A stretch of DNA of 64,000 nucleotides from Treponema sp. GTDB lineage: Bacteria; Spirochaetota; Spirochaetia; Treponematales; Treponemataceae. The DNA is taken from positions 33,509 to 97,508 of the forward strand of contig JAFUFU010000026.1 in the NCBI GenBank assembly GCA_017469785.1, written 5' to 3'. Both the position numbers and the translations under genes were made by a program. The notes below the pieces were generated by a model. The model was not told the origin of the DNA. It saw only the letters and a program-made list of their open reading frames with translations, and ran no database searches. Each line of letters starts with the position of its first letter. The first letter of the stretch is position 1. Of the stretch, positions 1 through 64,000 are shown piece by piece.

Positions 1-261
1 AAGGGCTTACTCTGGTTCAGCGATGAAGAAGAAATGGCTTATGTCTTTGAGACAAGCGGTCGTCAGATTCAGGCCGGTTACTCTGGTCAGTGGATTGCGG
101 CCGCTCCCAAAAAAGAGCAGGAAAAAATCCTCGCCGCTAATCCTGAAATCAAAAAAGAATGGGATGAAACTGTCGGCGACCGCATGGTAAAACTCTGTAT
201 CATAGGCCAAAACCTGGACAAAAAAGCGATTTCCGCCGCACTGGATAAGTGCCTGGCTTAA
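1..261 (+). CDS. CobW/P47K-family GTPase, C-terminal fragment (5' end outside window)
   Basis: The reading frame is open from base 1 and ends with TAA at 259-261, so this is the last 86 codons of a longer gene. The fragment begins KGLLWFSDEEEMAYVFETSG and later reads GDRMVKLCIIGQNLDK. That matches the CobW C-terminal domain, where a 'KG-hhW' strand, a central Trp and a 'GDR...hhFIGpdLD' ending are typical. Family members are G3E GTPases that act as metal chaperones or metal-transfer proteins. The GTPase domain and the CxCC metal site lie upstream of the window, so the metal cannot be inferred. The internal ATG at 34 is not a start, because the homology runs through it. Confidence 0.8.
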   Translation, partial: KGLLWFSDEEEMAYVFETSGRQIQAGYSGQWIAAAPKKEQEKILAANPEIKKEWDETVGDRMVKLCIIGQNLDKKAISAALDKCLA

Positions 262-268
262 GGCTCTC

Positions 269-443
269 GACCGGCTCCCTGCGCGCTCGAAGCACAGTTT
301 CGAACGAGACTCGCTCGTAACGAAGTGGAGAAACTCACCTCGTAAGTTTCATCACCTTCAGTGACCGGCTCCCTACGCGCTCGAAGCACAGCTTCGAACG
401 AGACTCGCTCGTAACGAAGTGGAGAAACTCACCTTGTGAGTTT
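269..443. repeat. tandem pair of ~80-bp multi-hairpin intergenic repeats
   Basis: Two near-identical copies start at 269 and 363, an offset of 94 bp. Copy 2 holds three consecutive stem-loops: TCGAAGC/GCTTCGA around ACA (381-397), ACGAG/CTCGT (398-412) and AAACTCA/TGAGTTT (425-443), with GGAGA just before the last. The copies differ at a few positions, some inside stems. The repeat lies between the convergent CobW-like gene and lptB and could also end transcripts, since the last stem is followed by T residues. Related elements are at 6637-6733 and 63942-63990. Confidence 0.75.
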
Positions 444-464
444 TTACGGCTTTGCCGTCGCTCG

Positions 465-1271
465 CTACATATGAAATCCTTCGCCTAGATAGATTTCCCT
501 TGCTTCGGGGCTGTCGATGATTTCTTGGCGGGTTCCTTGGATTAAAATCTGGCCGGTGCTTACTATGATTGCCCGATCGGTGATTTCCAGCGTATCACGG
601 ACATTGTGGTCTGTAATCAAAACGCCGATTCCCCGGTTGGCAAGGAGTTTTATCATTCCCTTGATATCGGCGACGGCAATCGGGTCGATTCCGGCGAAAG
701 GCTCGTCCAAAAGCAGGAATTTCGGCTCGATTGCAAGGGAGCGGGCAATTTCCGTCCTTCGCCGTTCACCGCCTGAAAGTGTGTAGGCCAGCTGTTTTCG
801 GATTCGGCCGATTGCAAATTCTTCTATTAATTCTTCCAGCTTTTGTTTTTTTTCGGCTCTGGTCAAATCAGGCCGGGTCTCCAAAATCGACCAGATATTT
901 TCTTCAACGGTTAGTTTTTTAAATACACTTGGCTCCTGAGGCAGATAGGAAATTCCCAGCTGTGCCCTCTTGAACATCGGGAGCGGTGTGATTCGCTTGT
1001 TATCGAGAAAAATCTCTCCTGACGTGGGTTTGTAAAATCCTACAATCATGTAGAAACTTGTTGTTTTTCCAGCCCCGTTTGGCCCCAAGAGTCCGAGAAC
1101 TTCGCCTGTGTGCATCTGAAAATCTACACCCTGCACGACACGCTTTTTTCCGAACTGTTTGTACAGCGAAGAAACTCGCAGAGTGTGATACGGTATGTCT
1201 GAGCGAGGATTATCCCCGTCGAGACTGCCGTTTGCATCTGCCGTTCTTGCTTCGATTTCTGCATCACTCAT
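465..1271 (-). CDS. lptB: LptB-type ABC transporter ATPase
   Basis: This is the cytoplasmic ATPase of an Lpt-type (LptB2FG) lipid export machine, 268 aa. It carries every ABC motif: Walker A GPNGAGKTT (about 63-71), Q-loop YLPQEPSVF (about 109-117), signature LSGGERRR (165-172), Walker B FLLLDEP (185-191) and switch His222 in ITDHNV. The LptB-typical stretch GISYLPQEPSVFKKLTVEEN is present. About 30 extra N-terminal residues precede the usual start, but the chosen ATG overlaps the end of the upstream lptA-like gene by 8 bp, which fits translational coupling. Treponemes lack classical LPS, so the cargo is unknown, perhaps another glycolipid. LptF/G permeases are not in the window. Confidence 0.9.
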   Translation of the reverse strand: MSDAEIEARTADANGSLDGDNPRSDIPYHTLRVSSLYKQFGKKRVVQGVDFQMHTGEVLGLLGPNGAGKTTSFYMIVGFYKPTSGEIFLDNKRITPLPMFKRAQLGISYLPQEPSVFKKLTVEENIWSILETRPDLTRAEKKQKLEELIEEFAIGRIRKQLAYTLSGGERRRTEIARSLAIEPKFLLLDEPFAGIDPIAVADIKGMIKLLANRGIGVLITDHNVRDTLEITDRAIIVSTGQILIQGTRQEIIDSPEAREIYLGEGFHM

Positions 1272-2049
1272 TTGAAATCACTCCGTTTGAATTTTCAGGT
1301 TTGGATTTTTCGTTTTCCCTTTCCATGTCGCTGTTCAAAATATCCGTTATGGTTGGAAGCTCTGGTTTTTCTTCTGATTTTGGTGAATTATCGGAAGCTT
1401 TCTTGTCTTCTGCTGGCTTTTCTTCTTTCTTTGAATCTGTAACGGTGCCTGAAACCCGGCCAGAAAGCGTGATTTCCTGTGATTTGAGATTCAAAATAAT
1501 TTCCTGAGCGCGGAATGTATCATCTCCCTGAATGATTTTCGGATTTCCGCTCATTTCCAGCATTTGGGCGTTTTTTCGATAAATTGCAAAAGCCGCTGTA
1601 CATGTGTTGTTCTTCTGTTTGAGACTTACCCCGATTTGCATCACGGCAATTTCTTTTGACTGATTGTATTCGATAATTTGCGCATCGGTGGAAACTTCGT
1701 TCTCGATATCGACCATGTGGACAGAGTCCTCGAGACGGGCGATTTTTGTCTGCCTGTCGTACCGAAGCCGTCCGCAGGTGAAATCCATTTTGGTCTCAAT
1801 ATTCTTGCCTTCGACATTTCCTTCCGCGGTTATGTAACGGAAATCATCTCCGTCCAGTGTGATTGACTCTGCTTTTATTTCCATGCTGGCTGTTTTTACA
1901 AAGGCATTCCCCATCAGTTTTGTTGCGTCCGTTTTACTTCCTGAAACACCGGTCATGGAGTCAGCCTGAAACTTTATTTCCTCTGAGAAAGAAAAAAATG
2001 CACAGAATAAAGCGCAGGCGGTCATGCAGATGAAAAATTTATTCCTCAT
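1264..2049 (-). CDS. lptA: LptA/OstA-like periplasmic protein
   Basis: The 261-aa protein has a signal peptide (MRNKFFICMTACALFCAFFSFS) and then repeated short strands typical of the OstA/LptA beta-jellyroll: 'IKFQADSMTGVSG', 'MEIKAESITLDGDDFRYITAEGNV', 'MDFTCGRLRYDRQTKIARLEDSVHM'. LptA forms the periplasmic bridge that carries lipid from the inner to the outer membrane. The C-terminal 50 residues are Lys/Glu/Ser-rich, look disordered and are not part of the fold. It lies between lptC-like (11-bp overlap) and lptB (8-bp overlap), which supports the call more strongly than sequence alone. Assignment to LptA rather than the N-terminus of LptD rests on length and neighbours. Confidence 0.75.
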   Translation of the reverse strand: MRNKFFICMTACALFCAFFSFSEEIKFQADSMTGVSGSKTDATKLMGNAFVKTASMEIKAESITLDGDDFRYITAEGNVEGKNIETKMDFTCGRLRYDRQTKIARLEDSVHMVDIENEVSTDAQIIEYNQSKEIAVMQIGVSLKQKNNTCTAAFAIYRKNAQMLEMSGNPKIIQGDDTFRAQEIILNLKSQEITLSGRVSGTVTDSKKEEKPAEDKKASDNSPKSEEKPELPTITDILNSDMERENEKSKPENSNGVISNE

Positions 2050-2593
2050 TCTGTGCCTCTTGCGTGTTTATTGTGCCAGAAACGGCATCTATGAATGAGA
2101 ATGATTTGCTTACTCCGCTTGCGCTGAATCCGTAACCTTTCATTACAACGTCTTTTTTTGTGAGGCGGACTTCTGAACTCATACCGCTTGTGAGCTGCTC
2201 AGTTTTTTTGTTGAAATTCAGCGAGTCTGCTGAAATCTGCATGTCTTGCTTTGGTAGGTTAAGCTGAATGTCTCCGAAAAGAGTGTAGATTTCTTTTTTT
2301 GTGTTGGCTGAAATGAGCTGGCATGAACCGCTTGTGTCTTCCTTGCCTTCTGAATCAAAGGTTTCAAAAGACGCGTTTTTGGCGAACACGGCATTATCGC
2401 TTTTGTATTGTTCCATCTGCTCCGCTGAAAGGGACACATTCTGCTTGTTTGATTCATATTTTGTGTAGCGCGCGTTCTTAAAACAAAATTCCGGAATAGA
2501 ATCCTCTGAATTTTCGCTTTGTAAATAATTGAGAGAGCAGGATGAGGCGAGAACTATGAAGAAAAAAAGTAGGTAAGAATATGATTTTTTCAT
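2039..2593 (-). CDS. lptC: LptC-like lipoprotein
   Basis: The 184-aa protein begins with a basic, hydrophobic signal ending LASSC (Cys19), a lipobox, so it is probably a lipoprotein rather than the single-pass LptC of Proteobacteria. The body has short strand-rich segments ('YTLFGDIQLNLPKQDMQISADSLNFNKKTEQL') seen in the YrbK/LptC fold. It is the first gene of a tightly overlapping lptC-lptA-lptB set. On the minus strand TATAAC (2601-2606) lies 7 nt before the ATG with no Shine-Dalgarno sequence, and TAAAAT (2607-2612) is an alternative -10. The LptC identity is partly inferred from gene order. Confidence 0.65.
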   Translation of the reverse strand: MKKSYSYLLFFFIVLASSCSLNYLQSENSEDSIPEFCFKNARYTKYESNKQNVSLSAEQMEQYKSDNAVFAKNASFETFDSEGKEDTSGSCQLISANTKKEIYTLFGDIQLNLPKQDMQISADSLNFNKKTEQLTSGMSSEVRLTKKDVVMKGYGFSASGVSKSFSFIDAVSGTINTQEAQNEE

Positions 2594-2667
2594 TTTTCGT
2601 GTTATAATTTTAACACAGATTATTTGTTTATTTCAACGGACACGATTTAAACTAAAAATTAAATTTA

Positions 2668-2696
2668 TTTACAATTTAAAACTAAGGGTGTATAAT
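2668..2696 (+). promoter_or_regulatory. sigma-70-type promoter of cheR, predicted leaderless
   Basis: TTTACA (2668-2673), a 17-bp spacer and TATAAT (2691-2696) form a near-consensus promoter. Only 7 bp separate the -10 box from the cheR ATG at 2704, so transcription should start at or one base before the start codon. An AAGGGTG stretch (2684-2690) is too far from the ATG and lies upstream of the expected transcript. Confidence 0.75.
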
Positions 2697-2703
2697 ATCC
2701 ATT

Positions 2704-3519
2704 ATGGCAGATTTATTAACTGATGCAGAATTTGATATGTTCCGAAAGGTCATTTATGACGAAAGCGGAATCACCTTCTCGGCCACAAACCGTTCAATTC
2801 TTGACAGCCGTTTGAAGGAAAAACTACGCGAAAAACAGTTGGATTCAATCGAAGAATATTATCGTCTCGTTATGTCTAACAAAGAAGAGATGAAAATCAT
2901 GCTCGATTCTGTTACGACAAATCTTACTCGCTTTTTCAGAAACCAGCCCCATTTTGACGCTCTTGTAAATTATGTTATCCCTCATGTAATCGAAAACAAG
3001 AAAAAGACAGGTGATACTACAATCAAGATTTGGAGCGCCGGATGTTCAACTGGTGAAGAGCCATATACAATTGCTATGATTCTTGCAGATGTTCTTCCGC
3101 CACCCTACAAATTTCAGATTACCGCTTCTGATATTTCCCTGAAGTGTCTTATGACTGGTCAGGCTGGTTTCTATCCAGAGGCGCGAATTACAGGAATTCC
3201 GCAGAAGTATCTGGATCGCTTTTTTACAAAAAATGACCGCGGTTATCAGGTAAAGCCTGAGCTCATGCAAACAATCAAGTTTGACTACCATAATCTTCGC
3301 AATGATTCTGGTGCGCGTAATTTGGATGTGGTGTTCTGCCGAAACGTTCTCATTTATTTCGATGAGCCAGCGCAAAAGAATGTAATTGATCGTTTCTGGA
3401 ATTCAATGGCACCTCATTCGTATTTGTTTATCGGACATTCTGAGAGTTTGTTTGGAATGGATACAAAATTTGAGTTTCTCAAGACAGATTGGGCTTGTCT
3501 TTATCAAAAGCAGGTATAA
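2704..3519 (+). CDS. cheR: CheR chemoreceptor methyltransferase
   Basis: This protein (271 aa) methylates Glu residues of chemoreceptors using S-adenosylmethionine. It has the N-terminal helical CheR domain followed by the SAM-binding domain. That domain shows the family motifs SAGCSTGEEPYT (SAM loop), ASDIS (acidic residue for ribose) and VVFCRNVLIYF. The length is normal for a CheR without TPR extension. cheB follows 68 bp downstream, so the two receptor adaptation enzymes are paired, as in other treponemes. There is no Shine-Dalgarno sequence and a strong -10 box sits 7 nt upstream. Confidence 0.95.
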   Translation: MADLLTDAEFDMFRKVIYDESGITFSATNRSILDSRLKEKLREKQLDSIEEYYRLVMSNKEEMKIMLDSVTTNLTRFFRNQPHFDALVNYVIPHVIENKKKTGDTTIKIWSAGCSTGEEPYTIAMILADVLPPPYKFQITASDISLKCLMTGQAGFYPEARITGIPQKYLDRFFTKNDRGYQVKPELMQTIKFDYHNLRNDSGARNLDVVFCRNVLIYFDEPAQKNVIDRFWNSMAPHSYLFIGHSESLFGMDTKFEFLKTDWACLYQKQV

Positions 3520-3540
3520 CATAGCCACTCAGATGTTTAA

Positions 3541-3572
3541 GTCTGCATCATGGCATGCAGACTGTTTTTTTA
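3541..3572 (+). terminator. intrinsic terminator-like hairpin between cheR and cheB
   Basis: GTCTGCAT (3541-3548) pairs perfectly with ATGCAGAC (3555-3562) around a 6-nt loop and is followed by TG and a run of seven T. It lies inside the cheR-cheB gap, just before the cheB ribosome binding site GGGAGG (3574-3579). It would reduce readthrough into cheB. Confidence 0.75.
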
Positions 3573-3587
3573 AGGGAGGAAAATAAT

Positions 3588-4787
3588 ATGGAAGATATTT
3601 CAGTCGTAATTTGTGATGATTCAGCCCTCATGCGAAATCTCATTTCCAGAGTTATTGAGGGAACCGAAGGTCTGTCTGTTGCCGGTAAAGCAATGAACGG
3701 ACAGTTCCTTGTTGAAAAACTTTCTCTTTATAAACCAGATGTAATCATCCTTGACATTGAAATGCCTGTAATGACAGGCGTTGAATTCCTTCGCTGGCGC
3801 AAGCAGAACAAGGTCGATGTTCCGGTCATAATTCTTTCAAGTATTGCGGAAAAGGGAGCGGCCGTTACTATTGAGTGTCTTGAACTCGGTGCCGCTGACT
3901 TCATTACAAAACCAAATGGCTCTGTCTCGGCGGATATCAGTTCTGTTTCAGATCGTCTTATTGAGCTTATCGCCTCTTATGGTGGTTCTTATGCCCGAAG
4001 ACATGGCAAGCAGGTTCGTTCCAGCGACTTCTTCTCGAATCTTGGTTCTGACCGTCTTGTGGAACGCAAACTCGCCTCAAAGCTCGGTGCAGACAAGGCA
4101 AAAGAATTCCTTTCTACTACGGCGTCAAAGCCTTCTTTGGCTCCTGTTTCTTCGGCTCCCGCATCAAAGGAGCCGGCTGTCATCGAGCCCTTGCGCAACC
4201 CTGGAAAAATCGAAGTTATTGCCATTGGTATCTCTACAGGCGGTCCGAATGCGCTCCGTGATGTATTCAAGATGATTGACCCTCACTTGAAACAGCCTGT
4301 TCTTGTTGTTCAGCACATGCCGGCCGGCTTTACAAAAGAATTTGCAAACTCCCTCAATAAAATCTGTGCGCTCAATGTCAAGGAAGCGGAAGATAATGAG
4401 CCGATAGAGGGAGGTACGATTTATATTGCTCCGGGCAATTATCATATCTATGTTGAGCAGACATCCCTTGGCAAAAAAATGCTCCGTCTTTCACAGGAGC
4501 CACAGCGAAACGGACATCGTCCGTCTGCCGATGTGCTCTTTGAGTCTGTTGCAAAAGTCTATCAGAATCATGCCCTTGGTGTTATCATGACGGGTATGGG
4601 CAAGGACGGTGCCGTGGAGCTTGCAGAAATGCGAAAGCAAGGGGCATGGACTCTCGGTCAGGACGAGGCGACAGCAATTGTTTATGGCATGCCGAAAGTT
4701 GCCTATGAGCTTGGTGGTGTTCAGAAGCAGGTTCCTCTTGAGAAAATGGCGGATGAAATCTCCAGACTCGCTCGGGAAAACTCATAG
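3588..4787 (+). CDS. cheB: CheB chemoreceptor glutamate methylesterase/deamidase
   Basis: This is the two-domain adaptation enzyme (399 aa) that demethylates receptors when phosphorylated by CheA. The N-terminal receiver domain has acidic residues in CDDSALMR, the phosphoacceptor Asp56 in ILDIEMPVMTG and a conserved Lys in FITKPNG. A roughly 70-residue Ser/Ala/Pro-rich linker leads to the methylesterase domain, with catalytic Ser in GISTGGPNAL, His in VQHMPAGF and Asp in MTGMGKDGA. The start at 3588 was chosen because GGGAGG lies 8 nt upstream and the receiver fold begins immediately; an upstream in-frame start at 3555 would run through the terminator stem. Confidence 0.95.
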   Translation: MEDISVVICDDSALMRNLISRVIEGTEGLSVAGKAMNGQFLVEKLSLYKPDVIILDIEMPVMTGVEFLRWRKQNKVDVPVIILSSIAEKGAAVTIECLELGAADFITKPNGSVSADISSVSDRLIELIASYGGSYARRHGKQVRSSDFFSNLGSDRLVERKLASKLGADKAKEFLSTTASKPSLAPVSSAPASKEPAVIEPLRNPGKIEVIAIGISTGGPNALRDVFKMIDPHLKQPVLVVQHMPAGFTKEFANSLNKICALNVKEAEDNEPIEGGTIYIAPGNYHIYVEQTSLGKKMLRLSQEPQRNGHRPSADVLFESVAKVYQNHALGVIMTGMGKDGAVELAEMRKQGAWTLGQDEATAIVYGMPKVAYELGGVQKQVPLEKMADEISRLARENS

Positions 4788-4789
4788 CA

Positions 4790-4850
4790 AAAATTACATC
4801 CATGTAATTTTCTCTTTGCTTTTACCCCCGCTTCATGCGGGGATTTTTTT
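4790..4850 (+). terminator. double-hairpin terminator after cheB
   Basis: An AT-rich hairpin (about 4790-4811, arms AAAATTAC/GTAATTTT) is followed by a GC-rich stem CCCCGC/GCGGGG (4826-4842) and a T run. The same two-hairpin layout, with a linker containing TTTGCT, follows the M23 peptidase gene near 8478-8539. Confidence 0.8.
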
Positions 4851-5017
4851 ATTATGTGGCATAAGTGTATTTGCAAAAAAAATACAGAATCCGGATAAAA
4901 AAAGAGAACTTCCTGAAACAGAAAGTTCTCTGTGAATTTTTATTCTGCGCAAGATAGCTGCTGCGGAGAGGCATTAAAAATGTTATGAAAATTTAACGCT
5001 CCCTGCTTGTGATGGCT

Positions 5018-6550
5018 TTATCGGGCATATTCAACGATTCGTGTTTCTCGAATCATCGTGAGCTTTATGCGTCCCGGATAGCGGATATCCGTTTCGATTT
5101 GCTTTGCGATCTTTTGCGCAAGTTCTTTCACGTCGCCGTCTGGAATCTTCTCGTTGTTGACGAGGATTCGAAGCTCCCGGCCTGCCTGAATTGCATAAGC
5201 CTTTTCAACGCCGGGGAACTTCTCGGCTGTCTCTTCAAGATTTTCGAGACGCTTGACGTAGTTATCAACTGTCTCCCGGCGGGCGCCAGGACGGGCGGCT
5301 GAAATTGCGTCTGCAATCTGAACGATGACGGCCTCAAGCGTGGTTGCCTCGACGTCATTGTGGTGAGCGGCAATTGCATTGATGACCTTTGGATCCTCGC
5401 CCATTTTGCGGGCCATTTCTGCGCCGACCTCTGCATGGTTCTGGTCGCTGTCGTTTTCTGCGCCTTTACCGATGTCGTGGAGAAGGGCGGCACGTTTGGC
5501 GAGCTCTTTGTTTGCGCCAACTTCTGCGGCCAGCAGGGAGGCGATTTCGGCGACTTCTTTTGAGTGGGTAAGAACATTCTGACCGTAGCTCGTGCGGAAG
5601 TAAAGGCGACCGAGAGCGCGGACACCGTCCTGATTCATGTTGTGAATACCCAGATCGAAGAGAACCTTTTCGCCTTCTTCGTAAATCTTCTGCTGAATTT
5701 CGCGAGTGACCTTCTGGACGATTTCCTCGATGCGGGCCGGATGAATGCGCCCGTCCGTAACAAGGCGTTCGAGGGATTGCTTTGCGATTTCCTTGCGAAC
5801 CGGGTCAAAACAGCTGATGACGACTGCTTCCGGAGTGTCATCGATGATGATATCAACGCCGGTGAGAGTCTCGAGGGCGCGGATATTTCGGCCTTCGCGG
5901 CCAATGATGCGGCCTTTCATTTCATCGCCCGGCAATGAGACTGTTGTGACTGTCAGATCGCCGGTTGTCTCGGTTGCGATTCGCTGAATGGTGGAAACAA
6001 GGATTTCCTGAGCTTTCTTTTCTGCTGAAAGCTGGGCATCCTGCTCGATTTTGTTAAGAAGCGCCTGTGCGTCGTGACGAGCATCGTTCTCAAGATTTTT
6101 GATGATTAAATCTTTTGCCTCTTGAGCCGAAAGACCAGAAATCCGCTCCAGTTCTGTGCGGTACTGCTCTTCCTGCGCGTGAAGCTGCTCTTCGCGCTTT
6201 TTCATTGCATTGGCACGGTCTTGAAATTCGAGTTCTTTTTTTTCAAATTCTTCGGCCCGTTTGTCAATAAGCTCTTCTTTTTTGCTTACTCGCGCTTCGT
6301 AGCGTTGGACTTCCGCGCGGCGTTCACGATCTTCCCGTTCCTGCTGTTTTCGTTCACGAATGATTTGATCTTTTGCTTCGAGCAAAATTTCTTTTTTCTG
6401 TGCTTCTGCTTCCTTTATTGCATCCTGTCTTAAGCGTTCAGCTTTTTGTTCTGACGCAGATAGTTGAAATCTGGCATAACACCATCGAATAATCCATCCA
6501 AGAACGATTCCTGCAACCGGGAGAGCGATGAACAAAATCAAATTGTCCAT
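5018..6550 (-). CDS. rny: Ribonuclease Y
   Basis: This is a membrane-anchored endoribonuclease (510 aa) that starts decay of many mRNAs. It has an N-terminal transmembrane helix (LILFIALPVAGIVLGWII), then a long charged coiled coil (about 30-190). A KH RNA-binding domain follows with GRIIGREGRNIRALE, then an HD domain with HSKEVAEIA and LLHDIGKG, the metal-binding His and His-Asp pair. Length and domain order match the family exactly. The start has GGAG 8 nt upstream. It stands alone on the minus strand between cheB and the repeat-rich gap before rlmE. Confidence 0.95.
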   Translation of the reverse strand: MDNLILFIALPVAGIVLGWIIRWCYARFQLSASEQKAERLRQDAIKEAEAQKKEILLEAKDQIIRERKQQEREDRERRAEVQRYEARVSKKEELIDKRAEEFEKKELEFQDRANAMKKREEQLHAQEEQYRTELERISGLSAQEAKDLIIKNLENDARHDAQALLNKIEQDAQLSAEKKAQEILVSTIQRIATETTGDLTVTTVSLPGDEMKGRIIGREGRNIRALETLTGVDIIIDDTPEAVVISCFDPVRKEIAKQSLERLVTDGRIHPARIEEIVQKVTREIQQKIYEEGEKVLFDLGIHNMNQDGVRALGRLYFRTSYGQNVLTHSKEVAEIASLLAAEVGANKELAKRAALLHDIGKGAENDSDQNHAEVGAEMARKMGEDPKVINAIAAHHNDVEATTLEAVIVQIADAISAARPGARRETVDNYVKRLENLEETAEKFPGVEKAYAIQAGRELRILVNNEKIPDGDVKELAQKIAKQIETDIRYPGRIKLTMIRETRIVEYAR

Positions 6551-6636
6551 TTAAAAATCTCCTAGTCTATGAAATCAATTACTTCTATAATACAACATCT
6601 GTCTAGACATGTCAAATAAAGATTTTCCAGAGATTT

Positions 6637-6800
6637 TAAGAGGGGGACCCTCTTAGGTGAAGGGGGTGTGTGAGCAACGCCTGCAGAGCATAGCTCTTTG
6701 GAGACTCACTAAAAACGCTTCTCAAGCGTTTTTGCCCTGCTAACGCAGTGCCCGTTCCCTAAGTGCGAGCCAGGGGGAAGGCTTTTCCCCTTACTTTTGG
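6637..6800. repeat. multi-hairpin repeat region in the 310-bp rny-rlmE gap
   Basis: The gap between the divergent genes rny and rlmE (6551-6860) holds no ORF but much secondary structure. TAAGAGGG/CCCTCTTA is at 6637-6655, AGAGC-ATA-GCTCT at 6685-6697, GGAGA at 6700-6704 and a perfect 10-bp stem AAAAACGCTT/AAGCGTTTTT around CTC at 6711-6733. Near 6773-6790 AGGGGGAA and TTCCCCTT can also pair. The order hairpin - GGAGA - T-tailed hairpin is shared with the elements at 381-443 and 63942-63990. It is too structured for a simple promoter region. Confidence 0.65.
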
Positions 6801-6860
6801 AGTTTTCCGATACTTCACTTTTTCGCTAAATTCTGATTTAATTTACTCCGACAATTAAGT

Positions 6861-7454
6861 ATGGCAAATTCTTATGAAAAACCTGATTTTTGGTCTCGAA
6901 AGGCGTTTTCTGAGGGCTATCCCGCCCGTTCGGTCTACAAGCTGCAGGAAATCGACCAGAAATTCGGCATGATTAAGAAAAATTACAAAGTTCTTGATTT
7001 GGGCGCGGCTCCCGGAAGCTGGACAACTTTTTTGCTACGGACAATGGAAGGCAGCGGAAAAGTCGTTTCCTGTGATTTGAACCCGCTTTCAAAAAGCGTA
7101 AAGGGCGATAATCTGGTTTTCATTCAGGGAGACCTCCAGCAAAAGGAAATCGTCGATAAAATCAAGGCGGAAGGTCCCTTTGACCTGGTTGTCTGCGATG
7201 CAGCTCCTCTCACTACCGGAAATCGTGTCGTTGATACGGCCCGTTCATCTGGGCTGGTAAAAATGGCTATCTGGTATGCCGAGACGATGCTCAAAAGCGG
7301 AGGTAATTTTGCCGTAAAGATTTTCCAGAATGGAGATCAACAGGCTTTGCTCAAGGCGATGCGTGAAGTTTTCACAAACGCGAAGGGATTCAAACCGCAG
7401 GCATGCCGCTCTGAGTCCTTTGAAACATACTTGATTGGGTTGGGTAAAAAGTAA
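6861..7454 (+). CDS. rlmE: RlmE (FtsJ/RrmJ) 23S rRNA Um2552 2'-O-methyltransferase
   Basis: The 197-aa protein methylates the 2'-OH of the conserved A-loop uridine in 23S rRNA late in 50S assembly. It shows the family opening 'FWSRKAFSEGYPARSVYKLQEI' with the catalytic Lys in YKL, the SAM loop LDLGAAPGSWT, a second catalytic Asp in VVCDAAP and the third catalytic Lys in GGNFAVKIFQNGD. Length is close to the 205-210 residues usual for the family. Its stop codon overlaps the next start in TAATG, so translation of the M23 peptidase is probably coupled. No clear Shine-Dalgarno sequence precedes the start. Confidence 0.95.
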   Translation: MANSYEKPDFWSRKAFSEGYPARSVYKLQEIDQKFGMIKKNYKVLDLGAAPGSWTTFLLRTMEGSGKVVSCDLNPLSKSVKGDNLVFIQGDLQQKEIVDKIKAEGPFDLVVCDAAPLTTGNRVVDTARSSGLVKMAIWYAETMLKSGGNFAVKIFQNGDQQALLKAMREVFTNAKGFKPQACRSESFETYLIGLGKK

Positions 7455-8470
7455 TGAAAAAAGTTTTGTGGACTTTAAAAAATAAATTCCGAAAGGTTTC
7501 ATTGAAAAGCGCCTTGCAGTGTTTTTCAATCACGTTTGGCGTATGTGCCTTGGTCCTTACGGGAACTGTTGTTTTTGCGAATCGCGCTGTTTCTGTAGAA
7601 GGTGCAGGTCAGGGCGGCTTTGAAAGCCCGGTCGGTCCTGTCACTGAAGAAATGCTTGACGGAATTGCTGAAGGCAGCTCTGAATCGGAGCCGGAGACTG
7701 AAGTCGCCGAGGCCGTTGTTTTTGATGACAGCTATCACCTGTCATATTTTGCCTACAGAATTCGCCCGGGTGATATGATTGGGAAAATCGCCGAAAAGTT
7801 TGACGTCACTCAGGACAGCATCATTTCTGTGAATAATGTCAGGAATTCCAGAACGATTCGTCCGAATGAATATCTCAAGATTCCGACAATGCCGGGAATC
7901 CTCTATACGACCAAAAAAGACGGTGAGACCATAGAGTCTATCGCTGAAAAATATAAGGTGGATGCGGCAAAATGTTCTGCCGTCAATCATATTGAGCTTT
8001 CTTCTGGAATAGCTTCTGGTTCTACGATTTTTGTTCCCGACGCGGCCCTTGACTGGGTTACACGCCAGGAAATCAACGGCGACTTGTTCCGAAAGCCGAT
8101 TCATGCCCGCTGGTACCGTTCGTCACGATTTGGCTGGCGGCCGAGTCCTTTTACCGGCGTCCGTTCTTATCACTCTGGCGTTGACATGGCTTGCCCGACC
8201 GGCACGAACATTTACGCCGCACTGCCGGGAAAGGTAACTGCGACAGGATATAACTCGACATACGGAAATTACGTGATTGTTGCCCACCATTCAGGCTACA
8301 AGACTCTCTACGGACACATGAGCGCAATAACCTGCGTTTCCGGTCAGTATGTCACCCAGGACACTAGGATTGGTCGTGTCGGAAGCACCGGCATGAGCAC
8401 AGGCCCGCACCTGCACTTTACCGTTTTCAAAAACAACAAGCAGGTCGATCCTGAAAAGCTCTGGAACTAA
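7454..8470 (+). CDS. LysM-M23 family cell-wall metallopeptidase
   Basis: This exported or membrane-anchored protein (338 aa) probably cleaves peptidoglycan cross-bridges or activates amidases. A cytoplasmic basic segment precedes one transmembrane helix (about 23-43). An acidic linker is followed by two LysM repeats (from about 97: 'IRPGDMIGKIAEKFDVTQDSI' and 'KKDGETIESIAEKYKVDAAKC'). The C-terminal M23 domain has zinc ligands in HSGVDMACPTG and HLHF and the catalytic His in YGHMS, so the active site is complete. The pairing with rlmE is by one-base overlap and is probably not functional. Confidence 0.9.
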   Translation: MKKVLWTLKNKFRKVSLKSALQCFSITFGVCALVLTGTVVFANRAVSVEGAGQGGFESPVGPVTEEMLDGIAEGSSESEPETEVAEAVVFDDSYHLSYFAYRIRPGDMIGKIAEKFDVTQDSIISVNNVRNSRTIRPNEYLKIPTMPGILYTTKKDGETIESIAEKYKVDAAKCSAVNHIELSSGIASGSTIFVPDAALDWVTRQEINGDLFRKPIHARWYRSSRFGWRPSPFTGVRSYHSGVDMACPTGTNIYAALPGKVTATGYNSTYGNYVIVAHHSGYKTLYGHMSAITCVSGQYVTQDTRIGRVGSTGMSTGPHLHFTVFKNNKQVDPEKLWN

Positions 8471-8477
8471 TCGAGTA

Positions 8478-8539
8478 AAAATCATTTTCTGTGATTTTTC
8501 TTTCTTTGCTCTAACCCCGCCTATGCGCGGGGCTTTTTT
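8478..8539 (+). terminator. double-hairpin terminator after the M23 peptidase gene
   Basis: AAAAATCA/TGATTTTT (about 8478-8499) is followed by CCCCGC/GCGGGG (8515-8520/8527-8532) and six T. It sits at the convergence with the anti-sigma gene, whose stop codon (8538-8540) is in the T run, and may also act on the opposite strand. Confidence 0.75.
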
Positions 8540-8957
8540 ATACAGCCTGGGCTTTGTCTATCTTTTTTATGAAAAAATCCATGTTTGTGGCGATGAAAAC
8601 CGCGCAATAGACAGTAATCAGGATTCCGAAAAGCACGTTGAAAATTATTGCAAAGCCTGCCCGGTCAAGATGGTTCAGGAAGATTCCGAATATTACCATC
8701 ATGAAAATCATTACGATGCCCCAGATGACCCATTTCGCGATAGAGACCGGTTTTACGGGAATCATTTCCAGGACATCCTTCAGCGGGGTGAGACGCAGCG
8801 GCTCACTGGCATAGCGCTCTGCCAGCGTAAGATAGCGGGCCTGTGAGCGGCATTTCTTGCAAGTGAGAAAATGTATGCTGACAGGAAGGGGAATCCGCTC
8901 GTATTTGTCGAGGGCGAGAAATATGTCCATGTTTTTTTCGCAAAGTTCATTCTTCAT
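8538..8957 (-). CDS. Putative membrane anti-sigma factor (zinc-finger type)
   Basis: The 139-aa protein has an N-terminal soluble part with HFLTCKKCR, an HxxxCxxC signature of the zf-HC2/ZAS anti-sigma fold. Two hydrophobic segments follow (about 74-95 and 103-125). It overlaps the ECF sigma gene upstream by 11 bp, the usual arrangement for a cognate anti-sigma factor. The likely role is to hold the sigma factor at the membrane until a signal arrives; the signal cannot be read from sequence. There is no large periplasmic sensor domain, so sensing may involve the membrane segments or the 118-aa partner protein two genes upstream. Confidence 0.75.
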   Translation of the reverse strand: MKNELCEKNMDIFLALDKYERIPLPVSIHFLTCKKCRSQARYLTLAERYASEPLRLTPLKDVLEMIPVKPVSIAKWVIWGIVMIFMMVIFGIFLNHLDRAGFAIIFNVLFGILITVYCAVFIATNMDFFIKKIDKAQAV

Positions 8958-9510
8958 AATAGCTCCTCAGTTTTTCCCGCAATATTTTTTTTGCCCTGAA
9001 TATGTGGGATTTTATTGTATTCACAGGAAGTCCTGTAATCTTGCTGATTTCCGCATGTGAATTATCATAAAAAAAGTACAGTTCCACGCAGACGGCAAAT
9101 TTTTCAGGTAAATCCTTGACGGCCTCTCGGACTGCAAGGACTGTCATCTTCCGGATTTGATTCTTTTCGGGGGATAGGCTCGTGTCTTCGATGTTTTCTT
9201 CGTCCGAGATTGGAAGGTATTCCTTTCGCCTGTTTTTTGCGTTTACGGCGGTGTTATAGGCGATTGACGTGAGCCATGTGGGAAATGATGAATCTCCCCG
9301 GAAAGACGGAAGGTTTGTGTATGCCTTGATAAAAACTTCTTGCTCAAAATCTTCTGTGTCAACCTCATTCTTGAAAAAGCTCATTCCCAAGGCATGGACT
9401 CTTGTTTTGTAGAAGGAGAGCAGCTTGGAAAATGCCGACGAGTCACCTGATAATGTAGCTTTTATGAGCGCATTGTCGCGCCGCTTAATTATCAGTTGGT
9501 CGAGAGTCAT
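8947..9510 (-). CDS. ECF-type RNA polymerase sigma factor
   Basis: This sigma-70-family factor (187 aa) contains only regions 2 and 4, as in extracytoplasmic-function sigmas. Region 2 includes 'GDSSAFSKLLSFYKTRVHALGMSFFKNEVDTEDFEQEVFIKAY' and 'FPTWLTSIAYNTAVN'. Region 4 includes 'LPEKFAVCVELYFFYDNSHAEISKITGLPVNTIKSHIFRAKKILREKL', a standard helix-turn-helix. The ATG at 9510 was chosen because MTLDQLIIKR begins the fold; the frame extends 29 codons further but only through the neighbouring gene. It overlaps the upstream membrane-protein gene by 26 bp and the anti-sigma gene downstream by 11 bp, giving a compact three-gene unit. Confidence 0.9.
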   Translation of the reverse strand: MTLDQLIIKRRDNALIKATLSGDSSAFSKLLSFYKTRVHALGMSFFKNEVDTEDFEQEVFIKAYTNLPSFRGDSSFPTWLTSIAYNTAVNAKNRRKEYLPISDEENIEDTSLSPEKNQIRKMTVLAVREAVKDLPEKFAVCVELYFFYDNSHAEISKITGLPVNTIKSHIFRAKKILREKLRSYYEE

Positions 9511-9841
9511 TGTTCCAGTTGTACAGTCTGTAGAACAAGAGAAGGCAGATTCCGATGGTGAGCGGAATAAGCCCGCCGAGAAGAGATGGAGACACACCTG
9601 TGAAAAGCGTGAAGAAAATCGAGAGCATGGCGCCGATTCCGGTTAGCAGAAGACCTAAAAGGAGTGTGGCCGCCTTGTAGTTGAAATTGCTTTTTGACTG
9701 TTCGCCGGATTTGATTTTCTGTTTGTTTTCGTGATGAATCCAAAGCAGGGCAAAGAAAATAATCGTTCCTCCGATGAAGATGCCGACAATCGGAATGAGT
9801 GAAATGATTACTTGTGCGGCAGGGGATGTGATATGTTCCAT
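9485..9841 (-). CDS. Small membrane protein of the ECF sigma operon
   Basis: The 118-aa protein has three predicted membrane segments (about 12-34, 54-77, 85-106). A hydrophilic cytoplasmic stretch HHENKQKIKSGEQSK lies between the first two and a short polar tail follows the last. I do not recognise a named family with certainty; the pattern resembles small membrane proteins (DUF6249-like) often encoded beside ECF sigma factors. It is the first gene after the ECF-type promoter at 9863-9892, with GAGAGG 10 nt before the ATG, so it is probably part of the regulon core or helps the anti-sigma factor sense the envelope. Confidence 0.7.
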   Translation of the reverse strand: MEHITSPAAQVIISLIPIVGIFIGGTIIFFALLWIHHENKQKIKSGEQSKSNFNYKAATLLLGLLLTGIGAMLSIFFTLFTGVSPSLLGGLIPLTIGICLLLFYRLYNWNNDSRPTDN

Positions 9842-9862
9842 TTCTTTTTAACCTCTCACTGA

Positions 9863-9892
9863 TTTAGACACGTCTACTTGATTTTGGTTGCA
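9863..9892 (-). promoter_or_regulatory. ECF-type autoregulatory promoter
   Basis: On the minus strand TGCAACC (9892-9886) and TGTCTAAA (9870-9863) are separated by 15 nt. This resembles the widespread ECF promoter class with an AAC-containing -35 and a CGTCTA-like -10. Transcription would start near 9856, close to the ribosome binding site GAGAGG of the 118-aa gene, and cover that gene, the sigma factor and the anti-sigma factor. Confidence 0.65.
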
Positions 9893-9895
9893 GTT

Positions 9896-10369
9896 TCAGT
9901 CTAAAAAAAGATAGTCGTTGAAATAGATGCCGGTTATTTCGCCGAGAACCAGACTTTCGTTGACTTGTGATTTCAGTTCCCGCTTTATCTTGTCCTCGCC
10001 GATTTCCAAAAGCTCTGTTTTCGTGTGAGCGGAAAAATAGTTTGACAGCAGTATTTTGAGACTCTGGTGTTTTCTGTCGAGTTCTTCGTAAAAAGCCTGA
10101 TCCGTGCCGTCATATTCAAGCCAGGGAACCAGCACGAGAACGCTTTTTTGGCCTGCCGGATCTTCTTTTGTAAAGACGCGGATTTGGCCGATGTTGTTGA
10201 AAGCTGTTTTTGTTGCCGGGACGGAGCTTGGATCTGGATCCTCATGTCGCAGACCTTCCCCGGGGTGGGCGTTTTTTGTACAAAGGGCTATTGCTGAGAC
10301 CGCTGTGATAAAAACGATGATGCCTGCAATTAGCGCAATCAGGATTTTGTTTATGTTGATTCTGTTCAT
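9896..10369 (-). CDS. FliL-like membrane protein
   Basis: This 157-aa protein has an N-terminal transmembrane helix (about 9-29) and a periplasmic domain. The end of that domain, 'LLSNYFSAHTKTELLEIGEDKIKRELKSQVNESL' followed by 'ITGIYFNDYLFLD', matches the FliL C-terminal pattern (short helix, 'hhxpktxxEL', K-rich helix, 'VxxVxFtxfhhQ'). FliL sits around the flagellar stator and affects motor output. This gene is not in a flagellar operon but 51 bp after hflX, so it may be a second FliL paralogue. GGGGAAG precedes the ATG at a good distance. Confidence 0.65.
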   Translation of the reverse strand: MNRININKILIALIAGIIVFITAVSAIALCTKNAHPGEGLRHEDPDPSSVPATKTAFNNIGQIRVFTKEDPAGQKSVLVLVPWLEYDGTDQAFYEELDRKHQSLKILLSNYFSAHTKTELLEIGEDKIKRELKSQVNESLVLGEITGIYFNDYLFLD

Positions 10370-10420
10370 TTTTCTTCCCCTGTGATTTTTGATTTTTTTT
10401 GCTGACGGGATATCTGCCGG

Positions 10421-11794
10421 CTACCAGTCCGCTCCGAATTTCTTTTTGAATCCTTTTGGAATTTCTGAGGAAACTTCGATTGGGCTTTCTGCGGCATTTT
10501 CTGCGAAAGCTGTGAGCAGGGCGGAGAGACGCGGGTTTTTCTTGAGCTCGCCGCCTTTGATTTTGACGTGGATTCCGTCATCAAGCCAGTTTTCTTCCGT
10601 TATGATGCCGGTTTTTCGTGCTTCATTCAGGAGATTTTGTTTTTCCAGCGGGAAAATGTATGAAAGCTCTTCTCCGAGAAGTTCGTCACAGATTCTTGAC
10701 GAAAGCTCTTCAAATCCTTCGTGAGTTTTCGCGCTTACTTTTACGGCGTCAGGAAAGAGCGTCATGATTTTTGCAAGCAGGGCTGGATTTTCGCTGAGCT
10801 TGTCGATTTTGTTTAGGACTATGAGCCGTGGCGTGTTTTCTGCCCCGATTTCTTCGAGGACGCGCACGACAGTATTGTACTGGAATTCCGCTTTTTCATC
10901 GCTTGCGTCAAGCACCAGCAGGATAAGGTGGGCGCGCTGGGCTTCTTCCAGCGTGGACTTGAAGGCATTTACGAGCGAGTGGGGTAGGTTCGAGATGAAA
11001 CCGACCGTGTCTGTGAGCAGAATGTTCGTGGAGAATCCTTTTTCATCCTCGCTTGTCTTTATGGAAGATTTCAGTTGCAGTTTGCGTGTGGTGGGGTCGA
11101 GGGTTGCAAAAAGCTTGTCCTCGACGAAAACGTCTGCGCCTGTGAGGGCGTTTAAAAGCGATGACTTGCCCGCGTTCGTGTAGCCGGCCAGCGCGCAGGT
11201 GGGAAGGGGGACTTTCTCACGCTTCTTTCTCTGTGTTTCCCGTTCCCGTACGACCTGCTCCAGCTCCTTTTTGAGTTGCTGGATTTTTTCACGGATTTTG
11301 CGGGTGTCCAGTTCGAGCTGGGTTTCGCCGCTTCCTTTTGAGCCGAAATTGCCTCCCCGCTGGCGTGCCATGTCGCCGTAAGAGTGGGCGAGCCTTGGAC
11401 GTGCGTATTCGAGTTGCGCGAGCTGGACCTGCAGAACGGCTTCCTTGGTCTGGGCACGGTCTGCAAAAATCCGGAGAATGACTTCCTGACGGTCAATGAC
11501 AGGAATCTTTGCCAGTTTTTCCCAGTTCCGCTGCTTGCGTGGAGTAAGCTCAAAGTCAAAAATTATGATATCAGCTTCAAGCTCTTTTGAGAGCGCCGCT
11601 ATTTCTTCTGCTTTGCCTTTCCCGATTCCATAAACGGGATTCTGTTCCATTCTGTTGAGGATGATTGAGCGGGCCTTTTCGTAGCCGAGCGTATCAACAA
11701 GCCCTTCCAGCTCGGAAATATCTGCTTTTGGTTCTCCGACAAGCAATGCCCGGATTTTTTTTTCTTCCTCTTCTTCGAGGTTGATTAATTCCAT
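10421..11794 (-). CDS. hflX: GTPase HflX
   Basis: HflX (457 aa) is a ribosome-associated GTPase that splits stalled 70S ribosomes after stress. The N-terminal domain carries the Gly-rich HflX signature near 'ARPRLAHSYGDMARQRGGNFGSKGSGETQLELD', followed by a coiled coil. The G domain has G1 GYTNAGKSSLLN, G3 DTVGF and G4 NKID. A C-terminal extension of about 90 residues is present, as in many HflX proteins. The gene leads the minus-strand cluster. Upstream, TTAAAT lies 7 nt before the ATG without a Shine-Dalgarno sequence, a weaker case of the leaderless pattern seen elsewhere here. Confidence 0.95.
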   Translation of the reverse strand: MELINLEEEEEKKIRALLVGEPKADISELEGLVDTLGYEKARSIILNRMEQNPVYGIGKGKAEEIAALSKELEADIIIFDFELTPRKQRNWEKLAKIPVIDRQEVILRIFADRAQTKEAVLQVQLAQLEYARPRLAHSYGDMARQRGGNFGSKGSGETQLELDTRKIREKIQQLKKELEQVVRERETQRKKREKVPLPTCALAGYTNAGKSSLLNALTGADVFVEDKLFATLDPTTRKLQLKSSIKTSEDEKGFSTNILLTDTVGFISNLPHSLVNAFKSTLEEAQRAHLILLVLDASDEKAEFQYNTVVRVLEEIGAENTPRLIVLNKIDKLSENPALLAKIMTLFPDAVKVSAKTHEGFEELSSRICDELLGEELSYIFPLEKQNLLNEARKTGIITEENWLDDGIHVKIKGGELKKNPRLSALLTAFAENAAESPIEVSSEIPKGFKKKFGADW

Positions 11795-11905
11795 GGGCTA
11801 TATTTAATCACAGAATCGAACAGATTTAAAGTGGAAAATAAGTTCCGGTTATCCACTTTTTTTCCCTTGCTTTTATGCTGAAAATTGCCGAAAATAGATA
11901 AAAGT

Positions 11906-14900
11906 ATGACTTCTGGCCAGAAGGTCGCTTTCAGTCTTCTTATTTCGGTTCTTGCTTTTTGCGCATTTGCTGTAGTAGCTTTTTCGGGGCTTTTTGATCT
12001 CCTTGAAGTAAATTTCTACCAGCCGGTTGTGCAGGAAGTCAAGCAGAAGAAAATCGAAGAGATTGCCGCGGCACAAAATGAATATTTTCAGACTCTCATG
12101 AAGCGATTTGATGCGTTTTCACTTTCATCCGATGTGAAGACTTATGCTTTGTCGCGCCCTGATGATGTTGCCGTAAGAGGACGTGAGCGGCTTCGCTCTG
12201 AATTAGTGACTTCTACCGCGGCCTTGTCAGGGATTCGCATCGTTGATGATAACGGCCGCAACATATATTTCAGCACTTACAGCTCTGATATCATTTCCGA
12301 TAAAAAAGGCATCTCCTATCGGAATTACAATGCTTCCGATGAACTGAACTATGATTCTGTCCGCTCAAAAAATTTGTTTCAGGCGTCATCAGAAGATAGG
12401 TGCAGAATCATAAAGGACGGTCAGAACAAGCGGATTATTTTCTCGCTTCCTTTCTATAATCCAGAGAATGAATATAAGGGCTCAATTCTTTTTTACTGCA
12501 ATCCGCTTCATTTCAGCCAGTTTCTTTACAATCGGAATCTTATTGATGTAAAAGGGTTTGCGGAACTTGTTACGGCTCCCATGAATTCAGACAAATTCGT
12601 GGATGGATTCGGAGGTTTTGTTTTCGGACTCCCGAATTACGGTCAGGAATCTATAAAATCCGAAATACTTGAAAAATGGCGTGCCGGCGACGATACATTC
12701 TGGAAATTGCAGCCTGTGGAAAATCCGGACCAAGCTGCAGCCCCTGACAAAAGCGGCTTCTATGACATGGATGCGTTCCTTGGCCGTGTAAAAAGCAATT
12801 CTCTGTGCGCATTCTCATACAGGCATGCCCGTGAAGATTTCGGATTCATCACGCTTTTGTACGGTGAAAATGAGCTGAAATTTCCACCGTATATCAGAGT
12901 TCTCCTTCTGGCGACGGCATTTGTTACTCTTTATCTTGCTATTTTCTTGATTTTGAGTTTCAAGCACGATGATGTCGTTATTATCCGTGATAAAATCCGC
13001 AGGTATGAAAGTGAATTCTTTATCGGCTACAAAAAAAATGGCGAGAATAGGGATGGCGCATATCTTCTTGAACAAAAAGAAATCCTCGAAAAGCGAATCC
13101 TGAAATCTCTTGGAAAACGAGGCGAAAAACATGCCGCAGAGTTCAAGGCGATTTTTGAAAGCAGCTGGCAGGAGTTCTCTGCGCAATTTATCGGTGCGCC
13201 TGCTGTAACAGCAAACCTTGGCCCTGCATTTAACGCCGCAGAACTAAAGGAAATCGTCAGGTCATCTCTCGAGGATATTCTCGAAAACGGAAAAATCCAG
13301 ATTAACGCGGCAACCGTAATTTCATCATCAGAGCAAAAAGAAATCCAAAATCCAGATTCTCCGGTTGAAGCTGCCCCTGCAAAGGTAAGCACAGAAGTCG
13401 CCGAAGCGGAGGACGCAGAAGAAATCGAGAAAGTCGCCGAAGCGGAAGACGCAGAAGAGATAGAGGAAATCCCCGAAGCAGAGGATGCGGAAAAAATCGA
13501 GGAAGTCGCCGAAGCGGAGGACGCGGAAGAGATAGAAGAAGTCGCCGAAGCGGAAGACGCGGAAGAGATTGAGGAAGCCGCCGAAGCGGAAGATGCGGAA
13601 GAGCTGGAGAAAGTCGCCGAAGCCGAGGATGCAGAAGAGATAGAAGAAATCCCCGAAGCAGAGGATGCGGAAGAAATCGAGGAAGTCGCCGAAGCGGAGG
13701 ATGCAGAAGAGATAGAGGAAATCCCTGAAGCGGAAGATGCAGAAGAGATAGAAGAAGTTCCCGAAGCCGAGGACGCAGAAGAGATTGAAGAAGTCGCTGA
13801 AGCGGAAGATGCAGAAGAAATCGAGGAAATCACCGAAGCCGAGGATGCAGAAGAGATAGAAGAAGTTCCCGAAGCGGAAGACGCAGAAGAGATAGAGGAA
13901 ATCCCCGAAGCAGAGGATGCGGAAAAAATCGAGGAAGTCGCCGAAGCGGAGGATGCAGAAGAGATAGAGGAAGTCGCTGAAGCGGAAGATGCAGAAGAAA
14001 TCGAGGAAATCACCGAAGCGGAAGACGCAGAAGAGATAGAAGAAATCCCCGAAGCCGAGGACGCAGAAGAAATCGAGGAAATCCCCGAAGCCGAGGATGC
14101 GGAAGAGATCGAGGAAGTCGCCGAAGCGGAAGATGCGGAAGAGCTAGAAGAAATCGAGGAGCTTTCCGGCGCTAATTCAGAGGCTGATGTCAGCGAGGAG
14201 CTGGAACCCATAACCGACATGAGCGAAGAATTGCGCTTCGGAGATGGCCGAATGCCATCCAGCGATGACGGCGATACAGATTTCTCCGCAGTCGGCGAAG
14301 AGGCACTGAAACAGAAATTTGAAGAAGAACTCGAAATGCTTCCTGAAGTCAGCGAGCGGGAAGAGCGGGCAATTGATATCGCAAAAACTCTGGAAGCCCT
14401 GCCGGAACACGCTCCCCATCTCGACGACGACGATGACGAACTTGATTCTGCAGGATTGAGCCGAAAACCATCTTTCGCTGAGAGGCATGATATTGCAAAA
14501 CTTCGGGATGCGGTGAGGTCTGTTGAAAAAATGGACACGAATCTTGAGGAACTTGAACCGATTGATGCAGCTCTGCCGGAAGAGGAGCCGGAGCAGTCTC
14601 CTTCAAAACCTTCAAACGGTTCAGAGCAGAATACAAAAATACTGCCAGAATTGCTTGATACAGATTTCTATTTGCCACATCTGTTTGACAACAACATCTA
14701 TGCCGATGACGACGTTTATAAAGATGAAGCGCTCCTTGAAAAAATAGAATTCGGTGTGCCAACTGCTGAGATTCATGATGAAGTCTATGATGAGAGCGTA
14801 GCCGAAAATTTCGTTGCTTTCCCCCTGGATTATTCTTCCCTTGACGAGGATGATGCCGATGAGAAAATGTATGAAGAGGAGCCGGCGGATGATGACAGGG

Positions 14901-15274
14901 ACAGCCTGCTCTTTTTTGAGAATCCCTTGGTTGAAAGTAATGAAAAAAAACAGAAGGAAACTCTAGAGAATACGGAGGAATCTGCCGAAAATCAAACTAC
15001 GGCTCTTGAAGATGAGCTTCCGGCATTGGAATCTGTTGTTGAGGATGATGCCGAAGAAGTCGTGACCCTTGATTCTCCGGAGGAAAATATGCCATTTATG
15101 TTTACGAAATTTAGTTTGGATGCAGATACTCAGGTCGTTGAGTTGAGCCCAGTCATGTCAGATGCAATTGTTCAGGATGCTGACGGAACATTCCGTGTTA
15201 CCGAATTCACACATCCAGAGAATGTAACCCTCGACGCTGATTTCAAAAAACTCGTAGATTCAATTTTGCGTTAG
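11906..15274 (+). CDS. Large membrane protein with 21 acidic 12-residue tandem repeats
   Basis: This is a protein of about 1,122 aa of unknown function. A signal-anchor helix (about 7-29) and an extracytoplasmic domain of about 300 residues precede a second transmembrane helix (about 332-353), a membrane topology like that of sensor proteins. The cytoplasmic part starts basic/coiled, then holds 21 copies of EAEDAEEIEExx (DNA 13403-14158), followed by about 370 mostly acidic residues with DDDDDE and SPEEN stretches. The region is strongly negative and probably extended or helical. ATG 11906 was preferred over the upstream TTG 11885 because the anchor begins right after it. It resembles T. pallidum Arp only in being an acidic repeat protein; the repeat unit differs. 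Confidence 0.85.
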   Translation: MTSGQKVAFSLLISVLAFCAFAVVAFSGLFDLLEVNFYQPVVQEVKQKKIEEIAAAQNEYFQTLMKRFDAFSLSSDVKTYALSRPDDVAVRGRERLRSELVTSTAALSGIRIVDDNGRNIYFSTYSSDIISDKKGISYRNYNASDELNYDSVRSKNLFQASSEDRCRIIKDGQNKRIIFSLPFYNPENEYKGSILFYCNPLHFSQFLYNRNLIDVKGFAELVTAPMNSDKFVDGFGGFVFGLPNYGQESIKSEILEKWRAGDDTFWKLQPVENPDQAAAPDKSGFYDMDAFLGRVKSNSLCAFSYRHAREDFGFITLLYGENELKFPPYIRVLLLATAFVTLYLAIFLILSFKHDDVVIIRDKIRRYESEFFIGYKKNGENRDGAYLLEQKEILEKRILKSLGKRGEKHAAEFKAIFESSWQEFSAQFIGAPAVTANLGPAFNAAELKEIVRSSLEDILENGKIQINAATVISSSEQKEIQNPDSPVEAAPAKVSTEVAEAEDAEEIEKVAEAEDAEEIEEIPEAEDAEKIEEVAEAEDAEEIEEVAEAEDAEEIEEAAEAEDAEELEKVAEAEDAEEIEEIPEAEDAEEIEEVAEAEDAEEIEEIPEAEDAEEIEEVPEAEDAEEIEEVAEAEDAEEIEEITEAEDAEEIEEVPEAEDAEEIEEIPEAEDAEKIEEVAEAEDAEEIEEVAEAEDAEEIEEITEAEDAEEIEEIPEAEDAEEIEEIPEAEDAEEIEEVAEAEDAEELEEIEELSGANSEADVSEELEPITDMSEELRFGDGRMPSSDDGDTDFSAVGEEALKQKFEEELEMLPEVSEREERAIDIAKTLEALPEHAPHLDDDDDELDSAGLSRKPSFAERHDIAKLRDAVRSVEKMDTNLEELEPIDAALPEEEPEQSPSKPSNGSEQNTKILPELLDTDFYLPHLFDNNIYADDDVYKDEALLEKIEFGVPTAEIHDEVYDESVAENFVAFPLDYSSLDEDDADEKMYEEEPADDDRDSLLFFENPLVESNEKKQKETLENTEESAENQTTALEDELPALESVVEDDAEEVVTLDSPEENMPFMFTKFSLDADTQVVELSPVMSDAIVQDADGTFRVTEFTHPENVTLDADFKKLVDSILR
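13403..14158 (+). repeat. 36-bp in-frame tandem repeat, 21 copies
   Basis: Units are exactly 36 bp, so the frame is kept and each encodes EAEDAEEIEE plus a variable pair (VA, IP, VP, IT or AA). Variation falls mainly at the last two residues, in K/E and I/L swaps and at synonymous third positions. Some multi-unit blocks recur, for example IP-KIEEVA-VA, which points to duplication of blocks of units. Confidence 0.97.
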
Positions 15275-15284
15275 GAAGTTGCGG

Positions 15285-15767
15285 ATGGACAGAGAACTTG
15301 CCCTTCTGAGCCTTTGCTATCTTTTTTTTGCGATTCCTTTGGCCTACATGGATTCCAGAAAATTCCGTATCTCGCTTCCGTTTTTGTGTGCGGGATTTGT
15401 GACTATTATACTCTGTCGTTTTGTCGTGCTTTCCATGCCCCTTGTCCCTGTCTGCAAAAATCTCGTATTCGCGCTTTTGTCTTCTGGCTTGATTTATGGA
15501 TGCACTAGAGTGCTAACTGATGGCGGTCTTGGCCTTGGCGATGTTTTTTTCGGGCTGTTTTCGGCCCTGTATACTGGATTTTACATGAATATAATCGCGA
15601 CTTTTTTTGCAGCATTGCTGGGAGTGATGTATTATCTGCTTTTGGCCTTGGTTCAGCGGCATAAAAAAAAGCAGATTGTGCACCGCCCGGTTTTCGCGAT
15701 TCCTTTTGTGCCATTTATCGCGTCTGCTTCAGTGCTTACAATGCTGCTTTTTTTTGTGATTGCATGA
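15285..15767 (+). CDS. A24 prepilin-peptidase-like membrane protein
   Basis: The 160-aa protein has about five hydrophobic segments. It shows the two aspartate motifs of the A24 aspartic peptidases: an early Asp before a basic turn (YMDSRKFRISLPF) and a GxGD motif (GGLGLGDVFFG) near the middle. Short A24 proteins lack the N-methylation domain of PilD and can be archaeal-type or TadV-like peptidases. It starts 10 bp after the acidic repeat protein with GGAAG 6 nt before the ATG, so the two are likely cotranscribed. No pilin or Tad gene is in the window, so the substrate is unknown. Confidence 0.65.
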   Translation: MDRELALLSLCYLFFAIPLAYMDSRKFRISLPFLCAGFVTIILCRFVVLSMPLVPVCKNLVFALLSSGLIYGCTRVLTDGGLGLGDVFFGLFSALYTGFYMNIIATFFAALLGVMYYLLLALVQRHKKKQIVHRPVFAIPFVPFIASASVLTMLLFFVIA

Positions 15768-15776
15768 TTATTTTGA

Positions 15777-17309
15777 TTACTGCCCGCTTACAAGCCCCTG
15801 CATGAGCTGTACGATGAGGTAGATTTTTTTGTAGACCGTTACCCCCAGCTCATTTATCGGCGTTTCTGCAAATCTTTCCAATTCCTTCCAGTTTGTCATT
15901 AACTCAGGACGCGGTTTCTGATAATCCTCGATAAGGAGTTTTGTCGTTTTTGCAAAGGTAATGAGTTGTTTTGTGGCGCTGACGATGTATTCCCTTGCAA
16001 GGTTGTTGTTGTCCCGGAGCGTGGTTTTTATGATACTTGCGGCTTCCTTGTCCCGGTCGGCGCGGGGAAGAAGAGTTTTGAGCTTTTTGCCGTACTCGCC
16101 TTCATCTTCTGAAAGCTTTTTGTCGAAAATGGTTATTTTTTCTGAATACTCGAGAATCGCGTTGTAAGCGTCGCTCATTTCTGCGGTAAGAGGTGAGGTC
16201 GTCCATTTTCCGCGGACAAGAACCAGGTCGGCATAGGCCCGAACATCCTTTTTGACATATTCGAGAAGAAATGCTTTGAGATAATTGAGGGGCTTTGTGA
16301 ATTCAAATCCACCCAGATTTTTGCGCGTGAAATAGGCGCTTTGCTCGTCAGTGTAGTTCTGGAGGGATGATATTTCTGTCGTACCGAAAATCTGCTTGAG
16401 AAGGCCGTCGATTTTTGAATTTTTCTGGGCGTTTTCAAGTTTTTGAATGGTATTCTGGGCGTCATTCTTTATTTTTTCGATGTATTCTTCGCTGATTTGC
16501 TCGAGTTTTTCCTCGTAGTTGACTGCATAAAGAGGATTTTTGGTCGTGAGCTGGATAATCATCTCAAAGACTTTTTCCGCCCGGAGTTGTGTGATTCTGG
16601 CAATGATTTTTGACCACTGGTTAGCCTTGATTGGCTCGTTTCCCCCACGCAGGGCCTTCAATAGCTGGAGCAGATTTGACCAGTCTGCATTAAGAGGGAT
16701 TGAGTAAAGAACGGTAAGGAAATCCTTGAGATCGTCTGCGATATATGAGGCGTCAATGGTGTTGAGCTTCGGCGCTTTGTTGAACTCGTTTTCACGAATG
16801 GTCGAGTCAAATTTTTTGAGGATAAAATAGAAATCAAAGAGACAGAGAGATTTGAATATAAGCAGCTGCCGGTAGAGACCGTCGATAGTCTGAATCTTTG
16901 CCTGATCAAACTCCCCGGAGAAAGCCGCAATGTCAGCCTTAATTTTTGCTTTGAGTTGGTCAAATGGCATCTTTTTGGAATTTTCGATAATCGCTTCTTC
17001 GGAAAGCTCCTCGACGAGTGCCTTCTGTTTGTCAGAAAGTCCGAATGAAATGACGACGTTTTTATAGTGATTGGGGTTTGGCTGGCTGTTGAACAGAATC
17101 TGACAGTTTGAAAGGGCTTTATATAAATCATAGAAAAATTTACCCATGACAGGAAGAGCCTGATCTGAACTGGCCTTGTAAAATTTGAAATGTGTTTTAG
17201 ATAGTGCCTTCGCAATATTCTTCAATTGTTTCTTTTTTGCGCCTTCGGCATCCTTGCCGCCAACGAGTGAGCTTAACAATTTCTGAAAAAAAGATTCTTT
17301 ATTTGACAT
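15777..17309 (-). CDS. DUF5312-like conserved spirochaete protein
   Basis: A 510-aa soluble, mainly alpha-helical protein with no signal peptide or membrane segment. It starts MSNKESFFQKLLSSLVGG and has a helical middle with 'NPLYAVNYEEKLEQISEEYIEKIKNDAQNTIQKLENA'. I believe it belongs to the treponemal DUF5312 family, but I know no biochemical function. No catalytic motif or nucleotide-binding loop is evident. It converges with the A24 gene (9-bp gap) and diverges from the outer-membrane barrel gene. CATATT lies 6 nt before the ATG with no Shine-Dalgarno sequence. Confidence 0.7.
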   Translation of the reverse strand: MSNKESFFQKLLSSLVGGKDAEGAKKKQLKNIAKALSKTHFKFYKASSDQALPVMGKFFYDLYKALSNCQILFNSQPNPNHYKNVVISFGLSDKQKALVEELSEEAIIENSKKMPFDQLKAKIKADIAAFSGEFDQAKIQTIDGLYRQLLIFKSLCLFDFYFILKKFDSTIRENEFNKAPKLNTIDASYIADDLKDFLTVLYSIPLNADWSNLLQLLKALRGGNEPIKANQWSKIIARITQLRAEKVFEMIIQLTTKNPLYAVNYEEKLEQISEEYIEKIKNDAQNTIQKLENAQKNSKIDGLLKQIFGTTEISSLQNYTDEQSAYFTRKNLGGFEFTKPLNYLKAFLLEYVKKDVRAYADLVLVRGKWTTSPLTAEMSDAYNAILEYSEKITIFDKKLSEDEGEYGKKLKTLLPRADRDKEAASIIKTTLRDNNNLAREYIVSATKQLITFAKTTKLLIEDYQKPRPELMTNWKELERFAETPINELGVTVYKKIYLIVQLMQGLVSGQ

Positions 17310-17422
17310 GCTTTAAATATGCAAAATTCTGAATATAAAGTCAAATGCTTTAGAAACATTTTCTTCATTATTATGCTTCTTAAATTGTTTAATGACAAAT
17401 ATATTTTTTTTTGTTATCTTAT

Positions 17423-17490
17423 ACGATATATATCGTTTTATTTTTTTAATGCTGGGAGACTGGTGGCAAAATCCACCGTCCTGGGGAGGA
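17423..17490 (+). promoter_or_regulatory. palindrome and structured leader before the barrel-protein gene
   Basis: ACGATATATATCGT (17423-17436) is a perfect 14-bp palindrome and a possible operator. Further on, GGTGG/CCACC forms a small stem (about 17462-17477), and TCCT/AGGA around GGGG can pair across the ribosome binding site GGGGAGGA (17483-17490). The last pairing could partly mask the start of the gene at 17494. Confidence 0.4.
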
Positions 17491-17493
17491 TGT

Positions 17494-18570
17494 ATGAAAA
17501 AAAGATTGGGCGTGCTCATGTGTGCAATTGCATTTGGCACGAGCGTTTATGCGTATAACCCGCCTGCCGGAGGTCAGAATGTCCTCAGGCTTACAGAACC
17601 GCAGCTTATAACTGGAGCCAATTCCGCTTCTGGAGGTGGAATCTTCGGCGTTACCCCTGCTTCAATAGTAATCAACCCTGCTTTGACGGCATGGGAGCAG
17701 CGCATTACTCTGGATGCGGCCGGTACGGCACTTGTCAGCACGAACAGTGATGATGACCGCAAGCTTGGCGGAGCTGTCGAGGGTGGGCTTCTGATTCCGT
17801 CACGATGGTGCGTCTCGACCCTGTTGTTTCAAGGTGTGTGGACGGAATTCGCCGATATGCCTGTCGGAAACAGCATCAATTTTACCGCCGGCCTTGCAAA
17901 GGACATAACTGATGACGTGTCAGTCGGAATCTCAGGGAACTTCGGGCTTCTTTACGGAGACCTTACGAAATCTGACTGGACTGCAAGCGGAGCTTTGGGC
18001 GCTTATTATCATTTTGGCGATTTGGGAATCCTGAAAGGCCTGCGTTTTGGTGCGGCCCTCACAAATCTTGGAAAAATGTATTCCAACACAGAGACTGCAG
18101 GAATCAAGTCTGTATATGATGAAACCTATGATGATGTTGATTCTTGGCCGGGAATCGCAACGGTACGTACGGGTGTCGCGGCTTCTCTTGTGCAGGAACG
18201 GGATTTTGAATTGGGAGCCTCCTTCGATCTCGCTTATCCGGCATTTCAGGATGTGGTCGTTGATACAGGTCTCCAGCTCAGGGTCAAGGATTTCCTGAAA
18301 ATATCTTCTTCATGGGAATTTGATGTCCGTGAGTTTTCTTACGATGCCAAAAATATCCTGCCCTCTGTCGGAGTCAGCTTCAAATTCCTGTTCAAGTCAA
18401 AGGAAGGCTCTTATCTTGCTCGAAAAGGCTGGGCCGAAAGCGAGATGACGGTTTCCGGGGCATGGAAGCAAATGTACAAATCTGTCAATGCTGTCAGCGC
18501 TGGTCTTGTCATGAATCTTGGTCTTGAAGACACGAAAGCACCTGAAGTTATCTTGTGGGGAGAAGAATAA
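17494..18570 (+). CDS. UPF0164/PorV-like outer-membrane beta-barrel protein
   Basis: This 358-aa exported protein has a clear signal peptide (KKRLGVLMCAIAFGTSVYA). The mature part opens with 'GGQNVLRLTEPQLITGANSASGGGIFGVTPASIVINPAL', a pattern of the PorV/PorQ and UPF0164 barrel families (presence of an 'xNPAxxA' motif). The rest is alternating strands ending in 'VSAGLVMNLGL'. Treponemes have several UPF0164/FadL-like barrels thought to act in hydrophobic substrate uptake or as surface antigens. The start at 17494 has GGGGAGGA three bases upstream. It is followed two bases later by the FlgD-Ig/OmpA gene, so the pair is likely one envelope unit. Confidence 0.7.
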   Translation: MKKRLGVLMCAIAFGTSVYAYNPPAGGQNVLRLTEPQLITGANSASGGGIFGVTPASIVINPALTAWEQRITLDAAGTALVSTNSDDDRKLGGAVEGGLLIPSRWCVSTLLFQGVWTEFADMPVGNSINFTAGLAKDITDDVSVGISGNFGLLYGDLTKSDWTASGALGAYYHFGDLGILKGLRFGAALTNLGKMYSNTETAGIKSVYDETYDDVDSWPGIATVRTGVAASLVQERDFELGASFDLAYPAFQDVVVDTGLQLRVKDFLKISSSWEFDVREFSYDAKNILPSVGVSFKFLFKSKEGSYLARKGWAESEMTVSGAWKQMYKSVNAVSAGLVMNLGLEDTKAPEVILWGEE

Positions 18571-18572
18571 AA

Positions 18573-21500
18573 ATGAAGAAACCGATTCTTGTTTTTACAG
18601 CCGTTGCTCTTGTTTCTGCGGCTGCCTTTGCGGAAAAAAATCCTGTTTACATTTCTCCGAATAATGACGGAAAGCAGGATGCCCTTGAAGTTCCGTTCAA
18701 AATCAAAGAAAACCGGTATGTGAAAGACTGGTCTTTTATCATTGAGAACGAGAAAGGTCAGATTGTGCGAACTATCGGCAACAAGGAAAAGCGTGAGTCA
18801 AAAATCACCTTCAAGACTTTCTGGAAAGCCTTGTTTACTCCCAAGTCAGGGGTCACGGTTCCATCTTCAATCATGTGGAACGGTATCATGGACGACGGCG
18901 AGGTTGCTCCGGACGGCACCTACTACTATTATGCAACAGCGACAGATGATAACGGCAATACTGCCGCAACAAAAAAACTGGTCGTAATTGTCGATAACAC
19001 GCCACCTGTCGTTGAGCTGGCCCAGCCATCTTCTAGTGAAAAAATTTTCGGCGAGGGTGCGAAACCTGTTCTCTCTGTCAGGCAGAACGGCTCGGAGGAG
19101 GATTCCTGGCTAGGCGTTTTTGCCGACGCAAATGGAAATGCCGTCCGAACTTATAAATGGACTTCAAGTTTCCCGCTTAGTTTTGAATGGAATGGTTCCG
19201 ATGATTCTGGAAGCCCTCTTCCTGACGGCGTTTATACATACAAGGTTTCCGCTGTTGACCGCGCCGGAAACGAATCAAACCAGGCCGTTATCTCAAACAT
19301 CATCTATTCTGCTGATAAACCAGCTACGAACATTTCCATTTCTGGGAGCAAGTATTTCTCTCCGAATGGCAATGGCGTGAATGACACTGTTTCTTTCCTC
19401 GTAAAGATTCCTGTTCCAGACGCAAAATCTGTGAACAAGCTCGTTGACTGGTCTGTGAAAATCACGGATAAGAAAGGAAGCGTCGTAAAAACATACAGTG
19501 GTACTGACAATCCTCCTTCACGCATCGAATTTGACGGCAAAGCTGATTCGGGCACCCTTGCACCTGAAGGACTGTATCAGGCTGTCGTGAGCGCAAAGTA
19601 TTCAAACGGTTTTGTTCCTGATATCGTAAAGTCCCCGGAATTCACTCTTGATAAAACAGCTCCAGCCGCAAAAGTCAAAGTCAACAATACGGTTTTCTCT
19701 CCAGACGGTGACGGAAACTCAGACGTGCTTCTCATCACTCAGGATGTGGTAAGCGATTCCGGTTCTCCCGTCAACAACTGGACAGGACGGATTATCGATG
19801 CGTCTGGCAATACTGTTTCTGAATTTGATTTCGGTTCATTCCTTCCTGATGAGGTTGAGTGGAATGGTCTTGATGATTCTGGAAAACTTGCTGCCGATGG
19901 AAAATACAGATATGTGCTTTCTGCCACGGACCTTGCCGGCAACTCATCTGAAACATCCGTCAGCGATATTAATCTTGATACAAGCAAAACCGAGCTTCTT
20001 CTCGCTGTGTCGCCGGTGGCATTCAACCCGGCTGGAAGCGACAGAAACAAATCTTCTGTAAAATTGACTCCTGTCGTAAAAGCCGGAAGCACTATCAACG
20101 AATACACGGTTGAAATCAAAAATGCGGCGGGTGAATCTGTCTGGTCACAGAATGGCACTGCTCTTCCATCCGTGATTTCATGGAACGGTTTGAGCAATGG
20201 CGGAACGCGTTGTGATGACGGAAAATACACGGCATATCTTTCTACAAAATCCCAGAACGGAAGCGAAGCAAAAACTTCTTCACAGGGATTCGTGCTTGAT
20301 ACTGTCGCTCCGTCCGTGGCCCTTGAGACTGCATATACATTGTTCTCTCCCGATGGCGACGGCAAAAAAGACACTGTTAAAATCTCGGCAAAGACATCTT
20401 CTGAGGACAAGTGGACTGCCGTGATTTATGACTCAAAGAATCAAGAGGTCCGCTCTTACAGCTGGCAAGGCTCCGTTCCTCCTTCAATTGAGTGGGATGG
20501 CACTGATTATGCAGGAAACACTGTCGAAGACGGAAATTATCGCATAGTATTTGCGTCGGAAGACGCTGCCGGCAACAAGGGAAATGCAGAAATCGCAGGT
20601 ATCCGTGTTGACAAACGAGAGGCAAAAGCTTATATCACGGCTGAGCTTGATGCCTTCAGCCCGAACGGTGACAATTTCCTTGAGACTCAGAAACTCTCGC
20701 TCCGTCCTTCGCTCAAGGATGGTGTAGATTCATGGAGTGTCACTATCGTTACTCCGGAAGGCAAAGTCATCAAATCATGGAACGAGCAGGACCAGAAGGA
20801 CATGCCTGCTGAAATCAACTGGAATGGCCTTGATTCAGAAGGAAAAATCGCTGAGGGAGCTTTCATCGCCAACTTGAAAATTGCTTACGCGAAAGGCAAT
20901 GAAGTCGACGTGAATTCATCTCTGTTTATCTGTTCTGTTACGCCACCGCAGCTCACTGTCAAAACAGCGCCGCAATATTTCTCTCCGGACAATGACGGCG
21001 AAAATGATGATTTGTATATCCAGCTCAAAGGAAATGATGTCGTTCCGCTCAAAAACTGGTCTTTCACAATCAAAGATCCGAACGGAAAGCCCTTCTGGAG
21101 CACGAGCGGAAAGTCTTCTATTACGGAGCGTATCATTTGGGACGGACGCGGAAAGAACGGCGAGCTTGTTCAGTCTGCCACGGATTATCCGTATACCTTT
21201 ACAGTCACGGATACCTTGGGTATGACAAGCACTGTTGAAGGCAAAATCGAAGTCGATATTCTTGTCATCAGGGTTGGTGACGTGCTCAAAATGGCTGTTC
21301 CTTCTATTATATTCCGACAAGATGCCGCTGATTTCGGTGTCCGTGTCGTTGATGCAAGCGGAAATATCACAAAACCCGGCATCACAGAAGCTCAGGCCGC
21401 AAACAACGAGCGAATCCTCAAGCGTATCGCCCAGATTCTCAATAAATTTAAGAACTATACGGTTACGGTTGAAGGACATGCGAATTCTGTCACTGGTCTT

Positions 21501-21713
21501 GAGGACGAGGAGACGACAAACAAGTATGGTCTTGCCCTTGAGCCTCTTTCAAAGGATCGGGCTGAATTCGTCAAGGAAAAGCTTAAGAGCTATGGTGTTG
21601 ACGGAAACCGCCTTTCTGCAGTCGGTCGTGGCGGGCGTCAGCCGGTTGCCGCTCGTGGAGATAAAGACAACGCATGGAAGAACAGGCGTGTTGAATTCAT
21701 CCTCAATAAGTAG
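18573..21713 (+). CDS. Exported protein with FlgD-Ig repeats and C-terminal OmpA domain
   Basis: A 1,046-aa secreted protein (signal KKPILVFTAVALVSAAAFA). It consists of about seven Ig-like modules, each beginning with a calcium-loop-like signature such as SPNNDGKQD, SPNGNGVND, SPDGDGNSD, SPDGDGKKD or SPDNDGEND and containing 'W(N/D)G.DDSG...DG.Y.Y' typical of FlgD-Ig/gliding-motility-associated domains. The last 130 residues are an OmpA-type peptidoglycan-binding domain (VTVEGHANSV; LSKDRAEFVKEKLKSYGVDGNRLSAVGRG; NRRVEFIL). One module (FNPAGSDRNKS) has lost the Asp ladder. It probably links the outer membrane or its barrel partner upstream to the cell wall. Confidence 0.85.
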   Translation: MKKPILVFTAVALVSAAAFAEKNPVYISPNNDGKQDALEVPFKIKENRYVKDWSFIIENEKGQIVRTIGNKEKRESKITFKTFWKALFTPKSGVTVPSSIMWNGIMDDGEVAPDGTYYYYATATDDNGNTAATKKLVVIVDNTPPVVELAQPSSSEKIFGEGAKPVLSVRQNGSEEDSWLGVFADANGNAVRTYKWTSSFPLSFEWNGSDDSGSPLPDGVYTYKVSAVDRAGNESNQAVISNIIYSADKPATNISISGSKYFSPNGNGVNDTVSFLVKIPVPDAKSVNKLVDWSVKITDKKGSVVKTYSGTDNPPSRIEFDGKADSGTLAPEGLYQAVVSAKYSNGFVPDIVKSPEFTLDKTAPAAKVKVNNTVFSPDGDGNSDVLLITQDVVSDSGSPVNNWTGRIIDASGNTVSEFDFGSFLPDEVEWNGLDDSGKLAADGKYRYVLSATDLAGNSSETSVSDINLDTSKTELLLAVSPVAFNPAGSDRNKSSVKLTPVVKAGSTINEYTVEIKNAAGESVWSQNGTALPSVISWNGLSNGGTRCDDGKYTAYLSTKSQNGSEAKTSSQGFVLDTVAPSVALETAYTLFSPDGDGKKDTVKISAKTSSEDKWTAVIYDSKNQEVRSYSWQGSVPPSIEWDGTDYAGNTVEDGNYRIVFASEDAAGNKGNAEIAGIRVDKREAKAYITAELDAFSPNGDNFLETQKLSLRPSLKDGVDSWSVTIVTPEGKVIKSWNEQDQKDMPAEINWNGLDSEGKIAEGAFIANLKIAYAKGNEVDVNSSLFICSVTPPQLTVKTAPQYFSPDNDGENDDLYIQLKGNDVVPLKNWSFTIKDPNGKPFWSTSGKSSITERIIWDGRGKNGELVQSATDYPYTFTVTDTLGMTSTVEGKIEVDILVIRVGDVLKMAVPSIIFRQDAADFGVRVVDASGNITKPGITEAQAANNERILKRIAQILNKFKNYTVTVEGHANSVTGLEDEETTNKYGLALEPLSKDRAEFVKEKLKSYGVDGNRLSAVGRGGRQPVAARGDKDNAWKNRRVEFILNK

Positions 21714-22479
21714 CTCCTGCATTTCCGCAGAACTTTTTGAAAAACTGATTTCGCTGGCTCAAAAATACGAGTCAGCGGATTTTCTCAAAAAAGATCCGTC
21801 TCAGTTCATGCACAGGTATTCTTCCGAGCGTGAAATCGAGGCGGTCGCTTTTATCGCTGCGAATCTGGCTTTTGGCCGTCGCGAGCAGATTCTTTCTCAT
21901 GTCGAGCTGATTCTGGAACAGGCCGGAGCCTCACCGGTTGACTGGATTCTTTCAAAAAAATATGCAGCTTTTTTCCCGCTGAATGAAAAATCCTTTTATC
22001 GAATGTACACGAACAGGGATATGTGCCTGTTTTTTGACGGAATGCGCTCAATTCTGGAACGCTCTGCAACAATCGGCGGATTTTTCAAGGAAAAGTGGCA
22101 GAAGACAGGGATGTCCGGGAATTTTGAAAATGGGCGCAGGATTTTCCTTCACCAAATCATCGCGGATTCCTTTGCGCCGGAATGCAAGCTCCTTCCCCAT
22201 TCAAGGGATTCGGCCGCCAAGAAAGTGAATATGCTGCTCCGCTGGCTTGTCCGTGATAATTCTCCAGTTGATTTAGGACTGTGGAAATGGTTCAGCAAAA
22301 AAGACCTGCTCATGCCTCTTGATACCCATGTCATGCGGCAGGCTAATGAACTGGCTCTGATTTCTTCCAAGTCCGCGAATCTCCGTACGGCTCTTGAGCT
22401 GACAAAAAAAGTCGCCGAGGTATTCCCCGACGACCCTGTAAAAGCAGATTTCGCTTTGTTCGGATTGGGCGTGAGCTAA
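21688..22479 (+). CDS. TIGR02757 (DUF2400) family protein
   Basis: The 263-aa protein matches the conserved TIGR02757 family by 'EIEAVAFIAANLAFGRREQILSHVELIL' and the C-terminal 'PLDTHVMRQANELAL...FPDDPVKADFALFGLGVS'. The helix pattern and 'PLDTHV' recall HhH base-excision glycosylases, but no activity is established to my knowledge. The frame is open far upstream inside the OmpA gene, which is a shadow. The start is most likely GTG 21688 (GGAAG 7 nt before) or TTG 21691, giving a short overlap with the upstream gene. Its stop overlaps the stop of the convergent FlgN-like gene within CTAA. Confidence 0.8.
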   Translation: MLNSSSISSSCISAELFEKLISLAQKYESADFLKKDPSQFMHRYSSEREIEAVAFIAANLAFGRREQILSHVELILEQAGASPVDWILSKKYAAFFPLNEKSFYRMYTNRDMCLFFDGMRSILERSATIGGFFKEKWQKTGMSGNFENGRRIFLHQIIADSFAPECKLLPHSRDSAAKKVNMLLRWLVRDNSPVDLGLWKWFSKKDLLMPLDTHVMRQANELALISSKSANLRTALELTKKVAEVFPDDPVKADFALFGLGVS

Positions 22480-22964
22480 GCGTTGTATTCGATAACGCTG
22501 CCTACAGCTTGTTTTTCGGCATAGACAGAACTTCTTCCCCTGTAAGGATTCATCAGGTTCATGTTGCCAAGCTGATTCTTGATTTTTCCCATTTGAGATT
22601 GAAGAAGGGTGCGGTTGCGCTCGTTCTGGGCGAGAACCTGCTTCTGTAAATTCGCAAGGTCAAGCTGAAGCTGCTCCACGCTGGCATTGTCTCGGGCCGG
22701 AACGCCTGGCATAATCGCGTTATACATTCCCTGCATCGGAACGATGACTTTCTGAAGGCTCGCGAGATTTTTGACAATCTGGTTTTCAAGTTCCGTATGA
22801 GCCGCGATGGAATCCCCGTCTTCCATCTCAATTTTTCCTTCCTGACTTTCAAGCACCAGGAGATACTCCTGAAATTTATTCCGCTGCTGTTCGAGCAGTT
22901 TCCTGAAGCGCTTGAGGATTGCGATTCTTTCGTCCAATTCTTCTTTTGAGAGTTCCTTTGACAT
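22476..22964 (-). CDS. FlgN-like flagellar chaperone candidate
   Basis: A 162-aa, mainly helical protein with heptad-rich segments ('LEQQRNKFQEYLLVLESQEGKIE', 'LQLDLANLQKQVLAQNERN'). It ends in a Gly/Asn/Tyr tail. Length, helical content, the pattern and the location directly after fliS suggest a FlgN-type export chaperone for hook-associated proteins. Sequence similarity alone is too weak to be certain. ATG 22964 has AGGAGA 7 nt upstream and lies 17 bp after fliS; the open frame continues 20 codons further only through the fliS end. Confidence 0.55.
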   Translation of the reverse strand: MSKELSKEELDERIAILKRFRKLLEQQRNKFQEYLLVLESQEGKIEMEDGDSIAAHTELENQIVKNLASLQKVIVPMQGMYNAIMPGVPARDNASVEQLQLDLANLQKQVLAQNERNRTLLQSQMGKIKNQLGNMNLMNPYRGRSSVYAEKQAVGSVIEYNA

Positions 22965-22980
22965 AGATTTCTCCTTTGCG

Positions 22981-23421
22981 TCAGCCCGTGATGTTAAGCG
23001 TTCGCTGTGCCTGAGGAATTGCATCAGCCTGTGTGTTTGATGCGGCAGCTTCCCATGCGGAACCGAGTTGTTTGATCATATCGAGAATAAGACGCAGCTT
23101 TCCCTTATCCTGATTGATGCTTATGTTCATAAGCTCTTTATTGAAATAAACATAGAGAGACATGAGATTCTGTGCAATCTGCCCCCCCTTGTCCATATCC
23201 AGCGAGACCTGAAGCTCATTGATGATTTCCTGAGCTTTCATAATATGTTTACCGAATTTTTCGATTGCTGATGCCGGAAGTTTGTCATCTGCACCAAAAC
23301 AGTTCTGTGCCGCGCTCAGTTCCCGCTCTGCGCCCTGATAAAGCATCACTACGAGTTTTCCCTGACTTGCGGTTTTTACAGCTGTTGTCTGATAGGCTGC
23401 GTAAGGATTTCCAAATGCCAT
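22981..23421 (-). CDS. fliS: Flagellar export chaperone FliS
   Basis: FliS (146 aa) binds unfolded flagellin in the cytoplasm and delivers it to the export gate. The typical opening 'NPYAAYQTTAVKTASQGKLVVMLYQGAERELSAA' and 'NELQVSLDMDKGGQIAQNLMSLYVYFNKELMNISI' are both present. Length is slightly above the usual 125-135 residues. GGGAGG lies before the ATG. It is the first gene of a two-gene minus-strand unit with the FlgN-like gene; filament genes are not in this window. Confidence 0.93.
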   Translation of the reverse strand: MAFGNPYAAYQTTAVKTASQGKLVVMLYQGAERELSAAQNCFGADDKLPASAIEKFGKHIMKAQEIINELQVSLDMDKGGQIAQNLMSLYVYFNKELMNISINQDKGKLRLILDMIKQLGSAWEAAASNTQADAIPQAQRTLNITG

Positions 23422-23637
23422 GTTTTCCCTCCCGAAAACAGTTATTCCCTATTATTTTCGGAAATTGAGTGAGTGAGTTTAGTTTTTTTTCTTGAGAAAT
23501 GGATTTTCACCATAATAGAAAGTGATTTAATGTGCACGTGATGCCTTAAAGCCTCTTAGTTTTTTTTACTTTTCTATTCACTAAATGACATTTTTTCTCT
23601 ATATTATTAAGAGCATATTTTTAAATTGAGAAGATTA

Positions 23638-25686
23638 ATGGCTGATATTAACGAAACAAAAAAAGACGACGAAGAAAACAAAAACGACAGGGATCCGTAC
23701 AATTTTTTCAAACTTGATCCCAATTCAAACGATGAAGACGATTTTAACCGCAACAAAAAACCCTTCAAATTTCCGTTTTTCACTCTGATGGTAGCGGTTG
23801 TTCTGGCACTTGCGTTTGTGAATATCTTCCTCCTGCAAAAACCAGAAGAAGAACCGATTGATTATTCCCTGTTCGTCCAGTATGTCAACGAGGGAAAAAT
23901 CGTTCGGGTTGATTTTCAGGAATCCATTTTTATCGGATACGGCCCCGAAGATTCTTCCGTCTCCTCGTCCCTCAGTGATGAAAGCGGGCTTCCGGCATTT
24001 TCATTTGTCCGACGTCCCCAGCAGAATCAGTTCTCAAACCGAAAGCAGTATCGTACTTACGGTTATCTCGGGCTTTCCGAGAATTTGCTGAATATCCTCG
24101 ACGAAAAGGGAATTCCATATAAATTTGTTCGAAAGCAGACGAATGTTTTCATTCAGATTCTTATTAATATTCTTCCTTTCCTGATTTTGCTTGCGATTTA
24201 TTTCTTCATGTTCCGACGGATGACTGGTGGAATGGGCGGAGTCGGCTCGATTTTCGGTGGCGGAAGCAAGAGCAAGGCTGTTGACGAGGGAAAGGTCAAA
24301 ACCCGTTTTGATGATGTTGCTGGCGTTGACGAGGCAAAGGAGGAGCTTGTCGAGGTCGTTGATTTCCTGAAATCTCCTAAAAAGTACACTGACATAGGCG
24401 GTAAAATTCCAAAAGGCGTTTTGCTCGTAGGTCCTCCGGGAACTGGTAAAACCCTTCTTGCCCGTGCCGTAGCTGGTGAGGCTGGTGTTCCATTCTTCCG
24501 TATTTCCGGCTCTGATTTTGTCGAGATGTTCGTAGGTGTCGGTGCCAGCCGTGTTCGCGACTTGTTCAAGCAGGCCCGCGAAAAGGCTCCTTGTATCATC
24601 TTCATTGACGAGATAGACGCAATCGGTAAAAGCCGCATGAACGGTTTTTCCAGCAATGATGAGCGTGAGCAGACTTTGAATCAGCTTTTGGTTGAAATGG
24701 ACGGATTTGACAACGAAAAAGGCCTGATTATCCTTGCGGCAACCAACCGTGCGGATATCCTTGATCCGGCTCTTCTTCGCCCTGGTCGTTTTGATCGTCA
24801 GGTTCCGGTAGAACGTCCGGATGTCAAGGGGCGCGAGGCTATCCTTAAAATCCATGCAAAGAATGTCAAGCTGGATGATTCTGTTGATTTTGAATCTCTC
24901 GCTCATGGAACTGTAGGTTTTGCAGGCGCTGATTTGGCTAATGTCGTGAATGAGGCTGCTCTCCTTGCGGTCCGTAATGGTCACGATAAAGTTTCAATGA
25001 CTGATTTCAATGATGCAATCGACAAGGTAAGCATTGGTCTCAAAAAGAAGAGCCGTAAAGAGAACGAAAAGGAAATGCGTCTTGTTGCAGTCCATGAGAC
25101 AGGCCACGCCCTTGTGGCAGCCTTTACTCCCGGCCACACTCCGGTCAACAAGATTACGGTCGTGCCACGCTCTCACGGTGTGGGCGGTTTCACGCAGTTC
25201 CGCGAAGAAAAAGAAGAAAAGCACTTCATGACCCGTACGGACATGATTAACGATGTGGACAGCTCCCTTGGCGGACGGGCTGCGGAAGAAATCATCCTCG
25301 GTGACATTTCAACAGGTGCTTCAAATGACATCGCTCAGGCAACGGATATCATCAAGCGTATGATTACTGACTATGGTATGAGCGAAAAATTCAAGAATAT
25401 GACTCTTGGCAGGGGTGTTCTCGGTCAGAGAGGTGGGGAACCGAATCTTGTACGTGAATTCAGCGAGGAAACCCAGAATTTCATTGATGAAGAAATTGCC
25501 CGGATTATGAATGAGCGTTATGAGCATGTCCTTGAGCTTCTTCGTTCCAAAAAGGATTTGCTCGAGTACATTTCAAACCGTCTTATCGAAGTCGAAACTA
25601 TGGATTCAAAAGAATTCAACGATATCATACAGGCCCATGAGCATTGTGAGGAAGTGTCGGAAAAAGCTACAGGAGATGAACAATGA
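23638..25686 (+). CDS. ftsH: ATP-dependent zinc metalloprotease FtsH
   Basis: This is the membrane-bound AAA+ protease (682 aa) that degrades misfolded membrane and regulatory proteins. A hydrophilic Asp/Asn-rich N-terminus of about 45 residues is unusual and precedes TM1 (about 46-66); TM2 is near 170-190. The AAA domain has Walker A GPPGTGKT, Walker [12 protein letters not shown] and SRH '[22 protein letters not shown]'. The protease domain has HETGH for zinc and a later Asp in '[13 protein letters not shown]'. ATG 23638 was chosen; a TTG four codons upstream is open but overlaps the purine-rich GAGAAG site. The stop overlaps the lolA-like start in ATGA. Confidence 0.97.
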
Positions 25687-26351
25687 AAAAATATATTGCT
25701 TTCACTTTGATTTCGCTTTTGGCCGCTGCCGCTTTTTCTCAGGGAATTTTGACGGCATCGTCTTTTTTCAAGTCTGTTTCCGAGAACTATGCCACAATCA
25801 AGGATTATGAGGCTGACGTCGATATAAAGGCTTCAAAAACCTCAATGTCGGGGCATCTTTCTTATAAATCTCCGAATCTGCTCCGTATTGATTTCACAAG
25901 TCCTGAAGAGCAGGTTATCTGTTTCAACGGTGATTTACTCACGATATATTTGCCTGGCTCCGCCGCGATTTTAAATCAGGCTGTCGATAATTCATCAAAT
26001 AACGGCACGAATCTGGCTACGGCGCAAGGGCTTTCTTTGCTGGGACGCTATTATTCTCCGGCCTACGAAACTGGTCAGGATGCCGTTCCTCTTGACGAGG
26101 GCAGCGAAGAAATGGTCGTGAATCTGATTTTGCGCCGCAGGAATATGAGCGAGGCATTTTCTACAATAAAAATGTCTGTCTCGCCATCCACGATGCTTAT
26201 TCGCAGGCTTGTGGCCACGACTCCTCAGGGAGAAGTTTTTTCTTTTGATTTCAAAAACTATACGCTGAATGGCGGAATTTCAGACCAACGTTTTATATAT
26301 GATCCGCCAACATCGGCAAATAATTACAATAATTTCCTCTTTTCGGAGTAA
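25683..26351 (+). CDS. LolA-like outer-membrane lipoprotein carrier
   Basis: This periplasmic protein (222 aa) has a signal peptide ending AAAAFSQ. The core 'SVSENYATIKDYEADVDIKASKTSMSGHLSYKSPNLLRIDF' and 'VICFNGDLLTIYLPGSAAILNQ' follow the LolA/LolB half-barrel pattern, which carries lipoproteins from the inner to the outer membrane. Translation is coupled to ftsH by ATGA. A LolA role fits a lipoprotein-rich treponeme, but other DUF4292/LolA-like carriers share the fold. Confidence 0.75.
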   Translation: MKKYIAFTLISLLAAAAFSQGILTASSFFKSVSENYATIKDYEADVDIKASKTSMSGHLSYKSPNLLRIDFTSPEEQVICFNGDLLTIYLPGSAAILNQAVDNSSNNGTNLATAQGLSLLGRYYSPAYETGQDAVPLDEGSEEMVVNLILRRRNMSEAFSTIKMSVSPSTMLIRRLVATTPQGEVFSFDFKNYTLNGGISDQRFIYDPPTSANNYNNFLFSE

Positions 26352-26358
26352 GTAAAAA

Positions 26359-27447
26359 ATGGAAAGCTATGGAGAAATCTTACGGAACGCGCGAACATCA
26401 AAGGGAATTGATTTTGAGACTATTTCCCGCGAAACGGCTATAACGCAGGAATACCTTGAAGCGCTGGAAAATGAAGAGGCTGCTATTTTTCCGGGAGAAC
26501 CCTATCTTGTAGGATTCTTGAAGAACTATGCTGACTATCTTGAGGTTGATGCGAACCACATCCTCACATTATACCACGCCAAAAAAATTCAGGAAGCTCC
26601 TCCGCCATTGGCTCTTACAGCCCGTGAACGGCCACGCTTTTTGATTCCTCTTATCGTGACGCTTTGCGCTCTGTTCGTGATTGGTGCCGCCATAGTATTC
26701 GCGGTTATATTTAAAAATAAAATTGCCGCTCAGCTCGATGAGGCCGCTCTTTCCAGAAGCAATGAATTCAAAAAATATGAGCTTACGGAAAAGCCATTCT
26801 CAGGAAGGCTCTTTAAAAGTGACCAGCTTATTATGGGTAGCGATGCAGGTAACATTTTCCTTACTGTTGCGGAGACAGAGGGCATCTTCGGTCTTGAGAC
26901 TCCGGCTGGAATGCAGTATGTGGAGCTTTCCGAGGAGCTGGAAATCGACGCTGACGGCAATTCAATTCCTGACTTGATTGTCTACGTTTCTGATGTCTCC
27001 CAGAAGAATGTCGATCGCGGTGCGGAAGTCAAAATCATGCTCAAGAATTCCTCAAATGTCGCTGTTGCTTCTCCTGATGAAAACCAGATTCCAAATGCGG
27101 AAGATTTGCCGAAAGAGCAGGAGCGCACTGAAATTCTTTCAGATACACGCGCTTATCCGTTCACAATCAATGCAAGTTTCCGAGGCGGATGTCTCTTCCG
27201 CTACCGTCCTGACAGAAAGGAAACCATCGAGGATTATTTTGCCAGTGGTGATATTGTGAACATGACGGCAAGCAACGGCCTCCGCCTGTGGATTTCTAAC
27301 GGCAATGCGGTCAAGCTGCAGGTCGTTGCGAACGGCAGGACCTATGATTTGGCTGTTCCTCGTGCCGGCGAAGTTATCGCACAGGATATCAAGTGGATTA
27401 AGGACACTTACGGACGCTATAAAATCGTCGTCGTTGATTTGGACTAA
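26359..27447 (+). CDS. rodZ: RodZ-like protein: HTH, membrane helix, DUF4115
   Basis: The 362-aa protein begins with a RodZ-type helix-turn-helix (GEILRNARTSKGIDFETISRETAITQEYLEALENEE, then FLKNYADYL). A basic stretch and one transmembrane helix (about 95-118) follow. The periplasmic C-terminus (about 255-360) resembles DUF4115 ('FTINASFRGGCLFRYRPDRKETIEDYFASGDIVNMTASNGLRLWISNGNAVKL'). RodZ couples MreB filaments to cell-wall synthesis. Between the TM and DUF4115 is a 130-residue segment with no recognised fold. It lies 7 bp after the lolA-like gene in an operon with ftsH and rimO. Confidence 0.85.
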   Translation: MESYGEILRNARTSKGIDFETISRETAITQEYLEALENEEAAIFPGEPYLVGFLKNYADYLEVDANHILTLYHAKKIQEAPPPLALTARERPRFLIPLIVTLCALFVIGAAIVFAVIFKNKIAAQLDEAALSRSNEFKKYELTEKPFSGRLFKSDQLIMGSDAGNIFLTVAETEGIFGLETPAGMQYVELSEELEIDADGNSIPDLIVYVSDVSQKNVDRGAEVKIMLKNSSNVAVASPDENQIPNAEDLPKEQERTEILSDTRAYPFTINASFRGGCLFRYRPDRKETIEDYFASGDIVNMTASNGLRLWISNGNAVKLQVVANGRTYDLAVPRAGEVIAQDIKWIKDTYGRYKIVVVDLD

Positions 27448-27459
27448 TTGGAAAGAGAC

Positions 27460-28926
27460 ATGAAATTTTTCATTGATCAGCACGGATGTGCAAAAAATCA
27501 GGTAGACGGCGAGCTTATTATTTCTCTTCTCAAGAAAAAAGACTGGGAACAGACTTTTGAGCCGGGAAAAGCCGAGTTAATCATTGTCAATTCCTGCGGA
27601 TTTATTGAATCTGCAAAAACCGAGAGTATCAATGCTGTTATGAGCGCAAGGCAGATGTATCCAAAAGCAAAAATATTGCTGGCGGGTTGCCTTGCAGAGC
27701 GGTACGCTTCCGATTTAAAAGACGAGTTGACAGAAGCTGACGGATTTTTCGGAAATGGGAAACTTGATGAAATCTACAAAATTCTTGAGCCGCTTATGAA
27801 AGACGAGAGACCGGTTCTTGTTCCTAAACAGGAAGGGGTGTGCTGTGGCGACCGGGATATTCTTCTTTCTTTTCCAGGCATGGCTTTTGTCAAAATCACC
27901 GAAGGGTGCAACAACCGTTGTTCTTTCTGTGCGATTCCCATTATCCGCGGTGATTTGCGGAGCCGAAAAGCTGATGAAATCATCACGGAAATCAAATCCC
28001 TTGTCTCAAAGGGCGTATATGAAATTAATTTAATAGGTCAGGATTTGGCTGCCTATGGTACGGGTGCGACAGACGATTGTTTTGGCGACGGGCGCACTCT
28101 TTTTCACGAGGGGGAATCAGGCCTTGCGCGGCTTTTAAAAATGATTTCTGCAATCGAAGGGACCTTTGTGGTCCGCTTGCTTTACATTCACCCGGATCAC
28201 TTCAACGAAGATATTCTTCCTGTCATGAAGGCTGATACAAGATTCCTTCATTATTTTGACATTCCTTTCCAGAACGGCGATGACGAGATTATCAAAAAGA
28301 TGAATCGTGTCGGAAGTCGGGGCGCATACAAGGCTCTTATCGAAAAAATCCGCGCTACTTTCCCGGATGCTGGAATTCGCACTACCTTTATGGCTGGCTT
28401 TCCCGGTGAAAGCGACGAAGCTTTTCAAAACACGAAAGCCTTCCTCCGTGATATTGCCACGGACTGGAGCGGCTGCTTCTCATATTCAAAGGAGGACGAT
28501 ACTCCGGCTTACAGCTTTAAGAATCAGGTTCCCAAGAAAATTGCCGAGCATCGTGCCAGTGAGCTTGTCGAGATTCAAGCGGAAATCACCCGGGAGAGGC
28601 TGAAAAAACGGACGGGCAACGAATACGACATTCTTATTGAGGAAGTGCTTTCTGAAAGCAGTGAAAATCCAGATGAAGGACTTGCCATCGGCCGGGCTTG
28701 GTTCCAGGCCCCTGAAGTTGACGGCAGCGTGGTTGTCCGCTATGACCGCAGCTCTGGCTCTGAAAAAAATGCTGTCAAAAGCGGCCGTCTCGTGCGGGTG
28801 AAAATAAATTCCAGCGGAGACGTGGATTTGAACGGTGATTTTGTCTGTGACTCCCCGTTGAACGAGAGAATCGCCAAGAACAATGGAATCTCCTTTGCCC
28901 AGCTTGAAGAGTCTGTGACGAAATAG
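27460..28926 (+). CDS. rimO: Ribosomal protein S12 methylthiotransferase RimO
   Basis: RimO (488 aa) is a radical-SAM enzyme that adds a methylthio group to an Asp of ribosomal protein S12. The N-terminal UPF0004 domain has Cys residues in DQHGCAKNQVD, NSCGFI and LAGCLAERY, which bind the auxiliary cluster. The radical-SAM CxxxCxxC is in GCNNRCSFC. The RimO-type LLYIHPDHF and a C-terminal TRAM domain distinguish it from MiaB. ATG 27460 follows GGAAAGAG; a TTG at 27448 is in frame but adds no conserved sequence. The RodZ-RimO pairing is common in several phyla. Confidence 0.95.
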   Translation: MKFFIDQHGCAKNQVDGELIISLLKKKDWEQTFEPGKAELIIVNSCGFIESAKTESINAVMSARQMYPKAKILLAGCLAERYASDLKDELTEADGFFGNGKLDEIYKILEPLMKDERPVLVPKQEGVCCGDRDILLSFPGMAFVKITEGCNNRCSFCAIPIIRGDLRSRKADEIITEIKSLVSKGVYEINLIGQDLAAYGTGATDDCFGDGRTLFHEGESGLARLLKMISAIEGTFVVRLLYIHPDHFNEDILPVMKADTRFLHYFDIPFQNGDDEIIKKMNRVGSRGAYKALIEKIRATFPDAGIRTTFMAGFPGESDEAFQNTKAFLRDIATDWSGCFSYSKEDDTPAYSFKNQVPKKIAEHRASELVEIQAEITRERLKKRTGNEYDILIEEVLSESSENPDEGLAIGRAWFQAPEVDGSVVVRYDRSSGSEKNAVKSGRLVRVKINSSGDVDLNGDFVCDSPLNERIAKNNGISFAQLEESVTK

Positions 28927-28930
28927 CCCT

Positions 28931-28950
28931 TGCAACCTGTATCGGTTGCA
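28931..28950. terminator. hairpin between convergent rimO and GGDEF genes
   Basis: TGCAACC and GGTTGCA form a perfect 7-bp stem around a 6-nt loop, 5 nt after the rimO stop. No strong T run follows in either direction, so it is a weak or Rho-assisted terminator at best. Confidence 0.4.
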
Positions 28951-28957
28951 GGATATT

Positions 28958-30508
28958 TCAGTCTTCGCGCATGGCTTTCATTGCTTTTTTGTTTTCGTAC
29001 ATGTTCATGTCGGCTCTTTTAAATACGCTCTCTACATTTTTGTCCAATGACGGGTCATAGAAAGCTATTCCGATTGCCGCAGAAACCCGTTCCCATTCAT
29101 TCTCACAACATTTTGAGGCTTCCAGCTGTTCTTTGAAGGATGCGATGAGGCTGTCTATATTTTCGTAGTCCGAATTCTGAAAAATGATTACGAACTCATC
29201 TCCTCCGATGCGGAATACAGGAGAATGGGCAAAAATCTTGCAGACTATGAGGCAGAGTTTTTTGATGGCTTCGTTGCCGTGATTGTGGCCATAGGTGTCG
29301 TTTATCTTCTTCAAGAAATTCAAATCAATCATGCCGATTCCGAATCTTGCCTCACCTGATGAAAGATTTGATTCTAACCGTTGCACTTCATTGTCATAAG
29401 CCGTTTTGTTTCTGACCCCTGTAAGGGAATCTTTGTATGCAAGCATGTTCATCAGCGCGGCGTTTTTTTGAGTTGCATGAAGTTCCTTTGTCGTTGCCAG
29501 AAGATTGTTCATGTAGTCTTCAAGTTCGTGTATCATGGAAGAAATCTGCATAGCGAGGGAGGCGATTTCATCTTCTCCGGGGATTCCGTTCTTAATCCGT
29601 TCCGCGATGTCAGGATTTTTTAGCTCGGCATATTCTTTTACGTCTGCCTGAAGTTCTATCATTCGTGAGATGTAAAAACGGTTTATTGACAGAAGCAACA
29701 GGGCCATGGTGAAAATCAGAATGAGGCCTACGACGCCCGTCTGCCTTAGTGAATTGCGAAGGATTTCCCTGTTAGCATCGGCCACTTCCACTTCTGCGCC
29801 GATGATTCCCAGTTTTTCGCCGTTGATAATCAGTGGGTAGTAGCAGGAATAATTGTGCCCAAAATCGTTGTCCCAGACTCCGAAATTGTCCGGGCGTCTT
29901 CCCGTTTCCCAGGCTTCCCATAAAAATGGATGTTTTGCCCTTTCCACCAGTGCCTTGCGGGCGACCAAAATGTAATCTCTGCCGTCTATAGACTTGCTTT
30001 TGCGTACTCCGTCAAACATATAAAAAATGTGTTCAGGCTCTTCGTCAGGAATGAGGTAATATGTATAGGCGAGCTGGAATGTCTTGCAGATATTTTCAAA
30101 AGAGAGAAGAAAGAATTCGTAATTGTAAAGGGCATAGGCCAGTTTCGTTTCTTCATCAAGCTGTGAGAAGTCGATGCCTTTACCCAGTATTTTACCCGGA
30201 TATTTTGCGGTAAACATTCTTTCGTATGATTCAAGGCTGTCTTCTGAGCTGGATAAATTGTGGGGAACCAGAAATTTTTCTCTGTTTTTGACGTAATAAT
30301 CCTGAAGTTGTAAAAAATCGATTCCGCTGTTTGTGAGGATGTTCGCGAGATGCTCTGAGACAAGCTGTAAATTTTCAAGTTTTTGTGTTCTGTAAACACT
30401 CATCTGATTTCTGTACGTTGCAACTCCTGTAAGCGTGAGCGTGACAATTATAAAAAGTGAAAAAATAGCCGCGAATTTAAAGAGCAAACCTTTCGAACGT
30501 TTTATCAT
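28958..30508 (-). CDS. Membrane diguanylate cyclase with extracytoplasmic sensor domain
   Basis: A 516-aa protein with TM1 (about 10-30), a sensor region of about 215 residues and TM2 (about 245-267). A HAMP-like linker precedes a C-terminal GGDEF domain. The active site RIGGDEF is intact, as are 'DSLTGVRNK' and 'GIGMIDLNFLKKINDTYGHNHGN'. The RxxD inhibitory site expected five residues before GGDEF is absent (FAHS there), so feedback by c-di-GMP is unlikely at that position. The sensor domain is probably a Cache variant; ligand unknown. GGGAG precedes the ATG. A second GGDEF protein (37083-38678) and a PilZ protein (57083-57901) are also encoded here. Confidence 0.9.
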   Translation of the reverse strand: MIKRSKGLLFKFAAIFSLFIIVTLTLTGVATYRNQMSVYRTQKLENLQLVSEHLANILTNSGIDFLQLQDYYVKNREKFLVPHNLSSSEDSLESYERMFTAKYPGKILGKGIDFSQLDEETKLAYALYNYEFFLLSFENICKTFQLAYTYYLIPDEEPEHIFYMFDGVRKSKSIDGRDYILVARKALVERAKHPFLWEAWETGRRPDNFGVWDNDFGHNYSCYYPLIINGEKLGIIGAEVEVADANREILRNSLRQTGVVGLILIFTMALLLLSINRFYISRMIELQADVKEYAELKNPDIAERIKNGIPGEDEIASLAMQISSMIHELEDYMNNLLATTKELHATQKNAALMNMLAYKDSLTGVRNKTAYDNEVQRLESNLSSGEARFGIGMIDLNFLKKINDTYGHNHGNEAIKKLCLIVCKIFAHSPVFRIGGDEFVIIFQNSDYENIDSLIASFKEQLEASKCCENEWERVSAAIGIAFYDPSLDKNVESVFKRADMNMYENKKAMKAMRED

Positions 30509-30596
30509 TAAAATTTCTCCCTATGATGTGCTGCTGTTTTAAGTTTAGGGCATGATATGTGGCTTTGCAAGTGTTATCGTGATTTTCTTCATTCCG

Positions 30597-30625
30597 TTTT
30601 CACTTTTTCCTTTTTCTGCTAGAAT
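30597..30625 (+). promoter_or_regulatory. extended -10 promoter of pcrA, predicted leaderless
   Basis: TGC-TAGAAT (TAGAAT at 30620-30625) is an extended -10 box with a weak TTTTCA 17 bp upstream. The pcrA ATG (30632) starts 6 nt after the box and no Shine-Dalgarno sequence precedes it. Confidence 0.65.
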
Positions 30626-30631
30626 AATCAT

Positions 30632-33016
30632 ATGTCACTTGAAGACGAAATCCTTTCTGACATTACAGGTTCTCAATCGGAACAGGGAGAGCTTTCCGAC
30701 CACGCGAAGGAATATCTCGCGGTCCTGAATCCCCAGCAGTATGAGGCGGTAGTCCATGAAGGAAGCCCTCTCCTGATTCTTGCCGGGGCTGGTTCTGGAA
30801 AAACCCGGGTAATCACCACGAAAATCGCCTATCTCATCGGCGAAAGGGGCGTGAATCCCCATTCGATTCTGGCGGTCACATTCACAAAAAAAGCGGCCAG
30901 CGAGATGTACGAAAGAGCGGTAAGCCTTGAGACGCGGGCAGAATATTCTCAGATTAAGACTTTTCACTCCTTCGGGGCCTGGTTTCTCCGTGTGTATGCC
31001 GAGGACGCTGGAATCAATCCCAATTTTACGGTCTATGACGATGAGGACGTCGTTTCCCTGATTCAGAAAGTTGAGCCAAAACTGACAAAAAAAGAAGCGG
31101 CTACCTATGCCCGGAAGATTTCCCTTGCAAAAGATTACTGTCTCTTGCCCGATTCCCCTGAACTTCTGACCCGGGATGAATTTTTGAATCCCACAGACTT
31201 TGCTGAAATGTATTCAGCCTATGATAAGCGTCTCCGTGCTACAGGAAACGTGGATTTCGGCGACTTGATCCTTCTTCCATATCTTGCCTTGAAGGAAAAC
31301 GCCGCTCTACGCGAGAAAATGTACCGTCGTTTCCGCGTGATTCTGGTGGACGAGTATCAGGATTCTAACGTGGCTCAGTTCAAGCTCCTCGAGGCCCTTT
31401 CAGGCTTAAACGAAGGCAGCGGAACTTATGTCTGCGTGGTTGGTGATGATGACCAGTCCATTTATAAATTCCGCGGCGCTGAAATACAGAATATATTGAA
31501 TTTCCCGAAAATATTTGCAGGAACAAAAATCGTCCGTCTGGAGTCAAATTACCGTTCAACCAGTGAGATTCTTGCCCTGGCTGACAATGTAATCAGAAAC
31601 AATTCCGGCCGCCTTGGTAAGACCCTGCATGCAGAGCGGGGAAGCGGAAAAACACCAGTCCTTGCATTTTTACCGAATCAGGACGACGAGGTGCATTTCT
31701 GCGCTGACTTGGTGCAGAAAAGTCACGAGATGGGAGTGCCTTACAGCGACTGGGCAATCCTCTACCGCACAAACGCCCAGTCCCTCGGCTTTGAAAGTGA
31801 ATTCGTCCGAAAGAAAATTCCTTACATGATTGTCGGTTCTCTGAAATTCTTTGAGCGAGAGGAAGTCAAGGATATCGTGGCTTGGCTTGAGCTGATCGCA
31901 AACCACAAGAATGAAATCGCATTCCACAGAATCATAAACAAGCCTGCCCGGGGAATCGGAAACAAGACTCAGGATAATATCGTCAACTGCGCCCAAAAGG
32001 AGGCCGTGACGACCGCAGAAAACGGATCTTTGGTTCAGAATTTCGAGCAGAACGACATCATCGCGGCCTGCCGTTACATGACTGGCCGCCTGTCTGGGAA
32101 GTCAAAATCAGAGGTTGCAAAATTCACTGAGATAATAGAAGAAATTGAATGTATGTTCGGCGAGGACACGAGCGCGGGAGGAGAACTTGCCGCAGAACTT
32201 GTCTCAGAAAACTCTGGCGGAGACTTAAAAAAGCGGGAAGGCCGACATTCTCTTGCGGAACTAATCGAAGCTATCGCAAAAAAATCTGGTCTGGCCCAGT
32301 ATTACGAGGAGCGTGACAAGGAAGAGCACAGCTTTAGGACAGAAAACATTCAGGAACTTGCAAACTCTGCCGTTCCCTATCCGCTTGCCCGTCAGGGGCT
32401 CCTAGACTTCCTTGACAATATCCAGCTCGACAGGACCCTTTCGAAGGCAGACGAGGATGTTTCTGACGATGCTGTCACTCTCATAACTCTCCATAACACC
32501 AAGGGGCTTGAATTCAACCGTGTGGTGATGACCGGAATGGAAGAGGGCATGTTCCCGAGAAACGGTGACGATGAGGAAGAGATGGAAGAAGAGCGGCGAC
32601 TCTGTTACGTTGGCATCACCCGGGCCAAAAACGAGCTTTACCTGACCAGTTGTGCCATCAGGCGCATGTACGGCCACATCGAATACATGAAGGCAAGCCC
32701 CTTTCTTCTTGAAATGGGAAATGAGGGCGTTAAGGCAATCGGGCACCTTCCGTCAAGCTACAGGCAGACCGGATTCCATGGCGGTGATTATGGCGAGCGT
32801 GGACTTTCCCATCCTGATGTGGAAAGCGACCCAATCAAACGCAAGTATTCCCGTGGAACGAAAATCTATCACGACGAATACGGATACGGAATCATCGCGA
32901 ACACCACGGTAAACGATGAGGGGGAGTATGGAATTACGGTGAGCTTCGAGAACAGCGGAATCAAGCGCTTCCTGCCAAAATATCAGGAAAGCCAGCTGAT
33001 GGTCGTAAAAGACTGA
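30632..33016 (+). CDS. pcrA: UvrD/PcrA-type DNA helicase
   Basis: This is a superfamily 1A 3'-5' helicase (794 aa) that acts in repair and in removing proteins from DNA. Visible motifs include I (GAGSGKTRVIT), Ia (TFTKKAASEM), II (VDEYQDSN), III (GDDDQSIYKFRGA), IV (LESNYRST), V (TLHNTKGLEFNRV) and VI (CYVGITRAKNEL). The C-terminal about 65 residues (KYSRGTKIYHDEYGYGII) resemble the PcrA/UvrD C-terminal RNA-polymerase-binding Tudor-like fold. All motifs are intact. The N-terminus has about 27 residues before the helicase fold. Confidence 0.93.
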   Translation: MSLEDEILSDITGSQSEQGELSDHAKEYLAVLNPQQYEAVVHEGSPLLILAGAGSGKTRVITTKIAYLIGERGVNPHSILAVTFTKKAASEMYERAVSLETRAEYSQIKTFHSFGAWFLRVYAEDAGINPNFTVYDDEDVVSLIQKVEPKLTKKEAATYARKISLAKDYCLLPDSPELLTRDEFLNPTDFAEMYSAYDKRLRATGNVDFGDLILLPYLALKENAALREKMYRRFRVILVDEYQDSNVAQFKLLEALSGLNEGSGTYVCVVGDDDQSIYKFRGAEIQNILNFPKIFAGTKIVRLESNYRSTSEILALADNVIRNNSGRLGKTLHAERGSGKTPVLAFLPNQDDEVHFCADLVQKSHEMGVPYSDWAILYRTNAQSLGFESEFVRKKIPYMIVGSLKFFEREEVKDIVAWLELIANHKNEIAFHRIINKPARGIGNKTQDNIVNCAQKEAVTTAENGSLVQNFEQNDIIAACRYMTGRLSGKSKSEVAKFTEIIEEIECMFGEDTSAGGELAAELVSENSGGDLKKREGRHSLAELIEAIAKKSGLAQYYEERDKEEHSFRTENIQELANSAVPYPLARQGLLDFLDNIQLDRTLSKADEDVSDDAVTLITLHNTKGLEFNRVVMTGMEEGMFPRNGDDEEEMEEERRLCYVGITRAKNELYLTSCAIRRMYGHIEYMKASPFLLEMGNEGVKAIGHLPSSYRQTGFHGGDYGERGLSHPDVESDPIKRKYSRGTKIYHDEYGYGIIANTTVNDEGEYGITVSFENSGIKRFLPKYQESQLMVVKD

Positions 33017-33072
33017 CGTGTGATGCACGAACAGCCTGTCTCTTTGTTACTTCTAATCTATTTTAGGGTTTT

Positions 33073-33936
33073 ATGAATATGACTAAACGATTTTTTTTCT
33101 TCTTTCTGATTTTTTCTCTTCTTTGCGCTTTTATTTCCGCGGAATCTGTGGTTTCTGATTATACGATTCAAAAAGTGGAAGATTTTGTGACTTTCCGTGT
33201 CACTTTGAAAAGCGAAAAAGATGAGATTGCTTATCAGAAAATCCAGGCTCTTCGCGATGAGGCTCTTGCAAATCTCCCTGAGTATGCGATTGATTATGAG
33301 CAGGAAGAATGTATCCTTGAGAGTCTGTATCTGACTGAGTTTTATGAACATTCCCTCTCGGCAAGCGGAAATCAAAAAGAACTTCGCACCCAGATGAAAA
33401 AACAGATGAAAAAGGATATGGCCTGCATCGACAACCGTTCTCAAAAGCAGATAAATGAATGGCTCTATCAGTTTACCGCCGACGTAACTTCCTACTATAT
33501 GACACGTTCTGTTACCGCGACTTTTTTGTATGGGATGCGCGTAAAGGATTACTATGAAAAAGCCCTTGAACTGAACAAGGACAGGGCCTCGTCCCATGTG
33601 TGCCTCGGAAACTGGTGTTTTTATGCCCCTAGAATTTTTGGCGGCGGCTTGAAAAAATCCCTGAAACATTTTGAAGACTCTGTGAATTGCGCTGTAATCC
33701 CCGGCGAAAAATATCTTGCCTACATCTCTATGTCGCAAATCAATTTTGAGTACAAAAACTGGGATGTTGCAAAAGAATATCTGGAAAAAGCCATCGCGCT
33801 TGATTTGGGACGCAAGGATTTGGATTTAATAGCCCGTTGTAATAAAAAGGGCTATTCCTACTTTCAGTATCTGAGAAACCGTTCCGGAATCGATGAAGAA
33901 ATGCCGGAGAACGAAAAAGACGAGGATGATAAATAA
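33073..33936 (+). CDS. Exported TPR-like protein of unknown function
   Basis: A 287-aa protein with a signal peptide (NMTKRFFFFFLIFSLLCAFISAE). The C-terminal half contains TPR-like helices ('KDYYEKALELNKDRASSHVCLGNWCFYAP', 'AYISMSQINFEYKNWDVAKEYLEKAIALDLG'), followed by a short acidic tail. I do not recognise the family with confidence; treponemal periplasmic TPR proteins of this size exist and may scaffold envelope complexes. An AGGG lies 4-10 nt before two alternative ATGs (33073, 33079). It begins 56 bp after pcrA and precedes an outer-membrane protein gene that has its own promoter. Confidence 0.6.
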   Translation: MNMTKRFFFFFLIFSLLCAFISAESVVSDYTIQKVEDFVTFRVTLKSEKDEIAYQKIQALRDEALANLPEYAIDYEQEECILESLYLTEFYEHSLSASGNQKELRTQMKKQMKKDMACIDNRSQKQINEWLYQFTADVTSYYMTRSVTATFLYGMRVKDYYEKALELNKDRASSHVCLGNWCFYAPRIFGGGLKKSLKHFEDSVNCAVIPGEKYLAYISMSQINFEYKNWDVAKEYLEKAIALDLGRKDLDLIARCNKKGYSYFQYLRNRSGIDEEMPENEKDEDDK

Positions 33937-33982
33937 TTCATAAATTTTCCTTAAAATCGTTTTTTTTAATCGGATAGTGTGT

Positions 33983-33988
33983 TAGAAT
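33983..33988 (+). promoter_or_regulatory. extended -10 box of the outer-membrane protein gene
   Basis: TGT-TAGAAT is an extended -10 match. The predicted leader is about 39 nt and includes AGGAGG (34022-34027), in contrast with the leaderless starts elsewhere in the window. Confidence 0.5.
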
Positions 33989-34033
33989 ACTCTTGTATTT
34001 ATTGAAAATGGATGTATATTCCAGGAGGTTAAC

Positions 34034-35182
34034 ATGAAGAGGATTCGTTTTCTTGCTGTTTTAATGCTTGCTTCTTTCTCTGCGTTTTCATTGTATGCGG
34101 AAACAATCACATTAAAATGGGGAGACAATACCCTTGATATTACAGATTTGAACGCTGACCTTATGAAGATTATCAGCGATCATAAGAGTGAGATTGAAAG
34201 CGCATTGGAAAGCCAGAACGTAAGTCAGGCAGACGCAGCTTCGGCACGTGACAAGGCTGTCAGTGCCTATGATACTTACGTTAAAGGCTCTGGCCTTTCT
34301 ACGCTTACCCCTTATACAACGACTGTCAAAGGTTTGAATGACTTTTCTGATGTCTTGGCAGATGTAATTCCGAACTCTCAGATTCAGCAGAATGTCTGGG
34401 CCAATGCCTGGATTGGCAATATTCTCCCGGTGCCTAATTTCGGCTTCGGTATCAACTCTGGATTTACAAAGCTTGATTTGTCGCCGATTGTTTCTGTCGC
34501 AGAGGCCTTGGGAATGTCTGACGGCGACGGTATTCCAAATACCCTTGTATGGCCGACGATTACCGCTGATTTTCGCGTGGGCGGTTTCCTTCTTCCATTT
34601 GATGTGGGCTTTACGGCCATGTCCCTTGACTCTAATATGGTTAAACCTATTGGAAAGGCAATTGATCCCGCAAATTTTGATTTCTTTATGGTTGGCGGTG
34701 ATGTCCGCTATGCGATTCTTGAAGGCGGAATTCTCCGTCCAAAGTTGTCTGTTGGTCTTGGCGCATATTATTCAAAGGGAAATTTCGGTGTGGAGCAGGA
34801 CGGATCAAGCGCGGAACTTGATTTTGAGACCACTTCTATCGTCCTTAGCACACAGGCTTCTATAAAGCTTCTTTGCTTCGTTCCATTTGTCGGCGGACGA
34901 GTTATGTTCTCCAAATCAAGCGTTGACTGGAAAGTTCATGCAAACTGGGCTTCTATCTTGAAGTCTGACAGCCAAGAGCTTGCGAATGCAATAAAATATG
35001 GATTCTTGCCTTCAAATTTCAGCGATGGCGTATCAACATCATTTGATGAGCACGTTCGCCCGGTACTGTACGGTGGTTTTGCCATCGACATGTCTATCGT
35101 GGACCTTACTTTCAGCGGAAGTTATGATATCCGCTCTCAAATTCCTTCCGGCGCGGTCAGTCTCCGCCTCGCTATGAACTAA
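34034..35182 (+). CDS. Treponemal outer-membrane beta-barrel protein
   Basis: The 382-aa exported protein has signal peptide KRIRFLAVLMLASFSAFSLYA. After a helical N-terminal region of about 90 residues it has alternating-strand segments ('FRVGGFLLPFDVGFTAMSL', 'LRPKLSVGLGAYYSKGNFGV', 'RPVLYGGFAIDMSIVDLTFSGSYDI') and ends in '...AVSLRLAMN', consistent with a transmembrane barrel. A 'MSDGDGIPNTLVWP' loop with an Asp-rich turn is visible. The family is common in host-associated treponemes, but I cannot assign a substrate. AGGAGG lies 6 nt before the ATG, giving strong translation. Confidence 0.65.
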   Translation: MKRIRFLAVLMLASFSAFSLYAETITLKWGDNTLDITDLNADLMKIISDHKSEIESALESQNVSQADAASARDKAVSAYDTYVKGSGLSTLTPYTTTVKGLNDFSDVLADVIPNSQIQQNVWANAWIGNILPVPNFGFGINSGFTKLDLSPIVSVAEALGMSDGDGIPNTLVWPTITADFRVGGFLLPFDVGFTAMSLDSNMVKPIGKAIDPANFDFFMVGGDVRYAILEGGILRPKLSVGLGAYYSKGNFGVEQDGSSAELDFETTSIVLSTQASIKLLCFVPFVGGRVMFSKSSVDWKVHANWASILKSDSQELANAIKYGFLPSNFSDGVSTSFDEHVRPVLYGGFAIDMSIVDLTFSGSYDIRSQIPSGAVSLRLAMN

Positions 35183-35196
35183 TCATCTTGATTTTT

Positions 35197-35226
35197 ATCC
35201 CGCTCCTGCGATGAGCGGGATTTTTT
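35197..35226 (+). terminator. intrinsic terminator after the outer-membrane protein gene
   Basis: ATCCCGCTC (35197-35205) pairs perfectly with GAGCGGGAT (35213-35221), followed by T6. It ends just before the gatC promoter. Confidence 0.9.
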
Positions 35227-35252
35227 ATATTCCCCAATCTCGCGCAATTCGT

Positions 35253-35258
35253 TATAAT
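35253..35258 (+). promoter_or_regulatory. -10 box of gatCA, predicted leaderless
   Basis: TATAAT lies 6 nt before the gatC ATG at 35265; the base pairs upstream give only a weak -35 (TTCCCC at 35230-35235, 17-bp spacer). No Shine-Dalgarno sequence is present. Confidence 0.6.
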
Positions 35259-35264
35259 AAGCCT

Positions 35265-35573
35265 ATGGCTACACATAAAACTGTTGACGAGACAACGCTG
35301 GAAAATCTGTTGTATCTCTCCCGCCTGTCACCTTCAAGCACGGACATGGCGACCCTAAAAAAACAAGTAGACGAAATCATCGGCTACTTCGATATTCTTT
35401 CAAAATACGACGACTCAGAAAATCCCTACGATGCATATCCCTCAACTAAAGCGGAATGTCTGCGTGAGGACGAAATCGTGCCGGGTCTAGATATCCCCGA
35501 CGTCAAAAAAATCACCGACAAATTCATGGACGGCTACTTTCAGGTGCCAAAAGTTCTTGGGGAAGGCGCATAA
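35265..35573 (+). CDS. gatC: Asp/Glu-tRNA amidotransferase subunit C
   Basis: GatC (102 aa) is the small belt subunit that stabilises GatA in the GatCAB complex. The usual 'LENLLYLSRLSPSS...KKQVDEIIGYFDILSKYD' and 'LREDEIVPGLD' with its acidic, Pro-containing linker are present. ATG 35265 was chosen over in-frame codons upstream, which would read through the terminator. It overlaps gatA by one base (TAATG). Confidence 0.92.
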   Translation: MATHKTVDETTLENLLYLSRLSPSSTDMATLKKQVDEIIGYFDILSKYDDSENPYDAYPSTKAECLREDEIVPGLDIPDVKKITDKFMDGYFQVPKVLGEGA

Positions 35574-37063
35574 TGTACTATACGATAAAAGAAACTGTCG
35601 CCGCGTTAAAATCTGGCGAAACCACAAGCGAAAAACTGGTACAGGCTTCAATCGACACCTTTACTGCCGACCAGAAATCAGAAAAGCCTCTCAACGCTTT
35701 TCTTGAAATCTATGATGACGCGCTGGATGCCGCAAAGGCCGCGGACGCAGAGATTTCCGCTGCCCGTGCAGACGGCTCAATCGAAGAGCTTTTTGCCCAA
35801 AAGCCGCTTCTCGGCGTTCCTTTTGCAAACAAGGATAATATTTCAAGCAAAGGTCACCGCCTCACTTGTTCTTCAAAAATTCTTGAAGGCTATGTCGCTC
35901 CTTACAACGCCACTGTTGTAGCCCGCCTTGTTGAAAAAGGCGCGATTCCTCTCGGTCGTTGCAATCAGGACGAATTCGCCATGGGCTCCTCAACAGAATA
36001 TTCGGTCTACGGCCCAACTCGCAACCCGATTAACCGTGATTACGTTTCCGGCGGCTCTTCTGGAGGCTCAACGGCTGCCGTTGCCGCAAATCAGGCTCTC
36101 TTCGGGCTGGGAACGGAAACCGGTGGCTCTGTCCGCCTGCCCGCAAGCTATTGCGGCATTTACGGCTTAAAGCCCACTTATGGCGTCCTTTCACGCTGGG
36201 GTGTTGTAGCTTACGGCTCATCTCTTGATCAGGTGGGCATTCTCGGTCACACGCCGGAAGACATCGCCCTTCCTCTCTCCCTGATGAGCGGAGTGGATTT
36301 TTATGACGATACCAGCGCGGATCTTCCTGATGCAGACAAGCTGACAAATCTCAGCGCATACAAGGATTTTGCTTCCCTCAAAGTCGCTGTTCCCAAGCAG
36401 TTTGAAGAGGCAAAAGGTCTTGACGGCGATGTAAAAAGAGTCTTTGACGACACAAAAAAATGGTTCGCAGATAAAGGCGCAAAAATCGACATCGTTGACC
36501 TTCCGATTCTGGACGCGTCAATCGCTTCATATTATGTTATTGCCCTTTCGGAAGCGGCCTCAAACCTCTCTCGCTTTGACGGTATCCGCTACGGTCACCG
36601 CGTTGACAACGGCGCTGGCTACGACCAGCTTTATGTTGACACTCGCAGCGAAGGGTTCGGCCCGGAAGTAAAACGCCGCATCATCATTGGAAACTACGTG
36701 CTTTCGGAACAGTTTTCCGGCGACACATACAAGAAAGGTATGTCAGTCCGCGCCCGCATACAGCGGGAAGTGGCAAAGCTCTTTGAAAGCTATGATATAA
36801 TTCTCTGCCCGGTCTGTCCGACCCCGGCCTTTAAGCTGGGCGAAAAATACGATGATCCGTTGGCAATGTATTTGAGCGATCTTTACACTGTTTTCGTAAA
36901 CCTTGCTCGCATTCCGTCAATCTCTGTTCCGGCAGGAGAGAGTAAAGACGGTCTTCCGATAGGCATTCAGTTTGCCGGCAAGATGTTCAGCGAGGCAAAA
37001 ATCCTCCAGCTCGCCCAGGCGTGGGAAGAGGAACATAAGGACTGCGGTATTCCGGTTCGCTGA
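35573..37063 (+). CDS. gatA: Asp/Glu-tRNA amidotransferase subunit A
   Basis: GatA (496 aa) is the amidase that releases ammonia from glutamine for transamidation of misacylated tRNA. The amidase-signature triad is visible: Lys in VPFANKDNI, cis-Ser in GGSSGGS and nucleophile Ser in TETGGSVRLPAS. Length is normal. Because asnS is encoded in the same window, GatCAB is probably needed for Gln-tRNA(Gln); no glnS is seen here, but the window is small. gatB is 3.4 kb downstream and separated by two minus-strand genes. Confidence 0.95.
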   Translation: MYYTIKETVAALKSGETTSEKLVQASIDTFTADQKSEKPLNAFLEIYDDALDAAKAADAEISAARADGSIEELFAQKPLLGVPFANKDNISSKGHRLTCSSKILEGYVAPYNATVVARLVEKGAIPLGRCNQDEFAMGSSTEYSVYGPTRNPINRDYVSGGSSGGSTAAVAANQALFGLGTETGGSVRLPASYCGIYGLKPTYGVLSRWGVVAYGSSLDQVGILGHTPEDIALPLSLMSGVDFYDDTSADLPDADKLTNLSAYKDFASLKVAVPKQFEEAKGLDGDVKRVFDDTKKWFADKGAKIDIVDLPILDASIASYYVIALSEAASNLSRFDGIRYGHRVDNGAGYDQLYVDTRSEGFGPEVKRRIIIGNYVLSEQFSGDTYKKGMSVRARIQREVAKLFESYDIILCPVCPTPAFKLGEKYDDPLAMYLSDLYTVFVNLARIPSISVPAGESKDGLPIGIQFAGKMFSEAKILQLAQAWEEEHKDCGIPVR

Positions 37064-37082
37064 GAATTCTTGTAAATCCATC

Positions 37083-38678
37083 TTACAGGCGGGTAACGGC
37101 GTCTGTTCCAAAGCAGGCTCCGTTGCGGCCGCTTTCTTTTACGGCATAAACGGCCTTGTCGGCAACAGCGAAGAGTGAGTCGTAATCGTTACCGTGCTGG
37201 GGGCTTGCGCTCATTCCGACGCTGGCACTTACTTTTATCGAATCAACACCAATCAGAATAGAAGGAGTCATCTCGACGATGCGCTTTGCTTTCTGCATGG
37301 CTATTTCTTTTCCTGGAAGATCGTTGAGGAATACGACGAATTCATCGCCTCCGAATCGTCCGATTGGATCTGTGGGGCGGAAAAGACGTCGCAAGACTTC
37401 GGCGAAATCGTGAAGAAGCGCGTCTCCCGTCTGGTGCCCCAGGGTATCATTCACTTCCTTAAAATGGTCAAGGTCAATTATTATGAGGGCTGAGAACATT
37501 CCAGGCTGATTGTCGGTCAGCATGCTGCGGCAACGGCGTTCAAAAGTCGCCTTGTTTAACAGCCCTGTGAGCTTGTCTATTTCCGCGTCCTTGCGGTATA
37601 GGTCTATGGATGAGCGGATTTTATTTATGGCAAGGGCCATCTTTCCAAGTTCGTCATCTCCCAGTTCAGACAGGGAAACGGAGTCCGCCGAATCATTCGC
37701 CGCCTGGTCAACGAGGCTTGAGATTGCCCTGATTTTCCGTGTCGCCTTTTCAGCGATGAATGAGGACACAAGGGCCAGCGCAAAAAGCATGATTCCACCG
37801 ATGACGGATGCGCTCAGGGCGTCAATGACGACTTCCTGCCAGATGTATCGATAGGATTTTTCGGTGATGACAACCCAGCCCGAGATTTCGTTGCGGGAAT
37901 AGCTTACCAGCATCCGCTCTTTTTTGCTTTTTCCGTCCGGTGACTGAATAACGTCGATGGAGCCGGTTTTGCCAGCTAGGGCTGCCGCGACTGCAGGATT
38001 GGAGCTCATGGAAAACAGCTGATTGCTTTCAAATGTCCGGGATGAATGGGCGACGATGTTTCCCACGCTGTCCGTAATCATGACTCGGGTACGCTGGGTT
38101 GAAAAGGCCTGAATGTATTTCTGCAATGCCACAAGGTCGTAATCCCGCTGAACCATACCCACGGCAATGTTATTCTCATCAAAAACAGGGACTTCAAGAA
38201 CTGTAATCATGCGGTTGTTTGCAAGGCTGATTAACACGTCGGAGATGTATTCGGAACCTTGCATTGCCTCATGGAAATAGCGGCGATGCCCGACATTGAT
38301 GAGGGGGTAGCTGTCGCTTCTGGCTACCTGATCTCCGTTCTGGTCAGTGATAATCATATTATCGGTGTCATTGAAAACTTCATTGGTGCGGTTTAATGTC
38401 TGTTCCATGAGCGAGGATCTGGATTCTGGAGCCGTCCGAAGATAATCCTGTGTCATCGGATTCCGCGCGATGGTTCTGAGGACAGCAAGGCTTTTTTCAA
38501 AGTGCTCGGTTATATGTTCGTTTACAATTGAATTTCGCAGAAGACTGTCGGATTTTTCATTGGAAATGGATGTTGCGATATTTTTCATCAGGTAAAAAAC
38601 GATGACAAGCAAAAGAGGAATGAGTGCAATAAAAAACAAAAGCAGCGTGAGTTTTGTGCGGATTGATTTGAGCTTCAT
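37083..38678 (-). CDS. dCACHE-type diguanylate cyclase with intact I-site
   Basis: A 531-aa membrane protein with TM1 (about 9-30), a Cache-type periplasmic sensor ('DNMIITDQNGDQVARSDSYPLINVGHRRYFHEAMQG', 'VFDENNIAVGMVQRDYDL'), TM2 (about 283-305) and HAMP (SSLVDQAANDSADSVSLSELGDDELGKMA). A C-terminal GGDEF domain follows with RFGGDEF. An RPTD motif lies five residues before GGDEF, the canonical product-inhibition I-site that the other GGDEF protein here lacks. It converges with gatA with a 19-bp gap. A TATACT box lies 6 nt before the ATG, another leaderless candidate. Confidence 0.92.
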   Translation of the reverse strand: MKLKSIRTKLTLLLFFIALIPLLLVIVFYLMKNIATSISNEKSDSLLRNSIVNEHITEHFEKSLAVLRTIARNPMTQDYLRTAPESRSSLMEQTLNRTNEVFNDTDNMIITDQNGDQVARSDSYPLINVGHRRYFHEAMQGSEYISDVLISLANNRMITVLEVPVFDENNIAVGMVQRDYDLVALQKYIQAFSTQRTRVMITDSVGNIVAHSSRTFESNQLFSMSSNPAVAAALAGKTGSIDVIQSPDGKSKKERMLVSYSRNEISGWVVITEKSYRYIWQEVVIDALSASVIGGIMLFALALVSSFIAEKATRKIRAISSLVDQAANDSADSVSLSELGDDELGKMALAINKIRSSIDLYRKDAEIDKLTGLLNKATFERRCRSMLTDNQPGMFSALIIIDLDHFKEVNDTLGHQTGDALLHDFAEVLRRLFRPTDPIGRFGGDEFVVFLNDLPGKEIAMQKAKRIVEMTPSILIGVDSIKVSASVGMSASPQHGNDYDSLFAVADKAVYAVKESGRNGACFGTDAVTRL

Positions 38679-38684
38679 TCCTAG

Positions 38685-38690
38685 AGTATA
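38685..38690 (-). promoter_or_regulatory. -10 box of the I-site GGDEF gene, predicted leaderless
   Basis: On the minus strand TGA-TATACT is an extended -10 box. Six nucleotides separate it from the ATG at 38678. The CTAGGA between them is too close to act as a normal Shine-Dalgarno sequence. Confidence 0.6.
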
Positions 38691-38736
38691 TCATACTTCA
38701 GCTGATGTTTGCAAAACCTGCTGAATTTATACTGTA

Positions 38737-40308
38737 CTAATAGAGATAATTTGATTCTTTTGCTTTTTCGATGCCGTCTTTTTCCCATTTGATGCCGCCC
38801 ATTCTGTCAAATTCAGAAAGCCACTTGTTCCATTCTTCTCTGGTGAGTTCCCGTTTCCCAGTGACGAAATCAAGAACCCCTTGTTCGTAGAATGTCTTCA
38901 GAGCGGTGCCGGGAACGGGAAGCAAATCAGAGCCTGTGGAATTTACCCACTCTTTCTCCTGCATCTCTCGGAGGGTAACGAGGGCGCTCATGGTCTTTTT
39001 GCTCACTTCCGTGGTGTAGGTCGGGTAGCGGCTTGCAAGCTCCGTATCGCTGTTCCAAAATACCATGCTTCGAAGCTGTGTGAGGGGCTGCTGGGCCGCC
39101 TTTGCAAAACTCTTTGACTGGTCTGGAATTCCATCTGCCACAGGAACGTGATTTTCGTTGAAAACATAGTTCACGCCTTCTTCGCCCCAGCCGAAAAGAT
39201 AATAGCCCTCGTCGCTTACCATCCATTCAAGAAGTTTTGCGATGAGAGGTGCTTTCCCTTCCTTTTCGGCACGCTTTGAAATCACCAGCGTAGTATAGGG
39301 AATCGTGTACACGCCCACGGCTTTCTTTGAACCTGGGCCTTCTGGTGGCTCGATGACAATCCATGAGCCTTCAGGAAATTTTCTGTCGAAGGGCGCGTAG
39401 TTTGATTCCGAGGCATAGGCACTGTGCTGTTCGCGCATGATGCCGAATCGGCCGCTCTTCCACGCGGCGCGGAAATCATCTTTTTTGTAGCCAAGCCAGT
39501 TTGGGTCGATTATTCCTTCCTGCTGCATGGCGCGGACGGTGCTGAGGGCTTCAAAGTATGCGCTTTTGCGGACGTTCAGACCCGCGTCCTTTTCGCTCAG
39601 ATTCCATGTTCCTGCCACGCCGAAAGCTCCGAAAATCGGGTCAAGGCGGCGGCCGAGCCCTTCCTCGTAGCTGTTGGTTTCGATGAAGGCACCATAACCG
39701 TAGGTATCGTTTCTGCCGTTCTTGTCAGGATCATTGAAGGTAAAGGCCCGCATGACATCCAGGTATTCATCGATGGTTTTTGGGATTTGAAGGCCGAGGT
39801 TATCGAGCCAGTCTTTCCGGATAAGCACGCCTTCGTTTTTCTGTAGTTTCCCGCCGGGAGTTGAAAAACCGTAGCACTTGCCATTGAATGTGGCGAAGCG
39901 TCGGGAATTTTCGTTGTACATTTTTTCGGTTCTGTTTGGCATGAGAGAATACAAACTGTCAACCTGCATAATCAGGCCGTTTTTGACAAGGTTCAGAAGA
40001 GGTTCCCTGTTTACCACGGCCATGTCGGGGAGCGTGTCTCCCTCGGCGGCGGCGTTTATCTTTACGTTTTTGTCGGCCGCGTTGAATGGGAGCATGGTAA
40101 GTTCAAGGTTGATGCCGAGTTTTTTACGGATGATTTCATAGGCAACCCAATCTGCAGGCGGAGCGCCGGCTTCCGTAACCGTGGCGTCATACCAAAGAGA
40201 AATTGTCACTGGACTGTCCGCCGTAGGATGCAGTTCGGGAATTTTATCGCGGCATGAAGTAAGCAGCGCAAGGAATACGGTAACAATAAGAAAAAATCTA
40301 AGCTTCAT
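38737..40308 (-). CDS. ABC-transporter solute-binding lipoprotein (orphan)
   Basis: The 523-aa lipoprotein has signal KLRFFLIVTVFLALLTSC with lipobox LLTSC. The mature part has 'SPVTISLWYDATVTEAGAPPADWVAYEIIRKKLGINLEL' and 'LPDMAVVNREPLLNLVKNGLIMQVDSL', typical of the large family-1 sugar/oligosaccharide-binding proteins related to LplA/YtcQ. No permease or ATPase gene adjoins it, so the transporter is encoded elsewhere or the protein acts as a sensor partner of the neighbouring GGDEF protein. The ATG at 40308 was preferred to that at 40317, because the TATAAT box overlaps the latter. Confidence 0.85.
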   Translation of the reverse strand: MKLRFFLIVTVFLALLTSCRDKIPELHPTADSPVTISLWYDATVTEAGAPPADWVAYEIIRKKLGINLELTMLPFNAADKNVKINAAAEGDTLPDMAVVNREPLLNLVKNGLIMQVDSLYSLMPNRTEKMYNENSRRFATFNGKCYGFSTPGGKLQKNEGVLIRKDWLDNLGLQIPKTIDEYLDVMRAFTFNDPDKNGRNDTYGYGAFIETNSYEEGLGRRLDPIFGAFGVAGTWNLSEKDAGLNVRKSAYFEALSTVRAMQQEGIIDPNWLGYKKDDFRAAWKSGRFGIMREQHSAYASESNYAPFDRKFPEGSWIVIEPPEGPGSKKAVGVYTIPYTTLVISKRAEKEGKAPLIAKLLEWMVSDEGYYLFGWGEEGVNYVFNENHVPVADGIPDQSKSFAKAAQQPLTQLRSMVFWNSDTELASRYPTYTTEVSKKTMSALVTLREMQEKEWVNSTGSDLLPVPGTALKTFYEQGVLDFVTGKRELTREEWNKWLSEFDRMGGIKWEKDGIEKAKESNYLY

Positions 40309-40315
40309 ACTGTTC

Positions 40316-40343
40316 ATTATAAGTTATAAGACGTATTTGTAAA
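40316..40343 (-). promoter_or_regulatory. sigma-70-type promoter of the solute-binding gene, predicted leaderless
   Basis: On the minus strand TTTACA, a 16-bp spacer and TATAAT (40321-40316) form a good promoter. The -10 box ends 7 nt before the ATG at 40308 and overlaps the upstream in-frame ATG at 40317, so only the inner ATG can be in the transcript. Confidence 0.75.
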
Positions 40344-40414
40344 GAAAATGCAGGGCAAAAAAATCTCCAAACCTACTACAACTTCCCCTTGAAATTTGAT
40401 ATAGTAATGTGAAT

Positions 40415-40474
40415 TATAATTTCCACTCAGTATGCAGACTTAATCTGTGCTCATCTGTGTAATCTGTGGTTAAC
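40415..40474 (+). promoter_or_regulatory. -10 box and three-fold repeat arm upstream of gatB
   Basis: TATAAT lies at 40415-40420. Downstream, within the leader, 40442-40474 contains three iterations of ATCTGTG spaced 9-10 bp, one arm of the dispersed repeat family described in the findings. GAGGA (40479-40483) precedes the gatB ATG. Confidence 0.55.
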
Positions 40475-40487
40475 TTTTGAGGAAACT

Positions 40488-42023
40488 ATGGCTATCGATA
40501 AATACGAAATCGTAATCGGCTGTGAGATTCACACCCAGCTTTTGACAAAGACTAAGGCTTTCTGTGCCTGTGAGAACCGCTATGGCGGCATGCCGAACAC
40601 CCGCGTCTGCCCTGTCTGCTTGGGCTTGCCTGGCGCAATGCCCCGCATTTCTAAGGGCTATGTGGAACTGGGGGCGGTGGCAGGCCTGGCCCTGAACTGC
40701 AATATCGCTCACTTTACTAAATTTGACCGCAAGCATTATTTCTACCCGGATCTTACCAAGGGCTATCAGATTACCCAGTACGATATTCCCCTTTGTACCG
40801 ATGGTCATGTGGATTTGCCGCTTTCTCACTTCCCGAAAGACGAGCAGGTTGGTGGCGCAAAGCATAGGCCTGTAAACTTTAAGGGCGAAAACTGCATCAT
40901 CGACGGCAAATACCGCCGCGTCAGAATCGAGCGCATTCACCTTGAGGAAGACGTAGGTAAGTCTCTCCACTTGCAGGGCGCCCACTCATACATCGACTAC
41001 AACCGCTCCGGCACTCCCTTGATTGAGATTGTCACCAAGCCGGATATGTCCAGCCCTGACGAGGCCGCTCTTTTCATGCAAACGGTTCAGGAAATCCTGC
41101 GTTATGTCCGAGTTACAAACGGAAACCTTGAGGAAGGAAACATGCGCTGTGACGCAAACATTAACCTCAATGTCTGGGAAGACGGCAAACTCTACCATAC
41201 GCCGATTTCTGAAATCAAGAACCTCAACTCTTTCAAGGCAATCCGAGAGGCTTGTACTTACGAGGCAAAGAGACAGCTTGAAGAATTCCAAAATGACCGT
41301 CAGGAATTCAACGCCGGATTCAAAGTGACTATGGGCTGGGACGAGGCAAAAGGCCAGACGGTGGTTCAGCGAACAAAGAACTCTTTCGTGGATTACCGCT
41401 TCGTCGTGGAGCCTGACATCAAGCCCTTCAGCGTAAGCGACGAGCTGATTAACCGCGCTGGCGGCAGGGTAGGAGAGCTTCCTGAGGCAAAACGCACCCG
41501 GCTCAAGAAGGATTACGGTCTTTCTGATTTCGATGTTGAGACTTTGACCAGCACCCGCGAGCTTTCCCTTTGGTTTGAGGAAGCGGCTAAGGGGGCAAAA
41601 GATGTCAAAAAAGTCGCCAACTGGATTCTTGCGGAACTCCTTGCCGTCCTTAACGAAAAGAACATTACCATTGGCGAAGTGAACATCAAGCCGGCTCACA
41701 TCACTGAGCTGGTAAACGCCATCGCTGACAAAAAAATCACTTCGGCACAGGGCAAAACCGTTTTTGCAAAAATGCTTGAAAGCGGCAAAATGCCTGCCCA
41801 AATCATCAGGGAAGAGGGCATGGAAAGCGTTTCTGACTCTGGCGAAATCGAAAAAATCGTGGATCAGGTCATCAACGATAATCCAAAGGCTGTCTCTGAC
41901 TTTAAGGGCGGAAAGACCAATGTTGTGGGCTGGCTCATGGGGCAGGTTATGAAGGCTTCCAAAGGCAAGGCAAACCCGGGCGTGGCAACAAAACTTGTCA
42001 CAGAGAAACTGGCAAAGCTGTAA
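40488..42023 (+). CDS. gatB: Asp/Glu-tRNA amidotransferase subunit B
   Basis: GatB (511 aa) binds the misacylated tRNA and activates the carboxyl group with ATP. The family opening 'YEIVIGCEIHTQLLTKTKAFCACENRYGG', the CPVCLGLPGAMP zinc motif, 'KHYFYPDLTKGYQITQYDIP' and the C-terminal YqeY-like tail ('NPKAVSDFKGGKTNVVGWLMGQVMKASKGKANP') are all present. It is slightly longer than usual (about 475-480 aa), with small insertions in the middle. Separation from gatCA means stoichiometry must be balanced across two transcripts. Confidence 0.96.
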   Translation: MAIDKYEIVIGCEIHTQLLTKTKAFCACENRYGGMPNTRVCPVCLGLPGAMPRISKGYVELGAVAGLALNCNIAHFTKFDRKHYFYPDLTKGYQITQYDIPLCTDGHVDLPLSHFPKDEQVGGAKHRPVNFKGENCIIDGKYRRVRIERIHLEEDVGKSLHLQGAHSYIDYNRSGTPLIEIVTKPDMSSPDEAALFMQTVQEILRYVRVTNGNLEEGNMRCDANINLNVWEDGKLYHTPISEIKNLNSFKAIREACTYEAKRQLEEFQNDRQEFNAGFKVTMGWDEAKGQTVVQRTKNSFVDYRFVVEPDIKPFSVSDELINRAGGRVGELPEAKRTRLKKDYGLSDFDVETLTSTRELSLWFEEAAKGAKDVKKVANWILAELLAVLNEKNITIGEVNIKPAHITELVNAIADKKITSAQGKTVFAKMLESGKMPAQIIREEGMESVSDSGEIEKIVDQVINDNPKAVSDFKGGKTNVVGWLMGQVMKASKGKANPGVATKLVTEKLAKL

Positions 42024-42044
42024 TTTTCAACGCGGGAAATGCCT

Positions 42045-42905
42045 ATGAACGCGGATAAAATTGACCTTTCTCAAGAAATTTTCTCTCGCTTCGGCACGGT
42101 AAAACGGGCACGAAAGTGTTTTCTTTACACGGCCAAAGGCATTCGCCTCACTGACTTGTATCAGGAGGGGGGGGGCGCGATTTTGGGCTGGGGTGGCTCT
42201 GTATTCACGATTTTCAAGAATGTCCTTGAGAGGGGAGCAACTGGCAGCTATTTCACTGATTTTTCTTCACCTTGCGGGCGCGAAAAAAGCCAGCTTGACC
42301 GGGCTGTTTCCGCTCTTTTCGGAGACGAGCGAAAGGCTTTCACGTTTTCTGGAAAGCAGGCTGCTCTCGAAGCCGCTGTTTCACTTTCACCTGAAAGCAG
42401 CAGCGTTTGGAGGCCCTGGAATCCTGTGAGCGTGGACTGGCGGAGCGTTAATTCTATCGTCTTTGCGCCTTCTTTGCCCTGGGCCGGCGATATTTTTATT
42501 CTTGCCGTAAAAAAAGAAAGTTTAACCAGCCTTCAGAATGGCAGGGCTTTTGCAAACGATGATTCAGGTGTCGTTAATTCTGATTTTTCTTTTCCGAATC
42601 AAATTTTCCTTCCTGCTCCTTTGTGTGCCTCGGTGACTCGCTCAATTCATGACCTTATCAAGGCATTGCAGGAGCGTGAAGAAAAACACTGGTTCATCTA
42701 CGATCAAATCATCACAAGATACTGGGAGCGTAAAGGCCCGTATCTTTTCCCCAAAATCCCGGAAGAGCGATACGCTGATTTTGTTCTCCATTGCCTTGAT
42801 TGCAATCTTGTAATTTCTCCAGATTACCATCAACCGTCAATCGTTCCCTTTGGAGCAGATAAGGGAAACTTCAACCTGCTCAAAAAAACTCCTTTTGATT
42901 TTTAG
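42045..42905 (+). CDS. Degenerate class-III aminotransferase-like protein with a G9 tract
   Basis: The 286-aa protein has the N-terminal signature of class-III PLP enzymes: 'KCFLYTAKGIRLTDLYQEGGGAILGWGG' resembles 'G.ylyD.dG.ryiDf..GgGa.ilGh', and 'FTFSGKQAALEAAVSL' resembles the 'SGTEA..aAir' helix. After that the fold is not recognisable and no lysine motif for PLP is visible, so it is probably non-catalytic. Codons for Gly in EGGG contain nine consecutive G (42167-42175), a slippage-prone tract. The start at 42045 has GGGAA 6 nt upstream; 42039 is too close to it. It lies 21 bp after gatB. Confidence 0.55.
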   Translation: MNADKIDLSQEIFSRFGTVKRARKCFLYTAKGIRLTDLYQEGGGAILGWGGSVFTIFKNVLERGATGSYFTDFSSPCGREKSQLDRAVSALFGDERKAFTFSGKQAALEAAVSLSPESSSVWRPWNPVSVDWRSVNSIVFAPSLPWAGDIFILAVKKESLTSLQNGRAFANDDSGVVNSDFSFPNQIFLPAPLCASVTRSIHDLIKALQEREEKHWFIYDQIITRYWERKGPYLFPKIPEERYADFVLHCLDCNLVISPDYHQPSIVPFGADKGNFNLLKKTPFDF

Positions 42906-42917
42906 GAGGAGCAGGGG

Positions 42918-43226
42918 ATGACCGAAACAGAAATCATCTTCTTTACTATAAAACTCATTCTCGGCGGAATCATTGCCTTCCTTGCGATTATGCTCTGGAG
43001 CCGGACCCGTGATTTTTCATGGATGTTCCTTGTCTTCGCGGCCGTTACGGGCTATTCGGCGCTAGTGTTCGACCTGCTTTTAAGGCTGGGATTTGTCACT
43101 TCCCGGATCGTAATTCTGCTGGGAAATGAAATTCCCCTTGTTCAGCTTGTGCTTGCTATTGTACCGAGCCTCTTTGTGATAATTTCCTTCATCCTCATGC
43201 TTATAAAAACCGGGAGAAACAAATGA
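42918..43226 (+). CDS. Small membrane protein, three helices
   Basis: A 102-aa hydrophobic protein with three predicted membrane segments (about 7-26, 32-55, 71-97) and a basic C-terminus (KTGRNK). No family recognised. AGGAGGAG lies before the ATG. Its stop overlaps the ASCH gene start in ATGA, so the two are translationally coupled and may work together, though nothing indicates how. Confidence 0.7.
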   Translation: MTETEIIFFTIKLILGGIIAFLAIMLWSRTRDFSWMFLVFAAVTGYSALVFDLLLRLGFVTSRIVILLGNEIPLVQLVLAIVPSLFVIISFILMLIKTGRNK

Positions 43227-43696
43227 CCACGCTGGAATTCTGGAAATCATATCTAAAAGCGACCCATAAGAGTGAAGAAAATGCCGTTTACTCCGGGGAA
43301 CTCGTCTTTGAGGATTCGGGCTTTACCGGGCAGACTCAGCTTTCCCTTGTTCTTTCCGGGGCAAAAACCGCCACCTTTACGCCCTTTGATTCCTTTGAGA
43401 TTAACCGCGAGACTATTCCCGTGGCGGGCGAAGTTTATGTCGTCCTTGATTCCGAGGAAGAGCCTGTAGCAGTCCTTGAAGTGACTGATGTGAGCGTGAT
43501 ACCCTTCAATGAAATCCCCTGGGACTTGGCGGCCCGAGACGGCGAAAACGAAAATCTTTCAGAATGGCAGGATAAAATGCGGGAATTTCTTGAGGACGAG
43601 GCTGATTTGTGCGGTTTTGAAGCCCGTGCGGATTCCAAGCTTGTCTGCGAGATTTTCCGTGTCATTTACCAAAATTCAAATTCCTCACAGAGCTAA
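43223..43696 (+). CDS. ASCH-domain protein
   Basis: The 157-aa soluble protein fits the ASCH fold ('WKSYLKATHKSEENAVYSGE', 'LVLSGAKTATFTPFDSFE', 'VAGEVYVVLDSEEEPVAVLEVTDVSVIPFNEI', 'DEADLCGFEARADSKLVCEIFRVIY'). ASCH proteins bind RNA or nucleotides; YqfB-type members are amidohydrolases for acetylated cytidine. The last residues (SSQS) and the stop codon are encoded by the left arm of a palindromic repeat (43681-43761), so the original C-terminus may have differed. Confidence 0.75.
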   Translation: MTTLEFWKSYLKATHKSEENAVYSGELVFEDSGFTGQTQLSLVLSGAKTATFTPFDSFEINRETIPVAGEVYVVLDSEEEPVAVLEVTDVSVIPFNEIPWDLAARDGENENLSEWQDKMREFLEDEADLCGFEARADSKLVCEIFRVIYQNSNSSQS

Positions 43697-43761
43697 AGAG
43701 TACACAGAGAATATAGCTTATATGTTATAACCTCTGTGAGCTCCGTGTCCTCCGTGAGAAA
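43681..43761. repeat. palindromic triple-iteron repeat, copy A
   Basis: The left arm (43681-43710) and the right arm (43731-43760) are imperfect inverted copies around an AT-rich centre. The right arm is three 9-mers CTCTGTGAG, CTCCGTGTC, CTCCGTGAG. The left arm provides the last four codons and stop of the ASCH gene. A closely similar element is inside the kinase gene at 47801-47903. Confidence 0.7.
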
Positions 43762-43784
43762 TTTAAAATAATAAGGAGGCTATA

Positions 43785-44201
43785 ATGGCTAAAAAATCAG
43801 AAGTACGGCTTTTCTGGCTTGTACTGAATCTTGCGGTGGGCGCAATGCTTGCTGTAGGCGGAATCTGGGCTTTGCAGGGCGGCGGAGACTTCGGCTGCAA
43901 GGCAATCAAATCAATCTTCAGCGGCGATGTCGCGAAAATCCTTGCGATTGTATTCGGCGTAATCGAGCTGCTTTCAGGAGTTTTCATCATTCTCCAGCTA
44001 TTTATCGGCGACAGGATGGGAACTTTTGGGTCAATTCTGAAGCTTATCGTGGTTATCGTCTGGGCTGTTGCAATCGTGCTTGCCGACTTCCTTGGAAACG
44101 GCGGACTGCTCAACGGCGGAATGAATCATTTCCTTGCCTGGCTCTATGACTTTGCGCTCCATTTGATTGTTTTGTGCGCTCTTCTCGTGACCCGGGACTA
44201 A
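43785..44201 (+). CDS. Four-helix membrane protein
   Basis: A 138-aa protein with four predicted membrane segments (about 10-30, 49-71, 83-101, 113-135) and a Gly-rich loop (GGGDFGCK). The family is not recognised; the general pattern recalls small DUF-type membrane proteins without known function. AAGGAGG lies before the ATG. It follows the ASCH gene after the repeat element and ends just before a large inverted repeat that probably terminates it. Confidence 0.65.
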   Translation: MAKKSEVRLFWLVLNLAVGAMLAVGGIWALQGGGDFGCKAIKSIFSGDVAKILAIVFGVIELLSGVFIILQLFIGDRMGTFGSILKLIVVIVWAVAIVLADFLGNGGLLNGGMNHFLAWLYDFALHLIVLCALLVTRD

Positions 44202-44211
44202 AATAAAAAAA

Positions 44212-44254
44212 ACAGACGTCACGGATGAAAAATCACCTCATTTGCGACGTCTGT
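44212..44254. terminator. terminator-like inverted repeat between convergent genes
   Basis: ACAGACGTC (44212-44220) pairs perfectly with GACGTCTGT (44246-44254). An inner segment can pair only weakly. The stem is flanked by an A run on the left and GG-TTT on the right, so it may stop transcription in both directions. Confidence 0.6.
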
Positions 44255-44264
44255 GGTTTAAAAT

Positions 44265-44290
44265 AAAAAAAAACACCGCAAAAGCGGTGC
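44265..44290 (-). terminator. intrinsic terminator of rpmB
   Basis: Read on the minus strand, GCACCGC-TTTT-GCGGTG is followed by a run of T (A run 44265-44273 on the plus strand). Confidence 0.85.
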
Positions 44291-44298
44291 TTTCTGAA

Positions 44299-44532
44299 TT
44301 AGTTGGCAGCTGCAGGAGCGCCAGCGTTTGCGGGAACGACCGTGATTTTCTTTGTAACAAATCCAGAACGATAGCAGCGTGTGCAAACGTTCAGAGTTTC
44401 TGTTCGTCCGAAATCTTCCGTCTTTACCTTGATGATGTTTGGTCTCCAAGTGTGGCGTGTGTGGTTGTATGATTTACTAACTCTGTTACCAGACTGAGAA
44501 CCTTTTCCGCAGATATCACAAACTCTAGACAT
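44299..44532 (-). CDS. rpmB: 50S ribosomal protein L28
   Basis: L28 (77 aa) is a small ribosomal protein. The opening SRVCDICGKGSQSGNRVS, the central 'SYNHTRHTWRPNIIKVKT' and 'LNVCTRCYRSGFVTKKI' are standard. The C-terminal PANAGAPAAAN tail is an unusual extension. Four Cys residues in two CxxC pairs indicate the zinc-binding form. The gene is monocistronic, with a strong terminator. Confidence 0.95.
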   Translation of the reverse strand: MSRVCDICGKGSQSGNRVSKSYNHTRHTWRPNIIKVKTEDFGRTETLNVCTRCYRSGFVTKKITVVPANAGAPAAAN

Positions 44533-44640
44533 GATTTATACCTACCTAAAATTGAATACGAATTAAGTTCAAACATTCTACGAAAATAAATGCTGAGTGT
44601 CAATATATATGCGGCTGATTTCATAAAAATCTTCCCTATA

Positions 44641-44666
44641 CTTGTCCGTGTTGTCCGCGGTAGAAA
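44641..44666. repeat. partial triple-iteron repeat arm
   Basis: Iterations of TGTCCG(T/C)G in the gap between rpmB and the MBL hydrolase gene resemble a single, diverged arm of the repeats seen at 43731-43760 and 61366-61394. Confidence 0.35.
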
Positions 44667-44686
44667 TCAGCGTTGCAATCTCTGGC

Positions 44687-45610
44687 TCAGGCTTCCAGAA
44701 TTAGTCCGTCATAGGCCGGTGAGATGCTTCCGCCTCTCTGTACGATTTCGGCTAATTCTGGAAAATTTCCCAAATGCTCATTTATATAGTCTTGAATCTG
44801 CGGGTGTCCCATGTCATGGGTGATATGGGTGAACCAGCTGTGCCTGGCCCCGATTCTTCCGGCGTATTCCATTGCCTGTAAAAAATTGCAGTGGCTGGAG
44901 TGTTCCCGTTCGCGCAGGGCATCAATGACCAGATGCTCGATTTGTCCGCCTGCAATTTTGACCCGCTGGATTGATTCGTCGCTGATGAAATGACAGTCCG
45001 TGAGGTAGACGATGGAATGTTTTTCCTCTGATGAATCCCTGACGCTGAAAACGAAACCTGTCGTGTGGTGGTTGCCGTGAAGCATAGGAACCGGCACGAC
45101 TTCGATTTTTGAATCTTTGCCGAGAATGAGAGGATTTGACGCATCGTATGAATCTACGGCAATTAAATTGAGCTTTGGGCTTCCGCCCCCCTTGTCGTGG
45201 TTTACGAAAATATATTTGAAACTTGACTGAATGTGATTTTTTGTCCGCTCGCTGGTGTAGACTGAAAGCCCTGCTCCGTCTGTTTCTGGATATTTGTTGC
45301 GGATTACGCTGTCTTTCATCATTGCCGTGGAATTTTTGTGGCTGAAAATACGCAGGTCATCGATTCCGTGCAGATGATCCGCGTGGGAATGAGTTATGAA
45401 AACGGCATCGAGACGTTTTATGTTCTGGCGCAAGGCCTGCGTGCGGAAATCAGGCCCGACATCAATGAGAAAACTCTGCCCGGCGTGCTCAAGCAGGGCG
45501 CTGCATCGAAATCGTTTGTTGTGGGGATCTGTTGATTTGCATACGTCACAGTCGCAGGCTATGACAGGAACTCCGTGGCTTGTTCCCGTGCCCATCAAAG
45601 TCATTTTCAT
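44687..45610 (-). CDS. MBL-fold metallohydrolase (PhnP-like)
   Basis: A 307-aa metallo-beta-lactamase-fold hydrolase. The N-terminus 'GTGTSHGVPVIACDCDVC' with three Cys is typical of the PhnP/YycJ branch. Metal ligands are in HSHADHLHG, in HGNHHTTG, in the acid of YLTDCHFI and in the final 'HITHDMGH'. PhnP acts on cyclic phosphodiesters; a phosphonate operon is absent, so nucleotide-derived or other phosphodiesters are possible substrates. ATG 45610 was chosen because TATAAT lies 7 nt upstream and the fold starts there; ten further in-frame residues upstream lie in the promoter. Confidence 0.85.
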   Translation of the reverse strand: MKMTLMGTGTSHGVPVIACDCDVCKSTDPHNKRFRCSALLEHAGQSFLIDVGPDFRTQALRQNIKRLDAVFITHSHADHLHGIDDLRIFSHKNSTAMMKDSVIRNKYPETDGAGLSVYTSERTKNHIQSSFKYIFVNHDKGGGSPKLNLIAVDSYDASNPLILGKDSKIEVVPVPMLHGNHHTTGFVFSVRDSSEEKHSIVYLTDCHFISDESIQRVKIAGGQIEHLVIDALREREHSSHCNFLQAMEYAGRIGARHSWFTHITHDMGHPQIQDYINEHLGNFPELAEIVQRGGSISPAYDGLILEA

Positions 45611-45617
45611 AAAAGGA

Positions 45618-45623
45618 ATTATA
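45618..45623 (-). promoter_or_regulatory. -10 box of the MBL hydrolase gene, predicted leaderless
   Basis: On the minus strand TGT-TATAAT is an extended -10 box ending 7 nt before the ATG at 45610. Confidence 0.65.
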
Positions 45624-45639
45624 ACAAAAATGAAGGACA

Positions 45640-45668
45640 TTGACCACCGCCCATTAAAAAGTTAAAAT
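45640..45668 (+). promoter_or_regulatory. sigma-70-type promoter of prs
   Basis: TTGACC (45640-45645), a 17-bp spacer and TAAAAT (45663-45668) form a near-consensus promoter. The leader is about 22 nt and contains AGGGAG, unlike the leaderless group. Confidence 0.8.
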
Positions 45669-45697
45669 AAGAACATCGAATAATTAGGGAGCCCTAC

Positions 45698-46975
45698 ATG
45701 CCATATTCAGAACCGACCAATCTTGGTGTTGTTGCTTGTCCGGGTGGCGCAGTATTTGCTGATGAAGTCATCGCTCATTTACGCCACATGTATAAACATC
45801 GTTTTGCACTCAAAAGCGATGTTATTTCAAAGAGATACAATCTTGAAAAGGATAAATTGGTTCAGGATATCAACTTCCGGAACGACCTTGCCACCTCTGA
45901 CTTGGTTGTGCGCGGTACAGTTGATAAATACCGTCCTCCTGTTTTCAAGGTGAACACGCAGTTTACTTGGTTTGCCAATGGCGAAGTAAAGGCTGAGCTT
46001 TTGGAGTGTGTTCGTGGTAAAGACATCTACATTTTCCAGGATGCCGAAAATCACGAGCCGATTCCCATGAACGGCGGAAAAAACATGGTCAATTTCTCAG
46101 TAAACGACCATGTAATGACTCTTCTTGTCACGATTGATGCTGTCCAGCAGGCTGGCGCAAAATCGATAACTCTTGTTCTTCCTGCTTTCCCTTACAGCCG
46201 TCAGCACAAAAAGAAGAGCCGGGAAGGTCTTACAGCTTCTCTTCTCTGCCACATTTACGAGCTCAAACATGTCACTCGCGTAATCACGCTGGATATTCAC
46301 TCGCGTGAAATCGTAAATGCTTTCAACACGACCTTCCTCGACAACCTGCACGCTTCGTATCAGATTATCCGGGAGCTTGCAAAAGTCGTAAATCTCTCAG
46401 GTCCAAATAAAGAAGACTTGGTCGTTGTTTCTCCAGACACAGGGGCTATCGACCGTAATAAATTCTATGCCACGGGGCTCAAGGTTCCTTTGGCAATGAT
46501 TTACAAAGAGCGGGATTATTCTGTGGTCACGCAGGATGCCAAAAATACAAACATCAAGAGTGTCAAGCTTTTGGGTGATGTCAAAGGCAAAGTCGCTTTC
46601 CTTGCAGATGATATGCTTGGTACCGGCGGAACCCTGCTCAAGGCAATGGAATTCCTCCACAACAACGGGGCTACAAAGGTTATCGCAGCTATTTCTCTCC
46701 CGTTCTTCAGCGGAAACGCCATCGAGCTTTTCGACCAGGCTTACAAAGACGGTCTTTTCTACCGCGTCATCGGTACGAACGCTGTCTATCACTCAGACTT
46801 GAAGGACAAAGAGTGGTTCGTCTCAACGAATGTTACCGGTCTCTTCGCAAACGTCATCACGCGAATCCATCACGACCAGTCTTTGAGCGATTTGCTTGAT
46901 AACCGTACGATTATCGACAAACTGATTAAAAAAGACTCTGACGCTGCTGCAAAAGCTGAGGCTAAAGCAGAGTAA
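45698..46975 (+). CDS. prs: Ribose-phosphate pyrophosphokinase, long form
   Basis: This enzyme makes PRPP for purine, pyrimidine and His/Trp synthesis. The N-terminal half has 'FTWFANGEVKAELLECVRGKDIYIFQD' (substrate loop), 'LPAFPYSRQHKKKSREGLTASL' (ATP loop) and 'ITLDIHSREIVNAF'. The PRPP-binding loop is 'VAFLADDMLGTGGTL'. At 425 aa it is over 100 residues longer than the common class I enzyme (about 315). Extra sequence lies at the N-terminus, near 65-95, and at the Ala/Lys-rich tail (DSDAAAKAEAKAE). It is followed two bases later by the FGGY-like gene. Confidence 0.9.
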   Translation: MPYSEPTNLGVVACPGGAVFADEVIAHLRHMYKHRFALKSDVISKRYNLEKDKLVQDINFRNDLATSDLVVRGTVDKYRPPVFKVNTQFTWFANGEVKAELLECVRGKDIYIFQDAENHEPIPMNGGKNMVNFSVNDHVMTLLVTIDAVQQAGAKSITLVLPAFPYSRQHKKKSREGLTASLLCHIYELKHVTRVITLDIHSREIVNAFNTTFLDNLHASYQIIRELAKVVNLSGPNKEDLVVVSPDTGAIDRNKFYATGLKVPLAMIYKERDYSVVTQDAKNTNIKSVKLLGDVKGKVAFLADDMLGTGGTLLKAMEFLHNNGATKVIAAISLPFFSGNAIELFDQAYKDGLFYRVIGTNAVYHSDLKDKEWFVSTNVTGLFANVITRIHHDQSLSDLLDNRTIIDKLIKKDSDAAAKAEAKAE

Positions 46976-46977
46976 TT

Positions 46978-48165
46978 TTGACGGACACAATCCTTTGCAT
47001 TGACATAGGAACTTCCTCTTTAAAAGCTGCCCTTTTGCCGGACAGCCTTTCAAAGGGGGAGATTTTTGTCTCCCGGCAGGCCTATCCTGTAAGCGCTATC
47101 CGGGAGAACAATTCTGCGCGGTATTATCTTTCCGCGCTTAAAAATGCCCTTTCTGAGCTTAGCGAAAAAAATCCTGATTATGCAATTGAGGCTGTTTGTA
47201 TAAGCGGTAACGGCCCTACTGTTGTTTCTGATGATGGGACGACGCTTTTGTACAGCGACGCACTCCCTCAGGAATGTCTTTCTCAAAAAAAATCAGAGTT
47301 AAAAAACACAAAATCGCTTTTTATCCCAAGATTCGCCGGCTTTCAATATCTGTTTGAAAAGAAATGGCGGAATTCCGCGCATGTTTTCGGCGCTGGCGAA
47401 TTCCTGATTCACGAATTGACAGGCGAGGCTGTTTCTATTCTTCCGGAAGAGCGTTTTTTGCCTGCATACTGGACGGAAGAAGAGCTTGTAAAGTGTGGTT
47501 TTCTGGATTCCGACATAAAGAAAATACCTCCGCTCAGGATGATGGGCTCTTTCTCTGGCAAGGTGAGCGAAAAGGCGGCCCTTGCAACGGGGCTTCTGGA
47601 AGGAACCTTTGTTTTTGCCGGAGCGCCTGATTTTGTGGTTGCCCTCTTGGGGACCGGGACTGTGTTTCCTGGGCGGCTCTGTGACAGGGCTGGAAGCAGC
47701 GAGGGCTTGAACCTCTGTACGGCAAAGCCTGTTTTTGCAGAAGGTTTAAGAACCCTCCCCAGCGCAATCCCGGGCTTGTGGAACGTTTCTTATCTTTTAA
47801 AATCCTCTCAGAGCTTAAGAGACAACAGAGAGACTTCTTTACGAGAAAATCCTTCACACAGAGGAGATTCCTCTGTGAACTCTGTGCCCTCCGTGAGGAA
47901 TTTTGCTGAACTTTCTCATGGAATCAGTCTTCTTCGGGAAGCGGCTGTGGCGCAGGGGGAGCCTTTCCCTGATTACATGACCATAACGGGGGGGCAGGCT
48001 CTGGACGGCGAGCTGATCTCCCTGAAAGAAAAAGCCACGGGGTTAAAAATCAAAAAAATGCCCTGTGCCGATGCCGAGCTTCTGGGGGACTTGATTCTTG
48101 CCCGTGTGTCCCTTGGTGATTATGACGATATTGAGGAAGCTGTTTTTGCGATTTTAGGAGCGTAA
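46978..48165 (+). CDS. FGGY-type carbohydrate kinase-like protein carrying a repeat insertion
   Basis: A 395-aa protein with the kinase opening 'TILCIDIGTSSLKAALL' (phosphate-1 motif), 'AVCISGNGPTVV' and a late 'TITGGQALDGEL' (adenosine motif). It is shorter than typical xylulokinase/glycerol kinase (about 490 aa). Residues about 275-308 (SQSLRDNRETSL...VNSVPSVRN) are encoded by a palindromic repeat element (47801-47903) and have no place in the fold. The start is TTG, because DIGTS follows at residue 9 and no ATG is nearby. Whether the kinase is active is unknown; the substrate cannot be read. Confidence 0.75.
   Translation: MTDTILCIDIGTSSLKAALLPDSLSKGEIFVSRQAYPVSAIRENNSARYYLSALKNALSELSEKNPDYAIEAVCISGNGPTVVSDDGTTLLYSDALPQECLSQKKSELKNTKSLFIPRFAGFQYLFEKKWRNSAHVFGAGEFLIHELTGEAVSILPEERFLPAYWTEEELVKCGFLDSDIKKIPPLRMMGSFSGKVSEKAALATGLLEGTFVFAGAPDFVVALLGTGTVFPGRLCDRAGSSEGLNLCTAKPVFAEGLRTLPSAIPGLWNVSYLLKSSQSLRDNRETSLRENPSHRGDSSVNSVPSVRNFAELSHGISLLREAAVAQGEPFPDYMTITGGQALDGELISLKEKATGLKIKKMPCADAELLGDLILARVSLGDYDDIEEAVFAILGA
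47801..47903. repeat. palindromic triple-iteron repeat, copy B, in frame inside the FGGY-like gene
   Basis: The left arm near 47803-47832 and the right arm 47870-47900 are inverted and imperfect. The right arm is CTCTGTGAA, CTCTGTGCC, CTCCGTGAG. A perfect 9-bp stem CACAGAGGA/TCCTCTGTG lies at 47857-47877. The element is about 102 bp, a multiple of three, and contains no stop in the coding frame. Confidence 0.75.
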
Positions 48166-48168
48166 TAT

Positions 48169-48849
48169 ATGGAAAAATTCAATCTTCCGGCAAATCCCCG
48201 GGTTCTTATTTTTGACATTGACATGACGCTCTATACCTGTCCCGAATATGCTCATGAGCAGATAGACTGCCAGATTCGGCACTGGGCGCAGCTGAAAGGT
48301 TATCAGGTTGATTCTGCCAGGGCGATGATTGCTGACTTCCGTAGAAAATGGGCGGCAGAACATAATGGACAGAAAATTTCCCTGGGAAACCTTTTCACCA
48401 GTTTCGGAGTGTCCATTGAGACCAGCATAGAGTGGCGCAAGACTCTTTTCAATCCTGCGGACTATCTTCACCGTGATGAAAAATTGATTTCGGCGCTTTC
48501 CGAGCTTTCAAAAAGCTTTTACATGATTTGCGTGACGAATAATCCCGTGGAGCCGGCCCGAAAGACTCTGGAAGTCATCGGTATTTCTGAATTCTTCCCT
48601 GAGATTATTGGTCTGGACACCTGCATGGCGTCAAAGCCATCCAAAAAAATCCTTGACGCTGCTCTTCAAAAGGCAAATGATTATTTTGAAAATCTTGGGG
48701 AGACCGGCAGGAAAATCAGCTATTCTGACTGTATTTCCATTGGCGACCGTTACGATATTGATCTGGCCCTTGCAATTGAGCTTGGAATGGGAGGAATTCT
48801 CGTTTCTGGAAGCGAAGAAGTTTGCAATCTTAGTGATATTTTGCTATAA
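48169..48849 (+). CDS. HAD-superfamily hydrolase (pyrimidine 5'-nucleotidase-like)
   Basis: The 226-aa protein has HAD motif I FDIDMTLYT (nucleophile and acid/base Asp), motif II in CVTNNP, the Lys of motif III in ASKPSKK and motif IV in SIGDRYDIDLALAIELG. 'YTCPEYAHEQIDCQIRHW' resembles the SDT1/PHM8 pyrimidine 5'-nucleotidase group. AGGAG lies before the ATG. It follows the kinase-like gene by 3 bp. Its last codons overlap the promoter of the tRNA locus. Confidence 0.85.
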   Translation: MEKFNLPANPRVLIFDIDMTLYTCPEYAHEQIDCQIRHWAQLKGYQVDSARAMIADFRRKWAAEHNGQKISLGNLFTSFGVSIETSIEWRKTLFNPADYLHRDEKLISALSELSKSFYMICVTNNPVEPARKTLEVIGISEFFPEIIGLDTCMASKPSKKILDAALQKANDYFENLGETGRKISYSDCISIGDRYDIDLALAIELGMGGILVSGSEEVCNLSDILL

Positions 48850-48850
48850 T
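48822..48850 (+). promoter_or_regulatory. promoter of the tRNA-Arg locus
   Basis: TTGCAA (48822-48827), a 17-bp spacer and TGC-TATAAT (48845-48850) form a good promoter that overlaps the end of the HAD gene. It lies upstream of the broken tRNA copy; no second promoter is visible between the two tRNA copies. Confidence 0.75.
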
Positions 48851-48868
48851 AATTACATCATATAAAAT

Positions 48869-48963
48869 GATCCCGTAGCTCAGCTGGATAGAGCATCAAA
48901 AACGCTTTCGCGTTTTACCTAATTGGAAGGTCGTGCGTTCTATCTTTTTGCGGTGAGCTACGG
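48869..48963 (+). pseudogene. Disrupted tRNA-Arg(CCU) copy with hairpin insertion
   Basis: Bases 48869-48897 are identical to the first 29 nt of the intact tRNA-Arg 105 bp downstream, and 48925-48940 match its variable/T-stem region. Between them the 12-nt anticodon segment is replaced by 27 nt, including the stem AAAACGC/GCGTTTT; only CCTAA of the loop remains. After TTC the sequence diverges, and TGAGCTACGG (48954-48963) is a perfect inverted copy of CCGTAGCTCA (48873-48882). The RNA cannot fold as a tRNA but can close into a long hairpin. It is probably transcribed with the intact gene. Confidence 0.85.
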
Positions 48964-48973
48964 CATTAACAAT

Positions 48974-49047
48974 GATCCCGTAGCTCAGCTGGATAGAGCA
49001 TCCGCCTCCTAAGCGGAAGGTCGTGCGTTCGAATCGCATTGGGGTCA
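48974..49047 (+). tRNA. tRNA-Arg (anticodon CCU)
   Basis: A 74-nt cloverleaf: acceptor GATCCCG/TGGGGTC, D-arm GCTC/GAGC, anticodon arm TCCGC/GCGGA around CTCCTAA, variable AGGTC, T-arm GTGCG/CGCAT around TTCGAAT, discriminator A. The anticodon CCU reads AGG. CCA is not encoded. Its last three bases overlap the stop codon of rmuC on the other strand. Confidence 0.97.
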
Positions 49048-49911
49048 ATCGCTGAGGCCATCAAGTTGATTTTCGACTTTGATGGCTTTTTCATTTATTT
49101 CTTTGAATTTTCCGTTGGCGTTTGTGATGTGCCGGCCGAGAACTGCGAGTTCGTTTGTGAAGTCTTTGAAGTCGTGCTGGATTCCCGTGATTTTTCTGAC
49201 GATGTTTTCGGCTTGTTCTTCGATTTTCATCCCTTTGAGTCCGTAGACGATTGACAGAAGGTAGGCGTAAAATGTGTTGGGCGAGACGATAATTACCTTG
49301 TTTTTCATGGCATATTCAAAAAGTTCGTGACATTTCATCTTTGTGTTTGTGAGAATTTCGTAATAGACGCTTTCGGAGGGAAGGTACATAAAGGCGAAGT
49401 CAAAAGTGCCTTCTTGGGGGCGGATGTATTTTTTGGCGATTTCATCGATTTTTTTTTTGACGGAACTGTAGAAATCGGTCATGGCTTTTTTTTGAGAATC
49501 TGCCTCATTGCTTTGCAGGTAGCGTTCCAGGCTTTCAAGGGGAAATTTTGAATCCACGGGAATGATTCTTTTTCCGAGCCTGATGATTGCGTCTACTGTC
49601 GAGCCGTCAGAGAATGAAAACTGTTCTGAATAATTTTTGGGCGGAAGACAGTCTTTCAGAAGGTTGTAAAGAAGATATTCGCCGAAGTTTCCCCGAAGTT
49701 TTGGGGCGTGAAGAATTGTTCTGAGGGAAGTGATTTCTCTGCTTATTTCCTGAAGATGAAGGGCATAAGATTCAAGTGAGGAAAGCTTTTGTGAGAATTC
49801 TGAGAAATTGCTGTTTTTTCGGGAAGCGAGCAAAAAAATGAGAATAATAAGCAGAATCATTAGAAAAAAAGCGAGTAATGCAATTATTAAATAGGGAAGC
49901 GGAAAATTCAT
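49045..49911 (-). CDS. rmuC: RmuC-family DNA-recombination protein
   Basis: A 288-aa membrane-anchored protein with TM helix (about 7-28), a short coiled coil and the RmuC nuclease-like domain. Signatures include 'RGNFGEYLLYNLLKDCLPPKNYSEQFSFSDGSTVDAIIRLGKRIIPVDSKFPLESLERYL' and 'FDFAFMYLPSESVYYEIL'. E. coli RmuC limits inversions at short inverted repeats, which is of interest in a region rich in them. It is shorter than the usual 400-500 aa because the coiled coil is reduced. The stop codon TGA (49047-49045) lies inside the 3' end of tRNA-Arg. Confidence 0.88.
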   Translation of the reverse strand: MNFPLPYLIIALLAFFLMILLIILIFLLASRKNSNFSEFSQKLSSLESYALHLQEISREITSLRTILHAPKLRGNFGEYLLYNLLKDCLPPKNYSEQFSFSDGSTVDAIIRLGKRIIPVDSKFPLESLERYLQSNEADSQKKAMTDFYSSVKKKIDEIAKKYIRPQEGTFDFAFMYLPSESVYYEILTNTKMKCHELFEYAMKNKVIIVSPNTFYAYLLSIVYGLKGMKIEEQAENIVRKITGIQHDFKDFTNELAVLGRHITNANGKFKEINEKAIKVENQLDGLSD

Positions 49912-49917
49912 AGCGGA

Positions 49918-49923
49918 ATTATA
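49918..49923 (-). promoter_or_regulatory. -10 box of rmuC, predicted leaderless
   Basis: On the minus strand TGA-TATAAT ends 6 nt before the ATG (49911). No Shine-Dalgarno sequence exists in the intervening TCCGCT. Confidence 0.65.
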
Positions 49924-49978
49924 TCACAAATCTGTGATTTGCACTTAATTTTCCATTTTTTAATTTTTGTTTTTAAAT

Positions 49979-49984
49979 TATAAT
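49979..49984 (+). promoter_or_regulatory. -10 box of the DUF4954 gene, predicted leaderless
   Basis: TATAAT ends 8 nt before the ATG at 49993. It faces the divergent rmuC -10 box about 55 bp away. Confidence 0.65.
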
Positions 49985-49992
49985 AAAATCCT

Positions 49993-52170
49993 ATGGTTTC
50001 AATAAGTAATATTCAGAATTCGGAAACTTTGCCGCCATTTTACAAGGATTTTTTGGACAACAAAAGGCAACTTAATCTTTCAGAAATTGAAATCCTCAAA
50101 AAGTGCAACAAGAATTCTGATTCATCTTGGCAAAATGTTTGGGTCGATAAAGATTCTTTCGATCCTTCTCTTATCTCCTGCTGTGAGATTTATGGTTTTC
50201 TCGTAATCGGTCGCCTCTCAAATTCAACATTGAAATATCATGACTTGGCTCTTGAAGAAGGCCTTTATGATTCCTATTTAGAGAACGTGGTCATCGGTGA
50301 TGACTGCGTGGTTCGGAACGTGCGTTATCTTTCGAATTACAAAATCGGAAACCGTAACATTCTCTTCAATATTAGCGAGATGAGTGCGACTGTTCATGCA
50401 AAATTCGGAAACGGAATCCTAAAAGATGGGGAGCCTGAGTCAAACAGGATTTGGATTGGTGTTGGCAACGAAAATGACGGTCGGGCGGTTCTTGCTTTTG
50501 AGAATATGATTACTGCCGACGCTTACATTTGGTCGAAATACCGCGGTGATTTGGTCTTGCAGAGGCGGTTGTTTGAAATCACTGAAAAACAGTTCCCTAA
50601 AGAACTCAATACTTTTGGCCTCACCGGTGACGATGTTGTTATCAAAAACATGACCCTGCTTAAAGATGCGAAAATCGGTGACAGCACTTACATCAAAGGG
50701 GCTTTTAAACTCAAGAATATCACGATTCTTTCGAGCGAAGAAGAGCCTAGCCAGATTGGTGAAGGTGTCGAGATGGTAAACGGAATTCTGGGGTATGCCT
50801 CGAGAGTTTTCTATCAGGCTGTCGCAGTCCGCTTTGTTATCGGGCGAAATTGCCAGCTCAAATACGGAGCACGGCTTTTGAATTCGATTCTGGGCGATAA
50901 TTCCACTGTTTCTTGCTGTGAAATCCTCAACAATCTTATTTTCCCCTTCCATGAGCAGCATCACAATTCCTCTTTCCTTATCGCGTCTACGGTCGGCGGA
51001 CAGAGCAACATCGCTTCGGGGGCGACAATCGGCTCAAACCACAATTCCCGTGCTGCTGACGGCGAAATGTATGCCGGACGCGGGTTCTGGCCCGGTTTAT
51101 GCTCGGACTTTAAGCACAATTCCCGTTTTGCAAGCTTCGTCCTTATTTCAAAAGGAAGTTATCAGCACGAGCTTAACATTACATATCCGTTTTCTCTCAT
51201 TGCAAGCAACGGTCCCTGCGAGCCGATTACGATTATTCCGGCCTACGCCTTCATGTACAATATGTATGCGGTGGCCAGGAACAAGGCGAAATTTGAAAAA
51301 CGCGATAAGCGTAAGATAAAAATCCAGAATATCGAGACGGATCCGCTGGCTCCTGACACGATTCAGGAAGTTGAGTATGCGTTGCGCAGAATCATCGAAT
51401 TGACCGGGAATTATCTTCTTTCTCAAAAAGACCGGTCAGCTTTGGAAGCCGGCTCAAAAGACGAGCTTTACCTTGTTGCCAAGAATTTCCTTCACCGTAA
51501 TCCTGACGCAGAATTCGGCCTGGTAGACAAGGATTCCCAGAAAAAATATGGAGCGATTGTCATTAAGCCGGTCAAGGCTTACCGCTCATATCGACGCATC
51601 ATCAAATATTTTGCAGTCCGTACGCTCTGTGATTATTGCGAGCGGAATCATAAGGACCGCCTGACAAGCGAAGATATTTTCAAGATTTCGGAAATGCCGC
51701 TTTTCTTATCTTGGGTGAACGTCGGCGGGCAGATTATTCCTGAAATCCGGCTTGAGCAGCTTTTTGAGCTGATAAAAGAACATAGGATTGATTCATGGGA
51801 TAAGGTTCACGACTATTATAACGGCTGTCAGGAAATGTACGAGGAATACAAGGTTGCCTATGCCCTTAACCTGCTTGAAAAATTGTACTCACGGCCTCTT
51901 TCTGATTTCAACCGCAAGATTTTTGACGGAATTATTTCAGACGTCCTCTTTGCGAATCAGGATATGTATGACGCGACGCTCGTTTCCCGAATGAAGGACT
52001 TTGATGACGAATTCCGTATGCAGACATTCAGGAACGCCCGTGAAATGGATGCGGTTCTTGGCGGAATCACTGACAATGAATTCATCCTTGAAATGAAGCA
52101 GGAAACCTCAGCCTTTGAAAAGAAGGTAAAAACTCTGTTTACAGAACTGACTTCCCTGTCTATTGACTAA
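49993..52170 (+). CDS. DUF4954 left-handed beta-helix protein
   Basis: A 725-aa protein with hexapeptide-like strands (LENVVIGDDCVVRNVRYLSNYKIGNRN; IGRNCQLKYGARLLNSILGDNSTVSCCEILNNL; IASGATIGSNHNSRAADGE), characteristic of left-handed beta-helix transferases. It matches the DUF4954 family seen in Bacteroidetes and treponemes, with a helical C-terminal half (about 440-725). The fold resembles UDP-GlcNAc acyl- or nucleotidyltransferases, and 'YAGRGFWPGLCSDFKHNSRFASF' may line an active site, but no activity is established. It stands alone between rmuC and leuA; the leuA promoter overlaps its stop codon. Confidence 0.85.
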   Translation: MVSISNIQNSETLPPFYKDFLDNKRQLNLSEIEILKKCNKNSDSSWQNVWVDKDSFDPSLISCCEIYGFLVIGRLSNSTLKYHDLALEEGLYDSYLENVVIGDDCVVRNVRYLSNYKIGNRNILFNISEMSATVHAKFGNGILKDGEPESNRIWIGVGNENDGRAVLAFENMITADAYIWSKYRGDLVLQRRLFEITEKQFPKELNTFGLTGDDVVIKNMTLLKDAKIGDSTYIKGAFKLKNITILSSEEEPSQIGEGVEMVNGILGYASRVFYQAVAVRFVIGRNCQLKYGARLLNSILGDNSTVSCCEILNNLIFPFHEQHHNSSFLIASTVGGQSNIASGATIGSNHNSRAADGEMYAGRGFWPGLCSDFKHNSRFASFVLISKGSYQHELNITYPFSLIASNGPCEPITIIPAYAFMYNMYAVARNKAKFEKRDKRKIKIQNIETDPLAPDTIQEVEYALRRIIELTGNYLLSQKDRSALEAGSKDELYLVAKNFLHRNPDAEFGLVDKDSQKKYGAIVIKPVKAYRSYRRIIKYFAVRTLCDYCERNHKDRLTSEDIFKISEMPLFLSWVNVGGQIIPEIRLEQLFELIKEHRIDSWDKVHDYYNGCQEMYEEYKVAYALNLLEKLYSRPLSDFNRKIFDGIISDVLFANQDMYDATLVSRMKDFDDEFRMQTFRNAREMDAVLGGITDNEFILEMKQETSAFEKKVKTLFTELTSLSID

Positions 52171-52191
52171 AAACCAGTAAAAAAGGATAAT
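52163..52191 (+). promoter_or_regulatory. sigma-70-type promoter of the leu leader-leuA transcript
   Basis: TTGACT (52163-52168), 17-bp spacer, GATAAT (52186-52191). The leader-peptide ATG (52198) begins 6 nt after the -10 box, so the leader ORF would be at the very 5' end of the RNA. Confidence 0.75.
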
Positions 52192-52197
52192 ATTGTT

Positions 52198-52245
52198 ATG
52201 TTTACACTATCGCTACTACTTCTGACTGAATCTTTCTCAAACTAG
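52198..52245 (+). CDS. Leucine attenuator leader peptide
   Basis: A 15-codon ORF encodes MFTLSLLLLTESFSN and stops with TAG. Five of its codons are Leu, four of them consecutive (CTA CTA CTT CTG), with a further CTA upstream. CTA appears rare in the neighbouring coding genes. It is followed 46 bp later by an intrinsic terminator and then by leuA, the first enzyme of leucine synthesis. This is the layout of a classical amino-acid attenuation leader: ribosome stalling at the Leu codons during leucine shortage would allow an antiterminator. I did not resolve the competing RNA structure. No promoter or ribosome binding site other than the box at 52186-52191 is needed. Confidence 0.8.
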   Translation: MFTLSLLLLTESFSN

Positions 52246-52290
52246 CTGAAAGCTTGGCCTGGTAGTGGTATCATATTTTCGTACATTACA

Positions 52291-52322
52291 AGACCTGCTG
52301 CTTTTGGCGGCAGGTCTTTTTT
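52291..52322 (+). terminator. leuA attenuator terminator
   Basis: AGACCTGC (52291-52298) pairs perfectly with GCAGGTCT (52310-52317) and is followed by T6. It lies between the Leu leader peptide and leuA. Confidence 0.9.
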
Positions 52323-52370
52323 ATTATGTCATGCTGAGTTTATTTTCAGCATCTCGCAAAGGAGAACAAA

Positions 52371-54041
52371 ATGAATGCAAAAAAGTACAGAGCATTTCCC
52401 GCGATTCCAATCGAGAATCGCACATGGCCTTCAAAACGAATCACGAAAGCACCAATCTGGTGTTCTGTTGATCTTCGCGACGGAAATCAGGCCCTTATCG
52501 ACCCGATGGGAATCGAGACAAAACTTGCTTTTTTTGACCTCCTTGTAAAGCTTGGCTTTAAAGAAATCGAAATCGGTTTTCCGTCAGCCAGCGACACTGA
52601 ATACGATTTTATCCGCCGTCTCATAGACGAAAACCGCATTCCGTCCGACGTGACGATTCAGGTTTTGTGTCAGGCCCGGGAAAAGCTTGTACGCCGCACC
52701 ATGGAATGCATCAAGGGCGCGCCCAGCGTAATCTTCCATATTTACAATTCTACATCTCCTGCCCAGCGAAAATATACTTTCAACAAGAGTAAGGAAGAAA
52801 TCATCAAAATCGCTGTTGACGGCGTAAAATGCATCAAAGAGTGCATGAAGGATTTGAGCGAAGAAGACCGCAAAAAGATTCGCCTTGAATACTCGCCCGA
52901 AAGCTTCTCAATGACCGAAATCGATTATGCCATCGAAATCTGTGAGGCCGTGGGAAACGAGTGGGGCTGGTCAAAAGATAATAAAATCATCTTTAATCTT
53001 CCGACAACCGTTGAGTGCTACACTCCCAACATTTACGCTGACTCAATCGAATATTTCGCCTCAAAAATCTCTCACAGGGATTGCGTGATTATATCAACCC
53101 ACTGCCACAATGACCGGGGAACGGGCGTCGCTTCCTGTGAGCTTGGTCTTTTGGCGGGAGCCGACCGTGTTGAAGGCTGTCTCTTCGGAAACGGCGAGCG
53201 CACTGGAAACCTTGACATCGTAACGGTCGCCCTCAACATGTTCAGCGAGGGAGTTGATCCAGAACTTGATTTTTCAAATCTCCCTGACATCGCCGACGCA
53301 TATCAGGATTACACCAAAATGGAAATCAATCCCCGCTCTCCTTATGCAGGCGGTTTGGCTTACACTGCTCTTTCTGGCGGTCATCAGGACGCAATCGCAA
53401 AGGGCTTTGCTGCCCGTGCAAAAATGAGCGAGGACGCAATCTGGGACGTTCCATATCTTCTCATAGATCCTCACGATATCGGCCGCAAGTACGAGGGCAT
53501 CATCCGAATCAATTCCCAGAGCGGAAAGGGCGGAGCCAGCTTCATTCTGGAGCACAACTACGGTTACGCAATCCCGAAGGCCATGCAGCCTGCAATAGGA
53601 AATCTTATCAAGGCAAAGAGCGATGCCGCCCAGCGTGAGCTCCAGCCTGAGGAAATCCTTAAATTCTTCGAGGAGCAGTGGATTGGCAGAAAAGAGCCGT
53701 TGTCCGTCCTTGATTTGGCCTCAACCCAGCTTGAGGGCCACGACGAGAGCGAGCATGTCGCCTGCCGCGGTGTTGTCCTTTACAAGGGCGAAAAATACTC
53801 AATCGGAGGCAAGGGAAACGGTCCGCTGGATTCATTTGTCTCGGCTCTTTCGGGAACTCCGGTTCCAGAATTCAATATCACTGCCTTCCATGAGCATTCT
53901 CTTGGACAAGGAAGCGATACCAGCGCGGTTGCTTATGTTGAGATTACAATGGCTGATGGTTCACAGAAATGGGGTGTCGGAAAATCATCAAATGTCGGAA
54001 AAGCCGGTATTGGCGCCGTCGTAAGCGCATTGAATCAGTAA
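52371..54041 (+). CDS. leuA: 2-Isopropylmalate synthase
   Basis: LeuA (556 aa) condenses acetyl-CoA with 2-ketoisovalerate, the committed step of leucine synthesis. The long LeuA2-type is recognised by the N-terminus 'NAKKYRAFPAIPIENRTWPSKRITKAPIWCSVDLRDGNQAL', the metal ligands in LRDGNQ and HCHNDRGTG and 'GNGERTGNLDIV'. A C-terminal regulatory domain (about 430-556) for leucine feedback ends 'TSAVAYVEITMADGSQKWGVG'. AAGGAG precedes the ATG by 6 nt. No other leu genes follow: an M16 peptidase is next. Control is likely double, by attenuation at the RNA level and by the feedback domain. Confidence 0.95.
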   Translation: MNAKKYRAFPAIPIENRTWPSKRITKAPIWCSVDLRDGNQALIDPMGIETKLAFFDLLVKLGFKEIEIGFPSASDTEYDFIRRLIDENRIPSDVTIQVLCQAREKLVRRTMECIKGAPSVIFHIYNSTSPAQRKYTFNKSKEEIIKIAVDGVKCIKECMKDLSEEDRKKIRLEYSPESFSMTEIDYAIEICEAVGNEWGWSKDNKIIFNLPTTVECYTPNIYADSIEYFASKISHRDCVIISTHCHNDRGTGVASCELGLLAGADRVEGCLFGNGERTGNLDIVTVALNMFSEGVDPELDFSNLPDIADAYQDYTKMEINPRSPYAGGLAYTALSGGHQDAIAKGFAARAKMSEDAIWDVPYLLIDPHDIGRKYEGIIRINSQSGKGGASFILEHNYGYAIPKAMQPAIGNLIKAKSDAAQRELQPEEILKFFEEQWIGRKEPLSVLDLASTQLEGHDESEHVACRGVVLYKGEKYSIGGKGNGPLDSFVSALSGTPVPEFNITAFHEHSLGQGSDTSAVAYVEITMADGSQKWGVGKSSNVGKAGIGAVVSALNQ

Positions 54042-54057
54042 GGCAGGGTTGTCTTTG

Positions 54058-55584
54058 ATGTTAAAAAAGAGATTTTTATTTGTCTTGGTTTTTGCCTGTC
54101 TCTTTTCAGTTTTTTGCGAAAGAACTTCAATTGACGGAGTGTACCGCTACAAACTTGAAAACGGGCTTGAGCTTTTTGTTGCAGAAAATGATTCCGCGCC
54201 CCTTGCCTATATCGAAATCGCTGTTCGCGCAGGTGCTGTTACGCAAACTCCAGAAACGGCTGGTTTGTTCCACTTGTATGAGCACATGATGTTCAAGGGA
54301 AATGCAAAATACGAAAATCAGGATGCTTTCACTGATGCTGCCAACGAAATGGGGCGTATTGACGAGAATGGCTCGACTGGCGTGGACAGAGTGAATTATT
54401 TTTTCACAGTACCTTCTTCTCAAGTTCGTAACGGGCTTGAATTCTGGTCTTACGCGATTCGTACTCCAAAGTTGAATGAAGGCGAGCTTGAGAATGAAAA
54501 GGCCGTCGTTTTGTCTGAAATCGGAGCAGATTTTACGGATCCTGCCCATATCCGCTCCGCAGCCTTGTTCAAGACCATGTTCCCAAGAAGCCCATGGCGC
54601 CTTGATCCTTCAGGAAATCCTGTCGTCGTTCGGAACGCCACCGCTGAAACTCTCAGGGACATACAAAAAAAATATTACGTTCCGGCAAATTCGGCAATTT
54701 TTGTCGGTGGAGATGTCCGGCATGATGAGGTTTATCAATATGTCAGCGAAATTTATTCCGACTGGAAGAACCCTGCGGAAGCGGTGGCCTTTGAAGAGCC
54801 TGAGTCAAAAAAGCCTCTTCTTCGGGACAAGAAACTTGTTTTTGTAAATCCGGGAAGCTCGGACGGCATAATTCAAATTTCATATTATCTTCGCGGCCCT
54901 GATGGAGAGACGGACGCATCTGATACCTATGCGGCTGACGTGTGGACTGCCCTCGTGAACAGCCCCAGCGGTATATTCGCCCGGACTTTTATTTCAGAGC
55001 CTGCGCTGGAAATCCCTGAGAGCGATTACATCGGTGCTTCCTATCCGACACGGCGGGCAAGCGGTCTTATTGGATTTTATGGAGCCATGCTGAATGTACC
55101 CAAAGATGAAGCCCGTGACGGTAATTATGGATTTGGGGATTTTTCCGTCCTCCCTTCAAATGGATTGAATCCTGCCGAAAAAGCCGATTTTTTTCTTTCC
55201 GTCCTAAAACAGAAAGCTGTCCCTGCCATGTGCGACAAGTCTGTTTTTTTCAAAGACAAAAGCGTGGATTTTGTGATTCGGCAGCTGGAAGACGGGCGGA
55301 TTTATGAGCTTGAGGAAGCCGAGTCCGTGCTTTCCTCTCTTTCTTTTTTCTGGTCAAGTTGCGGCTCGGATTATTTTTTCTCTTACGATGATAATATTGC
55401 TTCCGTTACTGAAGATGATGTCATCGCTTTCGTGCAGAAATACATTCAGGGAAAATCCGGAACTCTTCTTGTTTCTGTCAGCCCTGAAATCTGGTCAAAA
55501 TATAAAAATGCCTTTCTTTCAAATGGTTATGAAGAAATCCGGGCGGAACAGGCTTTCTGGCAGAATGATTATGCCGGTAACTAA
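54058..55584 (+). CDS. M16-family zinc metallopeptidase, catalytically intact
   Basis: A 508-aa exported protein with signal LKKRFLFVLVFACLFSVFC. The mature part has the inverted zinc motif HLYEH in GLFHLYEHMMFKG and the third ligand Glu in 'ELENEKAVVLSEI'. The C-terminal half is a second M16 fold ('KKYYVPANSAIFVGGDV'). It forms an active-inactive pair with the next gene, the common bacterial arrangement. The substrate is probably periplasmic peptides, but unproven. ATG 54058 was chosen over TTG 54049. Confidence 0.88.
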   Translation: MLKKRFLFVLVFACLFSVFCERTSIDGVYRYKLENGLELFVAENDSAPLAYIEIAVRAGAVTQTPETAGLFHLYEHMMFKGNAKYENQDAFTDAANEMGRIDENGSTGVDRVNYFFTVPSSQVRNGLEFWSYAIRTPKLNEGELENEKAVVLSEIGADFTDPAHIRSAALFKTMFPRSPWRLDPSGNPVVVRNATAETLRDIQKKYYVPANSAIFVGGDVRHDEVYQYVSEIYSDWKNPAEAVAFEEPESKKPLLRDKKLVFVNPGSSDGIIQISYYLRGPDGETDASDTYAADVWTALVNSPSGIFARTFISEPALEIPESDYIGASYPTRRASGLIGFYGAMLNVPKDEARDGNYGFGDFSVLPSNGLNPAEKADFFLSVLKQKAVPAMCDKSVFFKDKSVDFVIRQLEDGRIYELEEAESVLSSLSFFWSSCGSDYFFSYDDNIASVTEDDVIAFVQKYIQGKSGTLLVSVSPEIWSKYKNAFLSNGYEEIRAEQAFWQNDYAGN

Positions 55585-55602
55585 TGTGATGGGGGATATG
55601 AG

Positions 55603-56991
55603 ATGAATTCTAAATTGAAATTATTGCTTAAGAATTTATATGGAGGCCTGTCTCTTGTTTTTTTTGCTTTTGCGACGATTTTCCTTTATTCCTGCGGATC
55701 GACAAAAAATACCGTTGCCGCTCCTTCGGAGGTCTCTGAATTTTCAAAAAAACAGCTCTCAAATGGAATTCCTGTGATTTTCAAGCAGAACCGTGGCAGT
55801 AAAATCGTTGTCCTCAAGATGGTTTTCGAGGGCGGAACAAGTGCGATTGACAGGACGATGAGCGGAATCGAGAATCTTACCCTTGACTTGATGCTGCGCG
55901 GCTCTGAAAAATATCCTTATGCGAAGATCCAGCAGCTCGAATACGAAAAGAGCTTTTCTTTTTCATCTTCTTCGGGAAAAGATTATTCTACTATCGGTTT
56001 TGTCTGTATTCAGCGTGATCTTGCGGAAGTCCTTGATATTTTTTCTGAATGCCTGATGCATCCGCAGTTTTTGGAATCTGACTTCAACCAGAAAATGGTC
56101 GAGGCAGCCTCTGCGATTTCTGCCAGAAAAGCTGATCCTTCCGGGGCTTTGGGAACTGCCATTACGAAATCGGTGTTCAAAAATCATCCCTACGAAACGA
56201 GTTCCCTTATAACCGAAGATTCCTTGCCAAATATAAAATTGAATTTGGTGCTGGGGACTTATCAGGAGCTTTTGAGCGCCCTTCGAATAAAAATCATCGT
56301 TGTCGGGAATTTCAATTCTGAGCTTATAAATGATTTCACGGGAGAGCTTGAGGCTTCTTTTGGAAGTATCCAGAGAAAGGCATTTTCTCTTCCAAAAATC
56401 CCTAAAGTTTTTGTGAATGCAGAGACCTTGCGTATTGCGAACGAGCAGGCCGGAGACACGGGATATGTGGCCGGCTTGTTCAGCTGTCCTTCCCGCAACG
56501 ATGCTGACTATATTCCTTTCGCTATCGCGACGATGTATCTCGATGACTTGCTTTTTTCTCAGGTCCGGGAAAAGGCTGGTGCAGTTTATTCCATAAATAC
56601 TGGCGTTCTTGGCGGAAAGGAGTTTGTTGCCGTTCTTTCAGGATATAAGGTCACTGACAAAGAGAATTTCAAGAAAGCTGTTTTTGATACGATTCTTTCA
56701 TACGACGAGAAGGCTATTGAGCAGAAACTTTCTCAGTACAAGAACAAATATATTTCTTCGCTTTTCAGTTCGTCACAGAGCGCGTCTGGTGTGGCTTCGA
56801 ATATTATTTCCAGCATTGAGTATTATGGAGCTGAAGACGCTTATATGCATCGTGTTGACTCTGTCCAGTCAGTAAATGCCCGGCAGGTAATTGATGCATA
56901 CAAAAAATATGTGCTTCCTGTTGCCCAGCGGAACAATGCCCAGTGGGTTATTGTAGACGGAAAAGATAATCTCCAGAAATACGATTTTTAA
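55603..56991 (+). CDS. M16-family peptidase-like lipoprotein, inactive partner
   Basis: The 462-aa protein has a lipobox signal ending IFLYSC and M16 folds ('NGIPVIFKQNRGSKIVVLKMVFEGGTS', 'LYLDDLLFSQVREKAGAVYSINTG'). At the position of HxxEH it reads 'GIENLTLDLMLRG', so the zinc motif is missing. In such pairs the partner supplies the R/Y residues that bind substrate (here REKAGAVYS). GGGGG precedes the ATG, 18 bp after the active subunit. Confidence 0.88.
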   Translation: MNSKLKLLLKNLYGGLSLVFFAFATIFLYSCGSTKNTVAAPSEVSEFSKKQLSNGIPVIFKQNRGSKIVVLKMVFEGGTSAIDRTMSGIENLTLDLMLRGSEKYPYAKIQQLEYEKSFSFSSSSGKDYSTIGFVCIQRDLAEVLDIFSECLMHPQFLESDFNQKMVEAASAISARKADPSGALGTAITKSVFKNHPYETSSLITEDSLPNIKLNLVLGTYQELLSALRIKIIVVGNFNSELINDFTGELEASFGSIQRKAFSLPKIPKVFVNAETLRIANEQAGDTGYVAGLFSCPSRNDADYIPFAIATMYLDDLLFSQVREKAGAVYSINTGVLGGKEFVAVLSGYKVTDKENFKKAVFDTILSYDEKAIEQKLSQYKNKYISSLFSSSQSASGVASNIISSIEYYGAEDAYMHRVDSVQSVNARQVIDAYKKYVLPVAQRNNAQWVIVDGKDNLQKYDF

Positions 56992-57024
56992 AACGAAAAC
57001 ATCAAAAAAAATGTCTGTTTTGCT

Positions 57025-57068
57025 AAAGCCTTGAGGAAAATCAAGCGCTTCAGAAAGCAGGCTTTTTT
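57025..57068 (+). terminator. terminator-like structure after the M16 pair
   Basis: AAAGCC and GGCTTT enclose two smaller stems (CTTGA/TCAAG and GCTT/AAGC), followed by a T run. It is a multi-branch terminator rather than a simple stem. Confidence 0.5.
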
Positions 57069-57082
57069 ATTATGAGCGTTTT

Positions 57083-57901
57083 TTAAACCGAAGGCTTCTC
57101 GTAGTCTGTCCTGTCCAAATCGCTGGAGCGAATAGAAGCGCGCAGTGCCGTAGTGAGGTTTTCTGCGATATATCCGCGGATTTTATTGATAGCGTTTGGA
57201 GTTGTTGATGCCGTGAACATGATGACGACCAGAAGGAAATCGCCGGCGTCTTTTATGGCAGAAATCTTAATGTCAACAGAAACCTGTACACTCTTGAGAT
57301 TGAGGGTGACATTTTCGATAATCTGGTTGATGAATACCGCGTTCGCCTGTCCAGAGGAAAGTTTTGCCGCAATTCCCACGGAAGAAATGTCGATGATTTT
57401 GAGCTTGAACATGCGGTTGTCTTTGAGCCAGAGCAAATCAGCCTGTGATTCGTTGAGACAATTTGCGCGGACGTATTTTCGCAATCCTTTTGCGCCTTGT
57501 GCGTCGATTGCTTTTACAATCTCGTGAAAAAGCTCCTCGGAATCCTTATGCAAATCGAAGAGACCAGCATCGTATTGAAGGTCTGAGAGAAAATTCTGCT
57601 TTTTGTCATCGGGAAGCTCCGATATGAAAATTCCCATGTCGAGGGATTTAAATACGTTTTCTTCTTCAAAAGATTTTAGGAAATTGTGCCAGCCTTTTAG
57701 CGTAAGTTGTGACTCTGTGATAAAAAAGCAAATTGAATCAGCATTTTTTCGGAGAAGAGGTTTCGCTTTTCTGTAGTCATCAATAGCATAGACTTCATAT
57801 TCCATAAGCCGCAATCTATCGATGACGCTTGTTTCAAAACTTACGGTCGGGTTGACAAAGAAAACCTTTCGACCGTAAATGGATTTGTCTGCATCTGCCA
57901 T
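57083..57901 (-). CDS. PilZ-domain protein with receiver-like N-terminus
   Basis: A 272-aa cytoplasmic protein. The N-terminal about 130 residues have a receiver-like alternation ('RKVFFVNPTVSFETSVIDRLRLMEYEVYAIDDYRKAKPLL') but no clear phosphoacceptor. The PilZ domain follows with RKYVR (RxxxR) and DISSVG (DxSxxG), the c-di-GMP-binding motifs, and both are intact. It is a likely effector for the cyclases in the window, perhaps of motility or gene expression. Start has TAGGAG upstream. It converges with the M16 genes. Confidence 0.82.
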   Translation of the reverse strand: MADADKSIYGRKVFFVNPTVSFETSVIDRLRLMEYEVYAIDDYRKAKPLLRKNADSICFFITESQLTLKGWHNFLKSFEEENVFKSLDMGIFISELPDDKKQNFLSDLQYDAGLFDLHKDSEELFHEIVKAIDAQGAKGLRKYVRANCLNESQADLLWLKDNRMFKLKIIDISSVGIAAKLSSGQANAVFINQIIENVTLNLKSVQVSVDIKISAIKDAGDFLLVVIMFTASTTPNAINKIRGYIAENLTTALRASIRSSDLDRTDYEKPSV

Positions 57902-58040
57902 AAAACACTCCTATTCTTACTCTCTCCATGTATATACTATACATAGGGCCTGACATTTGGAAGAGTAGACGCACTAAAACTCTTAAAATTATATAAGAGT
58001 TTTAGCAATTTCACAATAGAAAATTATTTGGTTGTTCGTT

Positions 58041-59924
58041 TCATTCCCAGCCGAATGTTGCCGGCGGTTTGTTGGTTGCATCATAGTAAAGGGCGTCAAC
58101 GAAAGGCAGGGCCGCAATTTCCCTTACGATTTTATTGAGCAAATCCCGGTCAAGCTGGGCAAATCTGGCCGTCATCACGTCTTCTGAGCAGACCGGACGG
58201 AGAACAAAACTCGCTCGTTCTGGTGAAGAAGCATATGGAAGGTCGATGGTCAGGTGCTGGAAAATTTTATCGTACCATCCGGCTTCGTGAAGGTTCGTAA
58301 GGACTATGTTGTCTACCTCACGGAGCTGGTCAAGGCGGCGGCGGTCACAGTAGCCTTCCTGAAGAGCCATGTCGCTTTCCTTTACATTTGGATTCTGGTA
58401 GAGGGCGATTACGCAGCGGTTCAAGAGCTTTGCCGAATTTGTGATGTTGCTTGATTCGTCCTCGATTTTCTTCCAGTGCTTCGGAAAATGACAGAAGCCG
58501 TTTTCTTCGTCTTTCCTGAACCTCAATACAGCCGGGAAGCGATAGGTGCGGAAGTCGCCCTGAACGCCCACTGATTTTACGGGAAGCACGTATTTTTGCA
58601 TTGTGGCTGTGCAGTGCTCGCAGAAGTGGGAGATTTTGATTGAGTCAAGTTCTTTCTGAGCTTCTTCCAGTTCTTTTTTGTCTTCGGCTGAGAGCACGCC
58701 ATTGGAGCAAAGAACGTTGATTGAAAGTCCCGGTCCCGGGAAAGGATGGCGCATGACAAGCTGGTCGTCAAGGCCTAGTTTTTTACCCATTGCACGTACT
58801 TCGTCCTTGTACAAATCTTTGAGTGGCTCGATGATGAGCCCTTTTGCGATGAGTTTTTGTATTCCATCGACGCGGTTGTGGTGGGTCTTGATTGTATGGG
58901 AATTTTTTGTTCCGCCCGACTCGATGATGTCCGGATAAAGGGTTCCCTGAGCCAGCATCCAGTCGTCCTCATTGAGTTTTTGTGCTGAAACAACCGAGTC
59001 GCGCACGGTAATGAAGTTCTCGCCCACGGCCATGCGTTTTTTCTGCGGGTCAGTGAGACCTTTTATCGCGTTAAGGAAGCTTTCGCTTGCGTCCTCGACG
59101 ATGAAATTATTGAATCCGAATTTGTGGTAGGCTTCGGCAACGTTCTTTGACTCGTTTTTTCGCATGAAGCCGTTGTCGATGTGGAGACCGAGAACCCGTT
59201 CCTGTCCCAGGGCTTTGTTGAGAAGGGCAAAGGCCACGGTTGAATCGACGCCACCGCTTAAAAAGAGAAGAACATTCTTGTCTTTTGCGTCAGACTTGAT
59301 TGAGTCAAGAATGTGGTTCAATACAGTGTCTTCGTCCCAGTTTACTTCCATTCCGCAGATGTCGGCAAAGTTCCTGAAGATTTTGTTGCCCTCCGGAGTA
59401 TCTTTTACTTCGCAGTGGCACTGGAGGCTGAAGCGCTTTTTTGAAAGATTCTGCAAGGCTGCATAAGGGCAGTCTTTCGTAGTTCCGATAACTTCAAATC
59501 CTTCGCCCAAAGAAAGAACTCCGTCCTGATGGCTCATCCAAACCTGAGTGGTAAGGGAAACGCCCTTGAAAAGAGGAGATGCTTTTCCTGCTTCATTGAT
59601 GTTAAGCTCTGCAAAACCGAATTCTCCGACCTCCGCCTTTCCGACCGAGCCTCCGTAGCTTTTTGACATGAGCTGATGACCATAACAAAGGCCGAGAATG
59701 GGAAGGTTCAAGTCAAGAATCTTTTCGTTGAACTCAGGAACATCTTTTTCGTAAACGCTTGAAGGTCCTCCTGAAAAAACCACGCCCTTAGCATCCTCAA
59801 AGACACTTAAATCTGCGCTCGGAAGTGCAATCTCAGAATAATATCCCATCGCACGGAAACGCTTTGCAATCAAATGAGCGTACTGCGAGCCAAAGTCAAG
59901 AACAACGATTTTAGAACGATTCAT
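58041..59924 (-). CDS. guaA: GMP synthase (glutamine-hydrolysing), long form
   Basis: GuaA converts XMP to GMP. The class-I glutaminase (about 1-190) has the nucleophile in LGLCYGHQLM and HCE/VKDT near 'FSLQCHCEVKD'. The ATP pyrophosphatase has the P-loop FLSGGVDSTVAF. The C-terminal dimerisation domain reads 'LPVKSVGVQGDFRTYRFPAVL' and ends PPATFGWE. At 627 aa it is about 100 residues longer than E. coli GuaA (525). The extra sequence lies in the C-terminal region and recalls the eukaryotic long form. GGAG lies before ATG 59924; the open frame continues 4 codons upstream to a TTG. Confidence 0.94.
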   Translation of the reverse strand: MNRSKIVVLDFGSQYAHLIAKRFRAMGYYSEIALPSADLSVFEDAKGVVFSGGPSSVYEKDVPEFNEKILDLNLPILGLCYGHQLMSKSYGGSVGKAEVGEFGFAELNINEAGKASPLFKGVSLTTQVWMSHQDGVLSLGEGFEVIGTTKDCPYAALQNLSKKRFSLQCHCEVKDTPEGNKIFRNFADICGMEVNWDEDTVLNHILDSIKSDAKDKNVLLFLSGGVDSTVAFALLNKALGQERVLGLHIDNGFMRKNESKNVAEAYHKFGFNNFIVEDASESFLNAIKGLTDPQKKRMAVGENFITVRDSVVSAQKLNEDDWMLAQGTLYPDIIESGGTKNSHTIKTHHNRVDGIQKLIAKGLIIEPLKDLYKDEVRAMGKKLGLDDQLVMRHPFPGPGLSINVLCSNGVLSAEDKKELEEAQKELDSIKISHFCEHCTATMQKYVLPVKSVGVQGDFRTYRFPAVLRFRKDEENGFCHFPKHWKKIEDESSNITNSAKLLNRCVIALYQNPNVKESDMALQEGYCDRRRLDQLREVDNIVLTNLHEAGWYDKIFQHLTIDLPYASSPERASFVLRPVCSEDVMTARFAQLDRDLLNKIVREIAALPFVDALYYDATNKPPATFGWE

Positions 59925-59950
59925 GTATTTCTCCAAAAAATAGCTCTCTC

Positions 59951-59976
59951 AGATTAGCACAGATTAGCACAGATTT
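59951..59976. repeat. triple-iteron repeat arm upstream of guaA
   Basis: Three iterations of AGATTAGCAC-like 10-mers in the guaA leader resemble the arms of the element at 61276-61394. Confidence 0.5.
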
Positions 59977-59985
59977 CTATAGATT

Positions 59986-61266
59986 TTAAAAAAAAGGACT
60001 TATTTGCTTGAGGACTTTTTTGGCGGCATCTGGATTCTGGTGAACCAAGAATCTGAATCTCTCGCTTTCGATTTTGATGATTCGAGTGGAAATCACGGCT
60101 ATGGCGGTAAAATCCCGTTTTTGGTCGAGAATGCAGGCCAGCTCGCCGAAAAAATCTCCCCGGTGGGCGAGTTCGTATTCTTCCTGCAGTTCCTCTCCTT
60201 TTATGAATTTCACGCTTCCCTTGATGATGTAGTAAGCGAAGTTGTCTGAATCCCCTGATTTGAAAATCACGTCGCCGGGGTGGTATGAAAATACATTGCT
60301 CTTGTTTTTTGCAATCAAAAAATCAGGTCGGATAAAGAACGCCCGCTTGATTCCCGACGCAAAACCGTTTTCTTCGATGTTCGGAAGCAGGTACAACTCG
60401 CCTAAAAGCAGCTCATCGAAAAACTGAACGACATAGATGAATTCAGCAAAAATCAGGAAAAAAACGAAGAAAAAGAAGATTTCCATGAAGAGGATGATGG
60501 CATGACCGAGCACTCCGTAAATCATGTTGTAGTGGCTCACGTTTAAGAAAATGTGCATGAGAATCCTGAATACCCAAAAAGAAGCCGTACAGAGAATCCC
60601 GGTGAAGAGACAGAGATGGAAAGGTGGTTTTGTGCCGGACCCGGACTTGTAGAGGACAGAGACAACGATGAAAATCAGAAAGTTCGGAAGCATCTTGATA
60701 AGGTCTCCGGAAAGTATGCTGTTGGAAATGAAGGAAAACTGTGGAATTTTCTTTAAAAACTCTACCGAAGAGATTGTCTGGAGTGAAATATATGCGAAAA
60801 TCACCGCGGATGAAAGCAGGACGATTGCGATTTCCGTGACAAATGTAAGAATCTGGTTGAAGAATGCCTTGCGTCTGGTTTGTGTGTGGAAAATATTCTG
60901 CAAGGAATCAAAAATCGAGGCAAAAAAACGCCTTGCCATCCACAGGACGAAGAGACCTGCGATGATTTCGAATGTGCTGACAGCCTTTATTGACTGAACC
61001 GACTGGATGATTGAGTCGGAATTGAAATATCTTTCAAGTTCGGGAAGAGCGGATATGATTGAGGATACTGTTTTAGGGGAAGCATGAAGAATCCTGACCA
61101 AAACCATCACGACCATCATAAAGAGTGGGATGACCGAAAAAAGAAAACTGAATGCGCAGGAGCCGGCAAAAGACAAAAGCCGGTTCTGCAAGAAATATTT
61201 TGTAGTCAGAAAAACGCTTTGCGAGAAGGTGACGAATGTGATTTTGCGTGGTGTGTGATTGCTCAT
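59986..61266 (-). CDS. YihY/BrkB-family membrane protein fused to a cyclic-nucleotide-binding domain
   Basis: A 426-aa protein. The N-terminal about 290 residues have six predicted transmembrane helices and the YihY motif region (LSFAGSCAFSFLFSVIPLFMM; 'HYNMIYGVLGHAIILFMEIFFFFVFF'). The C-terminal about 110 residues form a cNMP-binding jelly-roll: 'FSYHPGDVIFKSGDSDNFAYYIIKGSVKFI', 'EYELAHRGDFFGELACILDQKRDFTAIA', with a phosphate-binding-like 'GELA' followed by KRDFTA instead of RSA. YihY proteins have no agreed function; a fused cNMP domain implies ligand control. No HTH follows, so it is not a Crp factor. It is flanked by guaA and a repeat. Confidence 0.8.
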   Translation of the reverse strand: MSNHTPRKITFVTFSQSVFLTTKYFLQNRLLSFAGSCAFSFLFSVIPLFMMVVMVLVRILHASPKTVSSIISALPELERYFNSDSIIQSVQSIKAVSTFEIIAGLFVLWMARRFFASIFDSLQNIFHTQTRRKAFFNQILTFVTEIAIVLLSSAVIFAYISLQTISSVEFLKKIPQFSFISNSILSGDLIKMLPNFLIFIVVSVLYKSGSGTKPPFHLCLFTGILCTASFWVFRILMHIFLNVSHYNMIYGVLGHAIILFMEIFFFFVFFLIFAEFIYVVQFFDELLLGELYLLPNIEENGFASGIKRAFFIRPDFLIAKNKSNVFSYHPGDVIFKSGDSDNFAYYIIKGSVKFIKGEELQEEYELAHRGDFFGELACILDQKRDFTAIAVISTRIIKIESERFRFLVHQNPDAAKKVLKQISPFF

Positions 61267-61275
61267 AGAAAATTT

Positions 61276-61394
61276 GACGCGGATGGACGCAGATGAACAC
61301 AGATAAAAATTGTCATACGAAAAAATTTCGTTTTATTTAGGAAACCTTTCGTTTTAGAAAAAAATATCTGCGTCTATCTGCGTTAATCTGCGTC
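61276..61394. repeat. palindromic triple-iteron repeat, copy C
   Basis: The left arm (61276-61304) and right arm (61366-61394), 29 bp each, are inverted copies around a 61-bp AT-rich centre. The right arm is ATCTGCGTCT, ATCTGCGTTA, ATCTGCGTC. It fills the gap between yihY and asnS. Confidence 0.75.
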
Positions 61395-61401
61395 TAATAC
61401 T

Positions 61402-62850
61402 TTAGAAGTCCGCGAGTTTTGGTGCTCGTGGATATGGAATTACATCACGGATGTTCTGCATACCTGTTACGTAGAGCAAAAGTCGCTCGAAGCCCAAGCC
61501 GAAGCCTGAGTGTGGAACGGTTCCGAACTTACGAAGGTCGAGATACCAAGAATAATCTTCTGGTTTTAGCCCCAGCTCGTTGATTCGGTTCAAGAGCTTT
61601 TCGTAGCTTTCCTCGCGCTCTGAGCCGCCGATGATTTCACCAAGGCCCGGAACCAAAACGTCAACGGCCTTGACGGTCTTTCCGTCGTCGTTGAGCTTCA
61701 TGTAGAAGGCCTTGATTTCTTTCGGATAGTTGTAGACCATGACAGGGCATTTGTAGATTTTTTCGGTCAAGTATCGCTCATGCTCGGTCGCCAAATCGCA
61801 GCCCCAGTATGGCTTGAACTCGAATTCGTCCGCATGTTTTTCAAGCTCGGCAACTGCCTCTGTGTAGCTTACGCGTTTGAAAGGTGTTTCTACGACGTGG
61901 CGGAGAGTGTCGATTACTCCCGGCTGGATTCGTTTGTTGAAGAATTCCATGTCCTCGCTGCATTTTGTGAGTGCCCAGTTCAATAGATATTTGATGAATT
62001 CTTCCTGAATGTCCATGTCGTCGTTGAGATCGAAGAAAGCCATCTCAGGCTCGCACATCCAGAATTCTGCCAGGTGGCGGGTTGTGTTTGAGTTTTCGGC
62101 GCGGAAGGTAGGCCCGAATGTGTAGACCCGGCCCAATGATGTTGCCAGAGTCTCAGCCTCAAGCTGACCTGAAACTGTGAGCGAGACCGGCTTTCCGAAG
62201 AAGTCCTTGCCGTAGTTTACGAGTTTTGCGGCATCTTCTTTTTTCATGCCGGCCGCGCCTTTTTCGATTGCGGTCTCAGCGAGTTTTTCGAGGCTCAAAG
62301 TTGTTACCTGGAACATTTCGCCCGCACCCTCACAGTCGCTTCCTGTGATTTCCGGTGTATTAATATAGAAGAAACCACGTTCCTGAAAGAAAGTGTGGAC
62401 AGCATAGGCCATCTGGCTTCGCATTCGGAAAACGGCTCCGAATGTGTTTGTGCGGCCACGGAGATGTGCGTTCTCGCGCAGGAATTCCATTGAGGCAGCC
62501 TTTTTCTGAATCGGGTAGTCAGAGGGACATTTTCCCAAAACTTCGAGAGTCTCAAGGTTGACCTCTACTGCCTGTCCGCTTGCAGGAGATTCGATAAGCT
62601 TTCCAGTTGCTTTGAGAGAAGCGCCAGTTGAGATATTTGAAAGAGCGTTTTCGATTGAACTTGCATTATTTGGATTAGAAGGATTTGAGCGGTCAAAAGT
62701 GAGCTGAATGTTTGCGAAACAGCTTCCGTCGTTTACCTGAATGAAGACCAGGTTCTTAGAGTCGCGCATTGTGCGAACCCATCCACAGACGGTAACGATA
62801 CGACCGTCCGGCTTAGAAGTAAGAATGTCTTTGATAAGTTCTGTTTTCAT
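61402..62850 (-). CDS. asnS: Asparaginyl-tRNA synthetase
   Basis: AsnRS (482 aa) is a class IIb synthetase. The N-terminal OB fold reads '[35 protein letters not shown]'. Class motifs are 2 ([24 protein letters not shown]) and 3 ([15 protein letters not shown]), with the Asn-specific '[15 protein letters not shown]' region. All are intact. Direct Asn-tRNA formation makes GatCAB redundant for Asn here, pointing to Gln-tRNA. ATG 62850 was chosen: no Shine-Dalgarno sequence, and TAAACT (62864-62859 on the minus strand) lies 8 nt upstream, a weaker leaderless candidate. Confidence 0.95.
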
Positions 62851-62932
62851 AATTGGGTAGTTTACCACTTTGAGAAAAGAAAATCCACTGTGGGAGTCTT
62901 TGCCCTGTCTTTGCTCGTAACTTGTAATTGCT

Positions 62933-62955
62933 AATCGGCGTAAAAGCCGATTTTT
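62933..62955 (+). terminator. orphan terminator-like hairpin in the 391-bp asnS-sigma gap
   Basis: AATCGGC (62933-62939) pairs with GCCGATT (62946-62952), followed by T5. No plus-strand gene lies upstream, since asnS runs the other way. It may end a short untranslated transcript or be a repeat relic. Confidence 0.5.
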
Positions 62956-63131
62956 CGGCTTCTGCTTTCGCCTGTCTTTTCGTCCTGCATTTTGCAGAGT
63001 TCTTCTCCTTGTTGTAATTGTTTTTTTATATCATGTCGCATAGTAAAAAAAACTAGTGCGTTTTACACACCGAACAAACGGTAACTTTCTAATCAAAATC
63101 CCCAAATTATTTGAAAAATAACAAAAATAAC

Positions 63132-63167
63132 AAATATAACAAAAAATTATAATTTTTTGTTATATTT
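63132..63167. promoter_or_regulatory. 36-bp perfect AT-rich palindrome upstream of the sigma-factor gene
   Basis: Bases 63132-63149 are the exact reverse complement of 63150-63167, with ATAACAAA-type iterations just upstream. It sits about 75 bp before the sigma-factor ATG. It could be an operator, an unwinding element or a terminator arm. The rest of the gap (62851-63241) holds no gene. Confidence 0.7.
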
Positions 63168-63241
63168 CGATTTCTTCGGTTGGTCAGACGCCTATATTGG
63201 CATCACAAAATTTTTAATTTACCAATTTTAGGAGGCCAAAC

Positions 63242-63853
63242 ATGGACGAATTCAAATTCCCAACAATCAGACTTTCTGCAGAAGAAGAAAAAGAAGTCGC
63301 TCTCAGAGCCGAGAATGGCGACAAAGAAGCCCGCGAACTTCTTATCCTCTCCTGCGTTCCTTTCGCACGAAAAGTTTCTCAGCGATTCCATGGTCATTTT
63401 CTTGACGGCGAAGAGCTTTTTGAAGAAGCATTGATTGGTCTCGTCAAGGCTGCGGACAAATTCGATGTTCATAAAGGATTCCGCTTTAACACTTACGCAA
63501 AATATTGTATTTGCACAGAAATCCGAAATGCCCTTAATTTCAACAAAAAAACAATTCCTCTCATCAAATCCTCAAAAGACCCGGATGAACTTTTGGAGCT
63601 TGAACCTGATTCTTTTGACACCGCAGAAGCTTTCGTTAATTCTGAGTCAACAAAATCTCTTCTCAAAGCCGTGAAAAATCTTAAGCCGCTTGAGCGCGAT
63701 GTAGTTTCAATGCACTATGGTCTCAACGGCAAAGAACCAAAATCTTTCACAGAGATTGGTGAACTCAAAGGCTACACAAAGGCAAGAATGCACCAGATTG
63801 AGAAAAAAGCCTTCCTCAATTTGCAAAAATCTCTGGAAGGCCTTTGCTCGTAG
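63242..63853 (+). CDS. RNA polymerase sigma-70-family factor (regions 2 and 4)
   Basis: A 203-aa sigma-70-family protein. Region 2 shows 'ALRAENGDKEARELLILSCVPFARKVSQRFHGHFLDGEELFEEALIGLVKAADKFDVHKGFRFNTYAKYCICTEIRNAL', and region 4 shows 'LKPLERDVVSMHYGLNGKEPKSFTEIGELKGYTKARMHQIEKKAFLNLQKSL'. Both look more like RpoD/RpoS than ECF sigmas, but regions 1.1 and 3 are missing. It could be a stress or alternative sigma. AGGAGG lies 8 nt before the ATG. No anti-sigma gene adjoins, and it is followed by the window-end repeat. Confidence 0.85.
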   Translation: MDEFKFPTIRLSAEEEKEVALRAENGDKEARELLILSCVPFARKVSQRFHGHFLDGEELFEEALIGLVKAADKFDVHKGFRFNTYAKYCICTEIRNALNFNKKTIPLIKSSKDPDELLELEPDSFDTAEAFVNSESTKSLLKAVKNLKPLERDVVSMHYGLNGKEPKSFTEIGELKGYTKARMHQIEKKAFLNLQKSLEGLCS

Positions 63854-63941
63854 CAAATTGGTCAAATGTCGAGTTTTGCAAATTATTGGATAATCACAAA
63901 AACAAGCTCTCGGCGGGAACATGGCACTGGAATCCACCTTC

Positions 63942-63990
63942 GCAGCACAGCTGCTACGGAGATTCGCTAAAAACTTGCCTCGCAAGTTTT
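63942..63990. repeat. two-hairpin repeat with GGAGA core at the window end
   Basis: GCAGC-ACA-GCTGC (63942-63954), GGAGA (63958-63962) and a perfect 9-bp stem AAAACTTGC/GCAAGTTTT around CTC (63970-63990) repeat the order seen at 381-443 and 6685-6733. It may continue beyond the window. Confidence 0.65.
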
Positions 63991-64000
63991 CTTGACGCTC

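Follow-up and report, generated by a model that had tools for sequence, protein, structure and literature searches.

How leuA transcription might be controlled when a short reading frame starts almost on top of the promoter ahead of it is the question raised by the window, a 64,000-nucleotide stretch of a Treponema sp. contig. The comparison set out below makes it highly probable that leuA is governed by a ribosome-mediated transcription attenuator whose leader ORF opens where the RNA itself begins.

All elements lie on the forward strand. A sigma-70-type promoter (52163–52191) can be read in the sequence as a −35 hexamer, TTGACT (52163–52168), a 17-nt spacer and a −10 hexamer, GATAAT (52186–52191), followed after 6 nt by the leader ATG at 52198; this spacing to the ATG recurs in relatives. 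The DUF4954 gene upstream runs into the promoter as far as 52170, and the −35 element overlaps its stop codon. The leader ORF (52198–52245; MFTLSLLLLTESFSN, then TAG at 52243–52245) has 15 codons and begins at or beside the presumed transcription start; it contains four adjacent Leu codons, CTA CTA CTT CTG (52213–52224), the likely stalling site, and an additional Leu codon, CTA, at 52207–52209. Between this short Leu-rich frame and the matching gene leuA stands an intrinsic terminator (52290–52322), a 13-pair hairpin (52290–52318) with a T-run, identified by its fold and by conserved pairing in relatives. The gene predicted to be regulated, leuA (52371–54041), encodes a yeast-type 2-isopropylmalate synthase (TIGR00970 match above cut-off) and has a directly readable Shine-Dalgarno sequence, AAAGGAG (52358–52364). 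The leader RNA folded better than its shuffled versions (z = −3.96; 0 of 200 shuffles equally good). A preliminary description of this DNA had listed promoter, 15-codon leader, four consecutive Leu codons, terminator and leuA, and each part lies where it had been placed, as does the end of the −10 element 6 nt before the leader ATG (52191 and 52198); the terminator is present as described, but its stem starts 44 nt past the leader stop codon rather than at the 46 bp given there.

leuA was found in 219 genomes, and upstream regions were drawn from among the matches listed: 100 of 106 listed regions were used (G162, G076, G094, G180, G172 and G216 were left out), and 138 upstream regions became 131 after removal of seven duplicate contigs (L003–L009). 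The leader was present in 121 of these 131 distinct regions, the window included (115 called by rule, 6 by eye), and absent from 9, with 1 further region cut; LeuA was 90–93% identical for two of the nine leader-lacking regions. In a second, more divergent set, 26 of 43 regions were not called, 2 of these 26 being cut short; the rule for that set includes the promoter score, and its spacings are no independent evidence. Among 64 representatives the Leu run stayed 4–7 codons from the start, and the Leu codons interchanged among CTA, CTT, CTG, TTG and TTA yet remained Leu. The leader rule itself requires Leu, and the Leu share of 604 in 1,937 leader codons is therefore partly by construction. 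Across the 115 leaders, 337 of these 604 Leu codons were CTA; the CTA share was 1.9% (31 of 1,635) for 39 ORFs of the window and 2.6% for a set of 248 ORFs. The preliminary description had staked its reading on conservation of the Leu codons in close relatives; the codons proved to be conserved.

Sixty-three of the 64 representatives (all but L134) went into a covariance model, which matched the window site with an E-value of 2e-11, a match by construction, as the window leader was among the 63. No convincing second copy of the leader was found in the 3.24-Mb genome, where the sole other model match (E 0.38) was without a leader; a second match in another genome, G197, was a plain terminator with the leader absent. 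Outside the family, 72 loci with yeast-type leuA (L011–L082) were searched with a 42-aa limit, and a Leu-rich ORF was seen in 7, of which 6 look like chance; the remaining one, L011, which a 34-aa limit had missed, and L316 are one locus.

The distance between promoter and leader ATG bears on where the RNA begins. With leaders as first chosen, a choice in which the promoter score was used, 79 of 115 had a strong promoter whose −10 element stood 6–7 nt from the ATG. When the ATG was picked without reference to the promoter, 72 of 115 lay 6–7 nt from a strong −10 element, and 63 of 115 lay 6–7 nt from a −10 element when the most upstream ATG was taken in the blind choice, compared with 4 of 843 other nearby ATGs lying at that distance from a strong −10 element. 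A strong promoter near the leader ATG was absent in 16 of 115. A Shine-Dalgarno-like motif preceded 8 of the 115 leaders within an 11-nt window, whereas 96 of 115 leuA starts had one within the 23-nt window used for them. The window leader has an AAGGA string at 52182–52186, which lies upstream of the probable start and thus outside the RNA, leaving the leader without a Shine-Dalgarno sequence. The spacing strongly favours a leaderless start, with the 5′ end of the window leader RNA predicted at, or 1–2 nt from, the leader AUG, and so supports the earlier proposal that the leader peptide would be translated from a leaderless RNA. Genome-wide, the leaderless pattern occurred at 28 places, versus 8 in a reversed control, and at 18 of these 28 the frame that it opens runs for 85 codons or more. 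Among 230 genes, 23 had a −10-like hexamer 6 nt ahead of their first ATG; other positions gave about 10 each, yet position 11 gave 22. These counts are at most suggestive of leaderless starts being general in this genome.

The preliminary description had called for a search for covarying alternative stems among relatives, without naming an antiterminator; we found such stems, and a segment at the leader stop codon that would pair with the terminator loop. The antiterminator 5′ strand, GCTGAAAGC (52245–52253), whose first base is also the final one of the leader stop codon, was placed by covariation, folds and position, and covaries with a 3′ strand, GCTTTTGGC (52300–52308), made up of the end of the terminator 5′ arm, the loop and the start of the 3′ arm. 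Nascent-RNA folding and a swap test (0 of 5,000; 57 leaders) added an inner stem, GTAGTG (52262–52267) with CATTAC (52284–52289), a conserved box directly before the terminator. The GTAGTG arm is shared with a protector (anti-antiterminator) stem, seen in the minimum-energy fold, in which 52212–52220, within the Leu codons, pairs with GGTAGTGGT (52261–52269). In swap tests over 64 leaders that retained relatedness, each leader’s own antiterminator pairing averaged −13.76 kcal/mol versus −11.09 (s.d. 0.28) for swapped partners (0 of 5,000), and the protector −15.80 versus −12.59 (0 of 5,000); a negative control gave 1,394 of 5,000. A leader’s own terminator was the single best partner in 4 of 64 only, and above the median in 55 of 64. 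Across the columns of 63 aligned sequences, 80.3% of antiterminator cells were paired versus 70.3% in shuffles, with 40 double-change cells versus 14.3 (each 0 of 500); two weaker measures were matched by 8 and 14 of 500 shuffles. The corresponding terminator values were 98.7% paired and 58 double-change cells. The antiterminator and the protector, together with the leader’s recurrence in relatives, support the earlier proposal of leuA attenuation through Leu codons.

The antiterminator excludes the terminator and, by its pairing and geometry, sits where ribosome position could control it. When the whole leader was searched for the segment that pairs best with the terminator loop, this segment lay in 108 of 115 leaders within the stretch that a ribosome at the stop would cover, with 54.5 expected from random placement; an initial count of 113 of 115 had come from a search confined to −18 to +24 nt around the stop, partly by construction, and was replaced by this blind repeat. 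The antiterminator considered at the outset, GGTAGTGG pairing with the terminator 5′ arm, was weak and rich in G-U pairs, and was dropped for the stop-codon segment, which covaries with the loop. In nascent-RNA folds of 115 leaders, median energies were −22.1 kcal/mol with the ribosome on the Leu codons and −8.5 with it at the stop, the terminator hairpin being −17.7; for the window the values were −20.0, −14.5 and −21.1, and the comparison is uneven in that the stalled state leaves more RNA free. At equilibrium, the finished terminator of the window prevailed (about 0.999) whichever of the three ribosome states was assumed, and a terminator drop of more than 0.2 on stalling was seen in only 38 of 115 leaders; the predicted switch must therefore act kinetically.

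We propose that RNA synthesis begins at, or 1–2 nt from, the leader AUG, where a ribosome would load without a Shine-Dalgarno sequence. With ample Leu-tRNA, the ribosome would reach the stop codon at 52243 and mask 52245–52253, so that the terminator at 52290–52318 folds and transcription ends. With scarce Leu-tRNA, it would halt on the CTA/CTA/CTT/CTG run, short of 52245–52253; this free segment and the one following it could then pair with the terminator loop region and CATTAC before the terminator 3′ arm exists, and polymerase would continue into leuA. In the absence of a ribosome, the Leu-codon region would pair with 52261–52269, and the terminator would prevail again.

The same attenuator could work on an RNA that starts farther upstream, for example by readthrough from DUF4954, with the leader translated by coupling or weak initiation. 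The end of the DUF4954 gene inside the promoter would suit this arrangement, and a coupled mode probably exists: in 8 relatives, the leader ATG lacks a strong promoter and the leader lies −1 to +3 nt from where the stop codon of an RRM-protein gene ends. For the window we nevertheless consider it improbable, given a strong promoter 6–7 nt from the ATG there and in 72–79 of 115 leaders, and the missing Shine-Dalgarno-like motif before 107 of 115.

Conserved alternative pairings are also what a structured RNA sensing its ligand directly (a riboswitch or T-box) might display, the ORF then being incidental. Covariance models for T-boxes, riboswitches and Leu_leader (Rfam) matched nothing in 44000–64000 at E up to 1, and the codons of the leader vary but stay Leu at a kept distance from the start, with His in place of Leu before hisG in some relatives; we regard this explanation as very improbable. 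A sub-threshold Rfam match, to the Enterococcus sRNA EF3314_EF3315 (27.4 bits against 100), spans the terminator and was taken as chance. Least credible of all, and close to dismissible, is an ordinary intergenic terminator of the DUF4954 gene, with leuA driven from elsewhere and the ORF present by chance: the terminator does lie downstream of that gene, but antiterminator and protector covariation, CTA enrichment and promoter spacing all oppose this reading, and in the 8 relatives the module stands behind the RRM gene too. The leaderless attenuator remains our preferred reading.

In the enteric leuL-leuABCD attenuator (Rfam Leu_leader), four adjacent Leu codons, including the rare CTA, precede a terminator and competing stems, with leuA next. 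The Treponema leader differs in having no untranslated 5′ stretch, no Shine-Dalgarno sequence and a Leu run from codon 6, and in an antiterminator that pairs with the terminator loop and both arm ends. Its layout, which the preliminary description called unusual, is so with respect to this textbook case, but leaderless attenuators as a kind are already known from Corynebacterium, Streptomyces and Sinorhizobium. In the excerpted account of C. glutamicum ilvBNC, transcription starts one nucleotide from the leader AUG, the leader codons were mutation-tested and a three-hairpin switch is described (PMC11857589); it shares the leaderless attenuator and differs in controlling ilvBNC by branched-chain amino acids, in an actinobacterium. 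S. lividans leuL1, likewise as excerpted, precedes leuA, is leaderless and carries a Leu run (MRFGLLLLSCRGEGL), a layout shared with Treponema, but it and the actinobacterial LEU element are described there without a typical terminator, the LEU element being a pseudoknot in which Leu codons pair with the leuA Shine-Dalgarno sequence (PMC8079986, PMC1262725). The RNA of S. meliloti trpL (rnTrpL) starts with the leader-ORF AUG, and its attenuator yields a short RNA; according to the excerpts it differs in sensing Trp and in that short RNA and peptide additionally act in trans (PMC7298713). Our literature search found no report of a leaderless attenuator or ribosome-controlled amino-acid switch in spirochaetes.

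Of 29 relatives, 27 were judged for hisG leaders (L359 and L367, without the motif, were not), and 10 of the 27 had a His-codon leader (3 His within 8 codons by rule) upstream of that gene; on sequence comparison these leaders are a natural codon swap of the Leu leader. In this genome, two ilvB-like genes, hisG and a LeuA-like paralogue had no leader by eye or by rule, and the trpE family PF04715 had no match. Of 13 trpE loci, 12 had no Trp leader upstream (at least 2 Trp by rule), and the thirteenth was not readable.

It appears that a rumen-type Treponema switches leuA by a ribosome on the first bases of the RNA that gauges the reading speed of four Leu codons. We lean towards the broader view that leaderless attenuation is old and general for amino-acid genes of treponemes and their relatives. 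In this view, promoter and regulator would be fused, with the −10-to-AUG distance selected so that the ribosome loads on the first nucleotides, one chassis would serve Leu (leuA) or His (hisG) by codon swap, and one clade would use stop–start coupling to the RRM RNA-binding-protein gene in place of the promoter. Spirochaetes would thereby gain a ribosome-controlled amino-acid switch, predicted from sequence, with more than 100 natural variants on offer, among them His leaders and a clade that would load the ribosome differently. These variants make testable how a ribosome at a bare 5′ end may keep step with polymerase when the sensing codons begin only 12–21 nt from the start.

The preliminary description proposed an attenuation leader in front of leuA, and conservation in relatives, CTA enrichment and covarying pairings make a leucine attenuator at this locus a well-supported reading. 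The window belongs to contig C30 of a 3.24-Mb assembly (63 contigs), and the closest named relatives are Treponema MAGs, most from ruminants. Downstream of a DUF4954 gene ending at 52170, the promoter TTGACT-17-GATAAT (52163–52191) is followed by the leader ORF MFTLSLLLLTESFSN and its stop codon (ATG at 52198), a 13-pair terminator (52290–52318) and leuA, which is preceded by an SD sequence and starts at 52371. Re-reading the window bore out these coordinates and the description of leader, promoter, terminator and leuA, except that stop codon and terminator lie 44 nt apart, a distance earlier put at 46 nt. The next two genes 3′ of leuA are M16-type peptidase-like (NCBIfam matches below cut-off); there is thus no further leu gene directly downstream.

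The leader proved to be conserved. leuA was found in 219 of 274 same-family genomes (search at E up to 1e-100), and among 131 distinct leuA upstream regions (the window, 29 from the leuA search, the named record L010 and 100 fetched stretches) it was called by rule in 115 and recognised by eye in 6 that the rule had missed; 9 had no leader and 1 was cut by a contig end. In five of the relatives without a leader (loci L111, L113, L193, L194 and L210), a −10-like hexamer was seen by eye a few nucleotides before the leuA ATG, as if leuA itself were leaderless. Another 43 regions, most of them more divergent, were judged with a rule that takes a promoter score into account and yielded 17 leaders; 2 of the 26 uncalled regions are cut short. 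Six loci of this second set come from other families of the order, and three of them have a Leu-rich leader before leuA: L317, with TTGACA-17-TACTAT 6 nt before the leader ATG, is predicted to be leaderless by spacing, while L316 (the same locus as L011) and L315, whose best promoters lie 17 and 14 nt from the ATG, are not by this test. Run against 390 genomes of the order, a covariance model of 63 leaders gave hits in 103 (E up to 0.001, strict filters), and the matches compared by eye lay just upstream of leuA, except for second places before hisG and in genome G116. The latter (L353:513-640) is an additional leader of the Leu type, MKFAVLLLSYFFSN, which precedes the leuA leader by 1.9 kb and stands in front of an aminotransferase gene (PhnW-like below cut-off).

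Leucine makes up 604 of the 1,937 codons in the 115 leaders, partly by construction as the rule asks for Leu. CTA accounts for 337 of these 604, compared with 31 of 1,635 Leu codons (1.9%) in 39 window ORFs and 2.6% of Leu codons in 248 ORFs of 373 kb. The run is written with five different Leu codons and is preceded by 4 to 7 codons, start included, in all 64 representative leaders; this codon variety and the kept position fit selection that goes beyond RNA pairing and acts on the amino acid, and the leader ORF is probably translated.

The attenuator is also very probably leaderless. A strong promoter lies within 24 nt of the ATG in 99 of 115 leaders, and the −10 ends 6–7 nt before it in 79 of 115; this spacing is seen for 4 of the 843 remaining ATGs of these regions. 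The original leader choice used the promoter score, and with promoter-blind choice the spacing was found in 72 of 115 (ATG nearest the Leu run) or 63 of 115 (most upstream ATG). With this spacing, transcription would be expected to start at the A of the AUG or 1–2 bases away. An SD-like motif stands before 8 of the 115 leaders (window of 11 nt) and before 96 of the 115 leuA starts (window of 23 nt, wider because the leuA start is approximate), and the AAGGA before the window’s leader ATG sits inside the promoter and is therefore expected to be absent from the leader RNA. Across the source genome, promoters whose −10 lies 6–7 nt before an ATG number 28, compared with 8 in a reversed control, and 18 of the 28 lead into frames of 85 codons or more; leaderless genes may be frequent there.

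No strong promoter was seen at the leader ATG in eight relatives (L158, L169, L171, L172, L174, L178, L181 and L185). There the ATG overlaps or abuts the preceding gene’s stop codon (−1 to +3 nt); the protein of that gene looks alike in all eight by eye and was confirmed as Pfam RRM_1 in both cases tested. Ribosomes finishing the RRM-protein gene would probably reach the leader in these relatives, so that leaderlessness, though the prevailing solution, has an alternative.

The proposed antiterminator pairs GCTGAAAGC (52245–52253), whose first base is the last base of the leader stop codon, over nine bases with GCTTTTGGC (52300–52308), which spans the end of the terminator 5′ arm, the loop and the start of the 3′ arm. 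Both sides change together in relatives (for example, GCCTAAG with CTTAGGC). Covarying alternative stems had been suggested as a check, and both the antiterminator and the protector (the Leu-codon region with the stop-to-terminator segment) beat partner swaps: among 64 representatives the antiterminator scored −13.76 with its own partner versus −11.09 swapped (sd 0.28; weaker in 5,000 of 5,000 permutations) and the protector −15.80 versus −12.59 (0 of 5,000), as did the inner pairing of the antiterminator between the stop-to-terminator segment and the box just before the terminator (−5.66 versus −4.52, 0 of 5,000, 57 leaders). A control segment upstream showed no swap effect in 62 leaders (1,394 of 5,000 permutations as good). 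Leader by leader, the own antiterminator partner outdid the median partner in 55 of 64 but ranked first in only 4. In the 63-sequence alignment, the antiterminator helix had 80.3% of cells paired (70.3% shuffled), 40 double-change cells (14.3 shuffled) and a covariation score of 0.283 (0.142 shuffled), each reached in 0 of 500 shuffles; pairs with double changes (8 of 500) and pair types (14 of 500) were weaker measures, and sliding the helix by 1–3 columns lowered these column measures at every slide. The terminator had 98.7% of cells paired and 58 double-change cells. A further strand that may pair with GCTGAAA (52245–52251) is its complement TTTCAGC (52344–52350), 3′ of the terminator, which also forms a small inverted repeat with 52331–52337.

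When the whole leader is searched for the terminator loop’s best partner, 108 of 115 leaders place it at least partly under a ribosome standing on the stop codon (cover taken as −6 to +12 nt), versus 54.5 for random placement; among the 64 representatives 59 do so, versus 30.0 expected. The antiterminator 5′ strand, when sought only around the stop codon, lies a median 18 nt beyond the final Leu codon of the run (quartiles 17–21). Given this distance and placement, a ribosome stalled on the Leu codons would leave the strand exposed and one finishing at the stop would cover it. Nascent-RNA folds, computed before the terminator 3′ arm is complete, have medians of −22.1 kcal/mol with the ribosome on the Leu codons and −8.5 at the stop, against −17.7 for the terminator hairpin (window: −20.0, −14.5 and −21.1), a comparison that is an illustration and not proof because the free RNA differs between the two states. 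Two results count against the model: at equilibrium the window’s complete terminator prevails whatever the ribosome state, and just 38 of 115 leaders show a clear equilibrium shift. The choice must therefore be made while the RNA is being transcribed. The attenuator thus modelled would follow the textbook scheme except in two respects: its RNA has a bare 5′ end, and its antiterminator targets the loop of the terminator.

The two hisG places matched by the Leu-leader model, in another genus, carry the leaders MTEIRLHLHHHLFSA and MTELRLHLHRHLFSA; hisG was confirmed for L355, where a His-codon leader with its terminator lies at 261–380. His-codon leaders with terminators upstream of hisG were also noted at L356, L357, L363, L364, L366, L368, L369, L372, L373, L377 and L380 (L356 and L366 are one genome, as are L355 and L369). 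Altogether 10 of 27 relatives with a judgeable hisG start have a His-rich leader (genera g5, g17 and g20), and in a scan 6 of the 10 had a TA-hexamer 6–7 nt before the ATG with TTGACA upstream; several are apparently leaderless. These leaders share the chassis of the Leu leader. The source genome’s own hisG has no His-rich leader. Elsewhere in that genome (L241:1342-1451, contig C8), an acetolactate synthase-like gene is immediately preceded by a 5S rRNA gene.

Attenuators have reportedly been surveyed by Lopatovskaya et al. (2010), a study cited in PMC4833913. Literature searches showed no treponeme or spirochaete counterpart among the records listed, some of them judged by title; subscription journals were thinly covered, and an earlier prediction is possible. 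The leaderless attenuator is an already known kind. Corynebacterium glutamicum ilvBNC starts transcription one nucleotide from the leader AUG and loses Val control when the Val codons are replaced (PMC11857589, citing Morbach et al. 2000), a leaderless leader also precedes ilvB of C. diphtheriae (PMC5784534), the first bases of Sinorhizobium meliloti rnTrpL are the leader AUG (PMC7298713), Streptomyces lividans leuL1 before leuA is leaderless without a typical terminator (PMC8079986) and the LEU element of actinobacteria is a pseudoknot (PMC1262725); short leader genes were counted in Spirochaetales in a paper that mentions ‘Treponema’ and ‘leucine’ nowhere in its main text (PMC4833913). The present analysis adds the spirochaete version, the depth of its conservation, its His counterpart and the RRM-coupled clade.
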